From: a virus
IMG/VR virus record: IMGVR_UViG_3300030098_004824
Coordinates: 1 to 64,000 of that record
Length of the DNA stretch: 64,000 bases
Direction: 5' to 3' (one strand)
Position 1 is the first letter of the stretch; the number at the start of each line of letters is the position of its first letter. Shown here one piece after another: positions 1 to 64,000 of the stretch. Below the pieces are notes generated by a model. The model worked only from the letters and a program-made list of their open reading frames with translations, had not been told where the DNA came from and did not search any database. The position numbers and the translations under genes were made by a program.

Positions 1-129
1 TGCAGGAGTATCATAGGCATTAGGGCAGAACCAGCACTTATAGTTACAATGAGTATTGTTTTCTATTTGTGCAATTCTATAACCAAACCCACTAAATTCT
101 GGTAATGGTCTTGCTAATGCACTTGTCAT
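1..129 (-). CDS. Radical SAM protein, N-terminal fragment (cut by left edge)
   Basis: Only the first 43 codons are in the window. Reading leftwards from an ATG at 129, the peptide contains CNYKCWFC, the CX3CX2C triad that binds the [4Fe-4S] cluster of radical S-adenosylmethionine enzymes, at about residues 29-36. The start overlaps the stop of the 2OG-Fe oxygenase by one base (TAATG), so the two are probably co-translated. Radical SAM enzymes cleave SAM to a 5'-deoxyadenosyl radical; the substrate cannot be told from this fragment. The cysteine spacing and flanking aromatic residues make the family call good; the function is unknown. Confidence 0.75.
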   Translation of the reverse strand, partial: MTSALARPLPEFSGFGYRIAQIENNTHCNYKCWFCPNAYDTPA

Positions 130-956
130 TACATGCAGCGATCAAGTGGGAGATATGTGAGAGATTTGATGTCACCCATATTACCCTTGGGCCAGGTATT
201 AAATGACAAACTAATTCTCTCTTCTTCACCTATATTAGTAGGAACAGAGTGTGTAAGATTACTTGGGAATAATATTAACTCTCCTCTCTTCATTGGTAGC
301 ATAAATGTTGCACTGTTGAAAGTATTATATTGTTGTGTTTGTAATGATACATCTCTCTGCTGTCTACTTCTAAACTGAATAGGTGGCATTTGCTCATGGA
401 TTTGAGGATACCATACACCACTAATCATACTGTTCGGATGCACATGCTCATGGTGTGATTCTCCTTTCTTACTCTTATTCAACCATGACTGTGTAATGAC
501 CAATTTATCAGTAGAGGCATAGATCTTGGTCACAAATTCATGTAACTTTGCTTCAATAAATGCTCTGATGTTTGATAGTTCTGGTCTATCAAGCACAAAT
601 GTATCTTCTGACTGTCTATTATAATGTATCTTTTGACCACCTGCATCACCACCACTATTCTCCTTTCTACACTCTGCATTACGAATCCATTCTAATTCCT
701 TTGTATAATCAACTGGGTAAGGGCAAATCAATACAGGTGTAGGAAATAACTGCATCAACTCATCACCTGCTGGAGTCTGTTGTGTAGGGTATCCCATTGA
801 TGCTGGTTGTGCTTGTTCTTTCTTCTCTGGTATCTTATCAGGTGAATAAAACCCCTGTGCATTGGTTTGTTGAGGTGGAGGAGTTTGGAATCCTTGTGGT
901 TTGGGTTGTTGAGGTTTAACTCCTGTCAAATCACTAAAGTCTATTGCTGCTGTCAT
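129..956 (-). CDS. 2OG-Fe(II) oxygenase
   Basis: A 275-aa protein. Residues about 15-70 are rich in Pro and Gln and probably disordered; the rest resembles the putative 2OG-Fe(II) oxygenases common in marine T4-like phages. Visible family features are HEHVHPNSMISGVWY, with the first metal-binding histidines, and near the C-terminus LILFPSNLTHSVPTN followed by RISLSFN, with the distal His and the 2-oxoglutarate-binding Arg. Such enzymes hydroxylate or oxidise substrates using O2 and 2-oxoglutarate. The target is unknown. It is transcribed away from the + strand genes, and its stop overlaps the ATG of the radical SAM gene. On the minus strand a TATAAT lies at 983-978. Confidence 0.8.
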   Translation of the reverse strand: MTAAIDFSDLTGVKPQQPKPQGFQTPPPQQTNAQGFYSPDKIPEKKEQAQPASMGYPTQQTPAGDELMQLFPTPVLICPYPVDYTKELEWIRNAECRKENSGGDAGGQKIHYNRQSEDTFVLDRPELSNIRAFIEAKLHEFVTKIYASTDKLVITQSWLNKSKKGESHHEHVHPNSMISGVWYPQIHEQMPPIQFRSRQQRDVSLQTQQYNTFNSATFMLPMKRGELILFPSNLTHSVPTNIGEEERISLSFNTWPKGNMGDIKSLTYLPLDRCM

Positions 957-1098
957 TTTGTAGATCTATCTGTATCAATTATATATCCTTTTTCCATATA
1001 ATGCAATATATGTGTTACTGTGCCACTATACAAAGAGACTACCAAATTACCTTGGGTGAATCAAATAGGTTATACTATATCCATAACGCATTTAAAAA
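957..1098. promoter_or_regulatory. Divergent intergenic region with minus-strand -10 element
   Basis: This 142-bp AT-rich gap separates the leftward oxygenase gene from the rightward gene at 1099. On the minus strand TATAAT occupies 983-978 and, 17 bp upstream, TTGCAT at 1006-1001 is a weak -35. On the + strand TATACT at 1071-1076 could be a -10 for the rightward genes but has no good -35. No strong hairpin was seen. Confidence 0.4.
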
Positions 1099-1221
1099 AT
1101 GAGTAAAGAGATGACAAGCAAGGAGAAATTACTCTTCATTGCTTCATTTGTCTGGGCAATGCACTGGGGTGTTCGTGTTGCCTTTGCAGCAATAAGTACA
1201 TTTGAATTGAGATACTTCTAA
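1099..1221 (+). CDS. Small single-span membrane protein, unknown function
   Basis: A 40-codon ORF, MSKEMTSKEK then a hydrophobic stretch LLFIASFVWAMHWGVRVAFA (about residues 11-30) and a short tail. One membrane helix with a charged N-terminus is likely. Its TAA overlaps the ATG of the protease gene at 1221 by one base, which supports it as a real gene. No family recognised. Confidence 0.55.
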   Translation: MSKEMTSKEKLLFIASFVWAMHWGVRVAFAAISTFELRYF

Positions 1222-1661
1222 TGTTATACCTTACTCATTCTGGTTATGATTACTCTCAAAAGAGATGTGTGAATGTTGTTGAATGGTTCGTGGATGAATA
1301 TCTTTCACGTTATAATATTAACATTAATGTTCATCATTGTCGTTTAGTGAATCGTGAAGGTGTGTATGGATGGTGTTGGGCAACTGATTGTGATTACAGA
1401 CCTCGTGAATTTGATATCGAGATGCACAATCAACTTCCTATACACGATTATATCGAAACTCTATTACATGAGTTGTGGCACGTTTATCAGCACGTTAAAG
1501 GAGATCTCAAGGACAGATATGGTAAGCGTTGTTGGAAGGGTGTGGATCATTCCAAGATAGATTACGAGAATCAACCTTGGGAAAAGGAAGCAGTCAAGAT
1601 GGAGAAAATATTATATAAAAAGTACACATCTTATTTGACAACTAACTCACTTTCTTTATAA
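1221..1661 (+). CDS. SprT-like / HExxH zinc metalloprotease-like protein
   Basis: A 146-aa protein. HELWHVYQH at residues 83-91 gives the HExxH zinc-binding, catalytic motif, followed by a basic segment. Size and motif context match SprT-like minimal gluzincins found in many phages. Cellular SprT/Spartan proteins cleave proteins crosslinked to DNA; whether that is the role here is inference. It starts in a TAATG overlap with the 40-aa membrane protein and is followed one base later by the next ORF, so the cluster is probably an operon. Confidence 0.65.
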   Translation: MLYLTHSGYDYSQKRCVNVVEWFVDEYLSRYNININVHHCRLVNREGVYGWCWATDCDYRPREFDIEMHNQLPIHDYIETLLHELWHVYQHVKGDLKDRYGKRCWKGVDHSKIDYENQPWEKEAVKMEKILYKKYTSYLTTNSLSL

Positions 1662-1662
1662 A

Positions 1663-1869
1663 ATGAAAACGGCAATCAAAACTGAATTCCTTTGTGTAAA
1701 ACCAAGAACTATGGATGCACAAGATATATTTAATAATGATATGGATAAGTTACATTCTTGCAGAGTAGTAAATAGAAGGAATGGAAAAGTAATTCTTTCT
1801 TCAATTTCTAATCGTTATGATTTTGAAATGTTTGAAGGAGGAGATGATAACTGGGAGGTTATTAAATGA
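1663..1869 (+). CDS. Conserved-looking small phage protein, unknown
   Basis: A 68-aa soluble protein without a recognisable domain. It follows the protease gene by one base and its last codons overlap the next gene's ATG (ATGA at 1866), so it looks translationally coupled. Basic residues in the middle (VVNRRNGKV) precede an acidic C-terminus (EGGDDNWEVIK). Confidence 0.7.
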   Translation: MKTAIKTEFLCVKPRTMDAQDIFNNDMDKLHSCRVVNRRNGKVILSSISNRYDFEMFEGGDDNWEVIK

Positions 1870-2177
1870 GTGAAACTAAACAAGACAAATGGGAACGTGG
1901 GAAGACTCTTATGCTGGAGTCTTTGCATAAACCTGATGACAGATTGAGAGGATGTTCTCATAACCAACAATGTTATCACGAATTGATGGAGATAAGGGAT
2001 CAAGTAATTGAAATGGTAAGAGATATTCCTAATCCTTATGCTCCACCAACTAAAATACCATTTGGTAAGAAGAATGATGTTGTAACTCCTACAGTCACAA
2101 CACCAGCAGGTGAGATTAGTGAAACTTTAATGAGTGGAGCATTAGGTGATTATTATGCAGACAAGAGGGAGTATTAA
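1866..2177 (+). CDS. Small hypothetical protein
   Basis: A 103-aa protein. The N-terminal half is charged with an LRGCSHNQQCYHELMEIRDQ segment (two Cys, two His; possible metal site), and the C-terminal half is Pro/Thr-rich (IPNPYAPPTKIPFG, TPTVTTPAGE). The ATGA overlap with the upstream gene supports the start. Function unknown. Confidence 0.7.
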   Translation: MSETKQDKWERGKTLMLESLHKPDDRLRGCSHNQQCYHELMEIRDQVIEMVRDIPNPYAPPTKIPFGKKNDVVTPTVTTPAGEISETLMSGALGDYYADKREY

Positions 2178-2179
2178 TT

Positions 2180-2560
2180 ATGGCAATTTATGATGATGTA
2201 AAGATCACTATCAACCTTAATGAGTTGGTAGAGATCAGAGCAAAACTTATTTCTCAGTATGATGATTACTCAGAAAAGATATCTAAGGGTGAATACTTAG
2301 ATGGAGGTGATATTGATCGTATCGCAACTAAGTTAAGAGATACTTTAACTTGGGATACTCTTTACAGTATGGTTGATGATGCTGTTTTAGAATACTTGGG
2401 TATCAAAGAAACTCATTATGGTGAGAGAACTATTGAAACCATTGAACTAACAATGGAGAAGGAAAAGAAAGAAAGAGAGAAGGAGTTTAAGAAGAACTTT
2501 GAGATGGTTAAATTAGAAAGTTCATCATGGTCAATAGATGTACCAGTAAGAAAGAAGTAG
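2180..2560 (+). CDS. Small hypothetical protein, charged helical
   Basis: A 126-aa protein starting two bases after the preceding stop, with GGGAG upstream as a possible ribosome site. The C-terminal third is very rich in Glu and Lys (EKEKKEREKEFKKNFE) and likely helical or coiled. No family recognised. It ends the 1099-2560 gene cluster. Confidence 0.7.
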   Translation: MAIYDDVKITINLNELVEIRAKLISQYDDYSEKISKGEYLDGGDIDRIATKLRDTLTWDTLYSMVDDAVLEYLGIKETHYGERTIETIELTMEKEKKEREKEFKKNFEMVKLESSSWSIDVPVRKK

Positions 2561-2712
2561 GCATAAATTTTTATTAATATATCAGCAAACAAAGACATAA
2601 TTTGTATAAATATTAGTAGTCACCGAGAGGTACATTACGGAGAATCAAATGTATTAAATCTCTATATTATGTGTTAAACAATTAGTAAACTTTGTATTTT
2701 GGAGGAAGATTA
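2561..2712. promoter_or_regulatory. Intergenic region with late-promoter-like TATAAATA
   Basis: An AT-rich spacer of 152 bp. TATAAATA at 2605-2612 matches the T4-type late promoter core, about 100 bp before the next ATG. A GGAGG ribosome site sits at 2701-2705. Nothing else was recognised. Confidence 0.35.
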
Positions 2713-2859
2713 ATGCACAATTTAGTTTCATACAATCAATTAGCAGGGGAAGACTTTAATCCCGACAATGATGTAATTTCAGAGTATTACGAGTGCTTAA
2801 TCGAGTGTGATGAAAGTCAATCAATCTGTAAACGTATATGTAAGGAGGTTTTAGTTTAG
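2713..2859 (+). CDS. Small cyanophage protein with four cysteines
   Basis: A 48-aa ORF (MHNLVSYNQLAGEDF...), preceded by GGAGG at 2701-2705. It is acidic, and the second half carries four cysteines in the order C-x3-C and C-x3-C (ECLIEC, ICKRIC), which suggests metal binding or disulphides. Similar short proteins recur in T4-like cyanophages from memory. Function unknown. Confidence 0.7.
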   Translation: MHNLVSYNQLAGEDFNPDNDVISEYYECLIECDESQSICKRICKEVLV

Positions 2860-2940
2860 TTCATTAAAGTAGTCAACTATTCTAAGAAAATGTTACCTTT
2901 TTCCCATCCACCTTAAATAGGTCAAAAAATTAAAGAATCA

Positions 2941-2967
2941 AAAGCCCCTGTAACAGCAGGGGTTTTT
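2941..2967 (+). terminator. Rho-independent terminator
   Basis: CCCCTG (2945-2950) pairs with CAGGGG (2957-2962) across a 6-nt loop, followed by TTTTT (2963-2967). It closes the transcript carrying the 2713 gene and perhaps the upstream cluster. Confidence 0.8.
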
Positions 2968-3007
2968 GCGTTATAAATATTATTTCAGTAGAATTATCTA
3001 TTTTATT

Positions 3008-3151
3008 TTGAAGGACAAGAAAGCAGCGAAAAAGATTATTAAATTGGCAAAGAAACATCCTGATTGGTACACACCAGAAGAAGTTAAGTATGCTAAACAA
3101 GTTAAGTGGAGAATTAAACAAGAAGAAAAGGAGAGTAAGAAAAGTGGATGA
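3008..3151 (+). CDS. Small basic protein (TTG start proposed)
   Basis: The frame is open from within the terminator T-tract, but the protein-like part is KDKKAAKKIIKLAKKHPDWYTPEEVKYAK and on to the stop. I place the start at TTG 3008, giving 47 aa, because no ATG is available and this begins the Lys-rich helical segment. The amphipathic KKAAKKIIKLAKKHPDWYT pattern recurs in cyanophage small proteins from memory. ATAAATA at 2973-2979 lies 29 bp upstream. The start is uncertain. Confidence 0.5.
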   Translation: MKDKKAAKKIIKLAKKHPDWYTPEEVKYAKQVKWRIKQEEKESKKSG

Positions 3152-3245
3152 AGAATATACAGAAAAGGAATATTGGGATGGTGAAGTACCTGATGAACTA
3201 TTTGATGAGTACCTTAAGAAGTATGGTTATGATTACACTCCTTAA
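3144..3245 (+). CDS. 33-aa acidic protein (GTG start)
   Basis: GTG at 3144, 8 bp before the upstream stop codon ends, opens a 33-codon ORF reading DEEYTEKEYWDGEVPDELFD and ending DYTP. GGAGAG at 3130-3135 is a plausible ribosome site. The composition, rich in Asp, Glu and Tyr, is protein-like, whereas the competing ATG frame at 3148 gives an unlikely sequence. It is the acidic opposite of the basic protein it overlaps. Confidence 0.5.
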   Translation: MDEEYTEKEYWDGEVPDELFDEYLKKYGYDYTP

Positions 3246-3334
3246 CATAAAAATAAAGACATAATTAAGAAAGAGTGGTTTGCATAGATATTATGATATA
3301 ATTATTATCATATCCTCACATTTCTATCAAAAAA

Positions 3335-3556
3335 ATGATTAATTTAGACCAGACATACGAATCTTACTTAGATGGAAGCAAAAAGATGAGGATAGATGGT
3401 GTTGAGGAGAGAGTTAAGGCATACGGTTGGCATTGTGATGGTAATGATATTAAGGGACATTATGTAACAACAGAGAATTATCAGTTATTTTATAATATGG
3501 AAGGATTATTTACAAAGATGGTGGCACTCAGAGAACTGGCACAAACTACTGCGTGA
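3335..3556 (+). CDS. Small hypothetical protein
   Basis: A 73-aa soluble protein with no recognised domain. It begins at ATG 3335 behind a palindromic AT-rich stretch (ATGATA 3293-3298 / TATCAT 3306-3311) that includes a TATAAT. It ends shortly before an extended -10 for the next gene. Confidence 0.65.
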   Translation: MINLDQTYESYLDGSKKMRIDGVEERVKAYGWHCDGNDIKGHYVTTENYQLFYNMEGLFTKMVALRELAQTTA

Positions 3557-3569
3557 ATGAATATCTTTC

Positions 3570-3578
3570 TGGTATAAT
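3570..3578 (+). promoter_or_regulatory. Extended -10 promoter (TGGTATAAT)
   Basis: TGG directly before TATAAT (3573-3578) is an extended -10, 21 bp before the ATG of the exported protein at 3600. There is no consensus -35, which is usual for this promoter type. Confidence 0.5.
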
Positions 3579-3599
3579 AGGATTATAGATAAAAATAAA

Positions 3600-4001
3600 A
3601 TGAAAACAGCACTTGCCGTATTGTTGGCACTCACACCTGTTTCTACACTTGCTGATGAGTATCAACCAGGTTATTCTTCTTCTAAGTCTTGTTACAGATC
3701 AGAATATAGAGAAGAATATATTCCAGGAACGGAGGATCAACCTGGATATGTAAGATCTTGGAAGGAAACTATTGAGTTCCCTTGTGATAGAAATAGAGCA
3801 ACAATTACAAGACCAACAAGAACAGTAGTAGAAAGACACTATGAGGTTGATGATAATGATTGTACTGATGGGAAAGTTGCTGGTGGTATTTTAGGTGGTG
3901 GTCTTGCTGCTGCTATATCAAGAGGAGATGGTAGATGGTGGGCAATTCCATTAGGTGTTGTTGCTGGTAGTGCTATTGGATGTGATGCTGCTGGAGGTTA
4001 A
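3600..4001 (+). CDS. Exported glycine-zipper protein
   Basis: A 133-aa protein with a clear Sec signal peptide: MKTALAVLLALTPVSTLADE, hydrophobic core then an A-x-A-like site near residue 18. The mature part is Tyr/Arg-rich with three cysteines and ends in a glycine-rich hydrophobic segment (KVAGGILGGGLAAAISRGDG, then WWAIPLGVVAGSAIG), typical of glycine-zipper envelope proteins. It would act in the host periplasm or outer membrane during infection; superinfection exclusion is one possible role (inference). The first 29-bp repeat follows its stop by 5 bp. Confidence 0.7.
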   Translation: MKTALAVLLALTPVSTLADEYQPGYSSSKSCYRSEYREEYIPGTEDQPGYVRSWKETIEFPCDRNRATITRPTRTVVERHYEVDDNDCTDGKVAGGILGGGLAAAISRGDGRWWAIPLGVVAGSAIGCDAAGG

Positions 4002-4006
4002 ACAAA

Positions 4007-4035
4007 GGGGGATCGCCTAAAGTGTTCCAGTAGTG
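4007..4035 (+). repeat. 29-bp intergenic element, copy 1
   Basis: First of nine gap-free copies. GGGGATCG at element positions 2-9, TAAA at 12-15 and GT at 18-19 are intact; the downstream segment is TCCAGTAG instead of the T/A-rich consensus. It lies just after the exported protein gene and ahead of the structured non-coding region. Confidence 0.85.
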
Positions 4036-4480
4036 AGAAACAGTTGAGGGTCAAACTACTCTGACAGTTTTGAGAGGGATATGTGGTTCTACTGCCCGAA
4101 CATTCCAAGATTTCCTATATCCACATTAGTGCGAAGAAATGGTTATCTTATTAAGATCTCCTATACCAACACGAAGTTGAAGAAATGGTTATCTGATTAG
4201 TAGGGGTTCAGGTGTAAGCGATTCCCAGTAGGTAAATTTGGGCATATAGGTGAAACCTATGTCGATGCCCCACTCCCTCTCAAACAAGAAGCAGAGACAT
4301 GACGTTTGATTAAAATGACTTACCCCTCAATGTTTCTCCCACTAATTTGGGCAAGGATCTATGGTTGTCTCTGTTCAGCAGAGAAATTACGTCCTGTAAG
4401 TCCCACACACAAAAACGAGGAGATGGATGTGCCTCTGGGATCGCAACCCAAGAAAGAACTAACATCCGCTAGCTTTTTTA
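4020..4480 (+). ncRNA. Candidate structured RNA, about 460 nt
   Basis: No convincing ORF covers this stretch before 4492; the frame open from 4306 is not protein-like until MAYHHEW. The sequence is less AT-rich than its surroundings and full of complementary segments. AGTAGT 4030-4035 pairs with ACTACT, enclosing TTGA-GGG-TCAA. ATGTGG and CCACAT flank a 30-nt interior. GGGC(AT)...GCCC at about 4239-4273 encloses ATAGGT-GAA-ACCTAT. TCTCTG-TTCAG-CAGAGA lies near 4367-4383. AAGAAATGGTTATCT occurs twice. The segment ends near a T-rich run at about 4474-4490. Transcription could start at the copy-1 element. Class unknown. Confidence 0.5.
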
Positions 4481-4491
4481 TTATTTTTTCA

Positions 4492-4662
4492 ATGGCATAC
4501 CACCATGAATGGAGTCAATCTTATTTTAATGGATTGACGTTTGAAGAACACCACATCAATAATGAGTGGTTTAATGGCACATTGTCAATGTTAAAAGATG
4601 ATGGTATATTATATGTACCAGTTCTTGACAAAGAATTTAACAGACAAGGTGAGGAAGTATGA
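4492..4662 (+). CDS. Small hypothetical protein
   Basis: A 56-aa ORF starting at ATG 4492 (MAYHHEWSQSYFNGLTFEEH...). It is acidic and aromatic-rich, with no known domain. There is no evident Shine-Dalgarno, only a T-rich run before the ATG. Its TGA overlaps the ATG of the next gene (ATGA at 4659), supporting both. Confidence 0.6.
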   Translation: MAYHHEWSQSYFNGLTFEEHHINNEWFNGTLSMLKDDGILYVPVLDKEFNRQGEEV

Positions 4663-4781
4663 CTGAAAAACATTTTATTAACAAAACTGATGAAATGATT
4701 GAAGATTTCATCGAAGAATGTGAAAAGGAAGCATCAAAATTAGAAGTCACAGTTGACTATTATCTTGCCGAGTTTGTTTGA
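4659..4781 (+). CDS. 40-aa acidic helical protein
   Basis: MTEKHFINKTDEMIEDFIEECEKEASKLEVTVDYYLAEFV: strongly acidic, likely one or two helices. It starts in an ATGA overlap. Its last codons and stop lie inside the terminator hairpin, with the TGA in the loop. Function unknown. Confidence 0.6.
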   Translation: MTEKHFINKTDEMIEDFIEECEKEASKLEVTVDYYLAEFV

Positions 4782-4797
4782 CAAACTCGGTTTTTTT
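4768..4797 (+). terminator. Strong Rho-independent terminator
   Basis: CCGAGTTTG (4768-4776) pairs perfectly with CAAACTCGG (4782-4790) across a 5-nt loop, followed by seven T (4791-4797). It overlaps the 3' end of the 40-aa gene and the downstream promoter. Confidence 0.92.
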
Positions 4798-4806
4798 CTT
4801 TATAAT
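4778..4806 (+). promoter_or_regulatory. Consensus sigma-70 promoter embedded in terminator
   Basis: TTGACA (4778-4783), exactly 17 bp, then TATAAT (4801-4806): full consensus for host RNA polymerase with its main sigma factor. The -35 lies in the loop and 3' arm of the terminator. The first gene served begins at 4832. An early transcript is likely. Confidence 0.88.
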
Positions 4807-4831
4807 ACATACTATTAGTGAATACAAAACT

Positions 4832-5047
4832 ATGGCAGAAAAACTTTATACCATTTTAGAATTATCTACTAATGGTTGGCATCCAATAGAAGGAGAGGAT
4901 GTACAAATATCTAAAGCAAAATGTGATGAACGTATTAAATATCATTTGGGAAAGGGAGTTTCTCCTGAAAGATTAAAAGCAGTTGTTGATAACAGAAATC
5001 TTGGTAAAAAGGAGTTAGATTTTACAATTACAGGCGATACTGAGTAA
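4832..5047 (+). CDS. Small conserved-looking cyanophage protein
   Basis: A 71-aa soluble protein (MAEKLYTILELSTNGWHPIEG...). The ATG at 4832 is chosen over the upstream in-frame start because the latter would begin inside the terminator, before the promoter -10. It is the first gene of a host-type promoter unit and overlaps the next gene at TAATG (5047). Similar proteins of about 70 aa occur in T4-like cyanophages from memory. Role unknown. Confidence 0.75.
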   Translation: MAEKLYTILELSTNGWHPIEGEDVQISKAKCDERIKYHLGKGVSPERLKAVVDNRNLGKKELDFTITGDTE

Positions 5048-5385
5048 TGTATGAACCTCAAGTCGATGACTATGTAATTTGGAAAAGACCAAATGGCGAC
5101 TGGGAAGAGGGATGGGTTTACTTTAAGGGTGATCCAGTAGATAATGAGAAAAGAGTAAAGAGTGGATGGAATCCTGTATCACAGTATATCACTATTGAAA
5201 CTGGTGTTAGACCAAAAAAGGATTGTGTTTATACAAGTGGTAAACCAATGAGGCACAAAATGATTCATACATTATTATTGTGCAATAAAGACTGCTGGCA
5301 AGAATTAGAATATGTAAAGAACAGAAGAGATCAAGCAAGTCTTGATATGTATAAATCACAAGATGGAAGACATCCTGATTATTAG
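5047..5385 (+). CDS. Hypothetical protein, small beta-rich
   Basis: A 112-aa protein beginning MYEPQVDDYVIWKRPNGDWEEGWVYF, a pattern reminiscent of small SH3-like or KOW-like barrels (short strands, Trp/Gly turns), followed by a charged C-terminal half with two Cys. It is coupled to the upstream gene by a TAATG overlap. Its stop merges with the G-run that begins repeat copy 2. No specific function can be claimed. Confidence 0.7.
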   Translation: MYEPQVDDYVIWKRPNGDWEEGWVYFKGDPVDNEKRVKSGWNPVSQYITIETGVRPKKDCVYTSGKPMRHKMIHTLLLCNKDCWQELEYVKNRRDQASLDMYKSQDGRHPDY

Positions 5386-5387
5386 GG

Positions 5388-5416
5388 GGGGGATCGTTTA
5401 AAGTGTCCTTATTTTG
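5388..5416 (+). repeat. 29-bp intergenic element, copy 2
   Basis: All core positions are intact (GGGGATCG, TAAA, GT, TG); the downstream segment is CCTTATTT. Eight G in a row (5385-5392) join the upstream stop codon to the element. The next ATG is at 5432. Confidence 0.88.
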
Positions 5417-5431
5417 TAATTAACAATTATT

Positions 5432-5560
5432 ATGCCTGAAGATTTATTTAATCTACCTTCTGAAGATATTGAACAAATGATTCAAGATCTACCAGAAATG
5501 AATGATAAGGATGTTTCTAAATCTTTCGACAAATTCTTAAACTCTACTACCGATTTTTAA
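5432..5560 (+). CDS. 42-aa acidic protein
   Basis: MPEDLFNLPSEDIEQMIQDL then PEMNDKDVSKSFDKFLNSTTDF. Acidic, likely helical, first gene after repeat copy 2 and one base before the next gene. Function unknown. Confidence 0.55.
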   Translation: MPEDLFNLPSEDIEQMIQDLPEMNDKDVSKSFDKFLNSTTDF

Positions 5561-5561
5561 A

Positions 5562-5765
5562 ATGAAACCTGCTGCTATTCTTTATGAACTTCAAGAATTA
5601 AGAGATACTTGGAGAAAACAATCATTCTCTTTTACTGTTGAGCAACAGAAACAATATGATAGATTAACATCATTAAGAAGAGAAAGAGTTAAGTATTTTC
5701 ACGATAATAATTTAGTATGGAAGGGTGCGTCTACTGCTGGTAAAACAACTGTACAAGATAAATAA
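5562..5765 (+). CDS. Small hypothetical protein
   Basis: A 67-aa basic, helical protein (LYELQELRDTWRKQ, then LTSLRRERVKYFHDN) with no recognised domain. It directly follows the 42-aa gene. A late-promoter-like ATAAATA begins in its last codons (5758). Confidence 0.65.
   Translation: MKPAAILYELQELRDTWRKQSFSFTVEQQKQYDRLTSLRRERVKYFHDNNLVWKGASTAGKTTVQDK
5758..5764 (+). promoter_or_regulatory. Late-promoter-like motif ATAAATA
   Basis: Matches the motif seen ahead of virion genes. It lies 20 bp before the ATG of the putative internal head protein, an isolated occurrence inside the 29-bp-repeat region. Confidence 0.55.
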
Positions 5766-5783
5766 CTAAAAAGTTATATAAAA

Positions 5784-6341
5784 ATGAAAACTTTTCATCA
5801 GTTTATTGCTGAAGTATATGATAAAGATGTAGTGGGAAGATCCCAAATCACCAAACAAGGTGAGGGTGGAAGAGTAGGTGCTAAACGTAAGAAAACTGAA
5901 CCAGAAAAGAAAAGAGTGAAAGCAGTAGGTGGAGGTAAAACTGCACCTGCTAAAGATTATAAACCACGTAAAGATATTGGTACACAGAAACCAAGATCCC
6001 AACGTGAGCAACAACCAACAAAGGAAAGAGGATCTGCTGGTTTATCAGCAAGGGAGCAACAAAGGAAGGCAGCACAAGAAAGAAGAGCAGCAAAATCTGG
6101 TGCTAAAACTAAATCAGCAGATGAATTATTAAGAACAAAGGCAAAGAAAACTGTAGATCCTAAGTATAAACCAACTAAAGCATCTGGAATGACTGCTAAA
6201 GAACGTCAGTCATTAACACGTAAGGGTGAAAAGAAATTAAGAGATCTTAGACTTACTAATACTGGTAAAAAGAAAGAGAGTGAATTAAAGCATCCAGTTA
6301 CACATAAAGAAATATCAAGAAGAAAAAAACAAAATAAGTGA
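5784..6341 (+). CDS. Putative internal head protein with capsid-targeting-like N-terminus
   Basis: A 185-aa, very basic, low-complexity protein (Lys, Arg, Gln, Ala, Gly; KERGSAGLSAREQQRKAAQE). The N-terminus MKTFHQFIAE closely resembles the capsid-targeting sequence of T4 internal proteins (MKTYQEFIAE in IPIII), and I-A-E fits the (L/I)-x-E site cut by the gp21 prohead protease. I infer that it is packaged in the prohead, trimmed after residue 10, and bound to or injected with the DNA. A late-promoter motif 20 bp upstream fits. The alternative is a cytosolic nucleic-acid-binding protein. Confidence 0.6.
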   Translation: MKTFHQFIAEVYDKDVVGRSQITKQGEGGRVGAKRKKTEPEKKRVKAVGGGKTAPAKDYKPRKDIGTQKPRSQREQQPTKERGSAGLSAREQQRKAAQERRAAKSGAKTKSADELLRTKAKKTVDPKYKPTKASGMTAKERQSLTRKGEKKLRDLRLTNTGKKKESELKHPVTHKEISRRKKQNK

Positions 6342-6347
6342 ATAAAA

Positions 6348-6376
6348 GGGGGATCGCTTAAAGCGTTCTTATATTG
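6348..6376 (+). repeat. 29-bp intergenic element, copy 3
   Basis: All core positions present. Here the middle is CGCTTAAAGCG, a perfect 11-bp palindrome, and the -10-like segment is TATATT. Nearly identical to copy 5. The next ATG (nuclease-like gene) is 14 bp downstream. Confidence 0.9.
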
Positions 6377-6389
6377 AATATACTTTATT

Positions 6390-6890
6390 ATGAAACCAGA
6401 AGAAAAATATCAACAACTCTTTGAAGATATGTATTCTCTATGTGAAGAGAATAACTGGGGAGATCCCTTTAGTTATGCACGTTCTCGTGAGATACATTTA
6501 GCAGGATTACTTGGTCATCGTGTTGCAGATGATTATTCTGGTGCAGATGCTTATGATGTTAATAATAATCCAGTAGAATATAAATCTACTATTGGTAAGA
6601 AATTAACTGCAACATATAATGGTATTAGTGTACAAAATACTTGGGAAGATCAAGTTAAGTATTTACAGGAAGAAAAAATAGGTAAGTATAAACATCATTA
6701 CTACGCTAGGTATCAATCAGGCAAGGTAATTGAGGTTTACAGATTACACGCAGATGTGGTATTATCAATATTATTACCACCATTAAAGAAACAATTTGAG
6801 AGTGATAAAGTTAAGAAAGATCCTAGATTAGGATATACTATTTCTAACAAACTCATTCTACAATATGGAGAGAAAGTTTATGCTGGATAG
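6390..6890 (+). CDS. PD-(D/E)XK nuclease-like protein (possible restriction endonuclease)
   Basis: A 166-aa protein. GAD (D53) followed ten residues later by VEYK (E63, K65) fits the PD-(D/E)XK nuclease core, where these residues bind metal and cut DNA. The context GADAYD..N.PVEYKST resembles small type II restriction enzymes. The end of the gene overlaps a DNA methyltransferase-like gene, the typical layout of a restriction-modification pair. It could cut host DNA or competitors, with self-DNA protected by the methylase (inference). The recognition site is unknown. Confidence 0.6.
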   Translation: MKPEEKYQQLFEDMYSLCEENNWGDPFSYARSREIHLAGLLGHRVADDYSGADAYDVNNNPVEYKSTIGKKLTATYNGISVQNTWEDQVKYLQEEKIGKYKHHYYARYQSGKVIEVYRLHADVVLSILLPPLKKQFESDKVKKDPRLGYTISNKLILQYGEKVYAG

Positions 6891-7422
6891 TGGCAAATTA
6901 ATGTATAGTAAAGGTAATAATGATGAGTGTTATACACCACATTATGCTGTAACTCCTATCCTAAAGTATATTCCAAAGGATGCTATTGTATGGTGTCCTT
7001 TTGATACACAAGATAGTGAGTTTGTAAAACAAATTGAGAAACAAAATGAGGTAACATATTCTCATATTAATACTGGAAGAGATTTCTTTGAGTATGAACC
7101 ATTTGAATGGGATGTAATGTTATCTAATCCACCATTTACTAATAAGAGAAAGTATTTTGAAAGAGCATTATCATTTAATAAACCATTTGCATTGATTATG
7201 ACTAACACTTGGTTGAATGATTCAGCACCTAAACAGTTATTTAAAGATAGAGATTTGCAGTTGCTTATGTTTGATAAGAGAATGAAGTTTATTAGTCCTG
7301 ATGGTAGAAATAATGATAAGATAACATTTAGTAGCAGTTATTATTGTTGGAACTTCTTACCTAAACAAATAATTATGGAAGAATTGATAATTAGTGAATC
7401 TAAAGCAAAATTAATAATATAG
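6880..7422 (+). CDS. N6-adenine DNA methyltransferase-like protein
   Basis: A 180-aa protein. SNPPF (NPPF at residues 83-86) is motif IV of amino-methyltransferases, preceded by the region DAIVWCPFDTQDSEFV where a SAM-binding motif is expected. ATG 6880 is chosen because GGAGAG lies 11 bp upstream; an alternative is the in-frame codon at 6865. The start lies inside the nuclease-like gene (11-bp overlap), so the products are coupled. It is shorter than full methylases, so it may be a minimal phage type. Its stop abuts repeat copy 4. Confidence 0.6.
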   Translation: MLDSGKLMYSKGNNDECYTPHYAVTPILKYIPKDAIVWCPFDTQDSEFVKQIEKQNEVTYSHINTGRDFFEYEPFEWDVMLSNPPFTNKRKYFERALSFNKPFALIMTNTWLNDSAPKQLFKDRDLQLLMFDKRMKFISPDGRNNDKITFSSSYYCWNFLPKQIIMEELIISESKAKLII

Positions 7423-7451
7423 GGGGGATCGTTTAAACTGTCCCTATATTG
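7423..7451 (+). repeat. 29-bp intergenic element, copy 4
   Basis: GGGGATCG, TAAA and GT are intact; position 16 is C instead of G. The -10-like segment is TATATT. It starts at the stop codon of the methyltransferase and precedes the helicase ATG by 47 bp. Confidence 0.88.
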
Positions 7452-7498
7452 TACCTGTATGCTCCTGTAAGGGGTCTATTCATTTATTATGGTATATT

Positions 7499-8674
7499 AT
7501 GTTTAAATTGAGAAATCATCAATTAGCAGTACTTAGAACTTTACAAGAGAATCGTAAAGGTCAAATTATTGTGCCTACTGGTGGTGGTAAAACAATATGT
7601 ATGATTGAGGATGCTAAGTATCAATTTACAATGAACAATGTATCAAAAACTATTGTAGTTGTTGCTCCTCGCATACTATTAGCACAGCAATTATGTGAAG
7701 ATTTTTTAGAATTAATTGATAATGTGCATATTCTTCATGTACATTCAGGAGAGACACATCATACAAGCACAACTAAAATTGATTTGATTAAACAATGGGT
7801 AGGTGATAATGTTGGTAATAAGATTATATTTACAACATATCATTCACTTCATAAGTTAATAGAATCTGATGTATTTGTAGATACAATATATTTTGATGAA
7901 GCACATAATGGAGTTCAGAAGAACTTTGTTGAAGCAGTTGAGTATCATTCAATGTATGCTAATCGTTGCTATTTCTTTACTGCTACACCTAAACATTCCA
8001 AGACACCATTTAAGATAGGAATGAATGATCAAGATATATTTGGTAGGGTGTTGGTGAATGTACCAGCACCTAAATTAGTGGATGAAGGTGTTATTTTACC
8101 ACCTAAAGTTAGGATTAAAAAGATAGATGTTGTTGATGATAGTAGATTCAAGCACGAACACGATTGTGACCATCTTGTATCAACTATGGATGAAATTGAT
8201 GCAGATAAAATATTAATCTGTGCAAGATCTACCAAACAGATTGTTAATTTAGTATCACAAACTGATTTTTGTGTTGAGTTAAAACTTCGTGGATATAATT
8301 GGATGTATATTACTGCAAAAACTGGGGCAGTTATCAATGGTAAGAAAGTTGATCGTGAATCTTTCTTTAATACCCTAAACAGTTGGGGTCAGGACGATTC
8401 AAAGCGATTTGTTGTTATTCATCATAGCATATTATCTGAAGGTATTAATGTTAGAGGACTTGAAGCAGCATTATTCTTAAGAAATATGGATTACATTACT
8501 ATTAGTCAAACAATAGGTAGAGTAATAAGAAAAGGTAATGAATCTAAAACTTATGGATTGATTTGTGTACCAGTTTATGATAAAGTAGGTATATCAACAG
8601 CAAGAAAAGTTGAGGCAGTTGTTGATACTGTCTTTGATAAAGGTCAACCCGCTATTTCTACAATAACAAAATGA
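7499..8674 (+). CDS. Superfamily 2 DEAH-box helicase (UvsW-like class)
   Basis: A 391-aa helicase. Walker A PTGGGKT at residues 26-32, DEAH at 133-136, TATP at 161-164 and the arginine-finger motif QTIGRVIRKG near 330-341 are all intact, so it should be an active ATP-dependent DNA or RNA translocase. T4 UvsW, which remodels forks and R-loops, is the nearest functional analogue; this protein is shorter, so I do not assign the symbol. It follows repeat copy 4 and its stop overlaps the next ATG (ATGA at 8671). Confidence 0.85.
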   Translation: MFKLRNHQLAVLRTLQENRKGQIIVPTGGGKTICMIEDAKYQFTMNNVSKTIVVVAPRILLAQQLCEDFLELIDNVHILHVHSGETHHTSTTKIDLIKQWVGDNVGNKIIFTTYHSLHKLIESDVFVDTIYFDEAHNGVQKNFVEAVEYHSMYANRCYFFTATPKHSKTPFKIGMNDQDIFGRVLVNVPAPKLVDEGVILPPKVRIKKIDVVDDSRFKHEHDCDHLVSTMDEIDADKILICARSTKQIVNLVSQTDFCVELKLRGYNWMYITAKTGAVINGKKVDRESFFNTLNSWGQDDSKRFVVIHHSILSEGINVRGLEAALFLRNMDYITISQTIGRVIRKGNESKTYGLICVPVYDKVGISTARKVEAVVDTVFDKGQPAISTITK

Positions 8675-9102
8675 TTACATTAGCATTAGTAACTGGTGGA
8701 TTCGATCCATTACACTCAGGTCACATTGCATATTTCAATGCAGCAAAAGAATTAGGTGATAGTTTATGTGTTGCAGTTAATTCAAATGATTGGTTAATTA
8801 GAAAGAAAGGGAAATACTTTATGACTGCACCTGAAAGAATTTCTATCATTTCAGAGTTAAGAATGGTGGATGCTTGTATAGAATTTAATGATAAAGATGA
8901 TACTGCTAATGATGCAATTAAGATGGCATTAGAGGTTTACGATAACATTATTTTTGCAAATGGTGGTGATCGAGGTAATACAAACACCCCAGAATATGAA
9001 GAGTTTAAAGATGATAATAGAGTCAAATTTGCGTGGGGTGTTGGTGGTGATGATAAAAAGAATAGCAGTTCTTGGATATTAGATAGGTGGACAACAAAAT
9101 GA
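8671..9102 (+). CDS. Cytidylyltransferase-like nucleotidyltransferase
   Basis: A 143-aa protein with GGFDPLHSGH (residues 9-18), the HxGH signature of the TagD/RfaE C-terminal family that transfers a nucleotide to a phosphorylated sugar, glycerol or similar. NGGDR in the C-terminal half matches the second conserved region. Possible use: making an activated precursor for surface or DNA modification (inference). It overlaps the helicase stop and the following membrane protein ATG. Confidence 0.8.
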   Translation: MITLALVTGGFDPLHSGHIAYFNAAKELGDSLCVAVNSNDWLIRKKGKYFMTAPERISIISELRMVDACIEFNDKDDTANDAIKMALEVYDNIIFANGGDRGNTNTPEYEEFKDDNRVKFAWGVGGDDKKNSSSWILDRWTTK

Positions 9103-9344
9103 CTAAAAAAATACACCCTCGTGAATATATGTCTAATGACTACTGGAAGTATAATTTAGATGAACCAGAATATAAACGTGGATCTCTTCATAATAAAATA
9201 GGTATGATAATTATGTTTATTTTCTATGGTATAGTTTTAGTACAATTATTACACGCATTTACTATAATACCATTTTTTCCTATTACTTTCACAATCTTAT
9301 TAGGATTATTGTTTATAGTTTATGTTGCGTGGAGGGCATCTTGA
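9099..9344 (+). CDS. Two-span membrane protein
   Basis: An 81-aa protein from ATG 9099 (ATGA overlap with the cytidylyltransferase). A polar N-terminal 34 residues precede two hydrophobic segments (MIIMFIFYGIVLVQLL and PFFPITFTILLGLLFIVYVA). Inner-membrane location likely. Function unknown. Confidence 0.65.
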   Translation: MTKKIHPREYMSNDYWKYNLDEPEYKRGSLHNKIGMIIMFIFYGIVLVQLLHAFTIIPFFPITFTILLGLLFIVYVAWRAS

Positions 9345-10273
9345 AAGATACTATTTTGTTTGGAGATTGTCTCCAAACACTTAAACAATTCGATGAAAAA
9401 GCAAGGTGTTGCATCACATCTCCACCTTATTATGGTTTAAGAGATTATGGAGGGGAGGATTGTCAGATAGGACAAGAAGAATCTCCAGAAGAGTATATTC
9501 AAAAATTAGTATTAGTATTCCAAGAGGTGCGTAATAATTTAACAGAAGATGGAACATTGTGGTTAAACATTGGAGATAGTTATTATAACTATAGACCTGG
9601 AAAAGGTCAATCATTAGTTAAACAAACTGTTTCTGCTAATAAACAAGATTTACCAGACAAATGTGCAAGAAGAGGTAACAAACTAAAAGGATATAAAGAG
9701 AAAGATTTAATTGGTATTCCCTGGATGTTAGCATTTGCATTAAGAGCAGATGGATGGTATTTAAGACAAGATATTATATGGCATAAACCTAATCCAATGC
9801 CCGAAAGTGTGAAGGATAGATGTACTAAATCCCACGAATATTTGTTCCTCTTAAGTAAGAACAAGAGGTATTATTATGACAATGAAAGTATCAAAGAACC
9901 AGCAAAAGATTGGGGAACAAGAGATAGAACTAAAGGAAAATATCACAATAAAGGTACAGGATTACAACCTCATTCTGGTCTTACTAAATCATATCCAAAG
10001 AAGAATAAAAGGTCAGTTTGGAGTATAACAAATAAACCATATAGAGGGGCACATTTTGCAACTTTCCCAAGAGATTTAGTGGAACCTTGTATATTAGCAG
10101 GTTCACAAGTTAATGATATTATTCTTGATCCTTTTATGGGATCTGGAACAACAGCAATGGTAGCAAAAGACTTGGGAAGATATTACATAGGGTGTGAATT
10201 GCACGAAGATTATGGTAAATTAATAAAAAACAGAATATGTGAACAAGGGGGATCGCTTAAAGCGTTCTTATAG
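9341..10273 (+). CDS. DNA methyltransferase, beta-class amino-MTase
   Basis: From the proposed TTG start the protein has 310 aa. TSPPY at residues 26-30 is the catalytic motif IV, and DPFMGSGTT at about 263 is the SAM-binding motif I; the order IV before I defines the beta class, N4-cytosine or N6-adenine. TTG 9341 is chosen because GGAGGG lies 5 bp upstream and the codon forms a TTGA overlap with the preceding stop; GTG 9329 is an alternative. The last eight residues (GGSLKAFL) are encoded by repeat copy 5. Site specificity cannot be read from sequence. Confidence 0.85.
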   Translation: MKDTILFGDCLQTLKQFDEKARCCITSPPYYGLRDYGGEDCQIGQEESPEEYIQKLVLVFQEVRNNLTEDGTLWLNIGDSYYNYRPGKGQSLVKQTVSANKQDLPDKCARRGNKLKGYKEKDLIGIPWMLAFALRADGWYLRQDIIWHKPNPMPESVKDRCTKSHEYLFLLSKNKRYYYDNESIKEPAKDWGTRDRTKGKYHNKGTGLQPHSGLTKSYPKKNKRSVWSITNKPYRGAHFATFPRDLVEPCILAGSQVNDIILDPFMGSGTTAMVAKDLGRYYIGCELHEDYGKLIKNRICEQGGSLKAFL

Positions 10274-10275
10274 TG
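10247..10275 (+). repeat. 29-bp intergenic element, copy 5
   Basis: All core positions present, with the CGCTTAAAGCG palindrome and TATAGT. It lies inside the 3' end of the methyltransferase gene, whose TAG stop is within the element. Confidence 0.9.
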
Positions 10276-10384
10276 TAAGGGATATGCACAGAGCAGACCT
10301 TGAAACTTAAATGATTTCAAGGCATCACAGAAGAGAAATTGCAAGTTCTCACTCCTTTACATCTATTGTTTATTTTCAAACTAA
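10276..10384 (+). promoter_or_regulatory. Structured leader after repeat copy 5
   Basis: CCTTGAAA and TTTCAAGG form an 8-bp stem near 10298-10322. TGTAAGG just after the element can pair with CCTTTACA near 10361, and GAGAA with TTCTC. A folded 5' leader of about 110 nt is possible. No ORF is convincing here. Confidence 0.45.
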
Positions 10385-10690
10385 ATGGCAACACGCAGAC
10401 GCACATCAGCAACTCGCAAAACTGCTAAATCTGCTCCCGCTATTGTTAAGGAATCAAGGGCAAGTGTTAAGAAAGTTACAACAACTGCCCCAAAACGTGT
10501 AAATAAAGTTACACCGAAGAAGGTAATTGAAGTGGCAGAAGTAACACCAACTCCCGTAAAAGATACCCTTAACTTAGAGAAACTATTCAAGGATTATCCT
10601 CGTGATGGTTTCGCACTTGCTCTCCTTCCTTTACTATTATTGGAAGCATTAACCAAAGAAGGTTTAAAGATAGCAGGTGTAATTTCGTAA
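10385..10690 (+). CDS. Basic N-terminal, hydrophobic C-terminal small protein
   Basis: A 101-aa protein. Residues 1-50 are Lys/Arg/Thr/Ala-rich (MATRRRTSATRKTAKSAPA), like a histone-type or nucleoid-binding tail. The second half has FALALLPLLLLEALTKEGLKIAGV, a hydrophobic helix. Perhaps a membrane-anchored or oligomerising DNA-binding protein (inference). It is followed by a terminator. Confidence 0.65.
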   Translation: MATRRRTSATRKTAKSAPAIVKESRASVKKVTTTAPKRVNKVTPKKVIEVAEVTPTPVKDTLNLEKLFKDYPRDGFALALLPLLLLEALTKEGLKIAGVIS

Positions 10691-10703
10691 AGAATATTAC
10701 ATT

Positions 10704-10727
10704 GGGGGTTGAAAGATCCCCTTTTTT
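10704..10727 (+). terminator. Rho-independent terminator with GAAA loop
   Basis: GGGGGTT (10704-10710) and GATCCCC (10715-10721), with two wobble pairs, close a GAAA tetraloop, followed by six T (10722-10727). Confidence 0.85.
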
Positions 10728-10749
10728 ATGTTAAAATGAATTTATTATT

Positions 10750-11667
10750 ATGCAAAACAAACACATTGAACATCCTGAAGATTCCATTCTAAATGGTGAT
10801 TTAGATGTATTAAATTGGTTTACCACTAATGGTAAAATAACAGCAAAGATTGATGGTGCTCCAGCAATAGTTTGGGGGACTAATCCTGTTAATAATAAAT
10901 TCTTTATTGGAACTAAAAGTGTCTTCAACAAAAAACTCATCAAAATCAACTATAACCATACCGATATTGATAGAAACCATCAAGGAAAAGTGGCAGATAT
11001 TTTGCATATCTGTTTTGACAATCTTCCTGATACAAGTAATATCTACCAAGGTGATTTCATCGGTTTTGGTGGCACTGATTCTTTCAATCCTAACACCATC
11101 AGATACATTTTCCCAGATAAGATTACCCAAGAAATAGTAATAGCACCGCACACATCTTACACCACTAATGGTGATTTAAGAGATGCAATTGCAAGACCTA
11201 TTAGTGATAAAGAACTAATATCTTTATGGCAAGATGCAGAAGATGTTTACTTTGTTTATCCTGAAGTAACATTAGATCAGGAAAGAGATAGTATAATCGA
11301 AAGATGCAAATTTGCAAGACAAATTGCAACTTTATGTGAGTTCCCTAATGATAAACAAGTAAAAAGGATTAAGAAGCAATTAAATACTTGTATTCGTGAA
11401 GATATAGAGATAGATGATATAGTACAGGAAGTACTTGCTAATGATAACAATATAGACGTAAATGTATTGCGTTTGTGGAAATTAGTGCAGACAATTAAGC
11501 ACGATATGTTTAACTATATTTCGTGTAATGATGATGTTGAATGTTACATTGAGGAAGAATATTGCGATCACGAAGGATATGTAATGGTAAATGAGTTTGG
11601 TACATTTAAGATCGTTAATCGTGAAGGATTTAGTAAAGCAAACTTCAATCTCTCTAAAATGAGATAA
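10750..11667 (+). CDS. ATP-dependent ligase-like nucleotidyltransferase
   Basis: A 305-aa protein. KIDGAP at residues 33-38 matches motif I (K-x-D-G) of DNA/RNA ligases and capping enzymes, with K33 the expected AMP-accepting lysine. EGYVM near residue 277 resembles motif IV, and FKIVNREGFSKANF motif V. I infer nick or RNA-end sealing. It is not close enough to T4 Rnl1, Rnl2 or gp30 for a symbol. It is the only gene between the terminator and repeat copy 6. Confidence 0.6.
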   Translation: MQNKHIEHPEDSILNGDLDVLNWFTTNGKITAKIDGAPAIVWGTNPVNNKFFIGTKSVFNKKLIKINYNHTDIDRNHQGKVADILHICFDNLPDTSNIYQGDFIGFGGTDSFNPNTIRYIFPDKITQEIVIAPHTSYTTNGDLRDAIARPISDKELISLWQDAEDVYFVYPEVTLDQERDSIIERCKFARQIATLCEFPNDKQVKRIKKQLNTCIREDIEIDDIVQEVLANDNNIDVNVLRLWKLVQTIKHDMFNYISCNDDVECYIEEEYCDHEGYVMVNEFGTFKIVNREGFSKANFNLSKMR

Positions 11668-11668
11668 A

Positions 11669-11697
11669 GGGGGATCGTTTAAAGTGTTATAATAGTG
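11669..11697 (+). repeat. 29-bp intergenic element, copy 6
   Basis: All core positions intact. Here the T/A-rich part reads TATAATAG, so a full TATAAT lies at 11688-11693. It begins one base after the ligase-like stop. Confidence 0.9.
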
Positions 11698-11758
11698 AGG
11701 ATATACATCCATTTCTGGTTAGGAATCCTCACTTTAATTTCATTTCTTTATTTTGTTT
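11693..11758 (+). promoter_or_regulatory. Leader hairpin after repeat copy 6
   Basis: AGTGAGGAT beginning at 11694 and ATCCTCACT ending at 11735 form a 9-bp perfect stem at the very start of the predicted transcript. A T-rich leader then runs to the ATG at 11759, with no Shine-Dalgarno. Confidence 0.5.
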
Positions 11759-12178
11759 ATGTCAACTTTACCTGAAAGAGTTCTCGATTGGACTGAAACC
11801 TATTGTGAATCTCTTACAGAAAATTACAAACAACATAGTGTAAGAATGTATGAAAGTTCAACATCTGACTATTCAAAACAGTGTTTGGAAAATGTAAAGA
11901 ATGGCACTGCTAATCTTACTAACTTTGTTATCAAGAATGGTCGCAAGTATTACAAGATTATGCAACGTGAATTTGATACTTTCCAAGATCGTAATGAATG
12001 GAGAGAAGGATGTGTTCACGCATTTGTTGATAAGAATACAGGTGAAGTTTACAAACCTGCTTCTTATAATTCACCAGCAAAGCACGTTAGATATGATTTA
12101 AGGATCATAAATGATCGTGCTAAGTTACACAATCCAGACTATACTGGATGGGCAGGTGGTTATCTCTATATGAGATAA
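11759..12178 (+). CDS. Hypothetical cyanophage protein
   Basis: A 139-aa soluble protein starting MSTLPERVLDWTETYCESLTE. It is charged and Tyr-rich, and ends AGGYLYMR. The ATG at 11759 is preferred to the upstream in-frame TTG. Similar proteins recur in T4-like cyanophages from memory. No domain recognised. Confidence 0.7.
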   Translation: MSTLPERVLDWTETYCESLTENYKQHSVRMYESSTSDYSKQCLENVKNGTANLTNFVIKNGRKYYKIMQREFDTFQDRNEWREGCVHAFVDKNTGEVYKPASYNSPAKHVRYDLRIINDRAKLHNPDYTGWAGGYLYMR

Positions 12179-12214
12179 TCACCATTTTTACTATACCATA
12201 AGGAGGTTAATTCA

Positions 12215-12442
12215 ATGTATTCAAGTGACACTTTTGGAAGAATCTTCTGGGTTGATGAAGATTTAGAGTTCAGATCTTGCCCACTAAATGTTGATGGGAC
12301 TGGTGATTTTACCTGCGAAGATTATGTATCAGAGTGGGATGATTGGAGTGAGGTTAATTATAGTTTGCTCTTCCAAATTCACAAGACTTGTTTACATTTA
12401 AAACAAGATCATCACAATTCAGTTAATTTAGTAGGAGTTTAA
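12215..12442 (+). CDS. Small acidic protein
   Basis: A 75-aa protein preceded by a strong AGGAGG (12201-12206). It is rich in Asp and Trp (EDYVSEWDDWSEVNYS), with three Cys. No family recognised. It starts a run of tiny adjacent or overlapping genes. Confidence 0.65.
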   Translation: MYSSDTFGRIFWVDEDLEFRSCPLNVDGTGDFTCEDYVSEWDDWSEVNYSLLFQIHKTCLHLKQDHHNSVNLVGV

Positions 12443-12447
12443 TTATT

Positions 12448-12630
12448 ATGTCAAATATCAACAACGAAGCAATATTAGAGTCACTATATGATGAAGTATG
12501 GGAGGAATTCCGTATTGCTAATAAACTAACTGATGACCAAATGTATGAGTTAGAGCAGTCAAATAGTGGTGGTACTTTCGATCAGTTAGTATCAACAACT
12601 AATCAAAGATTTGAGGATTTATGCCAATGA
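12448..12630 (+). CDS. 60-aa acidic protein
   Basis: Acidic, helical (ILESLYDEVWEEFRIANKLTDDQ). It follows the previous gene by 5 bp and overlaps the zinc-ribbon gene. Function unknown. Confidence 0.6.
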   Translation: MSNINNEAILESLYDEVWEEFRIANKLTDDQMYELEQSNSGGTFDQLVSTTNQRFEDLCQ

Positions 12631-12812
12631 TTACAACAACTGTTTCATTCAAACCTATCACAAAACGTGCAAGATGTGGTAAATGGGGCAAGCATATTAT
12701 GTGCCCTAATTGTAAATCAATCAGCAAAGTTTATCATTTTAGTTGGTCAGGATTACAATGTTCTCAATGTTATAAAACAATAGATAAATTACATTGGAGT
12801 GTAGAACAATGA
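12621..12812 (+). CDS. Zinc-ribbon protein
   Basis: A 63-aa protein with CPNC and CSQC separated by about 20 residues, a four-cysteine zinc ribbon, in a basic context (KPITKRARCGKWG). Nucleic-acid or protein binding likely. The start may instead be ATG 12627, which forms an ATGA overlap with the upstream stop. Confidence 0.65.
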   Translation: MPMITTTVSFKPITKRARCGKWGKHIMCPNCKSISKVYHFSWSGLQCSQCYKTIDKLHWSVEQ

Positions 12813-12949
12813 AATGGGACGTTAAGTTATACGTAGGCGGTCAAGTCTTCGTAGAAAGTGTTAGAGCAGTCAACTATTCTGATGCAAAAGAAACAGCATT
12901 GGCACGTAATCCTAAAGCAAAGTTTATATCAGCAAACCCAATTCCGTAA
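12809..12949 (+). CDS. 46-aa hypothetical protein
   Basis: MKWDVKLYVGGQVFVESVRAV then NYSDAKETALARNPKAKFISANPIP. The strand-helix pattern with YSDAKETALARNP is typical of a small phage family I know from T4-like cyanophages. ATGA overlap with the zinc-ribbon gene. Role unknown. Confidence 0.65.
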   Translation: MKWDVKLYVGGQVFVESVRAVNYSDAKETALARNPKAKFISANPIP

Positions 12950-12955
12950 AGTAAA

Positions 12956-13192
12956 ATGTTATCACCTATACAATTAATGGATCTAAAAAGAATATATTCT
13001 GAGATAATTGTTGATCAGATGAGTGATAACGAGATTATAGAATATGTGACTAAAGATATAGAAATTGAATTAGATTCTGTTTGTGAGTATGATTTAAGGA
13101 AGGAAATCGTACAGACAGTAGGTATAAAGAAATATCGTGCAATGTTAGATATAATATTAACAGAAGGGGGATCGTCTAAAGTGTCCTATTAA
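12956..13192 (+). CDS. Small hypothetical protein ending in repeat copy 7
   Basis: A 78-aa protein, acidic in the middle (DNEIIEYVTKDIEIELDSVCEYD). Its last eight residues (EGGSSKVS-type tail) and stop codon are supplied by the 29-bp element. The core resembles the C-terminal part of the protein encoded at 15675 (similar elements: D-M-x(2)-I-x(2)-I-T-x-E-IE), suggesting paralogues. Confidence 0.6.
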   Translation: MLSPIQLMDLKRIYSEIIVDQMSDNEIIEYVTKDIEIELDSVCEYDLRKEIVQTVGIKKYRAMLDIILTEGGSSKVSY

Positions 13193-13194
13193 TG
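13166..13194 (+). repeat. 29-bp intergenic element, copy 7
   Basis: All core positions intact; the T/A-rich part is CCTATTAA, identical to copy 8 there. It overlaps the end of the 12956 gene. Confidence 0.9.
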
Positions 13195-13260
13195 AGGGTT
13201 TGGTTATTCTCTCTTTGATTACTACCAAACCTCACAAGTTTTCTTTAATTCTTTTCATTT
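13191..13260 (+). promoter_or_regulatory. Leader hairpin after repeat copy 7
   Basis: GGTTTGGT pairs with ACCAAACC (about 13197-13205 with 13228-13235), extended by one bulge to GAGG/CCTC. It is followed by AAGTTTTCTTTA and a T-rich stretch up to the ATG. The same 12-mer occurs in the copy-8 leader. Confidence 0.5.
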
Positions 13261-13428
13261 ATGTCTGAAACATTCCGTACTATTCGTATTACTGAAGCAG
13301 AGGAGAATATGCTTGTTGAAATGATACAATTTTTCAACGATATGGGTTGGGTAAATCCTGATTCACAAGCAGATTACGATTCTTTCACTGATAAAGTATG
13401 CGAACCTGCATTCTGGGAGTATAACTAA
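13261..13428 (+). CDS. 55-aa acidic protein
   Basis: MSETFRTIRITEAEENMLVE and on to ...KVCEPAFWEYN. Helical, acidic; first gene after repeat copy 7. Function unknown. Confidence 0.6.
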   Translation: MSETFRTIRITEAEENMLVEMIQFFNDMGWVNPDSQADYDSFTDKVCEPAFWEYN

Positions 13429-13474
13429 TGCTCCCTATTTTTCTGTCCTTTATTATTACTTTGGAGTCATTATT

Positions 13475-13636
13475 ATGAGGTATTCTGTTCACTGTCCATC
13501 TGCACCTTTTGAAAATAGTTCTTTCATTAACCTTGAAGATTGTTGGGGTTTATGTTTAGATTTATCAGAAGAATACGGTTATGCAGAAGTTAGACACGGA
13601 AATTGTGTCTTAGGTTCTTATACAAATGGAGGTTAA
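13475..13636 (+). CDS. 53-aa hypothetical protein
   Basis: MRYSVHCPSAPFENSSFINL and on to ...NCVLGSYTNGG, with four Cys. GGAG about 10 bp upstream. Its stop lies just before the next ATG. Confidence 0.55.
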   Translation: MRYSVHCPSAPFENSSFINLEDCWGLCLDLSEEYGYAEVRHGNCVLGSYTNGG

Positions 13637-13638
13637 TT

Positions 13639-13908
13639 ATGCTTGAAACATTTACAGAATTTGCTGATTATGTGTGGTCATTCTATGCACCTAACAGCGA
13701 TCTTTATCCAATTAAAGGTTTAACAATCGAAGATGTATTTCAGGCAATCTTTACATATAAGCAGAGATTACTGAAAGTAAGTTATAACAATCCTGAGTAT
13801 GTTGCTGCTTATGGTAACAATTATTCTTGGGGTTATGGTGATAGTTTAGATAGAGAAAGAGTCAGAGATATTATACTTGAGCAACCACAATTCTCTTGGA
13901 GTTCTTAA
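13639..13908 (+). CDS. Small hypothetical protein
   Basis: An 89-aa protein starting MLETFTEFADYVWSFY. The ATG at 13639 is fixed by GGAGG 6 bp upstream rather than the longer upstream frame. Aromatic-rich with a C-terminal DRERVRDIILEQ helix. Function unknown. Confidence 0.65.
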   Translation: MLETFTEFADYVWSFYAPNSDLYPIKGLTIEDVFQAIFTYKQRLLKVSYNNPEYVAAYGNNYSWGYGDSLDRERVRDIILEQPQFSWSS

Positions 13909-13910
13909 CA

Positions 13911-14066
13911 ATGAAAGTATCAAAATTAACATCAACAAAGTATCAACAACCGAACAATTCTGGGTATAGTTCACTCATAAAGATTAGTTTGGTTAATGAT
14001 ATACAAGACGAAGAGAATCAGCGTAAATATTGTTATAAACCCTATCGAACTTTGTACAATTATTAA
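13911..14066 (+). CDS. 51-aa basic protein
   Basis: MKVSKLTSTKYQQPNNSGYS and on to ...KYCYKPYRTLYNY. Basic, Tyr-rich. It lies two bases after one gene and one base before the next. Unknown. Confidence 0.5.
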   Translation: MKVSKLTSTKYQQPNNSGYSSLIKISLVNDIQDEENQRKYCYKPYRTLYNY

Positions 14067-14067
14067 T

Positions 14068-19520: not shown

Positions 19521-21593
19521 ATGCCGTTAGTAAACTTTTCTAACCTGGATTTTGACCAGGTTAAAACAACTCTTAAGGATTATTTAAAATCTAACTCGGA
19601 TTTCACGGATTATGACTTCGAGGGATCGAATTTAGCAACAATAATTGATGTTTTAGCATATAATACGTATATTACTTCATATAATGCCAATATGGTGGCA
19701 AATGAAGTATTCATTGATAGTGCAACTTTGAGAGAAAATGTAGTTGCATTAGCAAGAAATATTGGATATGTACCAAGATCAAGAAAGGCAGCAAAAGCAA
19801 CTGTTAGTTTTTACGTAGATACTTCAAATGTAACTCCAGTTCCAGTAACATTGACCATTAAAAAAGGTCCTGTTGCTGCTACAACAGGCGGTTTTGGAGG
19901 ACAATCGTTCATTTTTTCAATTTTAGAAGATATTACAGTCCCAGTTGTTGATAATATTGCAAATTTTAACGATATTACCGTCTATGAAGGTACTCTTTTA
20001 CAGTCAAATTACGAATTTTCTTCAAGAAATAAGAATCAAAAGTTTGTTTTACAAAATTCTGGTATCGATACTGAGTTAATTTCGGTAGGAGTTAAGCCAA
20101 CTAGAAATGCTTCAGCATCTACATCATACAAATTACACGATAATATCTTTGACATTGATTCAAGTTCCAAAGTTTACTATCTCCAAGAGATAAGTGATGA
20201 AAGATATGAGATATTTTTTGGTGATGGTATATTTGGACAGTCTCTTGAAGACAGAAATTACATTACTGTCGATTATATAATAACAAATGGGGAAGAAGCG
20301 AATGGAATTAGTGCATTTAACTTTGCAGGAAAATTAATTCATACACATAGTGGAGTAGAATATCCAATAACTTCTGGAATTTCCCTATTATCAACTGGAT
20401 TGCAGTCTTCTGGGGGAGAAACTATTGAAAGTGTGGAGTCTGTTAGAAAATTTGCACCTAAAATATATGCTACTCAGAACAGAGCAGTAACTTCTCAAGA
20501 TTATGAATCACTAATTCCATCTAAAATTTACCCAGAAACAGAATCAATTTCAGTATTTGGTGGGGAAGAATTGGTTCCACCTCAATATGGAAAGGTTTTT
20601 ATTAGTATTAAACCAAGATTTGGTGATTTTTTACCAAATTTAGTCAAACAAAACATCAAATCCAAGCTTAAAAAGTATAGTGTAGCAGGTATTGTACCAG
20701 AAATTTTGGATTTGAAGTACTTATACTTAGAAGTTGACTCTAAAGTCTACTATAACAGTAATTTAACACCAAGTGGAACTGTTGTTGAAAATTCTGTAAG
20801 TACTAATACAACAAAATATGCTGATTCTTCAGAATTAAATAAGTATGGTGCAAGATTTAAGTATAGTAAATTCTTAAAAATTATTGATGAAAGTAGTGAA
20901 GCAATCACCTCTAACATTACTACAATTCAAATTAGAAGAGATTTAAGAGTTGCTTTGAATGCATTTGCAGAATATTCTATTGGTTTTGGTAACGAATTTT
21001 ATATTAAGAGTATGAATGGTTACAATATCAAGACTTCTGCATTTAAAGTTCAAGGAATTTCCACCGATGTTTATTTGTCAGATATTCCTAATAGTGATAG
21101 AGAAAGTGGAGAACTATTTTTGTTTAGTGTTCCATCAATAAACTCTACAAGTCCTAACATTATTAAGCGTAATGTTGGTAGTATAAATTATAAAAAGGGT
21201 ATTTTGACATTGAATCCCATCAATATACTTTCAGGTAAAGTTAAGGATGGTCAAACTATTATCGAAATTTCAGGATGTCCTAAGTCAAATGATGTTATTG
21301 GATTGCAAGATTTGTATTTACAATTAGATATTGGTAACAGCAAATTTAGTTCAATAGTAGATGAAATTTCTTCTGGACTTGATCCATCTGCTTCGAATTA
21401 TATTGTGACTTCAAGTTATCATAATGGTGTTTTAGTACGTCCAGGTGGTAGAGATAGTAGACCCACACAACCCTCTCAAACGGCATCTACGGGGTCTACA
21501 ACGTCTTCTAATGCTTCTGTAGGTACTATTGCTAGTGGAACAAGTAATACTCCTACATCATCGTCATCATCTTCATCTTCATCAAGTTATTAA
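19521..21593 (+). CDS. 6: Baseplate wedge protein gp6
   Basis: A 690-aa protein, close to T4 gp6 (660 aa). The N-terminus MPLVNFSNLDFDQVKTTLKD, then DVLAYNTYITSYNANMVANE, is the typical gp6/gpJ-family opening; the middle VRKFAPKIYATQNRAVTSQDYESLI is also conserved. gp6 dimers form the continuous inner ring of the baseplate. Its C-terminus carries an unusual Gly/Ser/Thr-rich tail ending in eleven serines and Tyr, from a TCA/TCT repeat near 21557-21590. Confidence 0.92.
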   Translation: MPLVNFSNLDFDQVKTTLKDYLKSNSDFTDYDFEGSNLATIIDVLAYNTYITSYNANMVANEVFIDSATLRENVVALARNIGYVPRSRKAAKATVSFYVDTSNVTPVPVTLTIKKGPVAATTGGFGGQSFIFSILEDITVPVVDNIANFNDITVYEGTLLQSNYEFSSRNKNQKFVLQNSGIDTELISVGVKPTRNASASTSYKLHDNIFDIDSSSKVYYLQEISDERYEIFFGDGIFGQSLEDRNYITVDYIITNGEEANGISAFNFAGKLIHTHSGVEYPITSGISLLSTGLQSSGGETIESVESVRKFAPKIYATQNRAVTSQDYESLIPSKIYPETESISVFGGEELVPPQYGKVFISIKPRFGDFLPNLVKQNIKSKLKKYSVAGIVPEILDLKYLYLEVDSKVYYNSNLTPSGTVVENSVSTNTTKYADSSELNKYGARFKYSKFLKIIDESSEAITSNITTIQIRRDLRVALNAFAEYSIGFGNEFYIKSMNGYNIKTSAFKVQGISTDVYLSDIPNSDRESGELFLFSVPSINSTSPNIIKRNVGSINYKKGILTLNPINILSGKVKDGQTIIEISGCPKSNDVIGLQDLYLQLDIGNSKFSSIVDEISSGLDPSASNYIVTSSYHNGVLVRPGGRDSRPTQPSQTASTGSTTSSNASVGTIASGTSNTPTSSSSSSSSSSY

Positions 21594-21605
21594 TAAAATA
21601 TAAAA

Positions 21606-24600
21606 ATGCCAGTAACTGGAATAGCAACTCACAGAGTTAAATTTAATAACGTTGTTCAGAACCAACTGCCTCAATATGTAAGGAATGAATTTCCTTTAAT
21701 TGAGAATTTTTTGAAGCAATATTATATTTCTCAAGAATTTGATGGAGCTCCTGTTGATTTAATCCAAAATATTGACCAATATGTAAAAGTTGATGAGATA
21801 ACAAATTTAACAGATTCAGCTGTTTTAAAGGGTAATATTACTGAATATGTTACTACAATTAATGTAAATCAGTATTATAGTGAACAACTAGATGGGTTTC
21901 CTGATAGTTATGGTATTATAAAAATTGATAATGAGATAATTACATATACTGGAAAAACGGCTAATTCATTTACAGGTTGTGTAAGAGGATTTTCTGGAAT
22001 TTCTTCTCATATTTCTCCAGATAACCCAGAACAGCTAGTATTTGAATCAACAAATGCTGCAACTCATTTAGATGGTGCAACAATACACAATTTAAGCAAT
22101 CTTTTTCTAAAAGAGTTTTTAAGGAAAACAAAACGTCAAATCTTACCACTTTTAGATGAAAGACAATTTTCTAGTGATTTAGATGAAAATGTATTTATAA
22201 AACAGTCAAAAGATTTTTATAGTAGTAGAGGAACGGATAGATCTTTTGAAATCTTATTCAAATCTCTTTATAATAAAGAAGTAGATGTAGTAAAACCAAG
22301 AGAATTTTTATTTACTCCATCAAATTCAGATTATAGAGTAACAAATGATTTAATAGTTGAAGCAATAGAGGGTGATCCAACTAATCTTGAATTAGCAACT
22401 TTAATACAACAACCATATGCTTTTGGATCAGGAATAGAAAAGGCATATGCACCCATAACTGCTGTTGAGAAGATTGTTTCTAACGAAGGAAATAATTTTT
22501 ATCAACTTAGTATTGATGCTGGATATAGTAGAGATATTAGTGTTGATGGTGCAACTTATGGTAAGTTTTCTGTTATTCCAAGAACTAGAAATATAGGACA
22601 AGTATCTGCAGGTGCTACTTTCTTTGATGTTGATTCAACTGTAGGATTTGGAACTACTGGCGAATTGTCAGTTACTTATAATGATGCAAGTATTGGAATT
22701 GTATCATACACTTCAAAATCATTAACTCAGTTTTATGGAGTTACTAATGTAACTTCACCAATATTAGATGGAACAAATATTGGAATTGATACTTGTGCTT
22801 ATGGTCAATCAACAGTTGATTCGACAGAAAGAATTAAAGTAAGAATTAATTCTGTTATTAATAGGTTAGAATATCCTAAAGATGCTTATTATTATAATGC
22901 TGGAGATACTGCAAATATATCTGCTTTAGGTAGAAAATCTAGGAATTTTAAGACAAAAAATTGGGTCTATAATAACTATGCTCTTTATAATGTAAAAAGC
23001 GTATCTTTAGTTGATTCATCTGACCAAACATGGGATATTACTTTATTTGTTGACCATGATTTTAAGATAAATGATTCAATTACTATTGTTGGACAAGATG
23101 GTGTAGATAGAAATGGTCAAGTTGTTGATGTATTATCTGTTAAATCTTTAACTATAAAAGGACAGGGTGGATTAAATATTAATGAAACTTATACGATAAA
23201 CAGAAATATTTCAAAAACATCATCAACTACTTTTATAGATGCAAGAAAATATGCCTGTAATGTTCAAAATGTATATGAAGATGATAAAGAAATTGTAGTA
23301 GCATCACCATCATTACCATCATATACAATTAATACTGATGATAGAACTGTTAAATTTAGTGGAACCTATGTTGGAACTGAATTGCTAATAACATCAGGAT
23401 CACTTGCAGATCATGGATATTATACTGGGGATGCTATACAATATGATACGAATATAACAACAACAACTTCTTATGATGGTTGGGGTAATACAATCACAAA
23501 AAATGTTTCTGGTGAAAGATTATTTCCAACTGGATTATATTTTGTAAAAAGAGTATCTGCTAATTCGATAAAATTAGCAAAAAGTAGAACTGATCTTTTT
23601 AATGGAGATTTTGTTGAAGTTGAAAGTTCAACTACTGTGGTTGATCAAACAATAAAACCCTATAGTTTTAAAGATAGAACTTTAAGTAGTCAAAAATTAA
23701 TAAGAAAATTTGCTGATCCTGTTTATGATGGAAATGCTAATACAGAAACAAATCCAGGATATACAGGAATGCTCTGTAATGGAGTAGAAATATTAAATTA
23801 TAAATCAAATGACGTAGTTTATTATGGACAAATTGATAAAATTGATGTTCTTGATCCAGGACTTGACTATGATGTTGTAAATCCACCTTCATTATTAATC
23901 GAAGATAGTGTTGGGACTGGTGCTACTGGTAGTGTTTCAGTTAAAGGTGTTTTGACACAATTAAGGGTTTTAGACACAGGATTTGATTATCTCGACAAAC
24001 CAACAGTAACAATATCTGGTGGTAATGGAACTCCTTCTGAAGTTCTGGTCAATATGAAAAAAATTGATCATTCTACATCTTTCTTTGCAGATCTTGATTC
24101 AGATCAGGTTGGACTTGGTACTACAAGTGGAACTTTAGGTGAATGGTATGAAACTATAGGGTTTAGTACTTTCCATAAATTTAGAAATAATGAAAAAGTG
24201 ATATATGATTCTGGTAATCAATCGGGTGTTGGTGGATTATCCACAAATGCTGTATATTATGTTTCTACTATGATTGGGCTTGGTAATACTACAGAAAGTT
24301 TTACTAAGATAAAATTATATCCAACATTATCTGATTCTCTTGCAGGTATTAATACAGTGGTTCTTACTTCTTATGGTGAAGGAAGACATGCTTTAAGATC
24401 TTTTGAAAAGAAATCTGTACTTGCGGGTATTAATGTAGTATCAGGTGGAATCTATGAAAATAAGCAAAGAAAAGTTGCTGCTTCTGGTGTAAGTACTTCC
24501 AAAGATCAAATCACAATTAAAGATCATGATTATAAAGATGGTGAAATAATTAAGTATACTGCAGGAGATAGTGGAATTGGTGGTCTTACTGATGGATCTG

Positions 24601-27600
24601 AATATTATATTACAAAGATTGATAATGATACGTTTAAACTATCAACTGTAGGGGTTGGAACTACTAGTGGTGTTGATTTTTATCAAAAAACAAAACAATA
24701 CATTAATCTTACATCAATAGGTGTAGGAACACATACATTTAATTATCCTGGTATTACAGTTACTGTTTCAGGTAATGTTGGAGTTGCTTCTACTGGATTA
24801 GAAACTTTCCAAGCAAGTGTACAACCAATTATTAGAGGAACAATTACATCAGCTACCTTAGACGATAAAGGTAGTGGATATGGTACAGGAGAAATTATTA
24901 ATTATAATAGAAAACCAGATGTTAGTTTGATAAGTGGAGAGCAAGCACAAATTACTCCAATTGTTGTTGATGGTAAAATAGTAGAAGTGGTTGTTCTGAA
25001 TAAAGGAAAGCAATATAGTTCTCCACCTGATATAAGAATTAGTGGTGATGGAACTGGAGCTTCAGTTACACCTATATTGAGTGATGGATTACTATCTTCT
25101 GTAAAGGTAGTTGAATCTGGATCAGGATATACTCAACAAAATACATCAGGAATTGTTGTTTTTACTGGAAGAGGTGCTAATTTTGATCCACATATTCAAA
25201 AGTGGACAGTAAATCTTGCTCAGAAGAATAGAGCCCATATTGATGAAGATGATGGAATAATTGAAGATGGAATTAATAGATCTTTTGGATTGCAATATTC
25301 TCATGTATATGCTCCAAGAAAATATAGACAATCTGTATCTTCTGTAGATCAAGATGGAAATATTTTATATGGAAATAAAGATTTATATAAGGAACAAGGT
25401 CAAGAACAAGTAAGAGATGAACATTCTCCAATTATGGGATGGGCATACGATGGTCATCCAATTTATGGACCATATGGATATATTTCTAAAGAAGGTGGTT
25501 TAATTGAAAGAATGAGAAGTGGATATATTGAAGAAGCATCTAAAAAGACCAATAGACCTTCTTTAATAGAATTTCCTGCAGGATTTTTTGTTGAAGATTA
25601 TACTTATAAACCATTAACACAAGATACTGTTTTAGATAAAAATAATGGAAGATTTTGCGTAACCCCAGAATTTCCTAATGGCACGTATGCATATTTTGCC
25701 ACTATTGATAATATAATATCACAAGAAGCTCCATTTTCTGGATATTTTGAACCAGTTTTTCCATATTTTATTGGAGATAGTTTTTATGCAAAACCAAATG
25801 AATTTAATTTACATAGAACTTCAAATCAAGATGAATTTGATTTAAATGATACTGAATATTATAGAAATACTAAACCTTATAATTTAATTGAAGGAAAAAT
25901 AAATTATAAGTATCTAACAATACCAAATAATTTAAACCAAACAGCAAGTATTAAAGGAGTTTCTCCTGGTAGAATTGAAAAGATTGGAATAGTAACTGCT
26001 GGTTCAGGATATAGAGTAAATGATGAATTAGTATTTGATAATACTGGAACCAAAGGTGCTGGTGTATCTGCAAGAGTATCAAAACTTAAAGGAGTATCTG
26101 TTGATAATATAAGTGTTGCTACTAGTTCTATTACTGGTGTTGAAATATATCCATTTACAAAAAATGAATATATTCTTTATTCAGATAATCCTCATAATTT
26201 CAATAATCTTGATATAATATCAATTACTGGATTATCTACTGAATCTTCTGGACTTGAGGGTAATTATATTGCTGGTATCGAAACTGGTACATATGTGTTT
26301 GCTGGTGTAGGAACTACTGGTGGAGGTGGATTAGGTCCTGCTACTAGTACTGGAATGGTATCTGATATTAATGTAGTAGGAAATCTTGGATTTAATCATA
26401 TTAGGGAAAATGATATTATTGGGATTGGAACAGAAGAGGTAAGAGTATTAAATGTACTAGAAAATGCTTCTGCACTTAGAATTGAAAGAGGAGTAAATGG
26501 TGTAACTGGTACATCACATACTGCAGGTGCTGTTTTAAGAATTGATCAAAGAAAAATAAAAATAAATGCTGGTTTTAAAACAGATCATAATTATAGAATT
26601 AATAAGCAAATATATTTCAATCCATCAGAAACTGTTGGATTAGGAACTACTTCTGGTGTTGGTATAGGAACTACTATTTTCTTTACTGGAATAACATCAA
26701 CAAATCTTGGAATATCTTCAATTTATATTCCAACTCAAGCATTGTATATTCCAGGTCACAATTTAAAAACTGGAGATCAAGTAACATATTCTCCAGGTAA
26801 TGGTGGATCTGGAATGTCAGTTGGTATGGGTACTACTACTCCAGAAAATGCAGCTGGAATAACCACACTTACAGATGGTCAAACATTATATGTTGCGAAA
26901 TATAGTAATGATATAATTGGTTTAGCAACAGTAAGAGTTGGATTGGGTACAACAGGAATATTTGTAGGACTTGTTACCAATTATCCTTTAGGAAGACAAA
27001 CTCCTTTATATTTTAGAACTCTTGGTGTTGGTAATAGTCATAGTATTAAAACAAATTATTCACCAATAACAGGTGAAATTGTTAGAAATCTTGTAACTAT
27101 TGATACTGGAATATCAACTCATGGAATACATGTTGGACACGATGTTGACGTTGATGTCAATACTGGAACAACTACATCGTTTGATTTCCAATATGATGAT
27201 TTTTATAGAAAACTTATTGTAAATCCAAGATCATTTGATGGTGGTAATATTACTACATCAACAAATTCGATTACAATAACAGATCATAATTGGCAAACAG
27301 GTCAAAAAATTATTCATCAGTCTGATGGACCTGCAGAAGGACTTGGTACTAATGAAATTTATTATGTAGTTAAAGTTGATAAAGATACTATTAAATTATC
27401 TGATAGTTATTATAATGCTACGCAATTTGTACCAAAAACTATTGGAATAGGTACTACGGGTACTAATGGTAGCATTAAACCAATTAACCCACCTCTAGAG
27501 GTTTATAGGGATGCTACAGTAACCTTTACACTTGCTAATGGTTCTTTAGGATATGAGGTTCAAGGAACTAGTTATCCAGCATTTCAATTAAATTTCTATA

Positions 27601-30600
27601 AAGATAGTAATTTTAAGTATCAATATGATACAAATGATCTTGAGAAAAAATTCAATGTTCAAAGAGTAGGTGTTACTGGTGTAGATGGAACCGCAAAAGT
27701 AACTTTATCAGTAAATAAAAATACTCCAGATCTTTTATATTACAAATTAGATACTGTAGAAGTAAGTAGTTTACCTGCAGTTAAATCTGAAATAAATGTT
27801 GATGGTGAAGTTCGTGGTAATAATGAATTTGCATCAAAAACAAGTTTATATAATGGAACCTTTAGAGTTTCTGCTGGAGCAGCTGATACATCTTTCTCAT
27901 ACAGTGTAACTAGAATTCCTGAAAATACTTCTTATATTTCTACTGAAAATGCTACTATATTATATACAACCAATTGTACTCATACAGTTGGACCAATTGC
28001 AGATGTTGAAATAAAAGATGCTGGCAAAAATTATTATTCTCTTCCAGGAATTACTACAATTACTACTGGTGGTGGTAAAAATGCAGTTTTAGAACCTTCT
28101 AGTACTTCTATTGGTTTAATAAAAACTGTTAATATTGATAAAATTGGTTTTGATCTTTCTATTGATAAAACCGTAAGACCTTCTGTTATTTTACCAAATA
28201 TTATAAAAATAAATTCATTTGCTTCCTTTGAATCTATTGGTATATCTTCTCAGGGTAAAGGATATAGTACAGCTCCTTCTTTAAAGGTATTTGATGGAAA
28301 GGATGATACTTTAATTACCGATCTTGATCTTAGATATGATACGGGTGATACTTCTGTGGAGATATTGAAAAATACCTATGGAATGAATAATGTACCTCCA
28401 AAAATAATTCCTACTGGAAATACAAATGGTGTAGGAATTAGCACTGTTGGATTTAATACAATTACCAAGTATGCGACAATAACATTAGATGTTGGATTTA
28501 GTACAGCAAATACATTCCCATTTGTTGTTGGTGATAGAGTATTAATTGAAGGTATAAGTGTTGGTGTTGGATCAACTGGTAAAGGATTTAATTCATCTGC
28601 ATATAATTACAAATTATTTACTATAACTTCAACAGATCCAAATATTGGTGGAGTTGGTGCTACTGTATCTTATAGTCTTGATGGTGATTATGATGATGGT
28701 GAGATTGTTGGATTATATGATGGTGATAATTCTGCTGGAAGAATAATTGCGGAAAAAACATTCCCAGTTTTTAATGCAATATTGAAATTTAATGATTTTG
28801 CAATTGGAGAAACTGTAGAATCAGATACTACTTCTGGTAGTGTTGAAGCTTGGGATAGGCAAAATGGAATTTTAAGAGTTTCAACAAGTGATAACTTTGT
28901 TGTTAATGAAAGAATTAAAGGATTAGCATCTAAAACTGAAGGACTTGCTTCTTCCGTAACAACATATAATTCTTCTTTTGAATTAAGTCCTTTAACTAAG
29001 GTTATTAAAGGATCTGAAACTGTATCTGGATTTTTAAATGAGAGTATTCAAAGAGTTCAAGATAGTTTATATTATCAGAATTTCTCATATGCTTTAAGAT
29101 CTGAAGTTGATTATGATACATGGGATGATGCTATCAGTGCTTCTGATCATACTGCAGGGTTTAAGAAATTTTCTGATTATCAATTAGTAACTCCTCCTAC
29201 AGAAGGAACTGACAATAATATGACGGTTGGAATATCATCCAATTCTATGGAAATTACTAATGAATTAGTAGGATTTGTTGATTTAAATTGTGTTTATGAT
29301 TTTGATTTAGTTAGAGAAAATGTACTTTGGCAAGGAGGTGGATTCTCTTCAGATGAAATTTATTTCAATAGTAGAATCTTAACTGATTATTATGAATCTG
29401 CTGGAAATAGAGTTTTATTACTTGACGATTTTAGTGGATTGTTTAATAGTAATCCAAGACCAACTCGTTATTCTTTAGTTGATCAATGGCCTCTTAATAC
29501 CCATAGATCATTAAAATATTTCCTTTTCTATAGAGATAGAAGATTTACTGGAGAAAAGGAGTGTATGGTTGTTGATCTTGTTCATGATGGATCATATTCT
29601 TATATGAACCAATATGGTGGTGTTGATACTAAACAAGCACTTGGAACATTTGATTTTCAGGTTGATGGTATAGATGGACAATTATTATTTTTCCCATATA
29701 AGTATTCTATAAACGATTATGATATTGGATTTATTGCGTATTCTTTAGATGATAATATTTTAGGTATTGGTACAACTAATATTGGTGGAATTGCTCAATT
29801 AGATACTACTAGTTGTTCTACGTGGGCAGGAGGTAATCCAGGATTTACTACAACTTTAGTTTCTGTTGGTCACACATATAGATCAATGAAACTTTTAGTT
29901 TCTATGAGTAATAATAATAATGAACATCAATTTAACGAACTTAATATAGTTCATGATAATACTGATGCATATGCAGTTGATTATGGAGAATTAGATACTT
30001 CTCAAACACTTACAAGAAGAGAATCTACAGGATTTGGAACATATTATGCATATCTTGATAGTGGAAATATGATTGTTAAATTTATACCAAAAAATAATGG
30101 TATTGGAGTAACTATTAATACAATTCAAGTTGGATTAGGTAGTGATATTCCTAATGGTATTGGAACAGCAAATATGCTACATGCTGATTTAATAGCAAAA
30201 TCAACAGCTATTGAATCTTCTGGTTCTCCAGGATTCCATACTGTTGGTTCTTATAATGAGAATTTTGATGCTGGATATTTCTTTGTACAGGTTTCTGATT
30301 CAACAAATAATATGCATTCAGTTCATGAGATACTTGTAGTTGATAATGATACTGATGATACTGTTGGAACCACATATGATCTTGAGTATGGTGTAGTTGA
30401 AACTAATACTGGACTAGGAACATTTGGATCAAGGTTTAATGGAACTACTAGAGAATTATTATTTACTCCAAAAGCAGGACTTGCAGTTACTGTTACCAGT
30501 TATATGAATGCTTGGACATTCTTAGATGCACCTTCTGATACTTTGGAATTTAATAATGGAATGATTAGAACTGGTTATGGATTATATGAAGGAACAGAAA

Positions 30601-33600
30601 ATGCTATTAAGAGATCATTTGATTTAACACATGAATTAAATCCAGTATTTGAAAGGTATTGGGTTGGTAATGATAGTAATATTGTTAGTGTTTCTGCCGA
30701 TACTATTAAAATTCCAAATCATTTTTGGGTTAGTGGTGAATCTGTCAAGTATAAGCATAATGGTGGCATTACATCTGCTATTGGTATAGGACAGAGTAAT
30801 TTTGCAGGTATAGGAAATACGACATACTTACCAGAAGATTTATTCATTATTAAAATTAGTGAAGATAAAGTTAAACTTGCAAGTTCTGCAGAAAATGCAT
30901 TAAAGAGAATTCCTATTGCATTAGATATTACAAGTGTTGGTATTGGTACTTCTCATAGATTTGTATCAACTAATCAAAATGCTAAAGCAATTTTATCTAT
31001 TGATAACGTAATTCAATCCCCCGTTGTTGCAACTGCAATAACTACTGTTCTTTCAGATCAAGTATGGTCAGTTGATGAACATATAAGTGTTAGTGGAATT
31101 ACATCATTCTTTGGATCTGACATAATCAAGGTTGGCGATGAAATAATGAAAATTAAGGCTGTTGGTGTTGGATCAACAAACCAATTTAAAGTTCGTAGGG
31201 GATGGATGGGTACCCAAATTGGATATGCTCATACTAATACATTGGTTACTAAGATTAATGGAAATTATAACATAATTGATAATGTATGTACCTTTGCAGA
31301 AGCACCATTTGGTAATGTTCCACTATCATCAACTACTAATGCTCCAGATGAAAGAGATTGGATTGGAATAGCAACAGGATCTAGTTTTCAAGGAAGAACC
31401 TTTATGCGTTCTGGTGTAGAGGATGAAGCAAATGAAACTTATTATAGAAACTTAATTTTTGATGATTTCTCTAATGATTTTAATGGAATTGATAAATCAT
31501 TTACTTTAAAATCAAATGGATCTAATGTTAGTGGATTTTCTACTGAAAATGCAGTAATGTTAATTAATGATGTTTTCCAAGCTCCAGGAGCAACTTCAAA
31601 TTATACATTGGCTGAATCATCTGGTGTTACAACTGCAACATTTACTGGTTTTGCTGCTTCTATCGGAAATGATGTTAATACTGCAGGTATTCCACTTGGT
31701 GGTGTTCTTCTTTCTGTTGGTTCAACTGAAGGATTGGGGTATCAACCTCTTGTATCTGCTGGTGGCACAGTAACTATAGTTTCAGATCAATTAATTCTTG
31801 GTACAGGTCTTACAAATCCAGGTAGTATTTCAACTATTACTATTGGAAATACTGGATCTGGATATAGAGCAAGAACAGAATATGAGATTTTGACTGAAAT
31901 AGCATCTCCAGTTGGTATTGGATCAACAGTAATTTACCTTAAAAATAGAAATAGTGTTTTTGGTTTAATTGATTTATTAAATACTGGATCTAATATTAAA
32001 ATTGGAATAGGGACATGGACATCCCCTGTTGATGTTGTTTCTGTTGGTGGAACATTTGTTCGTTTCCATCCCGATCACGTTCAAGGACATGTTATACCAG
32101 TAGATACTCCTGTTAAAATTGAAGTATCGAATCCTACAGTTGGATTTGCTAATGTTACAGCTATTGTTAGTGATCTTCAGGATGGTGGATTTATTGGATT
32201 ATCAACGGCTGCATATAATCCTATGACGGGTATTATGACAGTGACAACTCTTTCCGAGCACGGAATGAGTGAAGGTGATCATATTAAGATAAGAGATAAG
32301 ACTCTTGCATTTAGTTGTAATGCGGGTGTTGGTGTTCATACTTATTCTGGTGGAACTGTTGGTGCTGCATTTACTGATAATAGTAATAATGCATATACTG
32401 TTACAGATGCTGCTTATGTTGGATCAACAGGTCTCTTAACATTAACTATTGGATCTCATAGTTTAACTACAAGTAATGATATCTGGATTGGTGCTAATAA
32501 GATCGTCTTTACTTGTGATGAAGATGGTCATGCAACAGATCACCCATATCCTCGTACAACTGATCCAGCATATAATACTGGACTTGATATTGTATCAAAA
32601 ACTGCCACAACTATTACTGTTAATGTTGGTATTGGATCAACTACAGATGCAAAACTCTATCCAAGAGAGTCTGATCCTATAAGTGGTAGATGGATAAAGA
32701 CATCTAATGTATCTTCTAAATCATTTGAAGTTCAAGTTCTTGATAATGCACCTTCTACAAATAGGTCTACTCACGTATTCCAGTATGCACACCCTAATGC
32801 AATTGTTGTTGGTGAAAAGATTCCAGAATACCATGTTGGTTTTGCTACAATTTTAACTGGAACAGGACATATATCAACAAATGTAAGTATAACAAATACT
32901 GAACAAAGGTTCTATTCTAAGAGGACAATTTCAAATGTAGGATATAATTCAGTAACTGGTATGACTACTGTTACTACAACAACTCCTCATGGATTAATAG
33001 ATGATGATTTTGTAAAAGTTTCTGGTATTGCATTTACTTGTGATTATAAATCAGAAGTTAATATTAGTGGTATTGCATATAGTGCAGCAAGTGGAATTAT
33101 GACGGTTACTACTTCTGCTGGACATGGATTAACAACATATGGAACAGTTGCAAGCACTGTTATTTTAACTGGAATTGGTATGACATGTCAGTTAGACAAT
33201 GGATCATCTACTCATACTTATCCAAGAACTAACGATCCAACTTATAATGGTAATAAAGTTTTAGAAGTTTTAAGTTCTACTCAATTTGTAGTTAACGTTG
33301 GTATTTCAACTGTACCAACATTCTATCAATCAGGAGGAACTGCACAAGGAGCTATTATTGCACCAAGACCAAGTGATCCAGCATCTAATGGATCAGAAGT
33401 ACTTCGTGTAGTAAGTCCAACATCATTTGAAATTAATAGTGGAATATCAACAAGAGTTCATCGTTATGCAAGAGGTGGAACAGTTGATAAAATTACTGAA
33501 TTAGAAATTGATTCACCACTTTCATATGAAAATTTACCACTTTATTATTCTTCATCTTCAATATCAGGGGTTGGAAGTAATGCAACAGTAGATTTAACTG

Positions 33601-35357
33601 TTGGTGCAGGTTCAAGTGTACTTGACTTCTCTATAGATCTTAAAGGATATGGTTATGGTGTTGGTGAAAAATTAACAATTCCTAGAAGTGGATTGACTGG
33701 TATACCAACAACTTCTGACTGGGATGGAAATGAATTCTTACTTACAGTTCAAAAAGTATTTAAAGATGAATTTACTGGATGGACTCTTGGTGAACTTCAA
33801 TTATTAGATTCTCCACAAGGTAGTTTTGATGGAAATAAGAGATCATTTAATATAACTCTTGCAGGTAGTTTGATATCTATTCTTGCTAAGAGAGGATCTA
33901 GAATAAATGTTCAAGATGTTCTTTTAGTCTTTGTTAATGATGTACTTCAAGTTCCTGGTAGAGGATATGAATTCCCTGGTGGTAGTTTAATAACCTTCAG
34001 TGAAGCACCTAAAGAAGGTGATACATGTAAAATACTATTCTATAAAGGAACTGGAAGTACGGATGTTACTTTTGTAGAAGTAATTGAAACTGTTAAACCA
34101 GGTGATATGCTTACAATTAGTGCAAATCCAGATAAGGGACATCCTTATTATTGGAATGAAAATGGAAGAATGGTTCTTAGAATTGATTCTACTGATAAAG
34201 TAACCACACCAATTTATAATGGTCCAGGAAATGTATCTGATGAAACATTATCAAGACCAGTTAAATGGTGTAGACAAACTGAAGATAAATTTATTAATGA
34301 AAAAATAGAATCTAAAGATAGACAATTATATGAACCAATTATCCATCCATATGCACATATTATTAAATCTGTTGGTATTGGTTCAACAGTAGTATATGTT
34401 AATAATGTGAGACCATTCTTCAATCCTTCTAATGAAAATGATCAAACAGTTACATTCCAAGATAAAGTTACCTTTATAAATCAAGATTCTTTAGTTGGTG
34501 CAAGTGCAACTGCAATTGTTTCTGCAGCAGGAACTATTTCTTCTATTGATGTAACTAGTGGTGGTGTTGGTTATTCAACTGCAACTGTTAGTGTTGCAAG
34601 TACTGTTGGTATTGGTACGTCTACTCAATGTTTTGGTAATGTTACTATAAGTGCTGGTGGGACAGTTTCTGGTATAGCAATCACAAGTCCTGGTGTTGGA
34701 TATACATCATCAAATCCACCAGTTGTTCTTATTACTCCACCAACTATTGGTGATAAGGAGGAAAACTCTGTAGTCACTTTTGCTGGTGAGCAAGGTATTA
34801 TTGTTGGATTTGGATCTACTAATGTTGGTGTTGGAACAACTCAATTATTCTTTGATTTACATATTCCACTTAATTCTTATTTGAGAAATGCAAATATTGC
34901 TGGTGCTGCTTTAACATTGAGTGTATTGCAACAAAATGATTACTTTATGGTATTTGATAGTTGTGCTGGTACAGCATCAACTACTATTAGATCTTTAGAT
35001 AATCAGACTGGAAATGTTGTTGGTATTGGAAGTTCCTTTATAGATAATGTGTATGTCGTTAAGACTGCTGAAGATATTGATGGACCAGCTGGTTATGATG
35101 GTATTGGTAACACAACTCTTAGAAGAGTATTCTGTGATATCCAAGATGATTTTACACATGATTATGCAGGATTAATTACATCAACTTATTGGGGTTCCTT
35201 TAGTTGGGGTCGAATTGATGTTAAATCAAGAGCTGGATTAAATTCTTATACCGCATATACTTTGGGTGGTATAGGAACTAATGATGTTACTGGAATTCAA
35301 ACTTCTATGAAAGTTCAAAGGACAGTTGCATTGAAATATAAAAATTATGATACATAA
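21606..35357 (+). CDS. Giant baseplate-associated protein (gp7 position)
   Basis: A continuous 4,583-codon gene, the longest in the window, exactly where T4 has gene 7 (1,032 aa). The N-terminal 230 residues look like an attachment domain (VKFNNVVQNQLPQYVRNEFP; LIENFLKQYY). The rest is a chain of beta modules: many VGIGTT/VGLGTT turns; GSGY..PP-type repeats; RG..GT..H modules (CVRGFSG, IERGVNGV, VRRGWMGT); and a YHYH-like domain at about 1270-1300 (GWAYDGHPIYGPYGY). Three HD-type beta domains (VDLVHDGSYSY, LNIVHDNTDAY and a VVDNDTDD variant) lie at about 2650-2960. Likely a wedge-anchored fibre or adhesin. Wedge role inferred from synteny. Confidence 0.75.
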   Translation: MPVTGIATHRVKFNNVVQNQLPQYVRNEFPLIENFLKQYYISQEFDGAPVDLIQNIDQYVKVDEITNLTDSAVLKGNITEYVTTINVNQYYSEQLDGFPDSYGIIKIDNEIITYTGKTANSFTGCVRGFSGISSHISPDNPEQLVFESTNAATHLDGATIHNLSNLFLKEFLRKTKRQILPLLDERQFSSDLDENVFIKQSKDFYSSRGTDRSFEILFKSLYNKEVDVVKPREFLFTPSNSDYRVTNDLIVEAIEGDPTNLELATLIQQPYAFGSGIEKAYAPITAVEKIVSNEGNNFYQLSIDAGYSRDISVDGATYGKFSVIPRTRNIGQVSAGATFFDVDSTVGFGTTGELSVTYNDASIGIVSYTSKSLTQFYGVTNVTSPILDGTNIGIDTCAYGQSTVDSTERIKVRINSVINRLEYPKDAYYYNAGDTANISALGRKSRNFKTKNWVYNNYALYNVKSVSLVDSSDQTWDITLFVDHDFKINDSITIVGQDGVDRNGQVVDVLSVKSLTIKGQGGLNINETYTINRNISKTSSTTFIDARKYACNVQNVYEDDKEIVVASPSLPSYTINTDDRTVKFSGTYVGTELLITSGSLADHGYYTGDAIQYDTNITTTTSYDGWGNTITKNVSGERLFPTGLYFVKRVSANSIKLAKSRTDLFNGDFVEVESSTTVVDQTIKPYSFKDRTLSSQKLIRKFADPVYDGNANTETNPGYTGMLCNGVEILNYKSNDVVYYGQIDKIDVLDPGLDYDVVNPPSLLIEDSVGTGATGSVSVKGVLTQLRVLDTGFDYLDKPTVTISGGNGTPSEVLVNMKKIDHSTSFFADLDSDQVGLGTTSGTLGEWYETIGFSTFHKFRNNEKVIYDSGNQSGVGGLSTNAVYYVSTMIGLGNTTESFTKIKLYPTLSDSLAGINTVVLTSYGEGRHALRSFEKKSVLAGINVVSGGIYENKQRKVAASGVSTSKDQITIKDHDYKDGEIIKYTAGDSGIGGLTDGSEYYITKIDNDTFKLSTVGVGTTSGVDFYQKTKQYINLTSIGVGTHTFNYPGITVTVSGNVGVASTGLETFQASVQPIIRGTITSATLDDKGSGYGTGEIINYNRKPDVSLISGEQAQITPIVVDGKIVEVVVLNKGKQYSSPPDIRISGDGTGASVTPILSDGLLSSVKVVESGSGYTQQNTSGIVVFTGRGANFDPHIQKWTVNLAQKNRAHIDEDDGIIEDGINRSFGLQYSHVYAPRKYRQSVSSVDQDGNILYGNKDLYKEQGQEQVRDEHSPIMGWAYDGHPIYGPYGYISKEGGLIERMRSGYIEEASKKTNRPSLIEFPAGFFVEDYTYKPLTQDTVLDKNNGRFCVTPEFPNGTYAYFATIDNIISQEAPFSGYFEPVFPYFIGDSFYAKPNEFNLHRTSNQDEFDLNDTEYYRNTKPYNLIEGKINYKYLTIPNNLNQTASIKGVSPGRIEKIGIVTAGSGYRVNDELVFDNTGTKGAGVSARVSKLKGVSVDNISVATSSITGVEIYPFTKNEYILYSDNPHNFNNLDIISITGLSTESSGLEGNYIAGIETGTYVFAGVGTTGGGGLGPATSTGMVSDINVVGNLGFNHIRENDIIGIGTEEVRVLNVLENASALRIERGVNGVTGTSHTAGAVLRIDQRKIKINAGFKTDHNYRINKQIYFNPSETVGLGTTSGVGIGTTIFFTGITSTNLGISSIYIPTQALYIPGHNLKTGDQVTYSPGNGGSGMSVGMGTTTPENAAGITTLTDGQTLYVAKYSNDIIGLATVRVGLGTTGIFVGLVTNYPLGRQTPLYFRTLGVGNSHSIKTNYSPITGEIVRNLVTIDTGISTHGIHVGHDVDVDVNTGTTTSFDFQYDDFYRKLIVNPRSFDGGNITTSTNSITITDHNWQTGQKIIHQSDGPAEGLGTNEIYYVVKVDKDTIKLSDSYYNATQFVPKTIGIGTTGTNGSIKPINPPLEVYRDATVTFTLANGSLGYEVQGTSYPAFQLNFYKDSNFKYQYDTNDLEKKFNVQRVGVTGVDGTAKVTLSVNKNTPDLLYYKLDTVEVSSLPAVKSEINVDGEVRGNNEFASKTSLYNGTFRVSAGAADTSFSYSVTRIPENTSYISTENATILYTTNCTHTVGPIADVEIKDAGKNYYSLPGITTITTGGGKNAVLEPSSTSIGLIKTVNIDKIGFDLSIDKTVRPSVILPNIIKINSFASFESIGISSQGKGYSTAPSLKVFDGKDDTLITDLDLRYDTGDTSVEILKNTYGMNNVPPKIIPTGNTNGVGISTVGFNTITKYATITLDVGFSTANTFPFVVGDRVLIEGISVGVGSTGKGFNSSAYNYKLFTITSTDPNIGGVGATVSYSLDGDYDDGEIVGLYDGDNSAGRIIAEKTFPVFNAILKFNDFAIGETVESDTTSGSVEAWDRQNGILRVSTSDNFVVNERIKGLASKTEGLASSVTTYNSSFELSPLTKVIKGSETVSGFLNESIQRVQDSLYYQNFSYALRSEVDYDTWDDAISASDHTAGFKKFSDYQLVTPPTEGTDNNMTVGISSNSMEITNELVGFVDLNCVYDFDLVRENVLWQGGGFSSDEIYFNSRILTDYYESAGNRVLLLDDFSGLFNSNPRPTRYSLVDQWPLNTHRSLKYFLFYRDRRFTGEKECMVVDLVHDGSYSYMNQYGGVDTKQALGTFDFQVDGIDGQLLFFPYKYSINDYDIGFIAYSLDDNILGIGTTNIGGIAQLDTTSCSTWAGGNPGFTTTLVSVGHTYRSMKLLVSMSNNNNEHQFNELNIVHDNTDAYAVDYGELDTSQTLTRRESTGFGTYYAYLDSGNMIVKFIPKNNGIGVTINTIQVGLGSDIPNGIGTANMLHADLIAKSTAIESSGSPGFHTVGSYNENFDAGYFFVQVSDSTNNMHSVHEILVVDNDTDDTVGTTYDLEYGVVETNTGLGTFGSRFNGTTRELLFTPKAGLAVTVTSYMNAWTFLDAPSDTLEFNNGMIRTGYGLYEGTENAIKRSFDLTHELNPVFERYWVGNDSNIVSVSADTIKIPNHFWVSGESVKYKHNGGITSAIGIGQSNFAGIGNTTYLPEDLFIIKISEDKVKLASSAENALKRIPIALDITSVGIGTSHRFVSTNQNAKAILSIDNVIQSPVVATAITTVLSDQVWSVDEHISVSGITSFFGSDIIKVGDEIMKIKAVGVGSTNQFKVRRGWMGTQIGYAHTNTLVTKINGNYNIIDNVCTFAEAPFGNVPLSSTTNAPDERDWIGIATGSSFQGRTFMRSGVEDEANETYYRNLIFDDFSNDFNGIDKSFTLKSNGSNVSGFSTENAVMLINDVFQAPGATSNYTLAESSGVTTATFTGFAASIGNDVNTAGIPLGGVLLSVGSTEGLGYQPLVSAGGTVTIVSDQLILGTGLTNPGSISTITIGNTGSGYRARTEYEILTEIASPVGIGSTVIYLKNRNSVFGLIDLLNTGSNIKIGIGTWTSPVDVVSVGGTFVRFHPDHVQGHVIPVDTPVKIEVSNPTVGFANVTAIVSDLQDGGFIGLSTAAYNPMTGIMTVTTLSEHGMSEGDHIKIRDKTLAFSCNAGVGVHTYSGGTVGAAFTDNSNNAYTVTDAAYVGSTGLLTLTIGSHSLTTSNDIWIGANKIVFTCDEDGHATDHPYPRTTDPAYNTGLDIVSKTATTITVNVGIGSTTDAKLYPRESDPISGRWIKTSNVSSKSFEVQVLDNAPSTNRSTHVFQYAHPNAIVVGEKIPEYHVGFATILTGTGHISTNVSITNTEQRFYSKRTISNVGYNSVTGMTTVTTTTPHGLIDDDFVKVSGIAFTCDYKSEVNISGIAYSAASGIMTVTTSAGHGLTTYGTVASTVILTGIGMTCQLDNGSSTHTYPRTNDPTYNGNKVLEVLSSTQFVVNVGISTVPTFYQSGGTAQGAIIAPRPSDPASNGSEVLRVVSPTSFEINSGISTRVHRYARGGTVDKITELEIDSPLSYENLPLYYSSSSISGVGSNATVDLTVGAGSSVLDFSIDLKGYGYGVGEKLTIPRSGLTGIPTTSDWDGNEFLLTVQKVFKDEFTGWTLGELQLLDSPQGSFDGNKRSFNITLAGSLISILAKRGSRINVQDVLLVFVNDVLQVPGRGYEFPGGSLITFSEAPKEGDTCKILFYKGTGSTDVTFVEVIETVKPGDMLTISANPDKGHPYYWNENGRMVLRIDSTDKVTTPIYNGPGNVSDETLSRPVKWCRQTEDKFINEKIESKDRQLYEPIIHPYAHIIKSVGIGSTVVYVNNVRPFFNPSNENDQTVTFQDKVTFINQDSLVGASATAIVSAAGTISSIDVTSGGVGYSTATVSVASTVGIGTSTQCFGNVTISAGGTVSGIAITSPGVGYTSSNPPVVLITPPTIGDKEENSVVTFAGEQGIIVGFGSTNVGVGTTQLFFDLHIPLNSYLRNANIAGAALTLSVLQQNDYFMVFDSCAGTASTTIRSLDNQTGNVVGIGSSFIDNVYVVKTAEDIDGPAGYDGIGNTTLRRVFCDIQDDFTHDYAGLITSTYWGSFSWGRIDVKSRAGLNSYTAYTLGGIGTNDVTGIQTSMKVQRTVALKYKNYDT

Positions 35358-35363
35358 TAAATA
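35357..35363 (+). promoter_or_regulatory. Late-promoter motif ATAAATA (gp8)
   Basis: 19 bp before the gp8 ATG at 35383, overlapping the stop of the giant gene. Confidence 0.6.
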
Positions 35364-35382
35364 ATAAAAAAACTCTGTCAAA

Positions 35383-36933
35383 ATGTCTGCTATTATAACT
35401 GATCAGATTCGAATATTAAATGCTAAGAATTTTGTTTCTGGCGTAACTTCTACTGCGAATGCATATTATTCATTTATTGGATTGCCAAATCCAAATGATT
35501 ATCAATCTGATTGGGATTCTCTACCACCAGCTCCTAAAGATAATTTTTCTGAAGAGAATGATTATTGGGATACTATGGTTGCATTAAAAAAAATTAATTC
35601 GTCGGATGTAAGACAAGTTATTCCAAAAAGAGCATGGTCTTCTGGAACAACATATGATATGTATAGACATGATTATAGCAGATCAAAGACAGCATCGGTT
35701 TCTGGAGCAACTCAGTTATATTCTTCATTTTATTATGTAATGAATAGTGATTATCAAGTTTATATTTGTTTGCAAAATGGAAGTAATCCTGATTATCCTG
35801 CTGGAAGACCTTCTTTAGATGAACCAACATTTACTGATTTAGAACCAAGAACAGCAGGATCAAGTAACGATGGATATGTTTGGAAATATTTGTATACAAT
35901 TACTCCAAGTGATGTTGTAAAATTTGAAACTGTTGATTATATGTCAGTTCCTGCAAATTGGGAGTCTGCAACTGCTAATGCTGCTGTTAGAGACAATGCA
36001 GTTGATGGATCTATCAAGATAGTTACTGTAACTAATCGTGGTGTTGGTCTTGGTACTGCAAATAGGACTTATACAAGAGTTCCTATTAAGGGTGATGGAA
36101 GTGATGCTGAATGTACTATTGTTATAAACAATGATTCTAAAGTTGATACTGTAACAGTTTCAAATCAAGGATCTGGATATACTTATGCTAATGTTGATTT
36201 AATAGCTGGTGGAGTTCCAACAGGAACTACAATTCCAACTATGGATGTTATCATATCTCCTAAAGGTGGACACGGTAAAGACATTTACAGAGAACTTGGT
36301 GCATATAATGTTCTTTTATATTCAAGAATTGAAAATGATAATGAAAATCCAGATTTTGTAACTGGAAATCAAATTGCTAGAGTGGGAGTTATACAAAATC
36401 CAGAAGTTAGTAGTGGAACTTTATTATCAGTTGATAAAGCAAGTGCAGTAAATGCAGTAAGATTAACTGGTACTGGTTATAGTTCTGCATCATTTACTGC
36501 AGATTCTTATGTAACTCAAACAGTTGCAACAGCAACAACTGCGGTTGGAAGAGTTGTAAGTTACAATCCAACAACTGGAGTATTGAAATATTGGCAGGAT
36601 AGATCTGTAACTGGGTTTGCTACTGTTGGTACAGCAATAACTGATCCAAAATACGGATTTAATTCAAATCAATTTACTGCTACTCCTTCATCAGGTGGAA
36701 GCATAACAATTGTTCCTTCAAGTGGATCCAATTTATCAATAGATACATCTTTCACGGGTATATCTACTGTAATAAATAGTAAAACATATTACCTTGGTCA
36801 ATCATTTACTGCTGGAATAGCGGGTCCTGAAGTTAAAAAACACGCAGGAAACATAATTTATGTCGATAATCGACCAGCAATAACCCGATCAGCTAATCAA
36901 AAAGAAGATATTAAAGTTATCTTGCAGTTCTAA
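35383..36933 (+). CDS. 8: Baseplate wedge protein gp8
   Basis: A 516-aa protein with the gp8 signature N-terminus (ITDQIRILNAKNFV, then YYSFIGLPNPND..W.....PPAP) and YDMYRHDYS, DSDYQVYICLQN-like and DGYVWKYLYTI blocks. In T4 gp8 (334 aa) dimerises in the wedge. The extra length here comes from a C-terminal half containing GVGLG and NQGSGYTYANVDLI repeats shared with other virion proteins of this phage. Followed 6 bp later by the DUF4815 protein. Confidence 0.9.
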   Translation: MSAIITDQIRILNAKNFVSGVTSTANAYYSFIGLPNPNDYQSDWDSLPPAPKDNFSEENDYWDTMVALKKINSSDVRQVIPKRAWSSGTTYDMYRHDYSRSKTASVSGATQLYSSFYYVMNSDYQVYICLQNGSNPDYPAGRPSLDEPTFTDLEPRTAGSSNDGYVWKYLYTITPSDVVKFETVDYMSVPANWESATANAAVRDNAVDGSIKIVTVTNRGVGLGTANRTYTRVPIKGDGSDAECTIVINNDSKVDTVTVSNQGSGYTYANVDLIAGGVPTGTTIPTMDVIISPKGGHGKDIYRELGAYNVLLYSRIENDNENPDFVTGNQIARVGVIQNPEVSSGTLLSVDKASAVNAVRLTGTGYSSASFTADSYVTQTVATATTAVGRVVSYNPTTGVLKYWQDRSVTGFATVGTAITDPKYGFNSNQFTATPSSGGSITIVPSSGSNLSIDTSFTGISTVINSKTYYLGQSFTAGIAGPEVKKHAGNIIYVDNRPAITRSANQKEDIKVILQF

Positions 36934-36939
36934 AGAATT

Positions 36940-39900
36940 ATGTCTCAGCAAACAAATCTTAACGTCGCACCCTATTTTGATGACTTTGACGCTGCGAAGG
37001 ATTATCATAGAGTTTTATTTAAACCTGGATACCCAGTACAGGCTAGAGAATTAACTGGTTTACAATCAGTTCTACAGAACCAGATTGAAAAATTTGGTCA
37101 ACACTTTTTTAAAGAAGGTGCTAAAGTAATACCAGGAAATACAGGATACACTCAACGTTATAAATGTGTTCAGGTAAATAATAATTATCTAGGAGTTCCA
37201 GTTGAAGCTTATGCTGATCAATTAGTAGGAACAAAGATAACTGGAGAACGTTCTGGTGTTACTGCGTTTGTTGATAAAATATTACTTCCAGAAGATTCTG
37301 AAAGAGGTAATTTAACACTTTATATAAACTATTTAAATTCAAGTACTACAAATAATTCTACTGAAGTATTTTTTGATGGTGAAAATTTAACATCCAATTC
37401 AACAATAACATCTGGTCTTCTTGGTAATACAACAATTGCTCCTGGTACACCATTTGCAACAACATTATCTACTGATGCATCTGCTACTGGATCTGCATTT
37501 CAGATTCAAGATGGTGTTTATTTTATTAGGGGTAATTTTGTAAATGTAAATCAAGAAACTCTTATTCTTGATCAATATGGAATAAAACCAAATTATAGAG
37601 TTGGATTGTATGTTGATGAGGAAATAATTAATGCTGATATAGACGAAAATTTAAATGATAATTCTCAAGGTTTTAATAATTATTCAGCACCAGGTGCTGA
37701 TAGGCTTAAAATATCTGTTAGATTATTTAAAAAAGCAACAAATGATTTTGATGATGATAGTTTTGTTGAACTTGCTACTATTATTAATGGGCAAATAAAA
37801 ACTCAGGTTAAAAAGGGTGTTGGTGGTGGAGGAGTAGGAAAAGAAGATATTAATGATACACTTGCAAGAAGAACTTATGCAGAATCTGGTGATTATTATG
37901 TTAGACCATTTGATCTTACTGTATTAGATTCTTTAAATAATGGTATTGGTAATAGAGGTATTTTTGAGGAAGGTCAATTTACATATGGTGGAGCAACAGC
38001 ATCTGATGATTTAGCACTTTATAAGTTTTCTCCAGGTAAAGCATTTGTTCGTGGTTATGAACTAGAAGTAGATAATCCAGTATTTTTAGATGTTAAAAAA
38101 CCAAGAACAACTAAAACTGTTAAAGATCAATCTATAATATACAATACAGGTCCAACTTTAAAAGTAAATAGATCTCTTAGAAATCCAGATGTTGGTATCG
38201 GTAACACTTATGTTTTAAGTCTTAGAGATCAAAGAGTAGGACTTAGCTCAGATACTACGGCTGTTGGTAGTGAAATTGGAGTAGCAAGAGTTTATGATTA
38301 TAGATTAGAATCTGGTTCTTATAGTTCTAATTCTTCATTAAATGAGTGGAATTTAGCTTTATATGATGTTCAAACTTATACTTCTATTACAGTAAATCAG
38401 GCAGTTACTCTTACAGTACCAACTTTTGTTAAAGGTGCTAATAGTGGTGCCACTGGGTTTATAAAAACTGCGGTTAGTAGTAGTGCCTCAATAACATTAT
38501 ATGAAACAACTGGAGAGTTTATTAAGAATGAAGCATTGATAATTGATGGTATTCCTGATGGTAGAATAATTACAGCAATAACAAAATATACATTATCTGA
38601 TGTTAAGTCTGTTTTTGGATCAAATAATAGACTTACTGGTGGTGATAAATTTAATGCTGATGTAGTTCAATCAGAAAGTCTTTTTATTGGGGCTGCAAGA
38701 ATAGGACAACAGAGTAGTAATTCAAGTACAGTAACAAGTGCAAATCCATTATTTCCTGGAGATATAAAGGTTGGTAACTTAGTTCAATATAGTGATTTAG
38801 AAACCAGTAGTGATCCTGTAATGGGGAGAGTAACTGCTGTTACAAGTTCTAATATCACTATTGCTGGAGTAACAACTGTTCCTGGAATTGTTAATGGTAA
38901 AATGCCAATTGCTAGTGTTGGGCATACTAATGGATATAATGCATCTGATTTTGCCGTAGTTTCTACTAAGTTAACTGGTTCTTCAGATAATACACTATAC
39001 ACACATTTACCAAATACTTCTATTTCTAATGTTGATTTAACTGATGCTACATTAACTATTAGAAAAACTTTTACAGTTGATATAACAAATGGGCAAATTG
39101 ATGCTTCTACTATTCCAACTGCAGGAACAAATGAAACATTTTTAGCATTTGATGAAGAAAGATATGCATTAATAAGATCTGATGGAACAACTGAGCCATT
39201 AGATGCCTCTTGGTTCTCATTTGGTGGTGGTGGATCTACTTGCCAAATTTATGGACTTGGTGGAAATGACACTGATGCAACTCTTATTGCTACTTTAAGA
39301 AAAGGTAAGCCTAAAGCAAAAATAAAAATAAAAAATAGAGTAAATTCAATAACAGTTAATTTATCAAAATATTCTGGATCTGGTATTGGAGCTACTACTT
39401 TAAATGATGGATTAACTTATGGAAATTATCCATTTGGAACTAGGGTGCAAGATGAAATTATATCTTTGAATGTTCCTGATATAATTGAAATACACGGTGT
39501 TTTTGAATCAGAAAATGTAAGTGATCCTACTGCACCAGCAATGAATATTACTTCTATAAGTAATTTTACTGGAACAAGTTCTGATCTATTAGTTGGTGAA
39601 GTAATAAAGGGTGTTAAAACGGGTGCAATAGCTATTGTTGCCGAAAAATTAACATCTACAAAGATTACTTTCTTATATAAGAATGATATAAGATTTAAAG
39701 AAGGTGAAAGAATTACTTTTGCAGAATCAAATACTACAGCAACTATTTCTACTCTTGAATCAGATAGTTTTGATATATCTGCAAACTTTACTTATGAGAA
39801 TGGTCAAGAACCAACTTTTTATGATTATGGTAGAATAAAGAGAAAAGTATCTGCTGAAGAACCTTCTAAAAAATTAAAAATATATTTTAAGAGTGCATAT

Positions 39901-42900
39901 TATGATTCTACTGATACTGGAGATGTTACTACAGTAAATTCTTACGAAGATTTTAATCCTTCTACTGAAATTCCTGGTATTGGTGGATTCCGTGCAACTG
40001 ATATAATTGATATTAGACCAAGAACTTCTGCTTATACAGTTGCAGCAGATGCAAGATCTCCTCTTGAATTTGATGGAAGAACATTTAATGCAAATGGCAA
40101 TTCTTCTGCAAATATGTTGGCATCTGATGAATCAATATTTGCTCATTACGCATATTATCAAGGTAGGAAGGATAGAGTTTATTTAACAAAAGATGGTAAA
40201 TTCCAAGTTAAATATGGAGATCCATCTGATAGTCCAAATCTTCCAAATCCAGTTGATGATGCTTTAGAAATAGCACAAATTGCATTACCACCATATCTTT
40301 ATAGTATTGATCAAGCTTCTGTTAAATTCATGGAGCATAAGAGATTTAGAATGGTTGATATTAAAGGTCTTGAGAATAGAATAAGAAGTCTTGAATATTA
40401 CACATCTTTATCTTTACTAGAAACAAATACTGCTAATTTATTTGTTTCAGATGCTGGTGGATTGAATAGATTCAAATCAGGATTTTTTGTTGATAATTTT
40501 AGTGGATTTAAACCACAAGATGATAAAATCAAAATTAACAATAGTATTGATAGAAAGTATAATGAACTTAGACCTAGACATTATACAAATGCAGTTGATT
40601 TGGTATTTGGACCAGTTATAAATGTAGATCCAACTGCTGATTTAGCATTTTCTGCCATTGAAGGTAATAATATAAGAAAAGCAAGTGATATTATTACATT
40701 AGATTATAGTGAGGTGGAATATATTAAACAAAGTTTTGCAACAACATCAGAAAGTGTAACACCTTTCTTAATTAGTTTTTGGCAAGGAACTCTTGAATTA
40801 ACACCTGCTACAGATACTTGGATAGACACTGTTAGATTGGATCCAAAAATTATTCAAACTGAAGGTGATTATGCTGCTACAATGAAAACTTTAGCAGAGA
40901 CTGAAGGTGTAGATCCACAAACTGGAATGGGTCCAACAATATGGAATCCTTGGGAAACTACTTGGACAGGTGTAAGTGAAATTGAAAGTCTTGGTAATAT
41001 GCAAGAAACCACTAGTGATGGTCCTGAATGGGATGTTGGTGGTTGGCCAAATGGTGACCCTTCAACTAACCCTGCTCAAATATTCTTTACAAGAACAACA
41101 ACGGTAACGCAAGATCTTTATAGAGAAACTGTGAGAGAAGGTGTGGCAAATAGAAGTGGTACTAGAACTATCGTAACTGAGTCATATGATAAACAAAGTC
41201 TTGGTGATAAGATTGTAAGTAGAGATTTAGTTCCTTATATGAGATCAAGGAATGTTGAATTTGTTAGTGAAAGAGTTAAACCTCTTACAAGATTATATGC
41301 TTTCTTTGATGGTGTTAATGTAAGCAAGTATTGTGTTCCAAAATTAATAGAAATTGAAATGGTTTCTGGTTCATTCCAAGTTGGAGAAACTGTTAAAGGA
41401 GTCTCTCTTGCGAGTGGTGTTGGTGATGTACAGATACCTGGAATGTCACCACAAATTACATTCAGAGCTGCTCAAGCAAATCATAAAAAAGGTACTTACA
41501 ATGCCCCATCAAAGACCTTTACTGATAATCCATACAATAATAAACCACTATCTTCAGCATATTCATCAACTTCAACGATATTAAATGTTGATACCTATTC
41601 TTTGGGTGACCAGGCTAGTGGTCAATATTGGGGATGGGTAGAAGAAGGAATGGTTCTTACTGGACAAACTTCTGGTGCTGAAGCAAAAATTACTAGTGTA
41701 AAACTTGTATCCGATTTATCAGCAGTTTGTATTGGTAGTTTCTTTATTCCAAATCCAAATAATGTAAATCATCCAAGATTTGAAACGGGAAGTAAAGTAT
41801 TCACTCTTACTGATGAGTCAACAAATGATCCTGATGAAGCATCAACTCTTGCAGATGAATCATTTACTGCTGCTGGTACATTAGAGACTGTACAGGAAGA
41901 AATTTTATCAATAAGAAATGCAAGAGTTGAACAAAAACAAGAATTCCAAGAAAAACATGTTAATGAATCTCTAGGAACTCAAGTTGTTGGTACTCAAGTT
42001 GTTAGTCAATCTGAAGAGGATATTTATGTTGGATGGTATGATCCTCTTGCACAATCATTCTTAGTTGAAGAGGGTACTGGAGTATTTGTTACTAAATGTG
42101 ATGTATTCTTTAAAACAAAAGATGATATGGACATACCTGTGGTATTCCAGATTAGAACTATGCAAAATGGATTACCCACACAACATATTTTACCATTCTC
42201 AGAAATTGTAGTAGATCCATCTGATGTTAATGTTTCTGGTGATGGATCAGTTGCTACAACAATTGAGTTTAAAGCACCGATTTATCTTGAGGGTAAAGGT
42301 ACTGAATATGCTATTGCTTTGGCATCTAACTCAACAAAATATAGTGTTTTTATATCAAGAATAGGTGAAACTGATCTTATTCAAGATACGTTTATTTCTA
42401 ACCAACCATATTTGGGTTCTTTATTCAAGTCCCAAAATGCTTCTACTTGGGAACCAAGTCAATGGGAAGATCTTAAGTTCACATTGTATAGAGCAGATTT
42501 CATAGGATCTGGTAGTGTTGAATTGTACAGTCCTGAATTGAAAGAAGGTAATGGACAAATTCCAACATTAATGCCAGATTCCTTAATCTTAAAATCAAGA
42601 AAGATTAGAGTTGGTTTAGGAACAACTTTATGGGGTGATCAAGTAGGTAAAGGATATGAAAATGGTAATACTTTTACTCAAGATGGTACAAATGCTACAG
42701 GTAGTTTAGTTGGAACTGCTGGAACTGCTTCTGCAGAATTGGCAATAGCTAATGCTGGTATTGGATATACTCCTTTAAGTGGTAGTGCTATTTTCTATGA
42801 TGTAGATTTAGTAACTCTTAGTGGTCAAGGTAGTGGTGCAAAAGCAAATGTTAAGGTTACTAATGGAGTTGCTGTTGCTGCTACTGTAAGTAACGCTGGT

Positions 42901-44562
42901 GGTCGTGGATATGTTGTTGGTGATGTTGTTGGTATAACAACGATTGGAACTGGTGATGGTGGTTCTAAGGGAACTCAAGTAGCAGGAGTAGGTCGAGATG
43001 CAAGATTTACTGTTCAAGGAATTGGTGCAACAAGTGAACTAATTTTCGAGAAAGTTCAAGGTGAATGGAGAACTAATTCAACATCCAATTCTATTTTCTT
43101 TACTACAAGTGCTGGTATAACAACTGAATTGAATTTTGGTACTACTACTGGTGGAGATGGTGGTGATGTTCAAACAACTACTATAACTGAAGAAACTAAT
43201 GGCACCCATATTCAGGTGAACCATAAGAATCATGGAATGTACTTTACAGATAACTTGGTTAAGATTTCTGGAGTTATGCCAGATGCCAAACCAACAAAAT
43301 TAACTGCTGCATATGATTCTGGATCAACAGCAAGTATATCTGTCGCATCTGCTTCCACATTTACAACATTTGAGGGTGTAGGTATTGGTACAACAAATAC
43401 AGGTTATCTTCAGATTGGTGATGAAATCATTCGATATAATACTGTTAGTGGAAATACTATTGGCGGTTCTTTACTTGAAAGAGGATCTAATCCAGTAAGT
43501 TATCCTGTTGGTACTCCAGTTTATAAGTATGAACTTGGTGGAATTAACTTGATGAGAATTAATAAAACTCATAATATATCAACCTCCACTTCTTCTTCTG
43601 ATACTGGATCAATTACATTTGATTCATATAATATTAAATTAGATATGTCAGAGAAGTTCTATGCTAATAATGATGATAGAAGTTTAGATACTGGACTTGG
43701 AAAACTTTATATTAATCAATCAAAATCTTCTGGTGGATATGGTATTAAAGCAACACAAAATATGCCTTATGAAATAGTTACTCCTATTATTCATAATTTA
43801 ACTGTTGCAGGAACAACTCTTAATGCTGAAATGAGGACTATTACGAGTAAGAGTCTAAGTGGTACTGAACTACCATATATTGATAATGGTTTTGAAACAG
43901 TAGTTCCAAACCAATCAAATTATCTTAATACTACAAGAATGATTGCATCTAAAGTTAATGAAGATGCTAAATTAGGACAAATTCCTGGTAATAAGTCATT
44001 TAATATGAGACTCTTATTAAATACAGTAGATTCTCATGTATCTCCAGTTATTGATGGTCAAAGAACATCTATTATTTGCACATCAAATAGAGTAAATAGT
44101 ATTATTACAGATTATGCAACTGATGAAAGAGTTGCTTCAATTGTTGAAGATCCTACTGCATGTCAGTATATTACTAAAGAAATACAATTAGAAAATCCAG
44201 CAACTTCATTAAAACTTCTTGTAAGTGCTCATATTAATACAAATTCTGATATGAGAGCATTTTATGCAATTAGTAATAATGAGGGATTTGAACCAATATT
44301 TGTTCCATTCCCTGGATATGATAATTTAAATTCTAGAGGATTAGTAATTTCTGATGAAAAGAGTGATGGAAAACCAGATGCTTTTATTAAGAAAACAAAT
44401 AGTTATGGATTTAGTTCTAAAAATCTTGAGTATAATGAATATACATTTACTGCAGATAAGTTACCTGCATTTAGATCATATAGAATTAAATTTGTCTTGA
44501 CTTCTACTAATCAAGTATTTGTTCCAAGAGTTAAAGAATTACGAGTAATTGCACTTGCTTGA
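36940..44562 (+). CDS. DUF4815-type baseplate/fibre giant protein
   Basis: 2,540 aa. The first 150 residues (LNVAPYFDDFDAAKDYHRVLFKPGYPVQARELTGLQS by segments) match the DUF4815 domain found in cyanophage baseplate proteins downstream of gp8. The middle contains long beta regions; YRETVREGVANRSGTRT and SLGDKIVSRDLVPYMRSRNV lie near residues 1390-1430. The C-terminal half carries a GxGY repeat and an RG-type module (IIRYNTVSG..LLERGSNPV), and ends VPRVKELRVIALA. It occupies the place of T4 gp9/gp10; a fibre-connector role is inferred. Confidence 0.8.
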   Translation: MSQQTNLNVAPYFDDFDAAKDYHRVLFKPGYPVQARELTGLQSVLQNQIEKFGQHFFKEGAKVIPGNTGYTQRYKCVQVNNNYLGVPVEAYADQLVGTKITGERSGVTAFVDKILLPEDSERGNLTLYINYLNSSTTNNSTEVFFDGENLTSNSTITSGLLGNTTIAPGTPFATTLSTDASATGSAFQIQDGVYFIRGNFVNVNQETLILDQYGIKPNYRVGLYVDEEIINADIDENLNDNSQGFNNYSAPGADRLKISVRLFKKATNDFDDDSFVELATIINGQIKTQVKKGVGGGGVGKEDINDTLARRTYAESGDYYVRPFDLTVLDSLNNGIGNRGIFEEGQFTYGGATASDDLALYKFSPGKAFVRGYELEVDNPVFLDVKKPRTTKTVKDQSIIYNTGPTLKVNRSLRNPDVGIGNTYVLSLRDQRVGLSSDTTAVGSEIGVARVYDYRLESGSYSSNSSLNEWNLALYDVQTYTSITVNQAVTLTVPTFVKGANSGATGFIKTAVSSSASITLYETTGEFIKNEALIIDGIPDGRIITAITKYTLSDVKSVFGSNNRLTGGDKFNADVVQSESLFIGAARIGQQSSNSSTVTSANPLFPGDIKVGNLVQYSDLETSSDPVMGRVTAVTSSNITIAGVTTVPGIVNGKMPIASVGHTNGYNASDFAVVSTKLTGSSDNTLYTHLPNTSISNVDLTDATLTIRKTFTVDITNGQIDASTIPTAGTNETFLAFDEERYALIRSDGTTEPLDASWFSFGGGGSTCQIYGLGGNDTDATLIATLRKGKPKAKIKIKNRVNSITVNLSKYSGSGIGATTLNDGLTYGNYPFGTRVQDEIISLNVPDIIEIHGVFESENVSDPTAPAMNITSISNFTGTSSDLLVGEVIKGVKTGAIAIVAEKLTSTKITFLYKNDIRFKEGERITFAESNTTATISTLESDSFDISANFTYENGQEPTFYDYGRIKRKVSAEEPSKKLKIYFKSAYYDSTDTGDVTTVNSYEDFNPSTEIPGIGGFRATDIIDIRPRTSAYTVAADARSPLEFDGRTFNANGNSSANMLASDESIFAHYAYYQGRKDRVYLTKDGKFQVKYGDPSDSPNLPNPVDDALEIAQIALPPYLYSIDQASVKFMEHKRFRMVDIKGLENRIRSLEYYTSLSLLETNTANLFVSDAGGLNRFKSGFFVDNFSGFKPQDDKIKINNSIDRKYNELRPRHYTNAVDLVFGPVINVDPTADLAFSAIEGNNIRKASDIITLDYSEVEYIKQSFATTSESVTPFLISFWQGTLELTPATDTWIDTVRLDPKIIQTEGDYAATMKTLAETEGVDPQTGMGPTIWNPWETTWTGVSEIESLGNMQETTSDGPEWDVGGWPNGDPSTNPAQIFFTRTTTVTQDLYRETVREGVANRSGTRTIVTESYDKQSLGDKIVSRDLVPYMRSRNVEFVSERVKPLTRLYAFFDGVNVSKYCVPKLIEIEMVSGSFQVGETVKGVSLASGVGDVQIPGMSPQITFRAAQANHKKGTYNAPSKTFTDNPYNNKPLSSAYSSTSTILNVDTYSLGDQASGQYWGWVEEGMVLTGQTSGAEAKITSVKLVSDLSAVCIGSFFIPNPNNVNHPRFETGSKVFTLTDESTNDPDEASTLADESFTAAGTLETVQEEILSIRNARVEQKQEFQEKHVNESLGTQVVGTQVVSQSEEDIYVGWYDPLAQSFLVEEGTGVFVTKCDVFFKTKDDMDIPVVFQIRTMQNGLPTQHILPFSEIVVDPSDVNVSGDGSVATTIEFKAPIYLEGKGTEYAIALASNSTKYSVFISRIGETDLIQDTFISNQPYLGSLFKSQNASTWEPSQWEDLKFTLYRADFIGSGSVELYSPELKEGNGQIPTLMPDSLILKSRKIRVGLGTTLWGDQVGKGYENGNTFTQDGTNATGSLVGTAGTASAELAIANAGIGYTPLSGSAIFYDVDLVTLSGQGSGAKANVKVTNGVAVAATVSNAGGRGYVVGDVVGITTIGTGDGGSKGTQVAGVGRDARFTVQGIGATSELIFEKVQGEWRTNSTSNSIFFTTSAGITTELNFGTTTGGDGGDVQTTTITEETNGTHIQVNHKNHGMYFTDNLVKISGVMPDAKPTKLTAAYDSGSTASISVASASTFTTFEGVGIGTTNTGYLQIGDEIIRYNTVSGNTIGGSLLERGSNPVSYPVGTPVYKYELGGINLMRINKTHNISTSTSSSDTGSITFDSYNIKLDMSEKFYANNDDRSLDTGLGKLYINQSKSSGGYGIKATQNMPYEIVTPIIHNLTVAGTTLNAEMRTITSKSLSGTELPYIDNGFETVVPNQSNYLNTTRMIASKVNEDAKLGQIPGNKSFNMRLLLNTVDSHVSPVIDGQRTSIICTSNRVNSIITDYATDERVASIVEDPTACQYITKEIQLENPATSLKLLVSAHINTNSDMRAFYAISNNEGFEPIFVPFPGYDNLNSRGLVISDEKSDGKPDAFIKKTNSYGFSSKNLEYNEYTFTADKLPAFRSYRIKFVLTSTNQVFVPRVKELRVIALA

Positions 44563-44563
44563 T

Positions 44564-44782
44564 ATGTATAAACTTGAAGGACATTCTGATCTTGCAAGAG
44601 ATCCTAAAACAAATTCAATAATTAATGTTAACTCAACTGACTATCAGCAATATATTGCTCGACGTTCAGTTAAGGATGATGAAATTGAAAAATCACAGAA
44701 TGTTGAACAAGAACTTTCTGATTTAAAATGTGAAATTAATGAAATCAAATCTCTTCTCAAGGAGTTAGTAAATGGCAACTAA
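44564..44782 (+). CDS. Small coiled-coil protein of the baseplate region
   Basis: A 72-aa protein starting MYKLEGHSDLARDPKTNSII; the ATG at 44564, one base after the upstream stop, is chosen over the overlapping upstream frame. The C-terminal 40 residues form a heptad-like coiled coil (VEQELSDLKCEINEIKSLLKELV). Conserved next to baseplate genes in cyanophages from memory; probable minor virion or assembly factor. Confidence 0.75.
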   Translation: MYKLEGHSDLARDPKTNSIINVNSTDYQQYIARRSVKDDEIEKSQNVEQELSDLKCEINEIKSLLKELVNGN

Positions 44783-45158
44783 AACAGTAACATTTGATCC
44801 TGATTCAGGAGTTCCTTTTGGAGTGAATCTGGTAGTTTATGGTGGTTCCAATGCGGTCAACAATTTGGAAGTAAAAACTACATCAGGTAGTAATTTTGAT
44901 TTAACTGATTATACTGGTCATTCTGCTATTTCAAAAAGTGTTGGTGTTGGTGCAAGTAATTATCAAAATGCAATTTTTACCGTTGGATTTACCAGTGCAT
45001 ATGATGGAAAGATAAAATTATCTTTAGGTGCAACAGCAACAGCAGCATTAGATCAAGGTAGATATATGTTTGATGTTAATGTTGATTCTGGATCTACAGT
45101 ATTCAAACTTGTTAGTGGGAATGTGTATGTCTATTCAGGCATATCTTCCATACCATAA
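44772..45158 (+). CDS. Beta-rich virion-associated protein
   Basis: A 128-aa protein, MATKTVTFDPDSGVPFGVNL and onwards, all beta and Gly/Ser/Thr-rich (GRYMFDVNVDSGSTVFKLVSGNV). Overlaps the coiled-coil gene by 11 bp. Position between the DUF4815 protein and neck gp13 suggests a minor tail component. No named family. Confidence 0.7.
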   Translation: MATKTVTFDPDSGVPFGVNLVVYGGSNAVNNLEVKTTSGSNFDLTDYTGHSAISKSVGVGASNYQNAIFTVGFTSAYDGKIKLSLGATATAALDQGRYMFDVNVDSGSTVFKLVSGNVYVYSGISSIP

Positions 45159-45161
45159 ATA
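45155..45161 (+). promoter_or_regulatory. Late-promoter motif ATAAATA (gp13)
   Basis: 22 bp before the gp13 ATG, overlapping the preceding stop codon. Confidence 0.6.
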
Positions 45162-45183
45162 TTTTAGGGAGAATATATCTTAA

Positions 45184-46041
45184 ATGGCAAAACCAGCAAG
45201 TAGAACAGAATTAAAACAATATTGTTTAAGGCAGCTGGGTGCTCCTGTCTTAGAGATCAACGTTGCCGATGAGCAAATTGATGATCTAATAGATGATGCT
45301 CTTCAATACTTTCAAGAGAGACATTTTGATGGTGTCGAAAAAATGTATTTGAAGCATAAAATAACAGAAGATGAACTTAATAGAGGGCAAGCATCTAATG
45401 AAGCTGATAGTACTAATACTGTTGGTATAGTAACCACTACTGCTACTTCTACAAGTATAAGTGGTTATGGAACTACCACTACTAATTGGTATGAAACTTC
45501 AAACTTTTTACAAGTTCCTGATTCTGTAATTGGTATAGAAAAAGTCTTTAAGTTTGACAGTAGTACTATATCAACTGGAATGTTTAGCATTAAATATCAG
45601 CTCTTTTTGAACGACTTATATCAATTCAATTCACTTGATCTACTTCAGTATGCAATGACAAAGACTTATCTGGAAGATATTGATCGTCTATTAACTACAG
45701 ATAAACAAATAAGATTTAATCAAAGACAAGATAGATTATATTTAGATATTGATTGGGATGCAGAAGAAAAAGATAATTGGTTGGTTATTGAATGTTTTAG
45801 GATTTTGGATCCTAATACTTATACTGGTGTTTATAACGATTCATTCTTAAAGAGATATTTAACTGCTCTTATTAAAAGACAGTGGGGTCAAAACTTAATG
45901 AAATTTGTTGGAGTTAAATTGCCTGGTGGAATTGAATTAAACGGTAGACAAATGTATGATGATGCTGTAATTGAACTTGATAAGATTCAAGAAATTATGT
46001 CTAATACTTATGAAGTTCCTCCTCTTGATATGATAGGATAA
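45184..46041 (+). CDS. 13: Neck protein gp13
   Basis: A 285-aa protein (T4 gp13: 309). The N-terminus SRTELKQYCLRQLGAPVLEI followed by NVADEQIDDLIDDALQYFQERHFDG, and the C-terminal RYLTALIKRQWGQNLMKF..VKLPGG, are characteristic. gp13 sits under the portal and with gp14 closes the filled head before tail joining. A Thr/Ser-rich loop at about residues 75-110 is low-complexity. Late motif upstream. Confidence 0.92.
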   Translation: MAKPASRTELKQYCLRQLGAPVLEINVADEQIDDLIDDALQYFQERHFDGVEKMYLKHKITEDELNRGQASNEADSTNTVGIVTTTATSTSISGYGTTTTNWYETSNFLQVPDSVIGIEKVFKFDSSTISTGMFSIKYQLFLNDLYQFNSLDLLQYAMTKTYLEDIDRLLTTDKQIRFNQRQDRLYLDIDWDAEEKDNWLVIECFRILDPNTYTGVYNDSFLKRYLTALIKRQWGQNLMKFVGVKLPGGIELNGRQMYDDAVIELDKIQEIMSNTYEVPPLDMIG

Positions 46042-46045
46042 TGTT

Positions 46046-48616
46046 ATGGTACTTAATCCTTATTTCACCCAAGGCACTAATTCAGAACAGAATTTAGTTC
46101 AGGATTTAATCAACGAACAATTAAGAACATATGGTATAGAAATATATTATATACCAAGAAAGTATGTTGGTGAAAAAACTGTTATAAGAGAAGTTGTTAA
46201 ATCTAAATTTGATGTAGCTGTTCCACTCGAAGCATATGTGGACAACTATGATGAGTATTCTGGTGCTGGTAATTTATTAAGTAAGTTTGGAATCCAATCT
46301 CAAGATGAGGTTAGATTAGTTATTTCAAGAGAAAGATTTGAAAATTATATAACACCCCTAATAGAAGATCAGGCAAATATTAAACTCTCTACAAGACCCA
46401 AGACTGGAGACTTGATATGGTTTCCACTTGATGATCGTCTTTATGAAATAAAAGATATTGAGTATGCAAAACCATATTATCAGTTACAAGATTTATATAC
46501 ATATGAACTTCAATGTGAACTTTACAGACTTGGTGATGAGGTTATTGATACTGGTATTGATGATATTGATGATAACTTAGTTGGTGATGATTTAGATGGA
46601 GATACTGATGATGGTATTGGAACCATTCAGGGTGTTGTTCAGACATTTATTGTTGTTGGTACTGGAGCAACAGCATCTGCTATTACAGGATTAGTTGATG
46701 GTGGTATTAAAGCCATTACTATGGGTGATAGAGGTGGTGGATATGATGGAAATCCAACAGTTGCTATTAGTTCTGCACCTTCTGGTGGGGTAACGGGTAT
46801 TGCTACTCCTATAATGATTGGTGGTATTAACGTATGTAATTTAAATGCTAATCCACGATTAAAATCTGTTCAAGCAGCATATATTTCAAATGCAGGTTCT
46901 GGATATACTGTTGCACCGAAAATTAAGTTTATATCAAATACAGGCACAGGTGCAACAGCAACCGTAGGAATATCTACAACAGGTGGTGTTGGTATTGTGA
47001 CTGTTTCTTCTGGTGGTAATGGATATACTTCATCACCAACAGTAACATTCTCAACTCCGAAACATGTAGGTGCTGCTGCTACTGCAACAATAGAAAATCC
47101 AGTTGTTGGGGGTGGTGTTAGTGTTGTATCTGCAACTATAAGTGTTGGTTTATCGACATATCTATTCCCAGGAGGCACTACAGGTGGTGTATTCTATAAG
47201 GTAGTACCAACAGTAACCTTTGCATTACCTACAGGTACCGCAAATGCTGCTACAGCAACGGCAACGCTTGATGATAGAGCAGTAACAGGTGGAACAGTAT
47301 TAAGTGTCGGAATTACATCTGGTGGTAAATTCTACACAAGTGCTCCAACAGTAACATTTTCTGCTCCTGTTAATTCAGGTGCAACTGCGACTATTGGAAT
47401 TGCTGGATCTTCAATTAATCCATCATCAATAGCATTTAGTACAACAGGTAGAGCATATACGACTGCTCCAACAGTTGCTATAACAACAACATCTGGTCAA
47501 GATGCACCAACACAAGCTGCTGTAGGTATTGCAACTATTGACTCAATAACGGGTATTGTAACAGCAGTTGGATTTAATACGCAGACCGATTCTTGGGCTA
47601 CTGGTACTGCAGCAACTATTGGTTTAGGATATACTGCTGCACCTACAATCACATTCTCTGGTGCTACTGCACAAGTAAGAGCAACTGGAACTGCAACAAT
47701 TTCTGCTGCTGGTACAGTTACAGCAATTTCTATAGGAAATAGTGGATATGGTTATCTTGATACACCAACAATTAGTATAGAATCTGCTGGAGGTGCTGAT
47801 GAAGCATTTAGGGCATTAGGTGTTGCAACAATGAGGGTCACTTCTGAGAAGCAAGATGGTATTGTAGGAGTTGGATCCACTTACATTGTTGGAATAACTA
47901 CAACAAATATTATAGTTGGAGATAGAGTAAGATTATCTACAGGTAGTAGTGATACATGGAACTTTATTCCAGCAGATACTTACGTATCACAAATTGGATA
48001 TAGCACTGTATACATGTCTGCTGCTGCATCTAATGTTAGTGTTGCTTCTTCTAACTTCGAATTTGGTCGTCCTGATTGTGGTATTGTTACTGGTATTGCA
48101 GTTACATTTGGAGGAGGTGGATACTTATCACCACCAACAGTATCAATATCAAATACAGAAGGTGATAAGAATTATGTTGAACTTATTGCTGGTATAACTA
48201 CTGCTACAGGTATATCAACAATGAGTTCTGGTGGTGTAGTTACAAATATTGATATGACTGATACTGGTTATGGATATGTTCTAACACCAACAGTTACTTT
48301 ATCTGATCCAGATCTTGATTCAACAGGAGATTATAAGTTTAATGAGCAAGTCACAGGACAAACTTCTGGTGCAACAGGAAGAGTTAGAACTTGGAGTTCA
48401 TCGTCAAATCAATTAGAAATTGCAAGTGTTGTAGGAACATTCTTAATTGGAGAAGATGTTAAAGGTGATGAATCAGGTGCTATTCATGCATTAAGAACAA
48501 AAGATGATATGCCTGATGCTGAAGATGCTGAAGGATTTGCTGCAAATAAAGAGATTGAGGATGCTGCTGATAGTATTTTAGACTTCAGTGAACAGAATCC
48601 ATTCGGTATTCCCTAA
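46046..48616 (+). CDS. 14: Neck protein gp14 with large beta-repeat insertion
   Basis: 856 aa against 256 in T4. Residues 1-175 are gp14-like (LNPYFTQGTNSEQNLVQDLINE; IYYIPRKYV; KTGDLIWFPLDDRLYEIKDI), and the C-terminal ANKEIEDAADSILDFSEQNPFG is the usual gp14 end. Between them lies a chain of about nine repeats of type GG.GY(T/L)..PTV.(F/I)S (e.g. NGYTSSPTVTFS, KFYTSAPTVTFS, GYGYLDTPTISI). The inserted part probably projects from the neck as a decoration or adhesin (inference). Confidence 0.88.
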   Translation: MVLNPYFTQGTNSEQNLVQDLINEQLRTYGIEIYYIPRKYVGEKTVIREVVKSKFDVAVPLEAYVDNYDEYSGAGNLLSKFGIQSQDEVRLVISRERFENYITPLIEDQANIKLSTRPKTGDLIWFPLDDRLYEIKDIEYAKPYYQLQDLYTYELQCELYRLGDEVIDTGIDDIDDNLVGDDLDGDTDDGIGTIQGVVQTFIVVGTGATASAITGLVDGGIKAITMGDRGGGYDGNPTVAISSAPSGGVTGIATPIMIGGINVCNLNANPRLKSVQAAYISNAGSGYTVAPKIKFISNTGTGATATVGISTTGGVGIVTVSSGGNGYTSSPTVTFSTPKHVGAAATATIENPVVGGGVSVVSATISVGLSTYLFPGGTTGGVFYKVVPTVTFALPTGTANAATATATLDDRAVTGGTVLSVGITSGGKFYTSAPTVTFSAPVNSGATATIGIAGSSINPSSIAFSTTGRAYTTAPTVAITTTSGQDAPTQAAVGIATIDSITGIVTAVGFNTQTDSWATGTAATIGLGYTAAPTITFSGATAQVRATGTATISAAGTVTAISIGNSGYGYLDTPTISIESAGGADEAFRALGVATMRVTSEKQDGIVGVGSTYIVGITTTNIIVGDRVRLSTGSSDTWNFIPADTYVSQIGYSTVYMSAAASNVSVASSNFEFGRPDCGIVTGIAVTFGGGGYLSPPTVSISNTEGDKNYVELIAGITTATGISTMSSGGVVTNIDMTDTGYGYVLTPTVTLSDPDLDSTGDYKFNEQVTGQTSGATGRVRTWSSSSNQLEIASVVGTFLIGEDVKGDESGAIHALRTKDDMPDAEDAEGFAANKEIEDAADSILDFSEQNPFGIP

Positions 48617-48619
48617 ATA
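48613..48619 (+). promoter_or_regulatory. Late-promoter motif CTAAATA (gp15)
   Basis: 22 bp before the gp15 ATG, overlapping the gp14 stop. Confidence 0.6.
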
Positions 48620-48641
48620 GTAGTTAACCTTATAAAATAAA

Positions 48642-49670
48642 ATGTTTGAGTATTTTTACAACGAGATCTTTAGGAGAACAATTATCTCCTTCGGAACTTT
48701 GTTTAATAACATTACTATTAAGCAGGATGGTGGATCTGTGAAGGTTCCATTAGCATATGGACCTACTCAAAAGTTTTTAGCAAGAATTGAACAATCGCCA
48801 GATTTAAATAAACCATTTGCCATTACTTTACCAAGAATGTCATTTGAGTTTACTGGTCTTACATACGATTCATCAAGAAAAGTTACTACTACTCAACAAT
48901 TTTCAGTAAAGGATCCAAATACAGAATCTGATACTAAAAAAGCATATATGCCTGTTCCATATAATATGCAATTTGAACTTGCTATTATGTGTAAATTAAA
49001 TGATGATGCACTTCAGATTGTAGAGCAAATACTACCATATTTTCAACCGTCATATAATCTAACAGTAAATTTAGTTTCAGCATTAAACGAAAAAAGAGAT
49101 ATACCTGTTGTACTTGAAAATGTTACAATGCAAGATGATTATGAAGGAGATTATGAAACTAGAAGAGTTCTTCTTTATACAATGAGATTTACTGCAAAGA
49201 CTTACCTATTCGGTCCTACTGCAGATGCTACCAAAGATATTATCAAGAAGTCTACTATCAATTATCTTACTGGCACAGATACTTCAAACACAAGAAGAGA
49301 ACTTTCTTACTCTGTTAAACCTAAAGCACTTAAGGATTATACAGACGATACTGTTACGGTAGTATCTGAAGATATAACTGCAGCTGCTAAGACAATAGCA
49401 GTTGAGGATGCAAGTAGTATTGCAGCAAAAGCATATATTGATATTGATGGTGAAAGGATATACGTTAGGTCTAAATCAGGTAATACATTAAATGTTACCA
49501 GAGGAAAGGATGGAGCAATTCCTACTGATCATGTATTGGGAGCAGCAGTTAAGGGTATTGACTTTACAACTACAACTACCAGTATTGGTACCATAGGTGT
49601 AGATAGTGCATTAGTTGCTGATGGAGATGACTTTGGATTTGATGGATTAATTACTGATACTACATCATGA
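48642..49670 (+). CDS. 15: Tail sheath stabiliser / tail completion protein gp15
   Basis: 342 aa (T4: 272). MFEYFYNEIFRRTIISFGTL, then PRMSFEFTGLTYDSSRK and YNMQFELAIMCKLNDDALQI, identify the family. gp15 forms the ring that ends the tail and binds the neck. The C-terminal 90 residues are an added module (ITAAAKTIAVED..AYIDIDGERIYVR....LNVTRGKDGAIPTDHVLG) that also appears in the giant baseplate proteins. Stop overlaps the gp16 ATG. Confidence 0.9.
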   Translation: MFEYFYNEIFRRTIISFGTLFNNITIKQDGGSVKVPLAYGPTQKFLARIEQSPDLNKPFAITLPRMSFEFTGLTYDSSRKVTTTQQFSVKDPNTESDTKKAYMPVPYNMQFELAIMCKLNDDALQIVEQILPYFQPSYNLTVNLVSALNEKRDIPVVLENVTMQDDYEGDYETRRVLLYTMRFTAKTYLFGPTADATKDIIKKSTINYLTGTDTSNTRRELSYSVKPKALKDYTDDTVTVVSEDITAAAKTIAVEDASSIAAKAYIDIDGERIYVRSKSGNTLNVTRGKDGAIPTDHVLGAAVKGIDFTTTTTSIGTIGVDSALVADGDDFGFDGLITDTTS

Positions 49671-50098
49671 CAACAACTAAAAATTTAGATGAAACTTTTA
49701 ACATTGCACCTACTGAAATAGTAGAAGCAGATGAAGTTAAACCCCCTGTTGGTATACAAAAACCAGATAGGTTAACTAAGAATGATATTGAAAAAGATTA
49801 TGAATATACTCGTGGTAATCTTTACAGTATTATAGAAAAGGGTCAGGAAGCAATAAATGGTATTCTTGAGGTTGCTCAAGATAGTGATATGCCAAGAGCA
49901 TATGAAGTTGCTGGTCAGTTAATCAAGAGTGTATCTGATGCAACTGATAAGTTGATGGATCTTCAAAAGAAATTGAAAGACGTGGAAGAAGAGAAACAAT
50001 CTAAAGGACCATCTACAGTTAATAATGCACTGTTTGTTGGATCAACTGCAGAGTTGCAAAAACTATTAAAGAACGGACTACCAAAAGATTCTAAATAA
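49667..50098 (+). CDS. 16: Small terminase subunit gp16
   Basis: 143 aa (T4: 164). A central helical pair (DYEYTRGNLYSIIEKGQEAI; AYEVAGQLIKSVSDATDKLM) and the C-terminal NNALFVGSTAELQKLLK are typical of T4-type small terminases, which recognise DNA and regulate gp17. ATGA overlap with gp15. Confidence 0.88.
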   Translation: MTTTKNLDETFNIAPTEIVEADEVKPPVGIQKPDRLTKNDIEKDYEYTRGNLYSIIEKGQEAINGILEVAQDSDMPRAYEVAGQLIKSVSDATDKLMDLQKKLKDVEEEKQSKGPSTVNNALFVGSTAELQKLLKNGLPKDSK

Positions 50099-50139
50099 TA
50101 GAAGGAGAGAAATCCTAAAGTACATACGTTACTAATACA

Positions 50140-52161
50140 ATGTCGGATACGTTACCGTCGATAAATGATTTACTTGAGAGTAAATTGCCATCAGTCGATG
50201 ATTTTATAAAAGAAGAAGAATTACCCTCAGTAGACGACTTTATTGAGAAGGAAGAAGATGAAGAGGAAATAGAAGATACTACACCGTGTTCTGTAGAAGA
50301 AGAAGCACAAGATTTAACGGAGATAGTACGTCTGATAAATGACGTAAGAAAAGATATTCCAGATATTCCAGAAATAAAATATTATGATAATGAATTAGAA
50401 AAACTATCTGAACAGGTAGTACAAGTTAGAGATAGTATTCCAGAGATACCAGAAATAAAATATTATGATGAAGAGATTGCTTCTTTAAGAGAAGAGATAG
50501 ATCGTAATGCTGCTGATATTCCAGAAATAAAATATTATGATGAACAGGTAAATGACCTTGAGGAAAAGATTAAGGTCATTAAGGAAGATATTGTAAACCT
50601 TCCTGAACCAAAGTATTATGAGTCAGATTTAGAATCTCTTAAAGAAGACATTCTTGCAGTAAAAGAATCTGTACCCGTATTTCCAAAATGGGTTAATGAG
50701 GTTAATGAAGTTCCAGATTTTTCTTGGATAGGAAAAACTTTTGGTGTTATTGATTCTGACTTTGTAAAAGTAAATGATAATCTTGATTCTATTAGAGGTA
50801 GAATAGATCAGGAAATTCAGGAGATTTCAGAAAATTTTGATCTTAAGGATTTTGAGAATAAAGTTGAATTTGAAAAAGCAAGTAACAATTTAAAAGAAAC
50901 TAAAGGAAAAATATATGAAGAATTAAGAGAAACTGCTCTTAGAATTTGGGATCATCATAAAGAATTTAAAGATGATGATAGAAAATTAAAGAAACAAATA
51001 CTTAGTCACTATAATGTTTTAAAACAGAAAGTAGATGAAGAAGTAAAAGAATTTAACAGAAAAACTGTTGAAAGTAAGGATTTGTTTAAAGGGTATTTTG
51101 ATGGTTTATCAGAAGAGATTGAGAACTTACCTAAACCAAAATATTATGATGATACTATTAATAGTTTAAAAAGAGATGTTAATCGAAATATTTCTAAATT
51201 GAATCATCAGTATGAAAATACTACTTTAGATGTAAGTGAATTATATAAACTTGTTGAAGAATTAAAAGAGAAGCAACATGAATTAAAAGATCTTTATGAG
51301 GAAGGATTACTTGATGATCCAAAGGATACTAATAATGAAGATCCTCTTACACCAATAGATCAGAATTTTGTTACTCTTGATCAGTTACAGCAACATTATA
51401 AGTTATTTGTAGAAAGAGTACAGTATCAGTTAGGATCCATCGGTGGTGGTGGTGCAGGATTCATAAAGGATCTTGACGATGTAACTCATGATGGTACCAA
51501 TAATGAATTATTAATTTATAATTCATCTACTTCTAAATGGGTTGGTATAGCAAGTACTGCTCTTTCAAGCACTAGTACTATTGCAGGTATTAGCACTACA
51601 GGAACATCTGTATTCAAAAATTTACAAATCAGTGGTGTTAGTACATATACAGATACTACTAATTCAACTTCAGTATCAACTGGATCATTAGTTATTAATG
51701 GTGGAGTTGGTGTTGCATTAAGTATGCACGTTGGTGGAAGTTTATCTGTAGGTGGTACAATAACATATGAGGATGTAACTAATATAGATTCTGTTGGTAT
51801 TGTTACTGCTGGTGGTGGATTACAACTTGGAAGAGGTCCATCAGTTGCTGCTATACAATCAGCAGCATCTACAAAAACTTCTACATCAGAAGCTGCTGCA
51901 GATACATTTACAGCAGCTACATATAGATCCGCACAGTATCAAATTCAAGTAACAAGAGGATCTCAATATCATGTGACGACCATGAATGTTTTACACGATG
52001 GGACTAATGTATTCATGAGTGAATTTGGAACTATTAAGACTGGAGTAACTCTTGCAACGTTTGACGCTGACATTAATAGTGGTAATGTAAGACTATTAGT
52101 GACTCCTACTTCAAGTGATTCAACTGTATTTAAAATAGTAAAATCACTTACTCTAACATAG
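50140..52161 (+). CDS. Coiled-coil fibre-like virion protein
   Basis: 673 aa. The N-terminus repeats LPSVDDFI twice; residues about 60-340 are charged coiled coil with five spaced IPEIKYYD / LPEPKYYE / LPKPKYYD repeats (KYY at 80, 107, 131, 158 and about 335). After about residue 440 the sequence becomes a Gly/Ser/Thr beta region (GGGGAGFIKDLDDVTHDGTN, STSKWVGIAST), ending in an HD-type beta domain (MNVLHDGTNVFMSEFGTIKT) shared with the giant protein at 21606. Likely trimeric fibre or whisker; its place between gp16 and gp17 is usual in cyanophages. Confidence 0.7.
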   Translation: MSDTLPSINDLLESKLPSVDDFIKEEELPSVDDFIEKEEDEEEIEDTTPCSVEEEAQDLTEIVRLINDVRKDIPDIPEIKYYDNELEKLSEQVVQVRDSIPEIPEIKYYDEEIASLREEIDRNAADIPEIKYYDEQVNDLEEKIKVIKEDIVNLPEPKYYESDLESLKEDILAVKESVPVFPKWVNEVNEVPDFSWIGKTFGVIDSDFVKVNDNLDSIRGRIDQEIQEISENFDLKDFENKVEFEKASNNLKETKGKIYEELRETALRIWDHHKEFKDDDRKLKKQILSHYNVLKQKVDEEVKEFNRKTVESKDLFKGYFDGLSEEIENLPKPKYYDDTINSLKRDVNRNISKLNHQYENTTLDVSELYKLVEELKEKQHELKDLYEEGLLDDPKDTNNEDPLTPIDQNFVTLDQLQQHYKLFVERVQYQLGSIGGGGAGFIKDLDDVTHDGTNNELLIYNSSTSKWVGIASTALSSTSTIAGISTTGTSVFKNLQISGVSTYTDTTNSTSVSTGSLVINGGVGVALSMHVGGSLSVGGTITYEDVTNIDSVGIVTAGGGLQLGRGPSVAAIQSAASTKTSTSEAAADTFTAATYRSAQYQIQVTRGSQYHVTTMNVLHDGTNVFMSEFGTIKTGVTLATFDADINSGNVRLLVTPTSSDSTVFKIVKSLTLT

Positions 52162-52166
52162 AAAAA

Positions 52167-52174
52167 TATAAATA
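52167..52174 (+). promoter_or_regulatory. Late-promoter motif TATAAATA
   Basis: Exact T4 late-promoter core, 5 bp before the ATG at 52180, so more probably serving 52400, gp17 and the psaJ-ndhI-nfu genes downstream. Confidence 0.6.
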
Positions 52175-52179
52175 TCTAT

Positions 52180-52437
52180 ATGATGTGTAACGAAATGCAA
52201 ACATTAAACGAAGCAACACGTTTACCCAACTATAATAAAGTCGGTAATATTATCGACGTGTACTTGGCTTGGCGAGGAAAAAACTATATGATAAAAATGT
52301 TTTTCCCGTCGGTTAAAGTACCTTCACGCAGAGAAGTCCTGGATCAAGTGAGAAAAGTGTATCCTGGATCTAAACTCTGGAACTACGAGATTTCCAACTA
52401 TGAACCAGGAGCACCACTCCTCCAAGTCGGAGGATAA
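52180..52437 (+). CDS. Small hypothetical protein
   Basis: An 85-aa basic protein: KVGNIIDVYLAWRGKNYMIK, FFPSVKVPSRREVLDQVRKV, YPGSKLWNYEIS. A strand-helix arrangement; similar proteins precede gp17 in cyanophages from memory. Overlaps the next ORF by 38 bp. Function unknown. Confidence 0.7.
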   Translation: MMCNEMQTLNEATRLPNYNKVGNIIDVYLAWRGKNYMIKMFFPSVKVPSRREVLDQVRKVYPGSKLWNYEISNYEPGAPLLQVGG

Positions 52438-52570
52438 TAAAACTAAAGATTTAGAAAAGAAAGTAGAGAATTTAGAAAAAACATTAGAATTAGTTAAAAA
52501 AACCATAGATCATGATAAACAAATGAAATTACAACAACCATTAGAATTCGGTAAATATGAAATGACTTAG
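52400..52570 (+). CDS. 56-aa coiled-coil protein
   Basis: MNQEHHSSKSEDNKTKDLEK then a heptad coil (VENLEKTLELVKKTIDHD). It overlaps the end of the 52180 gene in another frame. The ATG has CCAACT upstream but no good ribosome site; the coil pattern supports it as real. Possibly a small terminase or assembly cofactor (inference). Confidence 0.55.
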   Translation: MNQEHHSSKSEDNKTKDLEKKVENLEKTLELVKKTIDHDKQMKLQQPLEFGKYEMT

Positions 52571-52581
52571 GAGGCTTTATT

Positions 52582-54225
52582 ATGGATGATATTTACTTAG
52601 GTAATCCCAATTTAAAAAAGGCAAATGTTCCTCAAGAGTTTACTCAGGAACAGATTGAAGAATTTATGAGATGTGCAGCTGACCCTGTATATTTTGCTAA
52701 AACTTATATGAAAATTGTTTCTCTTGATGAGGGACTTGTTCAATTTCATCCTTATGATTTTCAAGAGAAGTTAATTAAAAACTTCCACGAGAATAGATTT
52801 AATATTTGTAAGATGCCTCGTCAGACTGGTAAGTCTACTACGTCTGTATCATATCTATTACATTATTGCGTTTTTAACGATAGTGTTAATATTGGTATAT
52901 TGGCAAACAAGGCAGCAACTGCCAGAGATTTGTTAGGAAGATTACAAACAGCATATGAAAACTTACCTAAATGGATGCAACAAGGAATTGTATCTTGGAA
53001 TAAAGGATCTCTGGAGTTGGAAAATGGATCAAAGATACTAGCTGCTTCTACGTCTGCAAGTGCTGTCCGAGGCATGTCGTTCAATATCCTTTTCCTCGAC
53101 GAGTTCGCCTTTGTCCCAAATCATATCGCAGAAGCATTCTTTAGTTCTGTTTATCCTACTATTACGTCTGGTAAAACTACCAAAGTAATAATGGTTTCAA
53201 CCCCTCACGGGATGAATCATTTCTATAGGTATTGGCACGATGCTGAAAGAGGAAAGAACGAATATATTCCAACTGATGTTCATTGGTCTCAAGTTCCAGG
53301 TAGAGATGAGGAATGGAAGAGACAAACTATTGCTAACACATCCGATCAACAATTTAAGATTGAGTTTGAATGCGAATTCTTAGGATCTGTTGATACTCTT
53401 ATCGCACCAAGTAAATTAAGAACTCTTGTTTACGAAGAACCTAAAACAAGAAATGCTGGACTTGATGTATATGAAGATGTTATTAAAGGACATGATTATG
53501 TAATGACAGTTGACGTGGCAAGAGGAGTTAGTGAAGATTATTCTGCTTTTGTTGTTGTTGATATTACAGAGTTTCCTCATAAGATAGTAGCGAAGTATAG
53601 GAATAATGAAGTTAAACCAATGCTATTCCCTAATGTTATTTGGGAGTTAGCAAAGAATTATAATAAAGCATTTATAATGTGTGAGGTAAATGATATTGGA
53701 GATCAAGTTGCATCCATTCTAAACTTTGATTTTGAGTATGAAAATCTTCTTATGTGTTCTATGAGAGGTAGAGCAGGTCAAGTTGTGGGTCAGGGATTCT
53801 CTGGTAAAAAGACACAACTTGGAGTTAAGATGTCAAAGACGGTTAAAAAGGTTGGTGCATTAAATTTAAAAACCTTAATAGAAGCAGATAAGATTATATT
53901 TAATGATTATGATATTATATCTGAACTTACAACCTTTATTCAAAAACATAATTCATTTGAAGCAGAAGAAGGATGTAATGATGACCTTGCAATGTGTTTA
54001 GTAATATATGCATGGTTAGTTCAAAGTGATTATTTTAAAGAACTTACTGATCAAGATGTTCGTAAGAGATTGTATGAAGAACAAAAGAATGCAATAGAAC
54101 AGGATATGGCACCTTTTGGATTTATTATTGATGGAACTGATGATAATAGTTTCGTTGACCCTGAAGGTGATAGATGGTTTACTGATGAGTATGGTGATAT
54201 GTCGCATATGTGGGAGTATCAATAA
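52582..54225 (+). CDS. 17: Large terminase subunit gp17
   Basis: 547 aa (T4: 610). ATPase: Walker A PRQTGKST at residues 79-86, Walker B ILFLDEFAF with D173-E174, coupling motif STPHG near 206-210. Nuclease: VDVARG with D311 and NDDLAMCLVIYAW near the C-terminus. It packages DNA into the prohead through portal gp20 and cuts concatemers. AGGAGG lies 7 bp before the ATG. The stop overlaps the ATG of the next gene. No intron or intein seen. Confidence 0.95.
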   Translation: MDDIYLGNPNLKKANVPQEFTQEQIEEFMRCAADPVYFAKTYMKIVSLDEGLVQFHPYDFQEKLIKNFHENRFNICKMPRQTGKSTTSVSYLLHYCVFNDSVNIGILANKAATARDLLGRLQTAYENLPKWMQQGIVSWNKGSLELENGSKILAASTSASAVRGMSFNILFLDEFAFVPNHIAEAFFSSVYPTITSGKTTKVIMVSTPHGMNHFYRYWHDAERGKNEYIPTDVHWSQVPGRDEEWKRQTIANTSDQQFKIEFECEFLGSVDTLIAPSKLRTLVYEEPKTRNAGLDVYEDVIKGHDYVMTVDVARGVSEDYSAFVVVDITEFPHKIVAKYRNNEVKPMLFPNVIWELAKNYNKAFIMCEVNDIGDQVASILNFDFEYENLLMCSMRGRAGQVVGQGFSGKKTQLGVKMSKTVKKVGALNLKTLIEADKIIFNDYDIISELTTFIQKHNSFEAEEGCNDDLAMCLVIYAWLVQSDYFKELTDQDVRKRLYEEQKNAIEQDMAPFGFIIDGTDDNSFVDPEGDRWFTDEYGDMSHMWEYQ

Positions 54226-54359
54226 TGATTTTAGAAACATTCTTAATAGCAGCAGCATTACCATTCGTGGCATTATCACTTTACTTTGGAACCAAAGGAG
54301 GGTATTATGATAGTGATGACTATACTGGTGATGGTTGTGCTCACGATGTCCAACGATGA
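54225..54359 (+). CDS. 44-aa single-span membrane protein
   Basis: [20 protein letters not shown] then [24 protein letters not shown]: an N-terminal membrane helix and an acidic tail. It starts within the gp17 stop (TAATG) and overlaps psaJ by ATGA. Not recognised as a PSI, cyt b6f or NDH small subunit. Probably a cyanophage-specific protein of this locus; its position beside PsaJ makes a thylakoid role possible but unproven. Confidence 0.6.
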
Positions 54360-54499
54360 ATAACCTATTTAAAATCTTTTATACTAAATGGTTTAGATCT
54401 GCACCAGTTGTAGCAACCATTTGGTTAACTATTACAGCAGTCATACTCATAGAGTTTAATTACTTCTTCCCAGATCTTTTATTCCATCCAATGCAATGA
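54356..54499 (+). CDS. psaJ: Photosystem I subunit IX, PsaJ
   Basis: A 47-aa one-helix protein. [20 protein letters not shown] followed by [14 protein letters not shown] matches PsaJ of cyanobacteria throughout (host pattern APV...TAG-ILIEFNRFYPDLLFHP). PsaJ lies at the edge of PSI, contacts PsaF and stabilises its position for plastocyanin/cytochrome c6 docking. Here it stands alone without PsaF, in contrast to the psaJF fusion reported in viral PSI cassettes. ATGA overlaps on both sides tie it to the 44-aa membrane protein and ndhI. It would be inserted in host thylakoids late in infection. Confidence 0.93.
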
Positions 54500-55053
54500 A
54501 AGCAATCTTTAATTACTTAAAAGAAATAAAAGATACTGCTAAATATATGTTACAAGGGTTAGAAGTAACCTTTGATCATATGAGAAGGAGACCTGTAACA
54601 ATACAGTATCCTTATGAAAAACTGATACCATCTGAAAGGTATCGTGGACGTATTCACTATGAGTTTGATAAGTGTATTGCTTGTGAAGTATGTGTTAGGG
54701 TATGTCCAATAAATCTCCCAGTAGTCGATTGGGTGATGAACAAACAAACAAAGAAAAAAGAACTAAGAAACTATTCAATTGATTTTGGAGCTTGTATATT
54801 CTGCGGAAACTGTGTAGAATACTGTCCTACCAATTGTTTAAGTATGACGGAGGAATATGAACTTTCTACATTCGATAGGCACTCACTCAACTATGATAAT
54901 GTCGCTCTTGGACGATTGCCCACTAATGTTACAAGTGATCCCTCAGTTAGGGCAATGCGTGAACTTGCTTACTTACCAAAAGGAGAGATGGATCCACATG
55001 AAGTACCAGACAGCAAACCCCGTGTAGCAGGACCTCCAAATGGAACTTACTGA
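54496..55053 (+). CDS. ndhI: NDH-1 subunit I (ferredoxin-type), NdhI
   Basis: 185 aa. Two intact [4Fe-4S] motifs: C60, C63, C66, C70 ([12 protein letters not shown]) and C100, C103, C106, C110 ([12 protein letters not shown]). Flanks [21 protein letters not shown] and [14 protein letters not shown] by segments are those of picocyanobacterial NdhI. NdhI passes electrons through the NDH-1 peripheral arm from ferredoxin to plastoquinone, i.e. cyclic flow around PSI and respiration. Only the host-type N- and C-terminal ends are shortened. It overlaps psaJ (ATGA) and nfu (14 bp). All eight cysteines are present, so a functional replacement is plausible. Confidence 0.95.
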
Positions 55054-55276
55054 AGAAAATGTAATCAAAGTCCTAGAAGAATTACTTCCGTACATAGAAG
55101 CAGATGGAGGTTTTCTTGAGTTTGTAGAAATAGAACACGAAACTAATTTTGTTAAAGTTAGATTGGGTGGTGCTTGTTCTACTTGTGCAATGAGTGCTAT
55201 TACTTTGAAGCAGGGTATAGAAAGTAAATTAATGCATGAAATCCCTGATTGTTATGGAGTAATACAGGTACTATGA
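55040..55276 (+). CDS. Nfu-type Fe-S cluster carrier (NifU C-terminal domain)
   Basis: 78 aa, the size of a lone NifU C-terminal domain. [12 protein letters not shown] and [18 protein letters not shown] contain the conserved DGG and the C46-x2-C49 pair that holds a bridging [4Fe-4S] cluster between monomers. In cyanobacteria Nfu is the main carrier for clusters of photosystem I. It overlaps ndhI by 14 bp and the zinc-ribbon gene by ATGA. It could mature NdhI and PSI clusters during infection (inference). Confidence 0.92.
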
Positions 55277-55500
55277 TTGAAATTGATGATCAAATTAAAT
55301 TGGGTCATCTATTGTTACAGGATAGAAGATGTAGAGTTTGTGGTAAAACTAAAAATTTAATAGATGGTTTTTATAGAACCAGAAAGAAGAGAGGACCAGT
55401 TCCATCATCATGGTCATATGAATGTAAAGAATGCACTATTAAAAGAATTGTAGATCATAAGAAACCAAAAATTAAAGATTGGGAATATCCAGATTGGTAG
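55273..55500 (+). CDS. Zinc-ribbon protein
   Basis: 75 aa from ATG 55273 (ATGA overlap). CRVC and CKEC, about 35 residues apart, form a four-Cys zinc site around a basic loop (RTRKKRGPVPSSWSYE). Such proteins are frequent in phages and resemble the zinc module of recombination endonuclease VII; no nuclease residues are evident. Last gene of the cassette before gp18. Confidence 0.7.
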   Translation: MIEIDDQIKLGHLLLQDRRCRVCGKTKNLIDGFYRTRKKRGPVPSSWSYECKECTIKRIVDHKKPKIKDWEYPDW

Positions 55501-55537
55501 TTCACTCCAAGTTTCCCCATTGAAAATGTTCTAAAGA

Positions 55538-55544
55538 ATAAATA
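55538..55544 (+). promoter_or_regulatory. Late-promoter motif ATAAATA (gp18)
   Basis: 31 bp before the sheath ATG at 55576. Confidence 0.6.
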
Positions 55545-55575
55545 TTTTCAGACAAATGAGACATCGGAGAAAAAC

Positions 55576-58053
55576 ATGGCCACTCCTCAATTATCTCCTG
55601 GAGTACTGGTAAGGGAGGTTGATTTAACAGTAGGAAGAGCTGATAATGTATTAGATAATATTGGTGCAATCGCTGGTCCTTTCCAAATTGGACCTGTTGA
55701 TGAAGCAATTGACATCAGCACAGAAGAAGATTTTATAAGTGCGTTTGGTAAACCACTTTCTACAGACCGTCAATATGAGTATTGGATGAGTGCATCATCA
55801 TACTTAACATATGGTGGAGTTTTAAAAGTAGTCAGAACCGATGGAGATCTATTAAACAATGCTAACGCAGGTGTTGGTATTGCTTCAACAAGTTCTACTT
55901 ATGGTAAAGTTAAGAACTATGACGATTATAAAAATAATGCGGAAAATACAACAAATTGGACTTATGCTGCTAAAAACCCAGGTACTTGGGGTAATGGAAT
56001 AAAGGTTTGTCAGATTGATGACTTAGCAGACCAGATACTTGGAATCAATACATCAAACCTTGCTGGAGTTGGTCTGACTATTGGTTATGGAATAACTGCT
56101 TCTTTAGGAACTCAAGCAAATAAAGTTTCAATTCCAGGTGCAGGTTCAACTGATGGATTTGTAGGGTATATTAAAGGTATTATCACTGGTGTTACAACTG
56201 ATACTATTGGTGGTAATAGTACAGTTGATGTTAAATTTACTTCAAGGGTATCAGCATCAAGTACATCATATACGGATGTACTTAATACCACATCAATTAA
56301 TGCTGGACTTGCTGCTACTAATAGAATATACACAAATAGTATTGCTGGACTTTCTACTGGAACAGGAATAACTGTAAAACCAATTCTACCAGGAATTAGT
56401 AGTTTATCTGCTAATGATGCTAGTCATTCAATTGTTTCTATTGGAGATACCTTCGTTACTCTTGGTGCTGTAGTTAACAGTTCAAGTGTTAGTGCTGGTG
56501 TTGCTGTTACCTTTAAAAGGTTAGTAACAATTGGTGGAACAGAAACTCTTGCAGATTATAAAGAAGGTTCTACCTATGCTGAGTTTAAAACAGGAACTGT
56601 ACATATTGTAGGTACAGATGAAGAAATAAGTGCTTCTCCAACTGTAGTATCCAAGACTGATTGGTATGATGAGCAGAAGTTGGGTCTAACTAATGCGACA
56701 ATCTTCTGGAAATCCATTGCACCAAAACCATCATCTAATGTTTATACAACAGATAGGAATGGTAAGGGTGATGGAATGCACATTGTAGTTGTTGACGATG
56801 AGGGTAATGTAACAGGAATTAAGGGTAATACTCTTGAGAAGCATACATTCTTATCTAAAGCAAAGGATGGAGTATCTAATGTAAATGCTCCTGAAAAAGT
56901 TTGGTATAAGAATTATATTGCAGATAATTCGCAATATGTTTATGCAGGATATAATGCATCAAACGCAATAGATACTTACCATGAAACTGCTCCAAGAGCA
57001 ACTGGATTCTCAGGAACATCATTCACACCAGTTACGAATGCTGATAGTCTTTGGGGTCTAAATGCACAGGATGTTACATATTCTTCACTTGGAAATGTAA
57101 CATATACACTTGGTGGTGGTGTTGATTATGGTGCAAATAAGGGAATGTCTGCAACCCTTGCTAATTTAATGACATCTTATGATCTATTTGGTAATAAGGA
57201 TGAAATTGAAGTTGATTACTTAATAATGGGACCTGGTTGTACTACTGAAGACAAGTCTCAAGCAAAAGCAAATAAATTGCTTACAATTGCTGGAGATAGA
57301 AAAGATTGTATGGCAGTCATCAGTCCTCATAGAGCAAATGTAGTTAATGTAACAAACACAACTACGCAGACAAATAACGTAATTAACTTCTTTGGACCGC
57401 TAAGTTCTTCATCTTACGGTGTATTCGATAGTGGTTACAAGTACACTTATGACAGATTTAATAATGAATTCAGATACATTCCTTGTAACGCAGACGTTGC
57501 TGGAATGATGTGTCGCACAAGTCTCACTGCTTATCCTTGGTTCTCACCAGCAGGTCAGCAAAGAGGTGTACTTAATAATGGAATCAAACTTGCATATAAT
57601 CCAACAAAGGCACAAAGAGACAAACTTTATCCAAGTAGAATTAACTCCTTCATAACCACACCTGGCGTAGGAACAATTCTATTCGGTGATAAGACTGCAC
57701 TCGCATATGCATCAGCGTTTGATAGAATTAACGTTCGTCGTTTATTCCTAACAATTGAGCAAGCATTAGAGAAAGCAGCACAGGCTCAACTCTTCGAACT
57801 TAACGATGAGTTAACAAGAGCAAACTTTAGAAACATCGTTGAACCATATCTTCGTGATATTCAGGCAAAACGAGGACTTTACGGATTCCTTGTTGTTTGT
57901 GACACCACAAATAATACACCTGATATCATTGATAACAACGAATTCCGAGCAGACATCTTCCTGAAGCCTGCGAAGAGCATCAACTTCATTACCTTGACAT
58001 TCGTTGCTACACGTACTGGTGTTAGCTTCGAAGAGGTCGTGGGCAGGGTTTAA
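55576..58053 (+). CDS. 18: Tail sheath protein gp18
   Basis: 825 aa (T4: 659). MATPQLSPGVLVREVDLTVG and GAIAGPFQIGPVDEAIDIST are the family start; the C-terminal third (NPTKAQRDKLYPSRINSF; GVGTILFGDKTALAYASAFD; INVRRLFLTIEQALEKAAQA) is the conserved sheath core. The central part, about 160-320, is a Gly/Ser/Thr-rich variable domain expected on the sheath surface. Contracts to drive the tube through the envelope. Confidence 0.95.
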   Translation: MATPQLSPGVLVREVDLTVGRADNVLDNIGAIAGPFQIGPVDEAIDISTEEDFISAFGKPLSTDRQYEYWMSASSYLTYGGVLKVVRTDGDLLNNANAGVGIASTSSTYGKVKNYDDYKNNAENTTNWTYAAKNPGTWGNGIKVCQIDDLADQILGINTSNLAGVGLTIGYGITASLGTQANKVSIPGAGSTDGFVGYIKGIITGVTTDTIGGNSTVDVKFTSRVSASSTSYTDVLNTTSINAGLAATNRIYTNSIAGLSTGTGITVKPILPGISSLSANDASHSIVSIGDTFVTLGAVVNSSSVSAGVAVTFKRLVTIGGTETLADYKEGSTYAEFKTGTVHIVGTDEEISASPTVVSKTDWYDEQKLGLTNATIFWKSIAPKPSSNVYTTDRNGKGDGMHIVVVDDEGNVTGIKGNTLEKHTFLSKAKDGVSNVNAPEKVWYKNYIADNSQYVYAGYNASNAIDTYHETAPRATGFSGTSFTPVTNADSLWGLNAQDVTYSSLGNVTYTLGGGVDYGANKGMSATLANLMTSYDLFGNKDEIEVDYLIMGPGCTTEDKSQAKANKLLTIAGDRKDCMAVISPHRANVVNVTNTTTQTNNVINFFGPLSSSSYGVFDSGYKYTYDRFNNEFRYIPCNADVAGMMCRTSLTAYPWFSPAGQQRGVLNNGIKLAYNPTKAQRDKLYPSRINSFITTPGVGTILFGDKTALAYASAFDRINVRRLFLTIEQALEKAAQAQLFELNDELTRANFRNIVEPYLRDIQAKRGLYGFLVVCDTTNNTPDIIDNNEFRADIFLKPAKSINFITLTFVATRTGVSFEEVVGRV

Positions 58054-58059
58054 TTAACT

Positions 58060-58066
58060 CTAAATA
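58060..58066 (+). promoter_or_regulatory. Late-promoter motif CTAAATA (gp19)
   Basis: 22 bp before the gp19 ATG; AGGAGG ribosome site between. Confidence 0.65.
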
Positions 58067-58088
58067 TTTCACAGGAGGATCTTAAAAA

Positions 58089-58700
58089 ATGGCAACATCC
58101 AGACCAGTAAAAACCATCGCAAATTTCAAGTCGCAACTTGTGGGCGGTGGTGCAAGACCAAATTTATTTGAGGTCGAATTAGCGACATTACCTGACGGAG
58201 TTAGTTGGCCCGAAAATGCTCAACGAACCTTCACTTATCTTTGCAAAGCAGCAACATTACCTGCTTCAAATATTGCACAGATTGATATCCCATTTAGGGG
58301 TCGTATTTTCAAAGTAGCTGGAGACAGAACAGTTGACCCTTGGAGTGTCACCGTTATTAACGATGAAAACTTCCAGATTAGAAATGCTATGGAGCAATGG
58401 GTTGAAAAAATGGCGAAATTGAGTGATAATATAGGTAATGTTAACCCAAATGCATATATGGTTAATGCGAAAGTATTCCAATTAGGTAGAGGTTCATCAC
58501 CTGGTACTGCTGGAAATACTGCAGTTGATAATGGAGAAGCAAATTCAGTACTTAAAGAGTATGAATTTATCGACATTTTCCCAACTGCGGTTTCACCAAT
58601 TGACCTATCATACGATTCTTCAGATGCACTTGAAGAATTTACAGTTGAATTCCAAGTCAACTCCTTCTCCTTAGCTGGAGCAGGGTCTCCAAATGGGTAG
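58089..58700 (+). CDS. 19: Tail tube protein gp19
   Basis: 203 aa (T4: 163). SQLVGGGARPNLFEVEL, then YLCKAATLPASNI..IDIPFRGR..KVAGDRTVDPWSVTVINDENFQ (by segments) are the tube-protein hallmarks. Hexameric rings form the inner tail tube inside the gp18 sheath. Preceded by a late motif and AGGAGG. Confidence 0.95.
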   Translation: MATSRPVKTIANFKSQLVGGGARPNLFEVELATLPDGVSWPENAQRTFTYLCKAATLPASNIAQIDIPFRGRIFKVAGDRTVDPWSVTVINDENFQIRNAMEQWVEKMAKLSDNIGNVNPNAYMVNAKVFQLGRGSSPGTAGNTAVDNGEANSVLKEYEFIDIFPTAVSPIDLSYDSSDALEEFTVEFQVNSFSLAGAGSPNG

Positions 58701-58707
58701 CTAAATA
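58701..58707 (+). promoter_or_regulatory. Late-promoter motif CTAAATA (gp20)
   Basis: 27 bp before the portal ATG, directly after the gp19 stop. Confidence 0.65.
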
Positions 58708-58734
58708 GTAATAGGATAAACTTTTAAATTAATT

Positions 58735-64000: not shown

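Follow-up and report, generated by a model that had tools for sequence, protein, structure and literature searches.

Upstream of two small open reading frames (ORFs) in a virus related to the Prochlorococcus myoviruses P-SSM2 and P-TIM68, we identified a structured RNA leader that appears to be assembled from separate domains. It lies in a 64,000-nucleotide stretch, analyzed as a whole (the window), of a 77,556-base virus record. Comparison with related loci shows both the helices and the modules; it also shows that the modules nest within one another, change order and stand in front of small ORFs. On this comparative basis the leader is a composite in which module F encloses module X, X encloses module A, and A encloses a 46-nt tandem duplication, followed by modules B and C (Table 1; the module names A, B, C, D, E, F, H, X and others were coined in this analysis). 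The MFE fold of positions 4033-4345 also gives F around X around A.

The locus reads best as a promoter box (4007-4032), the leader, a 56-aa ORF, a 40-aa ORF and a terminator (4767-4791), in that order. As for manA, wcaG and glnA, the features of a 5' UTR were found together, namely promoter box, leader, ATG (4492) and terminator, and the spacing in relatives agrees. An earlier note on this DNA had proposed a single RNA of about 460 nt, recalling ROOL or GOLLD and ending at a T-rich tract. We find instead a mosaic of separable modules that forms the 5' part of a transcript with small ORFs, and the terminator comes behind these ORFs. The T-rich tract is present but is not a terminator and sits just 5' of the ATG; the unit ends at 4767-4791. 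A perfect sigma-70 consensus promoter (TTGACA-17-TATAAT, 4778-4806) overlaps this terminator. The upstream 133-aa ORF (3600-4001) matches phrog_767, labelled cAMP phosphodiesterase; Pfam gives only a glycine zipper and the PHROG label looks doubtful.

Table 1. Features of the leader transcript, in window coordinates
Feature	Position	Strand	Basis or remarks
Phage promoter-like box P (GGGGGATCGCCTAAAGTGT...)	4007-4032	+	Repeated upstream of other window ORFs; start inferred near 4033
Structured leader block	4033-4473	+	Between the end of the 133-aa ORF (4001) and ATG 4492
Module F, outer stem: GAGAAACAGUUGAGGG (4035-4050) with CCCUCAAUGUUUCUC (4324-4338)	4035-4338	+	MFE fold, offset-tolerant test
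Module X, in F: CUCUGACA...GAAGCAGAGACAUGA	4059-4302	+	20 contexts; in relatives nested in F or A
Module A, in X: stem 4072-4086 with 4270-4281	4072-4281	+	Covariation, 26 copies; model match 67.8 bits
Module A, inner parts: long-range CUACUG/CAGUAG; core GUUCAGGUGUAAGCGAUUCC (4206-4225); terminal hairpin (4240-4270)		+	
46-nt unit, two tandem copies in the variable arm of A	4107-4198	+	36/46 identical; source of the 15-mer
Module B: AAGGAUC..UACGUCCU and hairpin CUCUG-UUCAG-CAGAG	4350-4403	+	Covariation, 32 copies; model match 90.8 bits
Module C: putative pseudoknot GAGG/CCUC and GGAUGU/ACAUCC, plus hairpin	4417-4467	+	Hairpin covaries, 48 copies
Short uORF in C (MCLWDRNPRKN*), GAGGAG before it	4427-4462	+	Open in 48/48 distinct copies
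Palindrome GCTAGC abutting the 3' end of C	4468-4473	+	Perfect palindrome in 93/95 copies
U-rich stretch before the start codon (T-rich tract 4474-4489)	4474-4491	+	Sequence
56-aa ORF (MAYHHEWSQ...)	4492-4662	+	Starts at ATG 4492; no PHROG or Pfam match
40-aa ORF (MTEKHFINKTDEM...)	4659-4781	+	phrog_33387, E 6e-12, function unknown
Intrinsic terminator of the leader unit	4767-4791	+	11-pair stem, then T run

The odd base composition claimed for this non-coding block is borne out: its GC content is 0.428 (4037-4475) against 0.337 for the window, and 1.6% of 440-nt windows have a GC content as high or higher. The folding energy of the whole block is unremarkable (z -1.27; 13 of 100 shuffles fold equally well). 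Had folding energy been the only measure, the block would have been set aside; it was the relatives that rescued it. The evidence for its structure is comparative and not energetic.

In order to assess covariation, we aligned distinct copies of four modules. For module A we used 26 of 47 distinct regex matches, leaving out those without a 5' strand of their own, those with another arm and near-duplicates. Its 27 pairs were formed in 99.3% of the alignment cells, with 10 doubly changed pairs and a covariation score of 0.290 (shuffled 0.125 +/- 0.010; slides at most 0.109). Module B (32 of 66 copies, thinned for redundancy) was 98.6% paired with 5 doubly changed pairs, and scored 0.352 against 0.184 (slides at most 0.097). 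For module C with its hexamer, all 48 copies were aligned; 99.5% of cells were paired, 6 pairs were doubly changed, and the score was 0.311 against 0.078 (slides at most 0.063). Module H, an H-type pseudoknot, was represented by 23 of 41 copies, near-duplicates and copies with shorter loops being left out, and gave 99.1% paired cells, 6 doubly changed pairs and 0.430 against 0.177 (slides at most 0.097). None of 500 shuffles attained the covariation score in any of A, B, C or H; these shuffles ignore relatedness, for which the slides correct partly. As many doubly changed pairs as observed arose in 7 (B), 83 (C) and 104 (H) of the 500 shuffles, and in none of the four modules did the count of further pair types exceed that of the shuffles. 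Read from these alignments, the compensatory changes within helices show selection on RNA shape.

The putative pseudoknot helices of C, GAGG/CCUC and GGAUGU/ACAUCC, are invariant across copies, so that no covariation signal is possible. We searched for diverged copies of C in which these helices covary: 47 of 53 structural matches were canonical and the other 6 look like chance. Run on 69 related loci, the C model matched only L291 and the divergent L331. This divergent C (L331:1379-1435, minus strand) has a shortened linker, the palindrome AGATCT and the uORF MCLVGRNY. In the 48 distinct copies of C, the uORF peptide varies along with the hairpin.

Tested in fixed register over 19 rows, the outer stem of F gave 4.89 pairs, a non-significant result (shuffled mean 4.59, maximum 5.21); the strands sit in different registers. 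An offset-tolerant test, devised after this outcome was seen, gave a mean run of 6.35 against 4.74 (17 rows), which none of 1000 shuffles reached.

These results also settle several local claims. The proposal of a new structured RNA holds, given strong covariation in relatives and no Rfam match (none at gathering score in the window, and none even at E up to 10 in the block). Two of the checks suggested in the note, the Rfam covariance-model search and the structural alignment of homologous loci, thus agree with it: in the alignments the helices of A and B and the hairpin of C covary. The helix GGGC..AGGU-GAA-ACCU..GCCC is real and corresponds to helices 5 and 6 of module A, and UCUCUG-UUCAG-CAGAGA to helix 3 of module B; both covary in relatives. 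The two copies of the duplicated AAGAAATGGTTATCT (4134-4148 and 4180-4194) are identical, as part of the 46-nt tandem unit. The candidate promoter is a repeated box (4018, 5399, 11680, 13177, 14432 and 16692, plus three looser copies). The block is neither tRNA nor tmRNA, ARAGORN finding 0 genes in the 64-kb window.

The modules recur widely in related phages. A blastn search of phage records placed pieces of the block, in differing orders, in P-SSM2, P-SSM5 and single-cell marine viruses. Pattern scans of IMG/VR found C in at least 119 stretches, B in 111 and A in at least 119, and a context-blind k-mer search returned 44 distinct contexts for B, 37 for A, 30 for B-C, 20 for X and 17 for E. 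In relatives, the variable arm of A is occupied by B, D, N, Q, R, K or X, or it is a simple loop of 10 nt. At least two complete two-sided modules occur in 122 of 346 annotated blocks, and all 122 are free of crossing; some module tokens are spurious matches to coding DNA, chiefly in the 53 blocks where E5 stands by itself. A direct case of reshuffling is given by P-SSM2 and P-SSM5, which taxonomy places in one species; their leader flanks are 99.1% (2,371 nt on the 5' side) and 96.1% (3,280 nt on the 3' side) identical. In P-SSM2 module B follows F, whereas in P-SSM5 it lies within F, so that B and the 3' half of F are swapped (L006:2371-2556 vs L007:2491-2632).

We surveyed 37 records, of which 34 are from uncultivated viruses and 3 are named; A is found once in 21, B in 17, C in 13 and E in 11, and none of them occurs twice in any. 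Since these records are mostly fragments, and many entered the set through an exact core match, the absence of a module from a record means little. The module cores in them have zero mismatches except in one copy of E. Two copies per contig do occur elsewhere: B in L124, L144, L183, L219 and L223, A and C in L103, and C in L174. Compared with 84,980 bacterial and archaeal species, the core of A had one exact match, in Siphonobacter, which is about what we estimate for chance; with this as its sole match, the module family looks phage-borne. Module H is also found in the Synechococcus phages S-B05, S-H68 and S-B43. In S-B05, six tRNAs and a manA RNA, unannotated there, lie directly 3' of module H (L348:1250-2140; record positions 159704-162152).

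On the 3' side of the leader, 80 of 87 distinct cases have an ATG, opening an ORF of at least 35 codons, 21-29 nt after the end of C. No such ORF begins within 200 nt of the last module in 10 of 213 blocks, several of which are false token matches. At the 5' side, box P lies upstream of modules A or F in relatives. Of 67 F copies, 46 have a hexamer resembling a -10 box 8-9 nt 5' of the stem; of 96 A copies, 34 have one 9 or 7 nt 5' of GAGRG and 45 have none at the expected distance, some of the latter being internal or behind a P box. The -10-like boxes thus often put predicted transcript starts at the outer stem. The window has nine P-like boxes. Behind five of them (10258, 11680, 13177, 14432 and 16692) a stem begins no more than about 5 nt from the inferred start (z -2.8 to -4.0), and these stem-loops are apparently further, different 5' leaders; three of the nine have no strong 5' stem. 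For the box at 4018, that of the leader itself, the 120 nt that follow the inferred start give z 0.4 on their own, since the strands with which they pair are found further 3'.

The downstream genes are diverse, with 195 ORFs falling into 42 clusters that share no pathway. The 56-aa ORF belongs to a cluster of which, among the ORFs downstream of blocks, all 11 members follow module C. Seven downstream proteins were scanned: five had no Pfam match, one matched DUF7717 and one is ArdA-like antirestriction. The ArdA-like ORF (L008:3203-3607) lies directly 3' of a module-C leader and matches an anti-restriction PHROG (E 8e-30), Pfam ArdA falling below the cut-off. The family of PSSM2_070, phrog_1987, has no known function. 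None of the seven scans pointed to a sugar, exopolysaccharide, nitrogen or photosynthesis function. The lack of a pathway among the downstream genes speaks against a metabolite riboswitch.

The hexamer after module C changes while remaining palindromic. In 95 copies we counted GCTAGC 47 times, CACGTG 13, CCTAGG 13, CTATAG 12, CCATGG 6, and TCTAGA and GCATGC once each; the two remaining copies, CCTTAGG and CCATTGG, are palindromes with one central base. At other offsets (-20 to +29) the number of palindromes is 0-22, the 22 being at offset +2, within GCTAGCTA. The hexamer tends to track the downstream gene family, for instance CTATAG before MPTAST in 8 of 9 cases. Pairing with a cis partner was considered and dropped: the hexamer recurs within the same leader in 1 of 95 cases against 4.25 expected. 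Because a hexamer palindrome without a loop cannot fold on itself, its variation points to pairing between RNA molecules; a cryo-EM paper on OLE and GOLLD reasoned in the same way from palindromes that change yet remain palindromic (PMC12286853). Recognition of the palindrome as DNA is a possible alternative.

Our preferred reading, put forward tentatively and with doubt slightly outweighing confidence, is that the block is a cis-acting 5' leader that seals the end of the mRNA and shields it from host RNase E while keeping the ribosome site single-stranded. Transcription would start in the outermost stem (F or A) or 1-3 nt before it, placing the 5' end within a helix. Such an end would hinder both pyrophosphate removal and 5'-end-dependent attack by RNase E, and phage mRNA would outlive host mRNA, which is degraded. 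Compact modules would continue to about 25 nt before the ATG, leaving only the U-rich ribosome landing site single-stranded. The palindrome after C would pair with the same palindrome on a second transcript; this dimerization of leaders is the most distinctive prediction. As a rule a genome has one copy of each module, for which loss of repeats by recombination could be the reason. Support for this reading comes from position, joined by general background. A 5' hairpin stabilizes mRNA and impedes RppH (PMC3997798). When P-SSP7 infects Prochlorococcus MED4, RNase E increases, and antisense RNA is proposed to shield the phage transcripts (PMC9692554). Protection of mRNA may differ between phages, and for the P-SSM2 type we infer it. 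The conservation of the cores beyond what end-sealing needs and the usual single copy count against simple end-sealing and suggest something more specific. Also contrary to the reading are the unremarkable folding energy of the block and of its first 120 nt, the three P-like boxes with no strong 5' stem behind them and the A copies lacking a -10-like hexamer. A broader picture, possible but doubtful, is that of a cyanophage RNA construction kit, with domains present about once per genome, plugged into each other's loops and still able to fold, and with leaders that dimerize through gene-linked palindromes.

Two serious rivals remain. The modules may bind a metabolite or a phage or host protein and control translation or termination, much as riboswitches or ribosomal-protein leaders do, with C (Shine-Dalgarno-like GAGGAG, start codon, uORF) as the expression platform. 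We judge such a regulated leader rather unlikely, even though it fits the invariant cores, the pseudoknot-like modules, the near-fixed distance of C from the ATG and the conservation of GAGGAG and the uORF start, both of which the putative GAGG/CCUC pairing would hide; manA, a known cyanophage cis-regulatory RNA, also lies close to module H in S-B05. What weighs against it is the absence of a common pathway among the downstream ORF families, the uORF peptide, which is not conserved, and the nesting of modules, which one aptamer with one expression platform does not explain. Alternatively, the block could be a trans-acting structured RNA, perhaps cut from the leader, of which one copy of each module is needed and the location is indifferent. 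The near-exact cores, the single occurrence of A, B, C and E in records that are mostly fragments and often core-selected, and covarying palindromes like those of OLE and GOLLD (PMC12286853) would agree with this. The end of the block has no terminator, the spacing to the start codon is tight and the contigs with double copies noted above are contrary to it, and we consider it unlikely.

A further explanation, which we find very unlikely, is that the modules are mobile or selfish cassettes with little function, spread by recombination or an unknown nuclease, the palindrome being a DNA junction or DNA-binding site. Nested insertion, the many distinct contexts of A and B and the swap between P-SSM2 and P-SSM5 are what one would expect of such cassettes, but the compensatory changes in helices show selection on RNA shape, and the palindrome varies and does not match one recognition site.

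Structured leaders of cyanophages are already known. The RNAs manA (RF01745) and wcaG (RF01761) are structured and lie in probable 5' UTRs of genes of T4-like cyanophages (PMC2864571), and the block resembles them as a structured RNA in the likely 5' UTR of a cyanophage gene. It differs in that the downstream ORFs are mostly small and unknown and in that its modules nest and reshuffle. No Rfam match to manA, wcaG or glnA was found in the window, and among 16 related loci only manA was found, in L348 beside module H. Like GOLLD and ROOL, the block is phage-linked, large and multi-helical, and its changing palindromes resemble those of OLE and GOLLD (PMC12286853) as a pattern, not as family membership. 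Unlike these RNAs, of which ROOL and GOLLD form homo-oligomeric cages, it appears to be an mRNA leader and not a free RNA, its module order is not fixed, and its dimers are predicted; its palindrome lies at the 3' end beside a helix, whereas those of OLE and GOLLD lie in a loop. The likeness to ROOL and GOLLD that the earlier note had seen did not extend to the Rfam models, which matched neither the window, the block (E up to 10) nor the 16 related loci. As for the tRNA-island neighborhood of ROOL and GOLLD, there is no tRNA in the window, and module H alone occurs at a tRNA cluster (S-B05). Stabilizing 5'-terminal stem-loops of the ompA/papA type are a further comparison, with ompA as an example. 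Such stems stabilize mRNA (PMC3997798), and the 5' end of the block would lie in or near a helix; unlike in that type, the outer stem of the block encloses hundreds of nucleotides of conserved, interchangeable domains. Searching titles and the beginnings of abstracts, chiefly in openly accessible literature, we found no published description of these modules. The nested and exchangeable architecture may turn out to form a separate class.

Shuffling of RNA domains, with one inserted inside another, has rarely been seen on this scale. If the construction-kit reading is true, these leaders would be an RNA domain-shuffling system comparable to protein domain shuffling. The palindromes make a sharp prediction of mRNA dimers, which is testable since both P-SSM2 and P-SSM5 are available in culture. 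If the leaders protect or organize phage mRNA, this would help explain how cyanophages preserve their transcripts when host RNase E increases.

Follow-up and report, generated by a model that had tools for sequence, protein, structure and literature searches.

P0001, a 185-residue basic protein of a marine cyanobacterial phage, is probably a late-made internal head protein that docks through an N-terminal tag, is cut by gp21, packs with the DNA and is ejected into the host. It is encoded in the window, the whole stretch of 64,000 nucleotides analysed here (positions 1 to 64,000 of IMG/VR record IMGVR_UViG_3300030098_004824). An earlier note had read the open reading frame at 5784-6341 as carrying a capsid targeting sequence of the T4 type. 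The frame was confirmed (+ strand, ATG start, 185 aa) and the capsid-targeting reading is supported, since the residues defined in T4 are conserved, the late motif recurs, gp21 and gp22 are both present, and tagged proteins occur in the virion proteomes of other cyanophages. The ten N-terminal residues almost certainly serve as a tag for loading into the head. The tag on P0001 and the use of the tag are supported by the sequence and by homologously tagged virion cargo; we infer the cleavage, DNA binding and ejection of P0001 and any activity in the host. The features of the locus are:

5758..5764, + strand: late-promoter motif ATAAATA, ending 19 bp before the P0001 ATG
5784..6341, + strand: P0001 coding sequence, 185-aa basic protein with an ATG start, comprising the tag, a low-confidence basic middle and a helical C-terminus
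5784..5813, + strand: capsid-targeting sequence MKTFHQFIAE of the T4 internal-protein type, codons 1-10
5811..5816, + strand: predicted gp21-type cut I-A-E/V, between codons 10 and 11 (L/I-X-E rule, PMC9026906; [ILMV]-x-E in relatives)

The window derives from a 77,556-base (77.6 kb) virus record with the gene content of a T4-like cyanomyovirus. Terminase, sheath stabiliser and baseplate genes are also present in the record, and gp23 follows just behind. Two head genes lie inside the window:

61269..61919, + strand: homologue of the prohead protease gp21 (phrog_207 head maturation protease, E 1e-82)
61969..63066, + strand: homologue of the gp22 scaffold (phrog_237 head scaffolding protein, E 3e-111)

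The former is expected to be the processing enzyme for the tag and the latter its core partner. Among the baseplate wedge genes there is a single ORF of 4583 aa (window 21606-35357). No Rfam families were found within window positions 1-16000.

The likeness to T4 at seven of ten positions, claimed in the earlier note, holds: MKTFHQFIAE is 7/10 identical to the MKTYQEFIAE of IPII and IPIII. The next-best of the 637 candidate starts in the window reaches 5/10, and 0.0 matches of at least 7/10 are expected by chance when residues are shuffled behind all 637. At least seven identities to the T4 tag were seen at six of 38,634 candidate starts from this virus, T4 and other cyanophages, a figure that counts the window copy twice and in which both 10/10 matches are T4 IPII and IPIII. 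The FxxF..E pattern, set before any proteome was read, has a single matching start, whether the window or the full 77.6-kb record is scanned; 0.1-0.4 would be expected. Mutational work in T4 has linked residues 4 and 7 with targeting and residues 8 and 10 with processing, and the gp21 cleavage rule is L/I-X-E (PMC9026906). The gp21-type I-A-E site described for P0001 is present in the sequence, and 38/39 relatives have [ILMV]-x-E, including cases in which the spacing is shifted by three residues.

A similar start is seen in T4 gene 61.1 (NC_000866 18966-19130, - strand). Its 54-aa product, gp61.1, has MKTFKEFIKE at its N-terminus, sharing 7/10 residues with the T4 tag, and on this sequence likeness it is a candidate unrecognised internal protein.

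Relatives of P0001 were found by tblastn and pattern search on viral contigs, 44 in all, and in the isolates S-SM2 (SSM2_065), P-TIM68, SynMITS9220M01 and S-B05. The family is present in 10 of 50,697 phage records (8 once duplicate RefSeq entries are removed), and no relatives came up when seven other complete cyanophages were searched with the whole protein. The family alignment holds 39 distinct sequences, 33 of them with the standard tag spacing, and the FxxF...E start is kept in all 39. Across those with standard spacing, K2, F7 and E10 never differ; F stands at position 4 in 31 sequences and L in 2, a single sequence departs from I, L, M or V at position 8, and residues 5, 6 and 9 vary. 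Variants with three extra residues (FNLICEA, FMSLCEA, FLTICEA) retain [IL]-x-E. The codons for K2, T3, F4, F7, I8 and E10 drift synonymously among the relatives; as the kept residues are written with differing codons, selection acts on the peptide. The isoelectric point stays at 10.3-10.8 across all 39 relatives. A superfamily II helicase gene is commonly located downstream of the relatives, and restriction/methylase-like neighbour genes are inconstant.

The late motif that the earlier note placed 20 bp upstream is indeed found there, as ATAAATA (5758-5764), where it overlaps the preceding ORF's stop. The sequence NATAAATA has been described as the late promoter of the cyanophage S-PM2 (PMC2984593). 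Within 60 bp upstream, [AC]TAAATA precedes 23/33 P0001 relatives versus 17/360 other ORFs of the same loci, and it occurs in 1.5% of random 60-mers. The Fisher p of 5.5e-19 for this enrichment is nominal, because the relatives are not independent. The motif mostly stands 25-33 bp before the ATG. About a third of the relatives have no late motif directly upstream, and most of these come straight after another small gene. Judged by the motif, P0001 may be expressed late.

Another intergenic element, GGGGGATCGnyTAAAgyGTyC, is repeated in the window in nine copies, on the + strand only, against 0.03 expected (positions 4007, 5388, 6348, 7423, 10247, 11669, 13166, 14421 and 16681). A TATA-rich stretch often follows, and one copy begins 7 bp past the P0001 stop. 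A related form occurs in 10 copies on one strand of S-SM2 and is absent from eleven other sequences searched. The element is possibly a lineage-specific promoter. Adjoining P0001, a phrog_35715 protein (window 6390-6890) lies beside a short methyltransferase-like protein (6865-7422), and the S-SM2 neighbourhood of phrog_35715 includes a gene labelled restriction enzyme. The two may form a restriction-modification-like pair that varies among relatives.

Past the predicted cut (IAE/V), the mature chain would comprise 175 aa (19.6 kDa, pI 10.7, net charge about +34), with Cys and Trp absent. The earlier description of the chain as disordered is only partly right, as the C-terminus is confidently helical in the AlphaFold2 model. 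In that model the tag forms a helix at residues 4-11, residues 12-88 are of low confidence (pLDDT about 45-62), and about residues 141-185 reach pLDDT 88-95, with C-terminal helices at 138-160 and 174-184. Searches of Pfam and PHROGs gave no credible family (PF18208 and PF09595 were weak and below cut-off), and Pfam did not find the SAM lyase domain (PF23780). A profile search of solved structures gave weak bromodomain matches only (E 0.5), and Foldseek of the model against the PDB gave no match. The mature chain had no T4 match at E 0.01 in the phage collection searched, which includes T4, and no PHROG match to the IPI, IPII or IPIII families. Since neither a family, a structure nor a fold match was obtained, DNA binding by the mature chain is suggested by its charge and by analogy with the T4 internal proteins.

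The virus encodes a second tagged protein:

record 74320-74817, past the window: S-adenosylmethionine lyase, starting MITFQEFCSRLDESS (PF23780, E 9e-19, Pfam)

This gene also has a late motif upstream. In the aligned part its product is 52-58% identical to a SAM hydrolase listed among the virion proteins of S-CREM2. Modelling of its fold gave a poor result (pLDDT 49), and the weak top matches include the phage SAM lyase 6zm9 and the T3 SAM lyase 7ock/8bb1. Relatives were found as 381 stretches in viral contigs, with the FxxF tag in 39/39 distinct sampled starts. Common descent of P0001 and the SAM lyase was considered owing to the GG- and R-rich stretch that follows the tag in both. It was rejected, as a profile comparison of the two families aligns residues 1-9 and not the rest, which indicates unrelated proteins sharing one portable tag. 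From its sequence, the SAM lyase is predicted to be a head-packaged anti-restriction enzyme.

The earlier note had suggested searching cyanophages for tagged starts, and such a search finds the tag on unrelated proteins reported from virions by published mass spectrometry. In complete cyanophages, scanned with the pattern and with its DNA version, FxxF..E matches are few (0-7 starts per genome) and are often T4-GC190, annotated "cytitidyltransferase". According to the main text of PMC3037559, T4-GC190 was determined experimentally to be a virion protein in S-SM1, where its N-terminus is MKKFSAFLNEA. The NMNAT of S-SCSM1, a virion protein according to the main text (PMC9602691), starts MKSFLQFLKE; for both phages virion status is taken from the main text and the record annotations. 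In the displayed proteome table of S-SZBM1 (PMC9146016), the virion cytidylyltransferase of 362 aa was paired by length and homology with an ORF starting MRFRQFIIEA. With S-CREM2, tagged cytidylyltransferase/NMNAT is thus listed in the virions of four phages, and 80/80 viral contigs retain this tag. In S-PM2 a genome scan turned up nothing convincing as a tagged protein; the cytidylyltransferase region of this phage lies outside any stand-alone tagged ORF.

A DUF6267 protein of the window (10750-11667) contains KIDGAPAIVWG, which resembles a nucleotidyltransferase/ligase motif, and PHROG 455 groups the DUF6267 family together with the virion-packaged type of cytidylyltransferase. It was tried as a tagged protein and rejected, as the copies in the window, S-SM1 and S-SM2 are without a tag start.

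The fullest set comes from S-CREM2 (OR473000), where five non-structural proteins listed in Table 3 of PMC10665884 are tagged (ORFs 6, 13, 14, 136 and 154). The SAM hydrolase starts MKDFDSFLEE, the APH-like kinase (V)KRFDAFLTEE and the cytidylyltransferase MKNFSSFLTEA; the two small proteins ORF13 and ORF136 start MKDLHSFLTE and MQTFSMFFSE. Looser likenesses are seen in ORF15 (MNFSEFNES) and, internally at residues 18-26, in the Cas9-like ORF12 (RFASFMAEA). None of the 24 structural virion proteins in the table has the tag. Out of 3,854 possible starts a refined pattern selects five, each of them in a listed virion gene (5/5); its hypergeometric probability of 6e-4 is post hoc, the pattern having been derived from these same proteins. 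The pre-set pattern gives a weaker result on the same list: six matches, 4/6 in virion genes, p about 0.03. The S-CREM2 authors cautioned that such non-structural virion proteins could be carry-over (PMC10665884). A common targeting peptide argues against this.

The unrelated non-structural virion proteins of S-CREM2 share FxxF-[LMF]-x-E, an address that goes unmentioned in the consulted part of the published description.

P0001 resembles T4 IPII and IPIII (and IPI) in its targeting decapeptide, which has aromatics at 4 and 7 as well as an I/L-x-E site, in its basic mature chain and in being a predicted late gene of a T4-like phage. It differs in its unrelated mature sequence, its cyanobacterial host, its helical C-terminus and its length, about twice that of IPI and IPII. 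With T4-GC190, which is reported in virions, it shares the N-terminal signature; T4-GC190 is, however, a folded enzyme (PF01467) and a cyanophage core gene, whereas P0001 lacks any known domain and is patchily distributed. The S-CREM2 SAM hydrolase, as listed, and its relative at 74320-74817 are likewise basic with a tag and a short linker, but have the SAM lyase domain (PF23780). T4 Alt is packaged, cut by gp21 near its N-terminus and injected (PMC9026906). The route proposed for P0001 from its sequence would be the same, although Alt is an ADP-ribosyltransferase with a different propeptide.

Under the proposed scheme, P0001 would be expressed late, driven by a late promoter of its own. The amphipathic MKTFHQFIAE would dock it to the gp22 scaffold core through the aromatic residues 4 and 7, and gp21 would then cut after E10 to free a 175-residue chain of charge +34 inside the head. 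The freed chain may bind DNA and help to pack it, and would enter the next host together with the ejected genome. The tag itself would be a portable address, also carried by SAM lyase, cytidylyltransferase and kinase cargo.

What the packaged protein does can be read in two ways. It is possible, though short of probable, that P0001 is an IPIII-like head-assembly cofactor, whose basic chain aids the acidic scaffold or genome packing and whose delivery is incidental. The tag, basic chain and late motif are the same as in T4 IPIII, mutants of which show slow head assembly and a burst of about 40% (PMC9026906), and the Pfam, PHROGs, structure-profile and Foldseek searches found no enzymatic domain. 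The patchy family is unlike a core assembly factor, yet the T4 internal proteins are patchy too. The second reading takes IPI as its model. T4 IPI inhibits a host restriction enzyme, and P0001 could, on a tentative view, be an injected anti-defence or host-takeover protein whose chain or C-terminus attaches to incoming DNA or to a target in the host. Cargo of the anti-restriction type is represented by the tagged SAM lyase of the same virus and its relative listed in S-CREM2 virions; the patchy distribution of the family fits as well, and the confident, conserved C-terminal helices of the model suggest a folded binding part. Against this, P0001 is without homology to any known inhibitor in Pfam and PHROGs, and the nearby restriction/methylase-like genes vary among relatives.

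It is unlikely that the N-terminus binds the core or another phage protein without packaging or cleavage, with P0001 acting in the infected cell. Two small tagged proteins would suit such a role: SSCSM1_30 (MKTFKQFMSE), which is without virion annotation, and SSZBM1_191 (MKSFKSFLSE), which is without it and is missing from the displayed parts of the proteome table. The rarity of the motif, its marking of listed virion genes in S-CREM2 and the maintenance of [ILMV]-x-E among relatives speak against it. A chance likeness on an ordinary basic protein is scarcely credible: ten residues are a short signal, but the shuffling expectation is about 0, conservation over 39 sequences with synonymous drift contradicts chance, and the tag occurs independently on unrelated virion proteins.

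As a late-made internal head protein, P0001 would represent a new family of cargo for the targeting system known from T4, which seems not to have been documented in cyanophages. No literature linking the capsid targeting sequence to cyanophages was found in a search that mostly covered papers outside subscription, so that earlier notice is possible; one paper contains both "capsid targeting sequence" and "cyanophage", the latter in a reference title only. "CTS-like" basic proteins have been mentioned for close T4 relatives (PMC9026906). The chances are about even that marine T4-like cyanophages load a swappable arsenal by way of M-K-[ST]-F-x-x-F-[IL]-x-E and deliver it before expression begins, with P0001 an abundant, host-range-relevant member. 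Such an arsenal would comprise basic DNA-binding proteins, SAM lyase, a nucleotidyltransferase, an APH-like kinase and possibly a Cas9-like nuclease.

Cyanophage virion enzymes, including NMNAT/cytidylyltransferase, SAM hydrolase, the kinase and the Cas9-like nuclease, could not be separated from contaminants by the authors who reported them. A common targeting peptide would allow packaged proteins, probably the first to be injected, to be predicted by rule from sequence. The phages concerned infect the most abundant of all photosynthetic organisms, and their genomes alone would then suffice to list first-minute effectors for testing, some of them candidates for an anti-restriction role.
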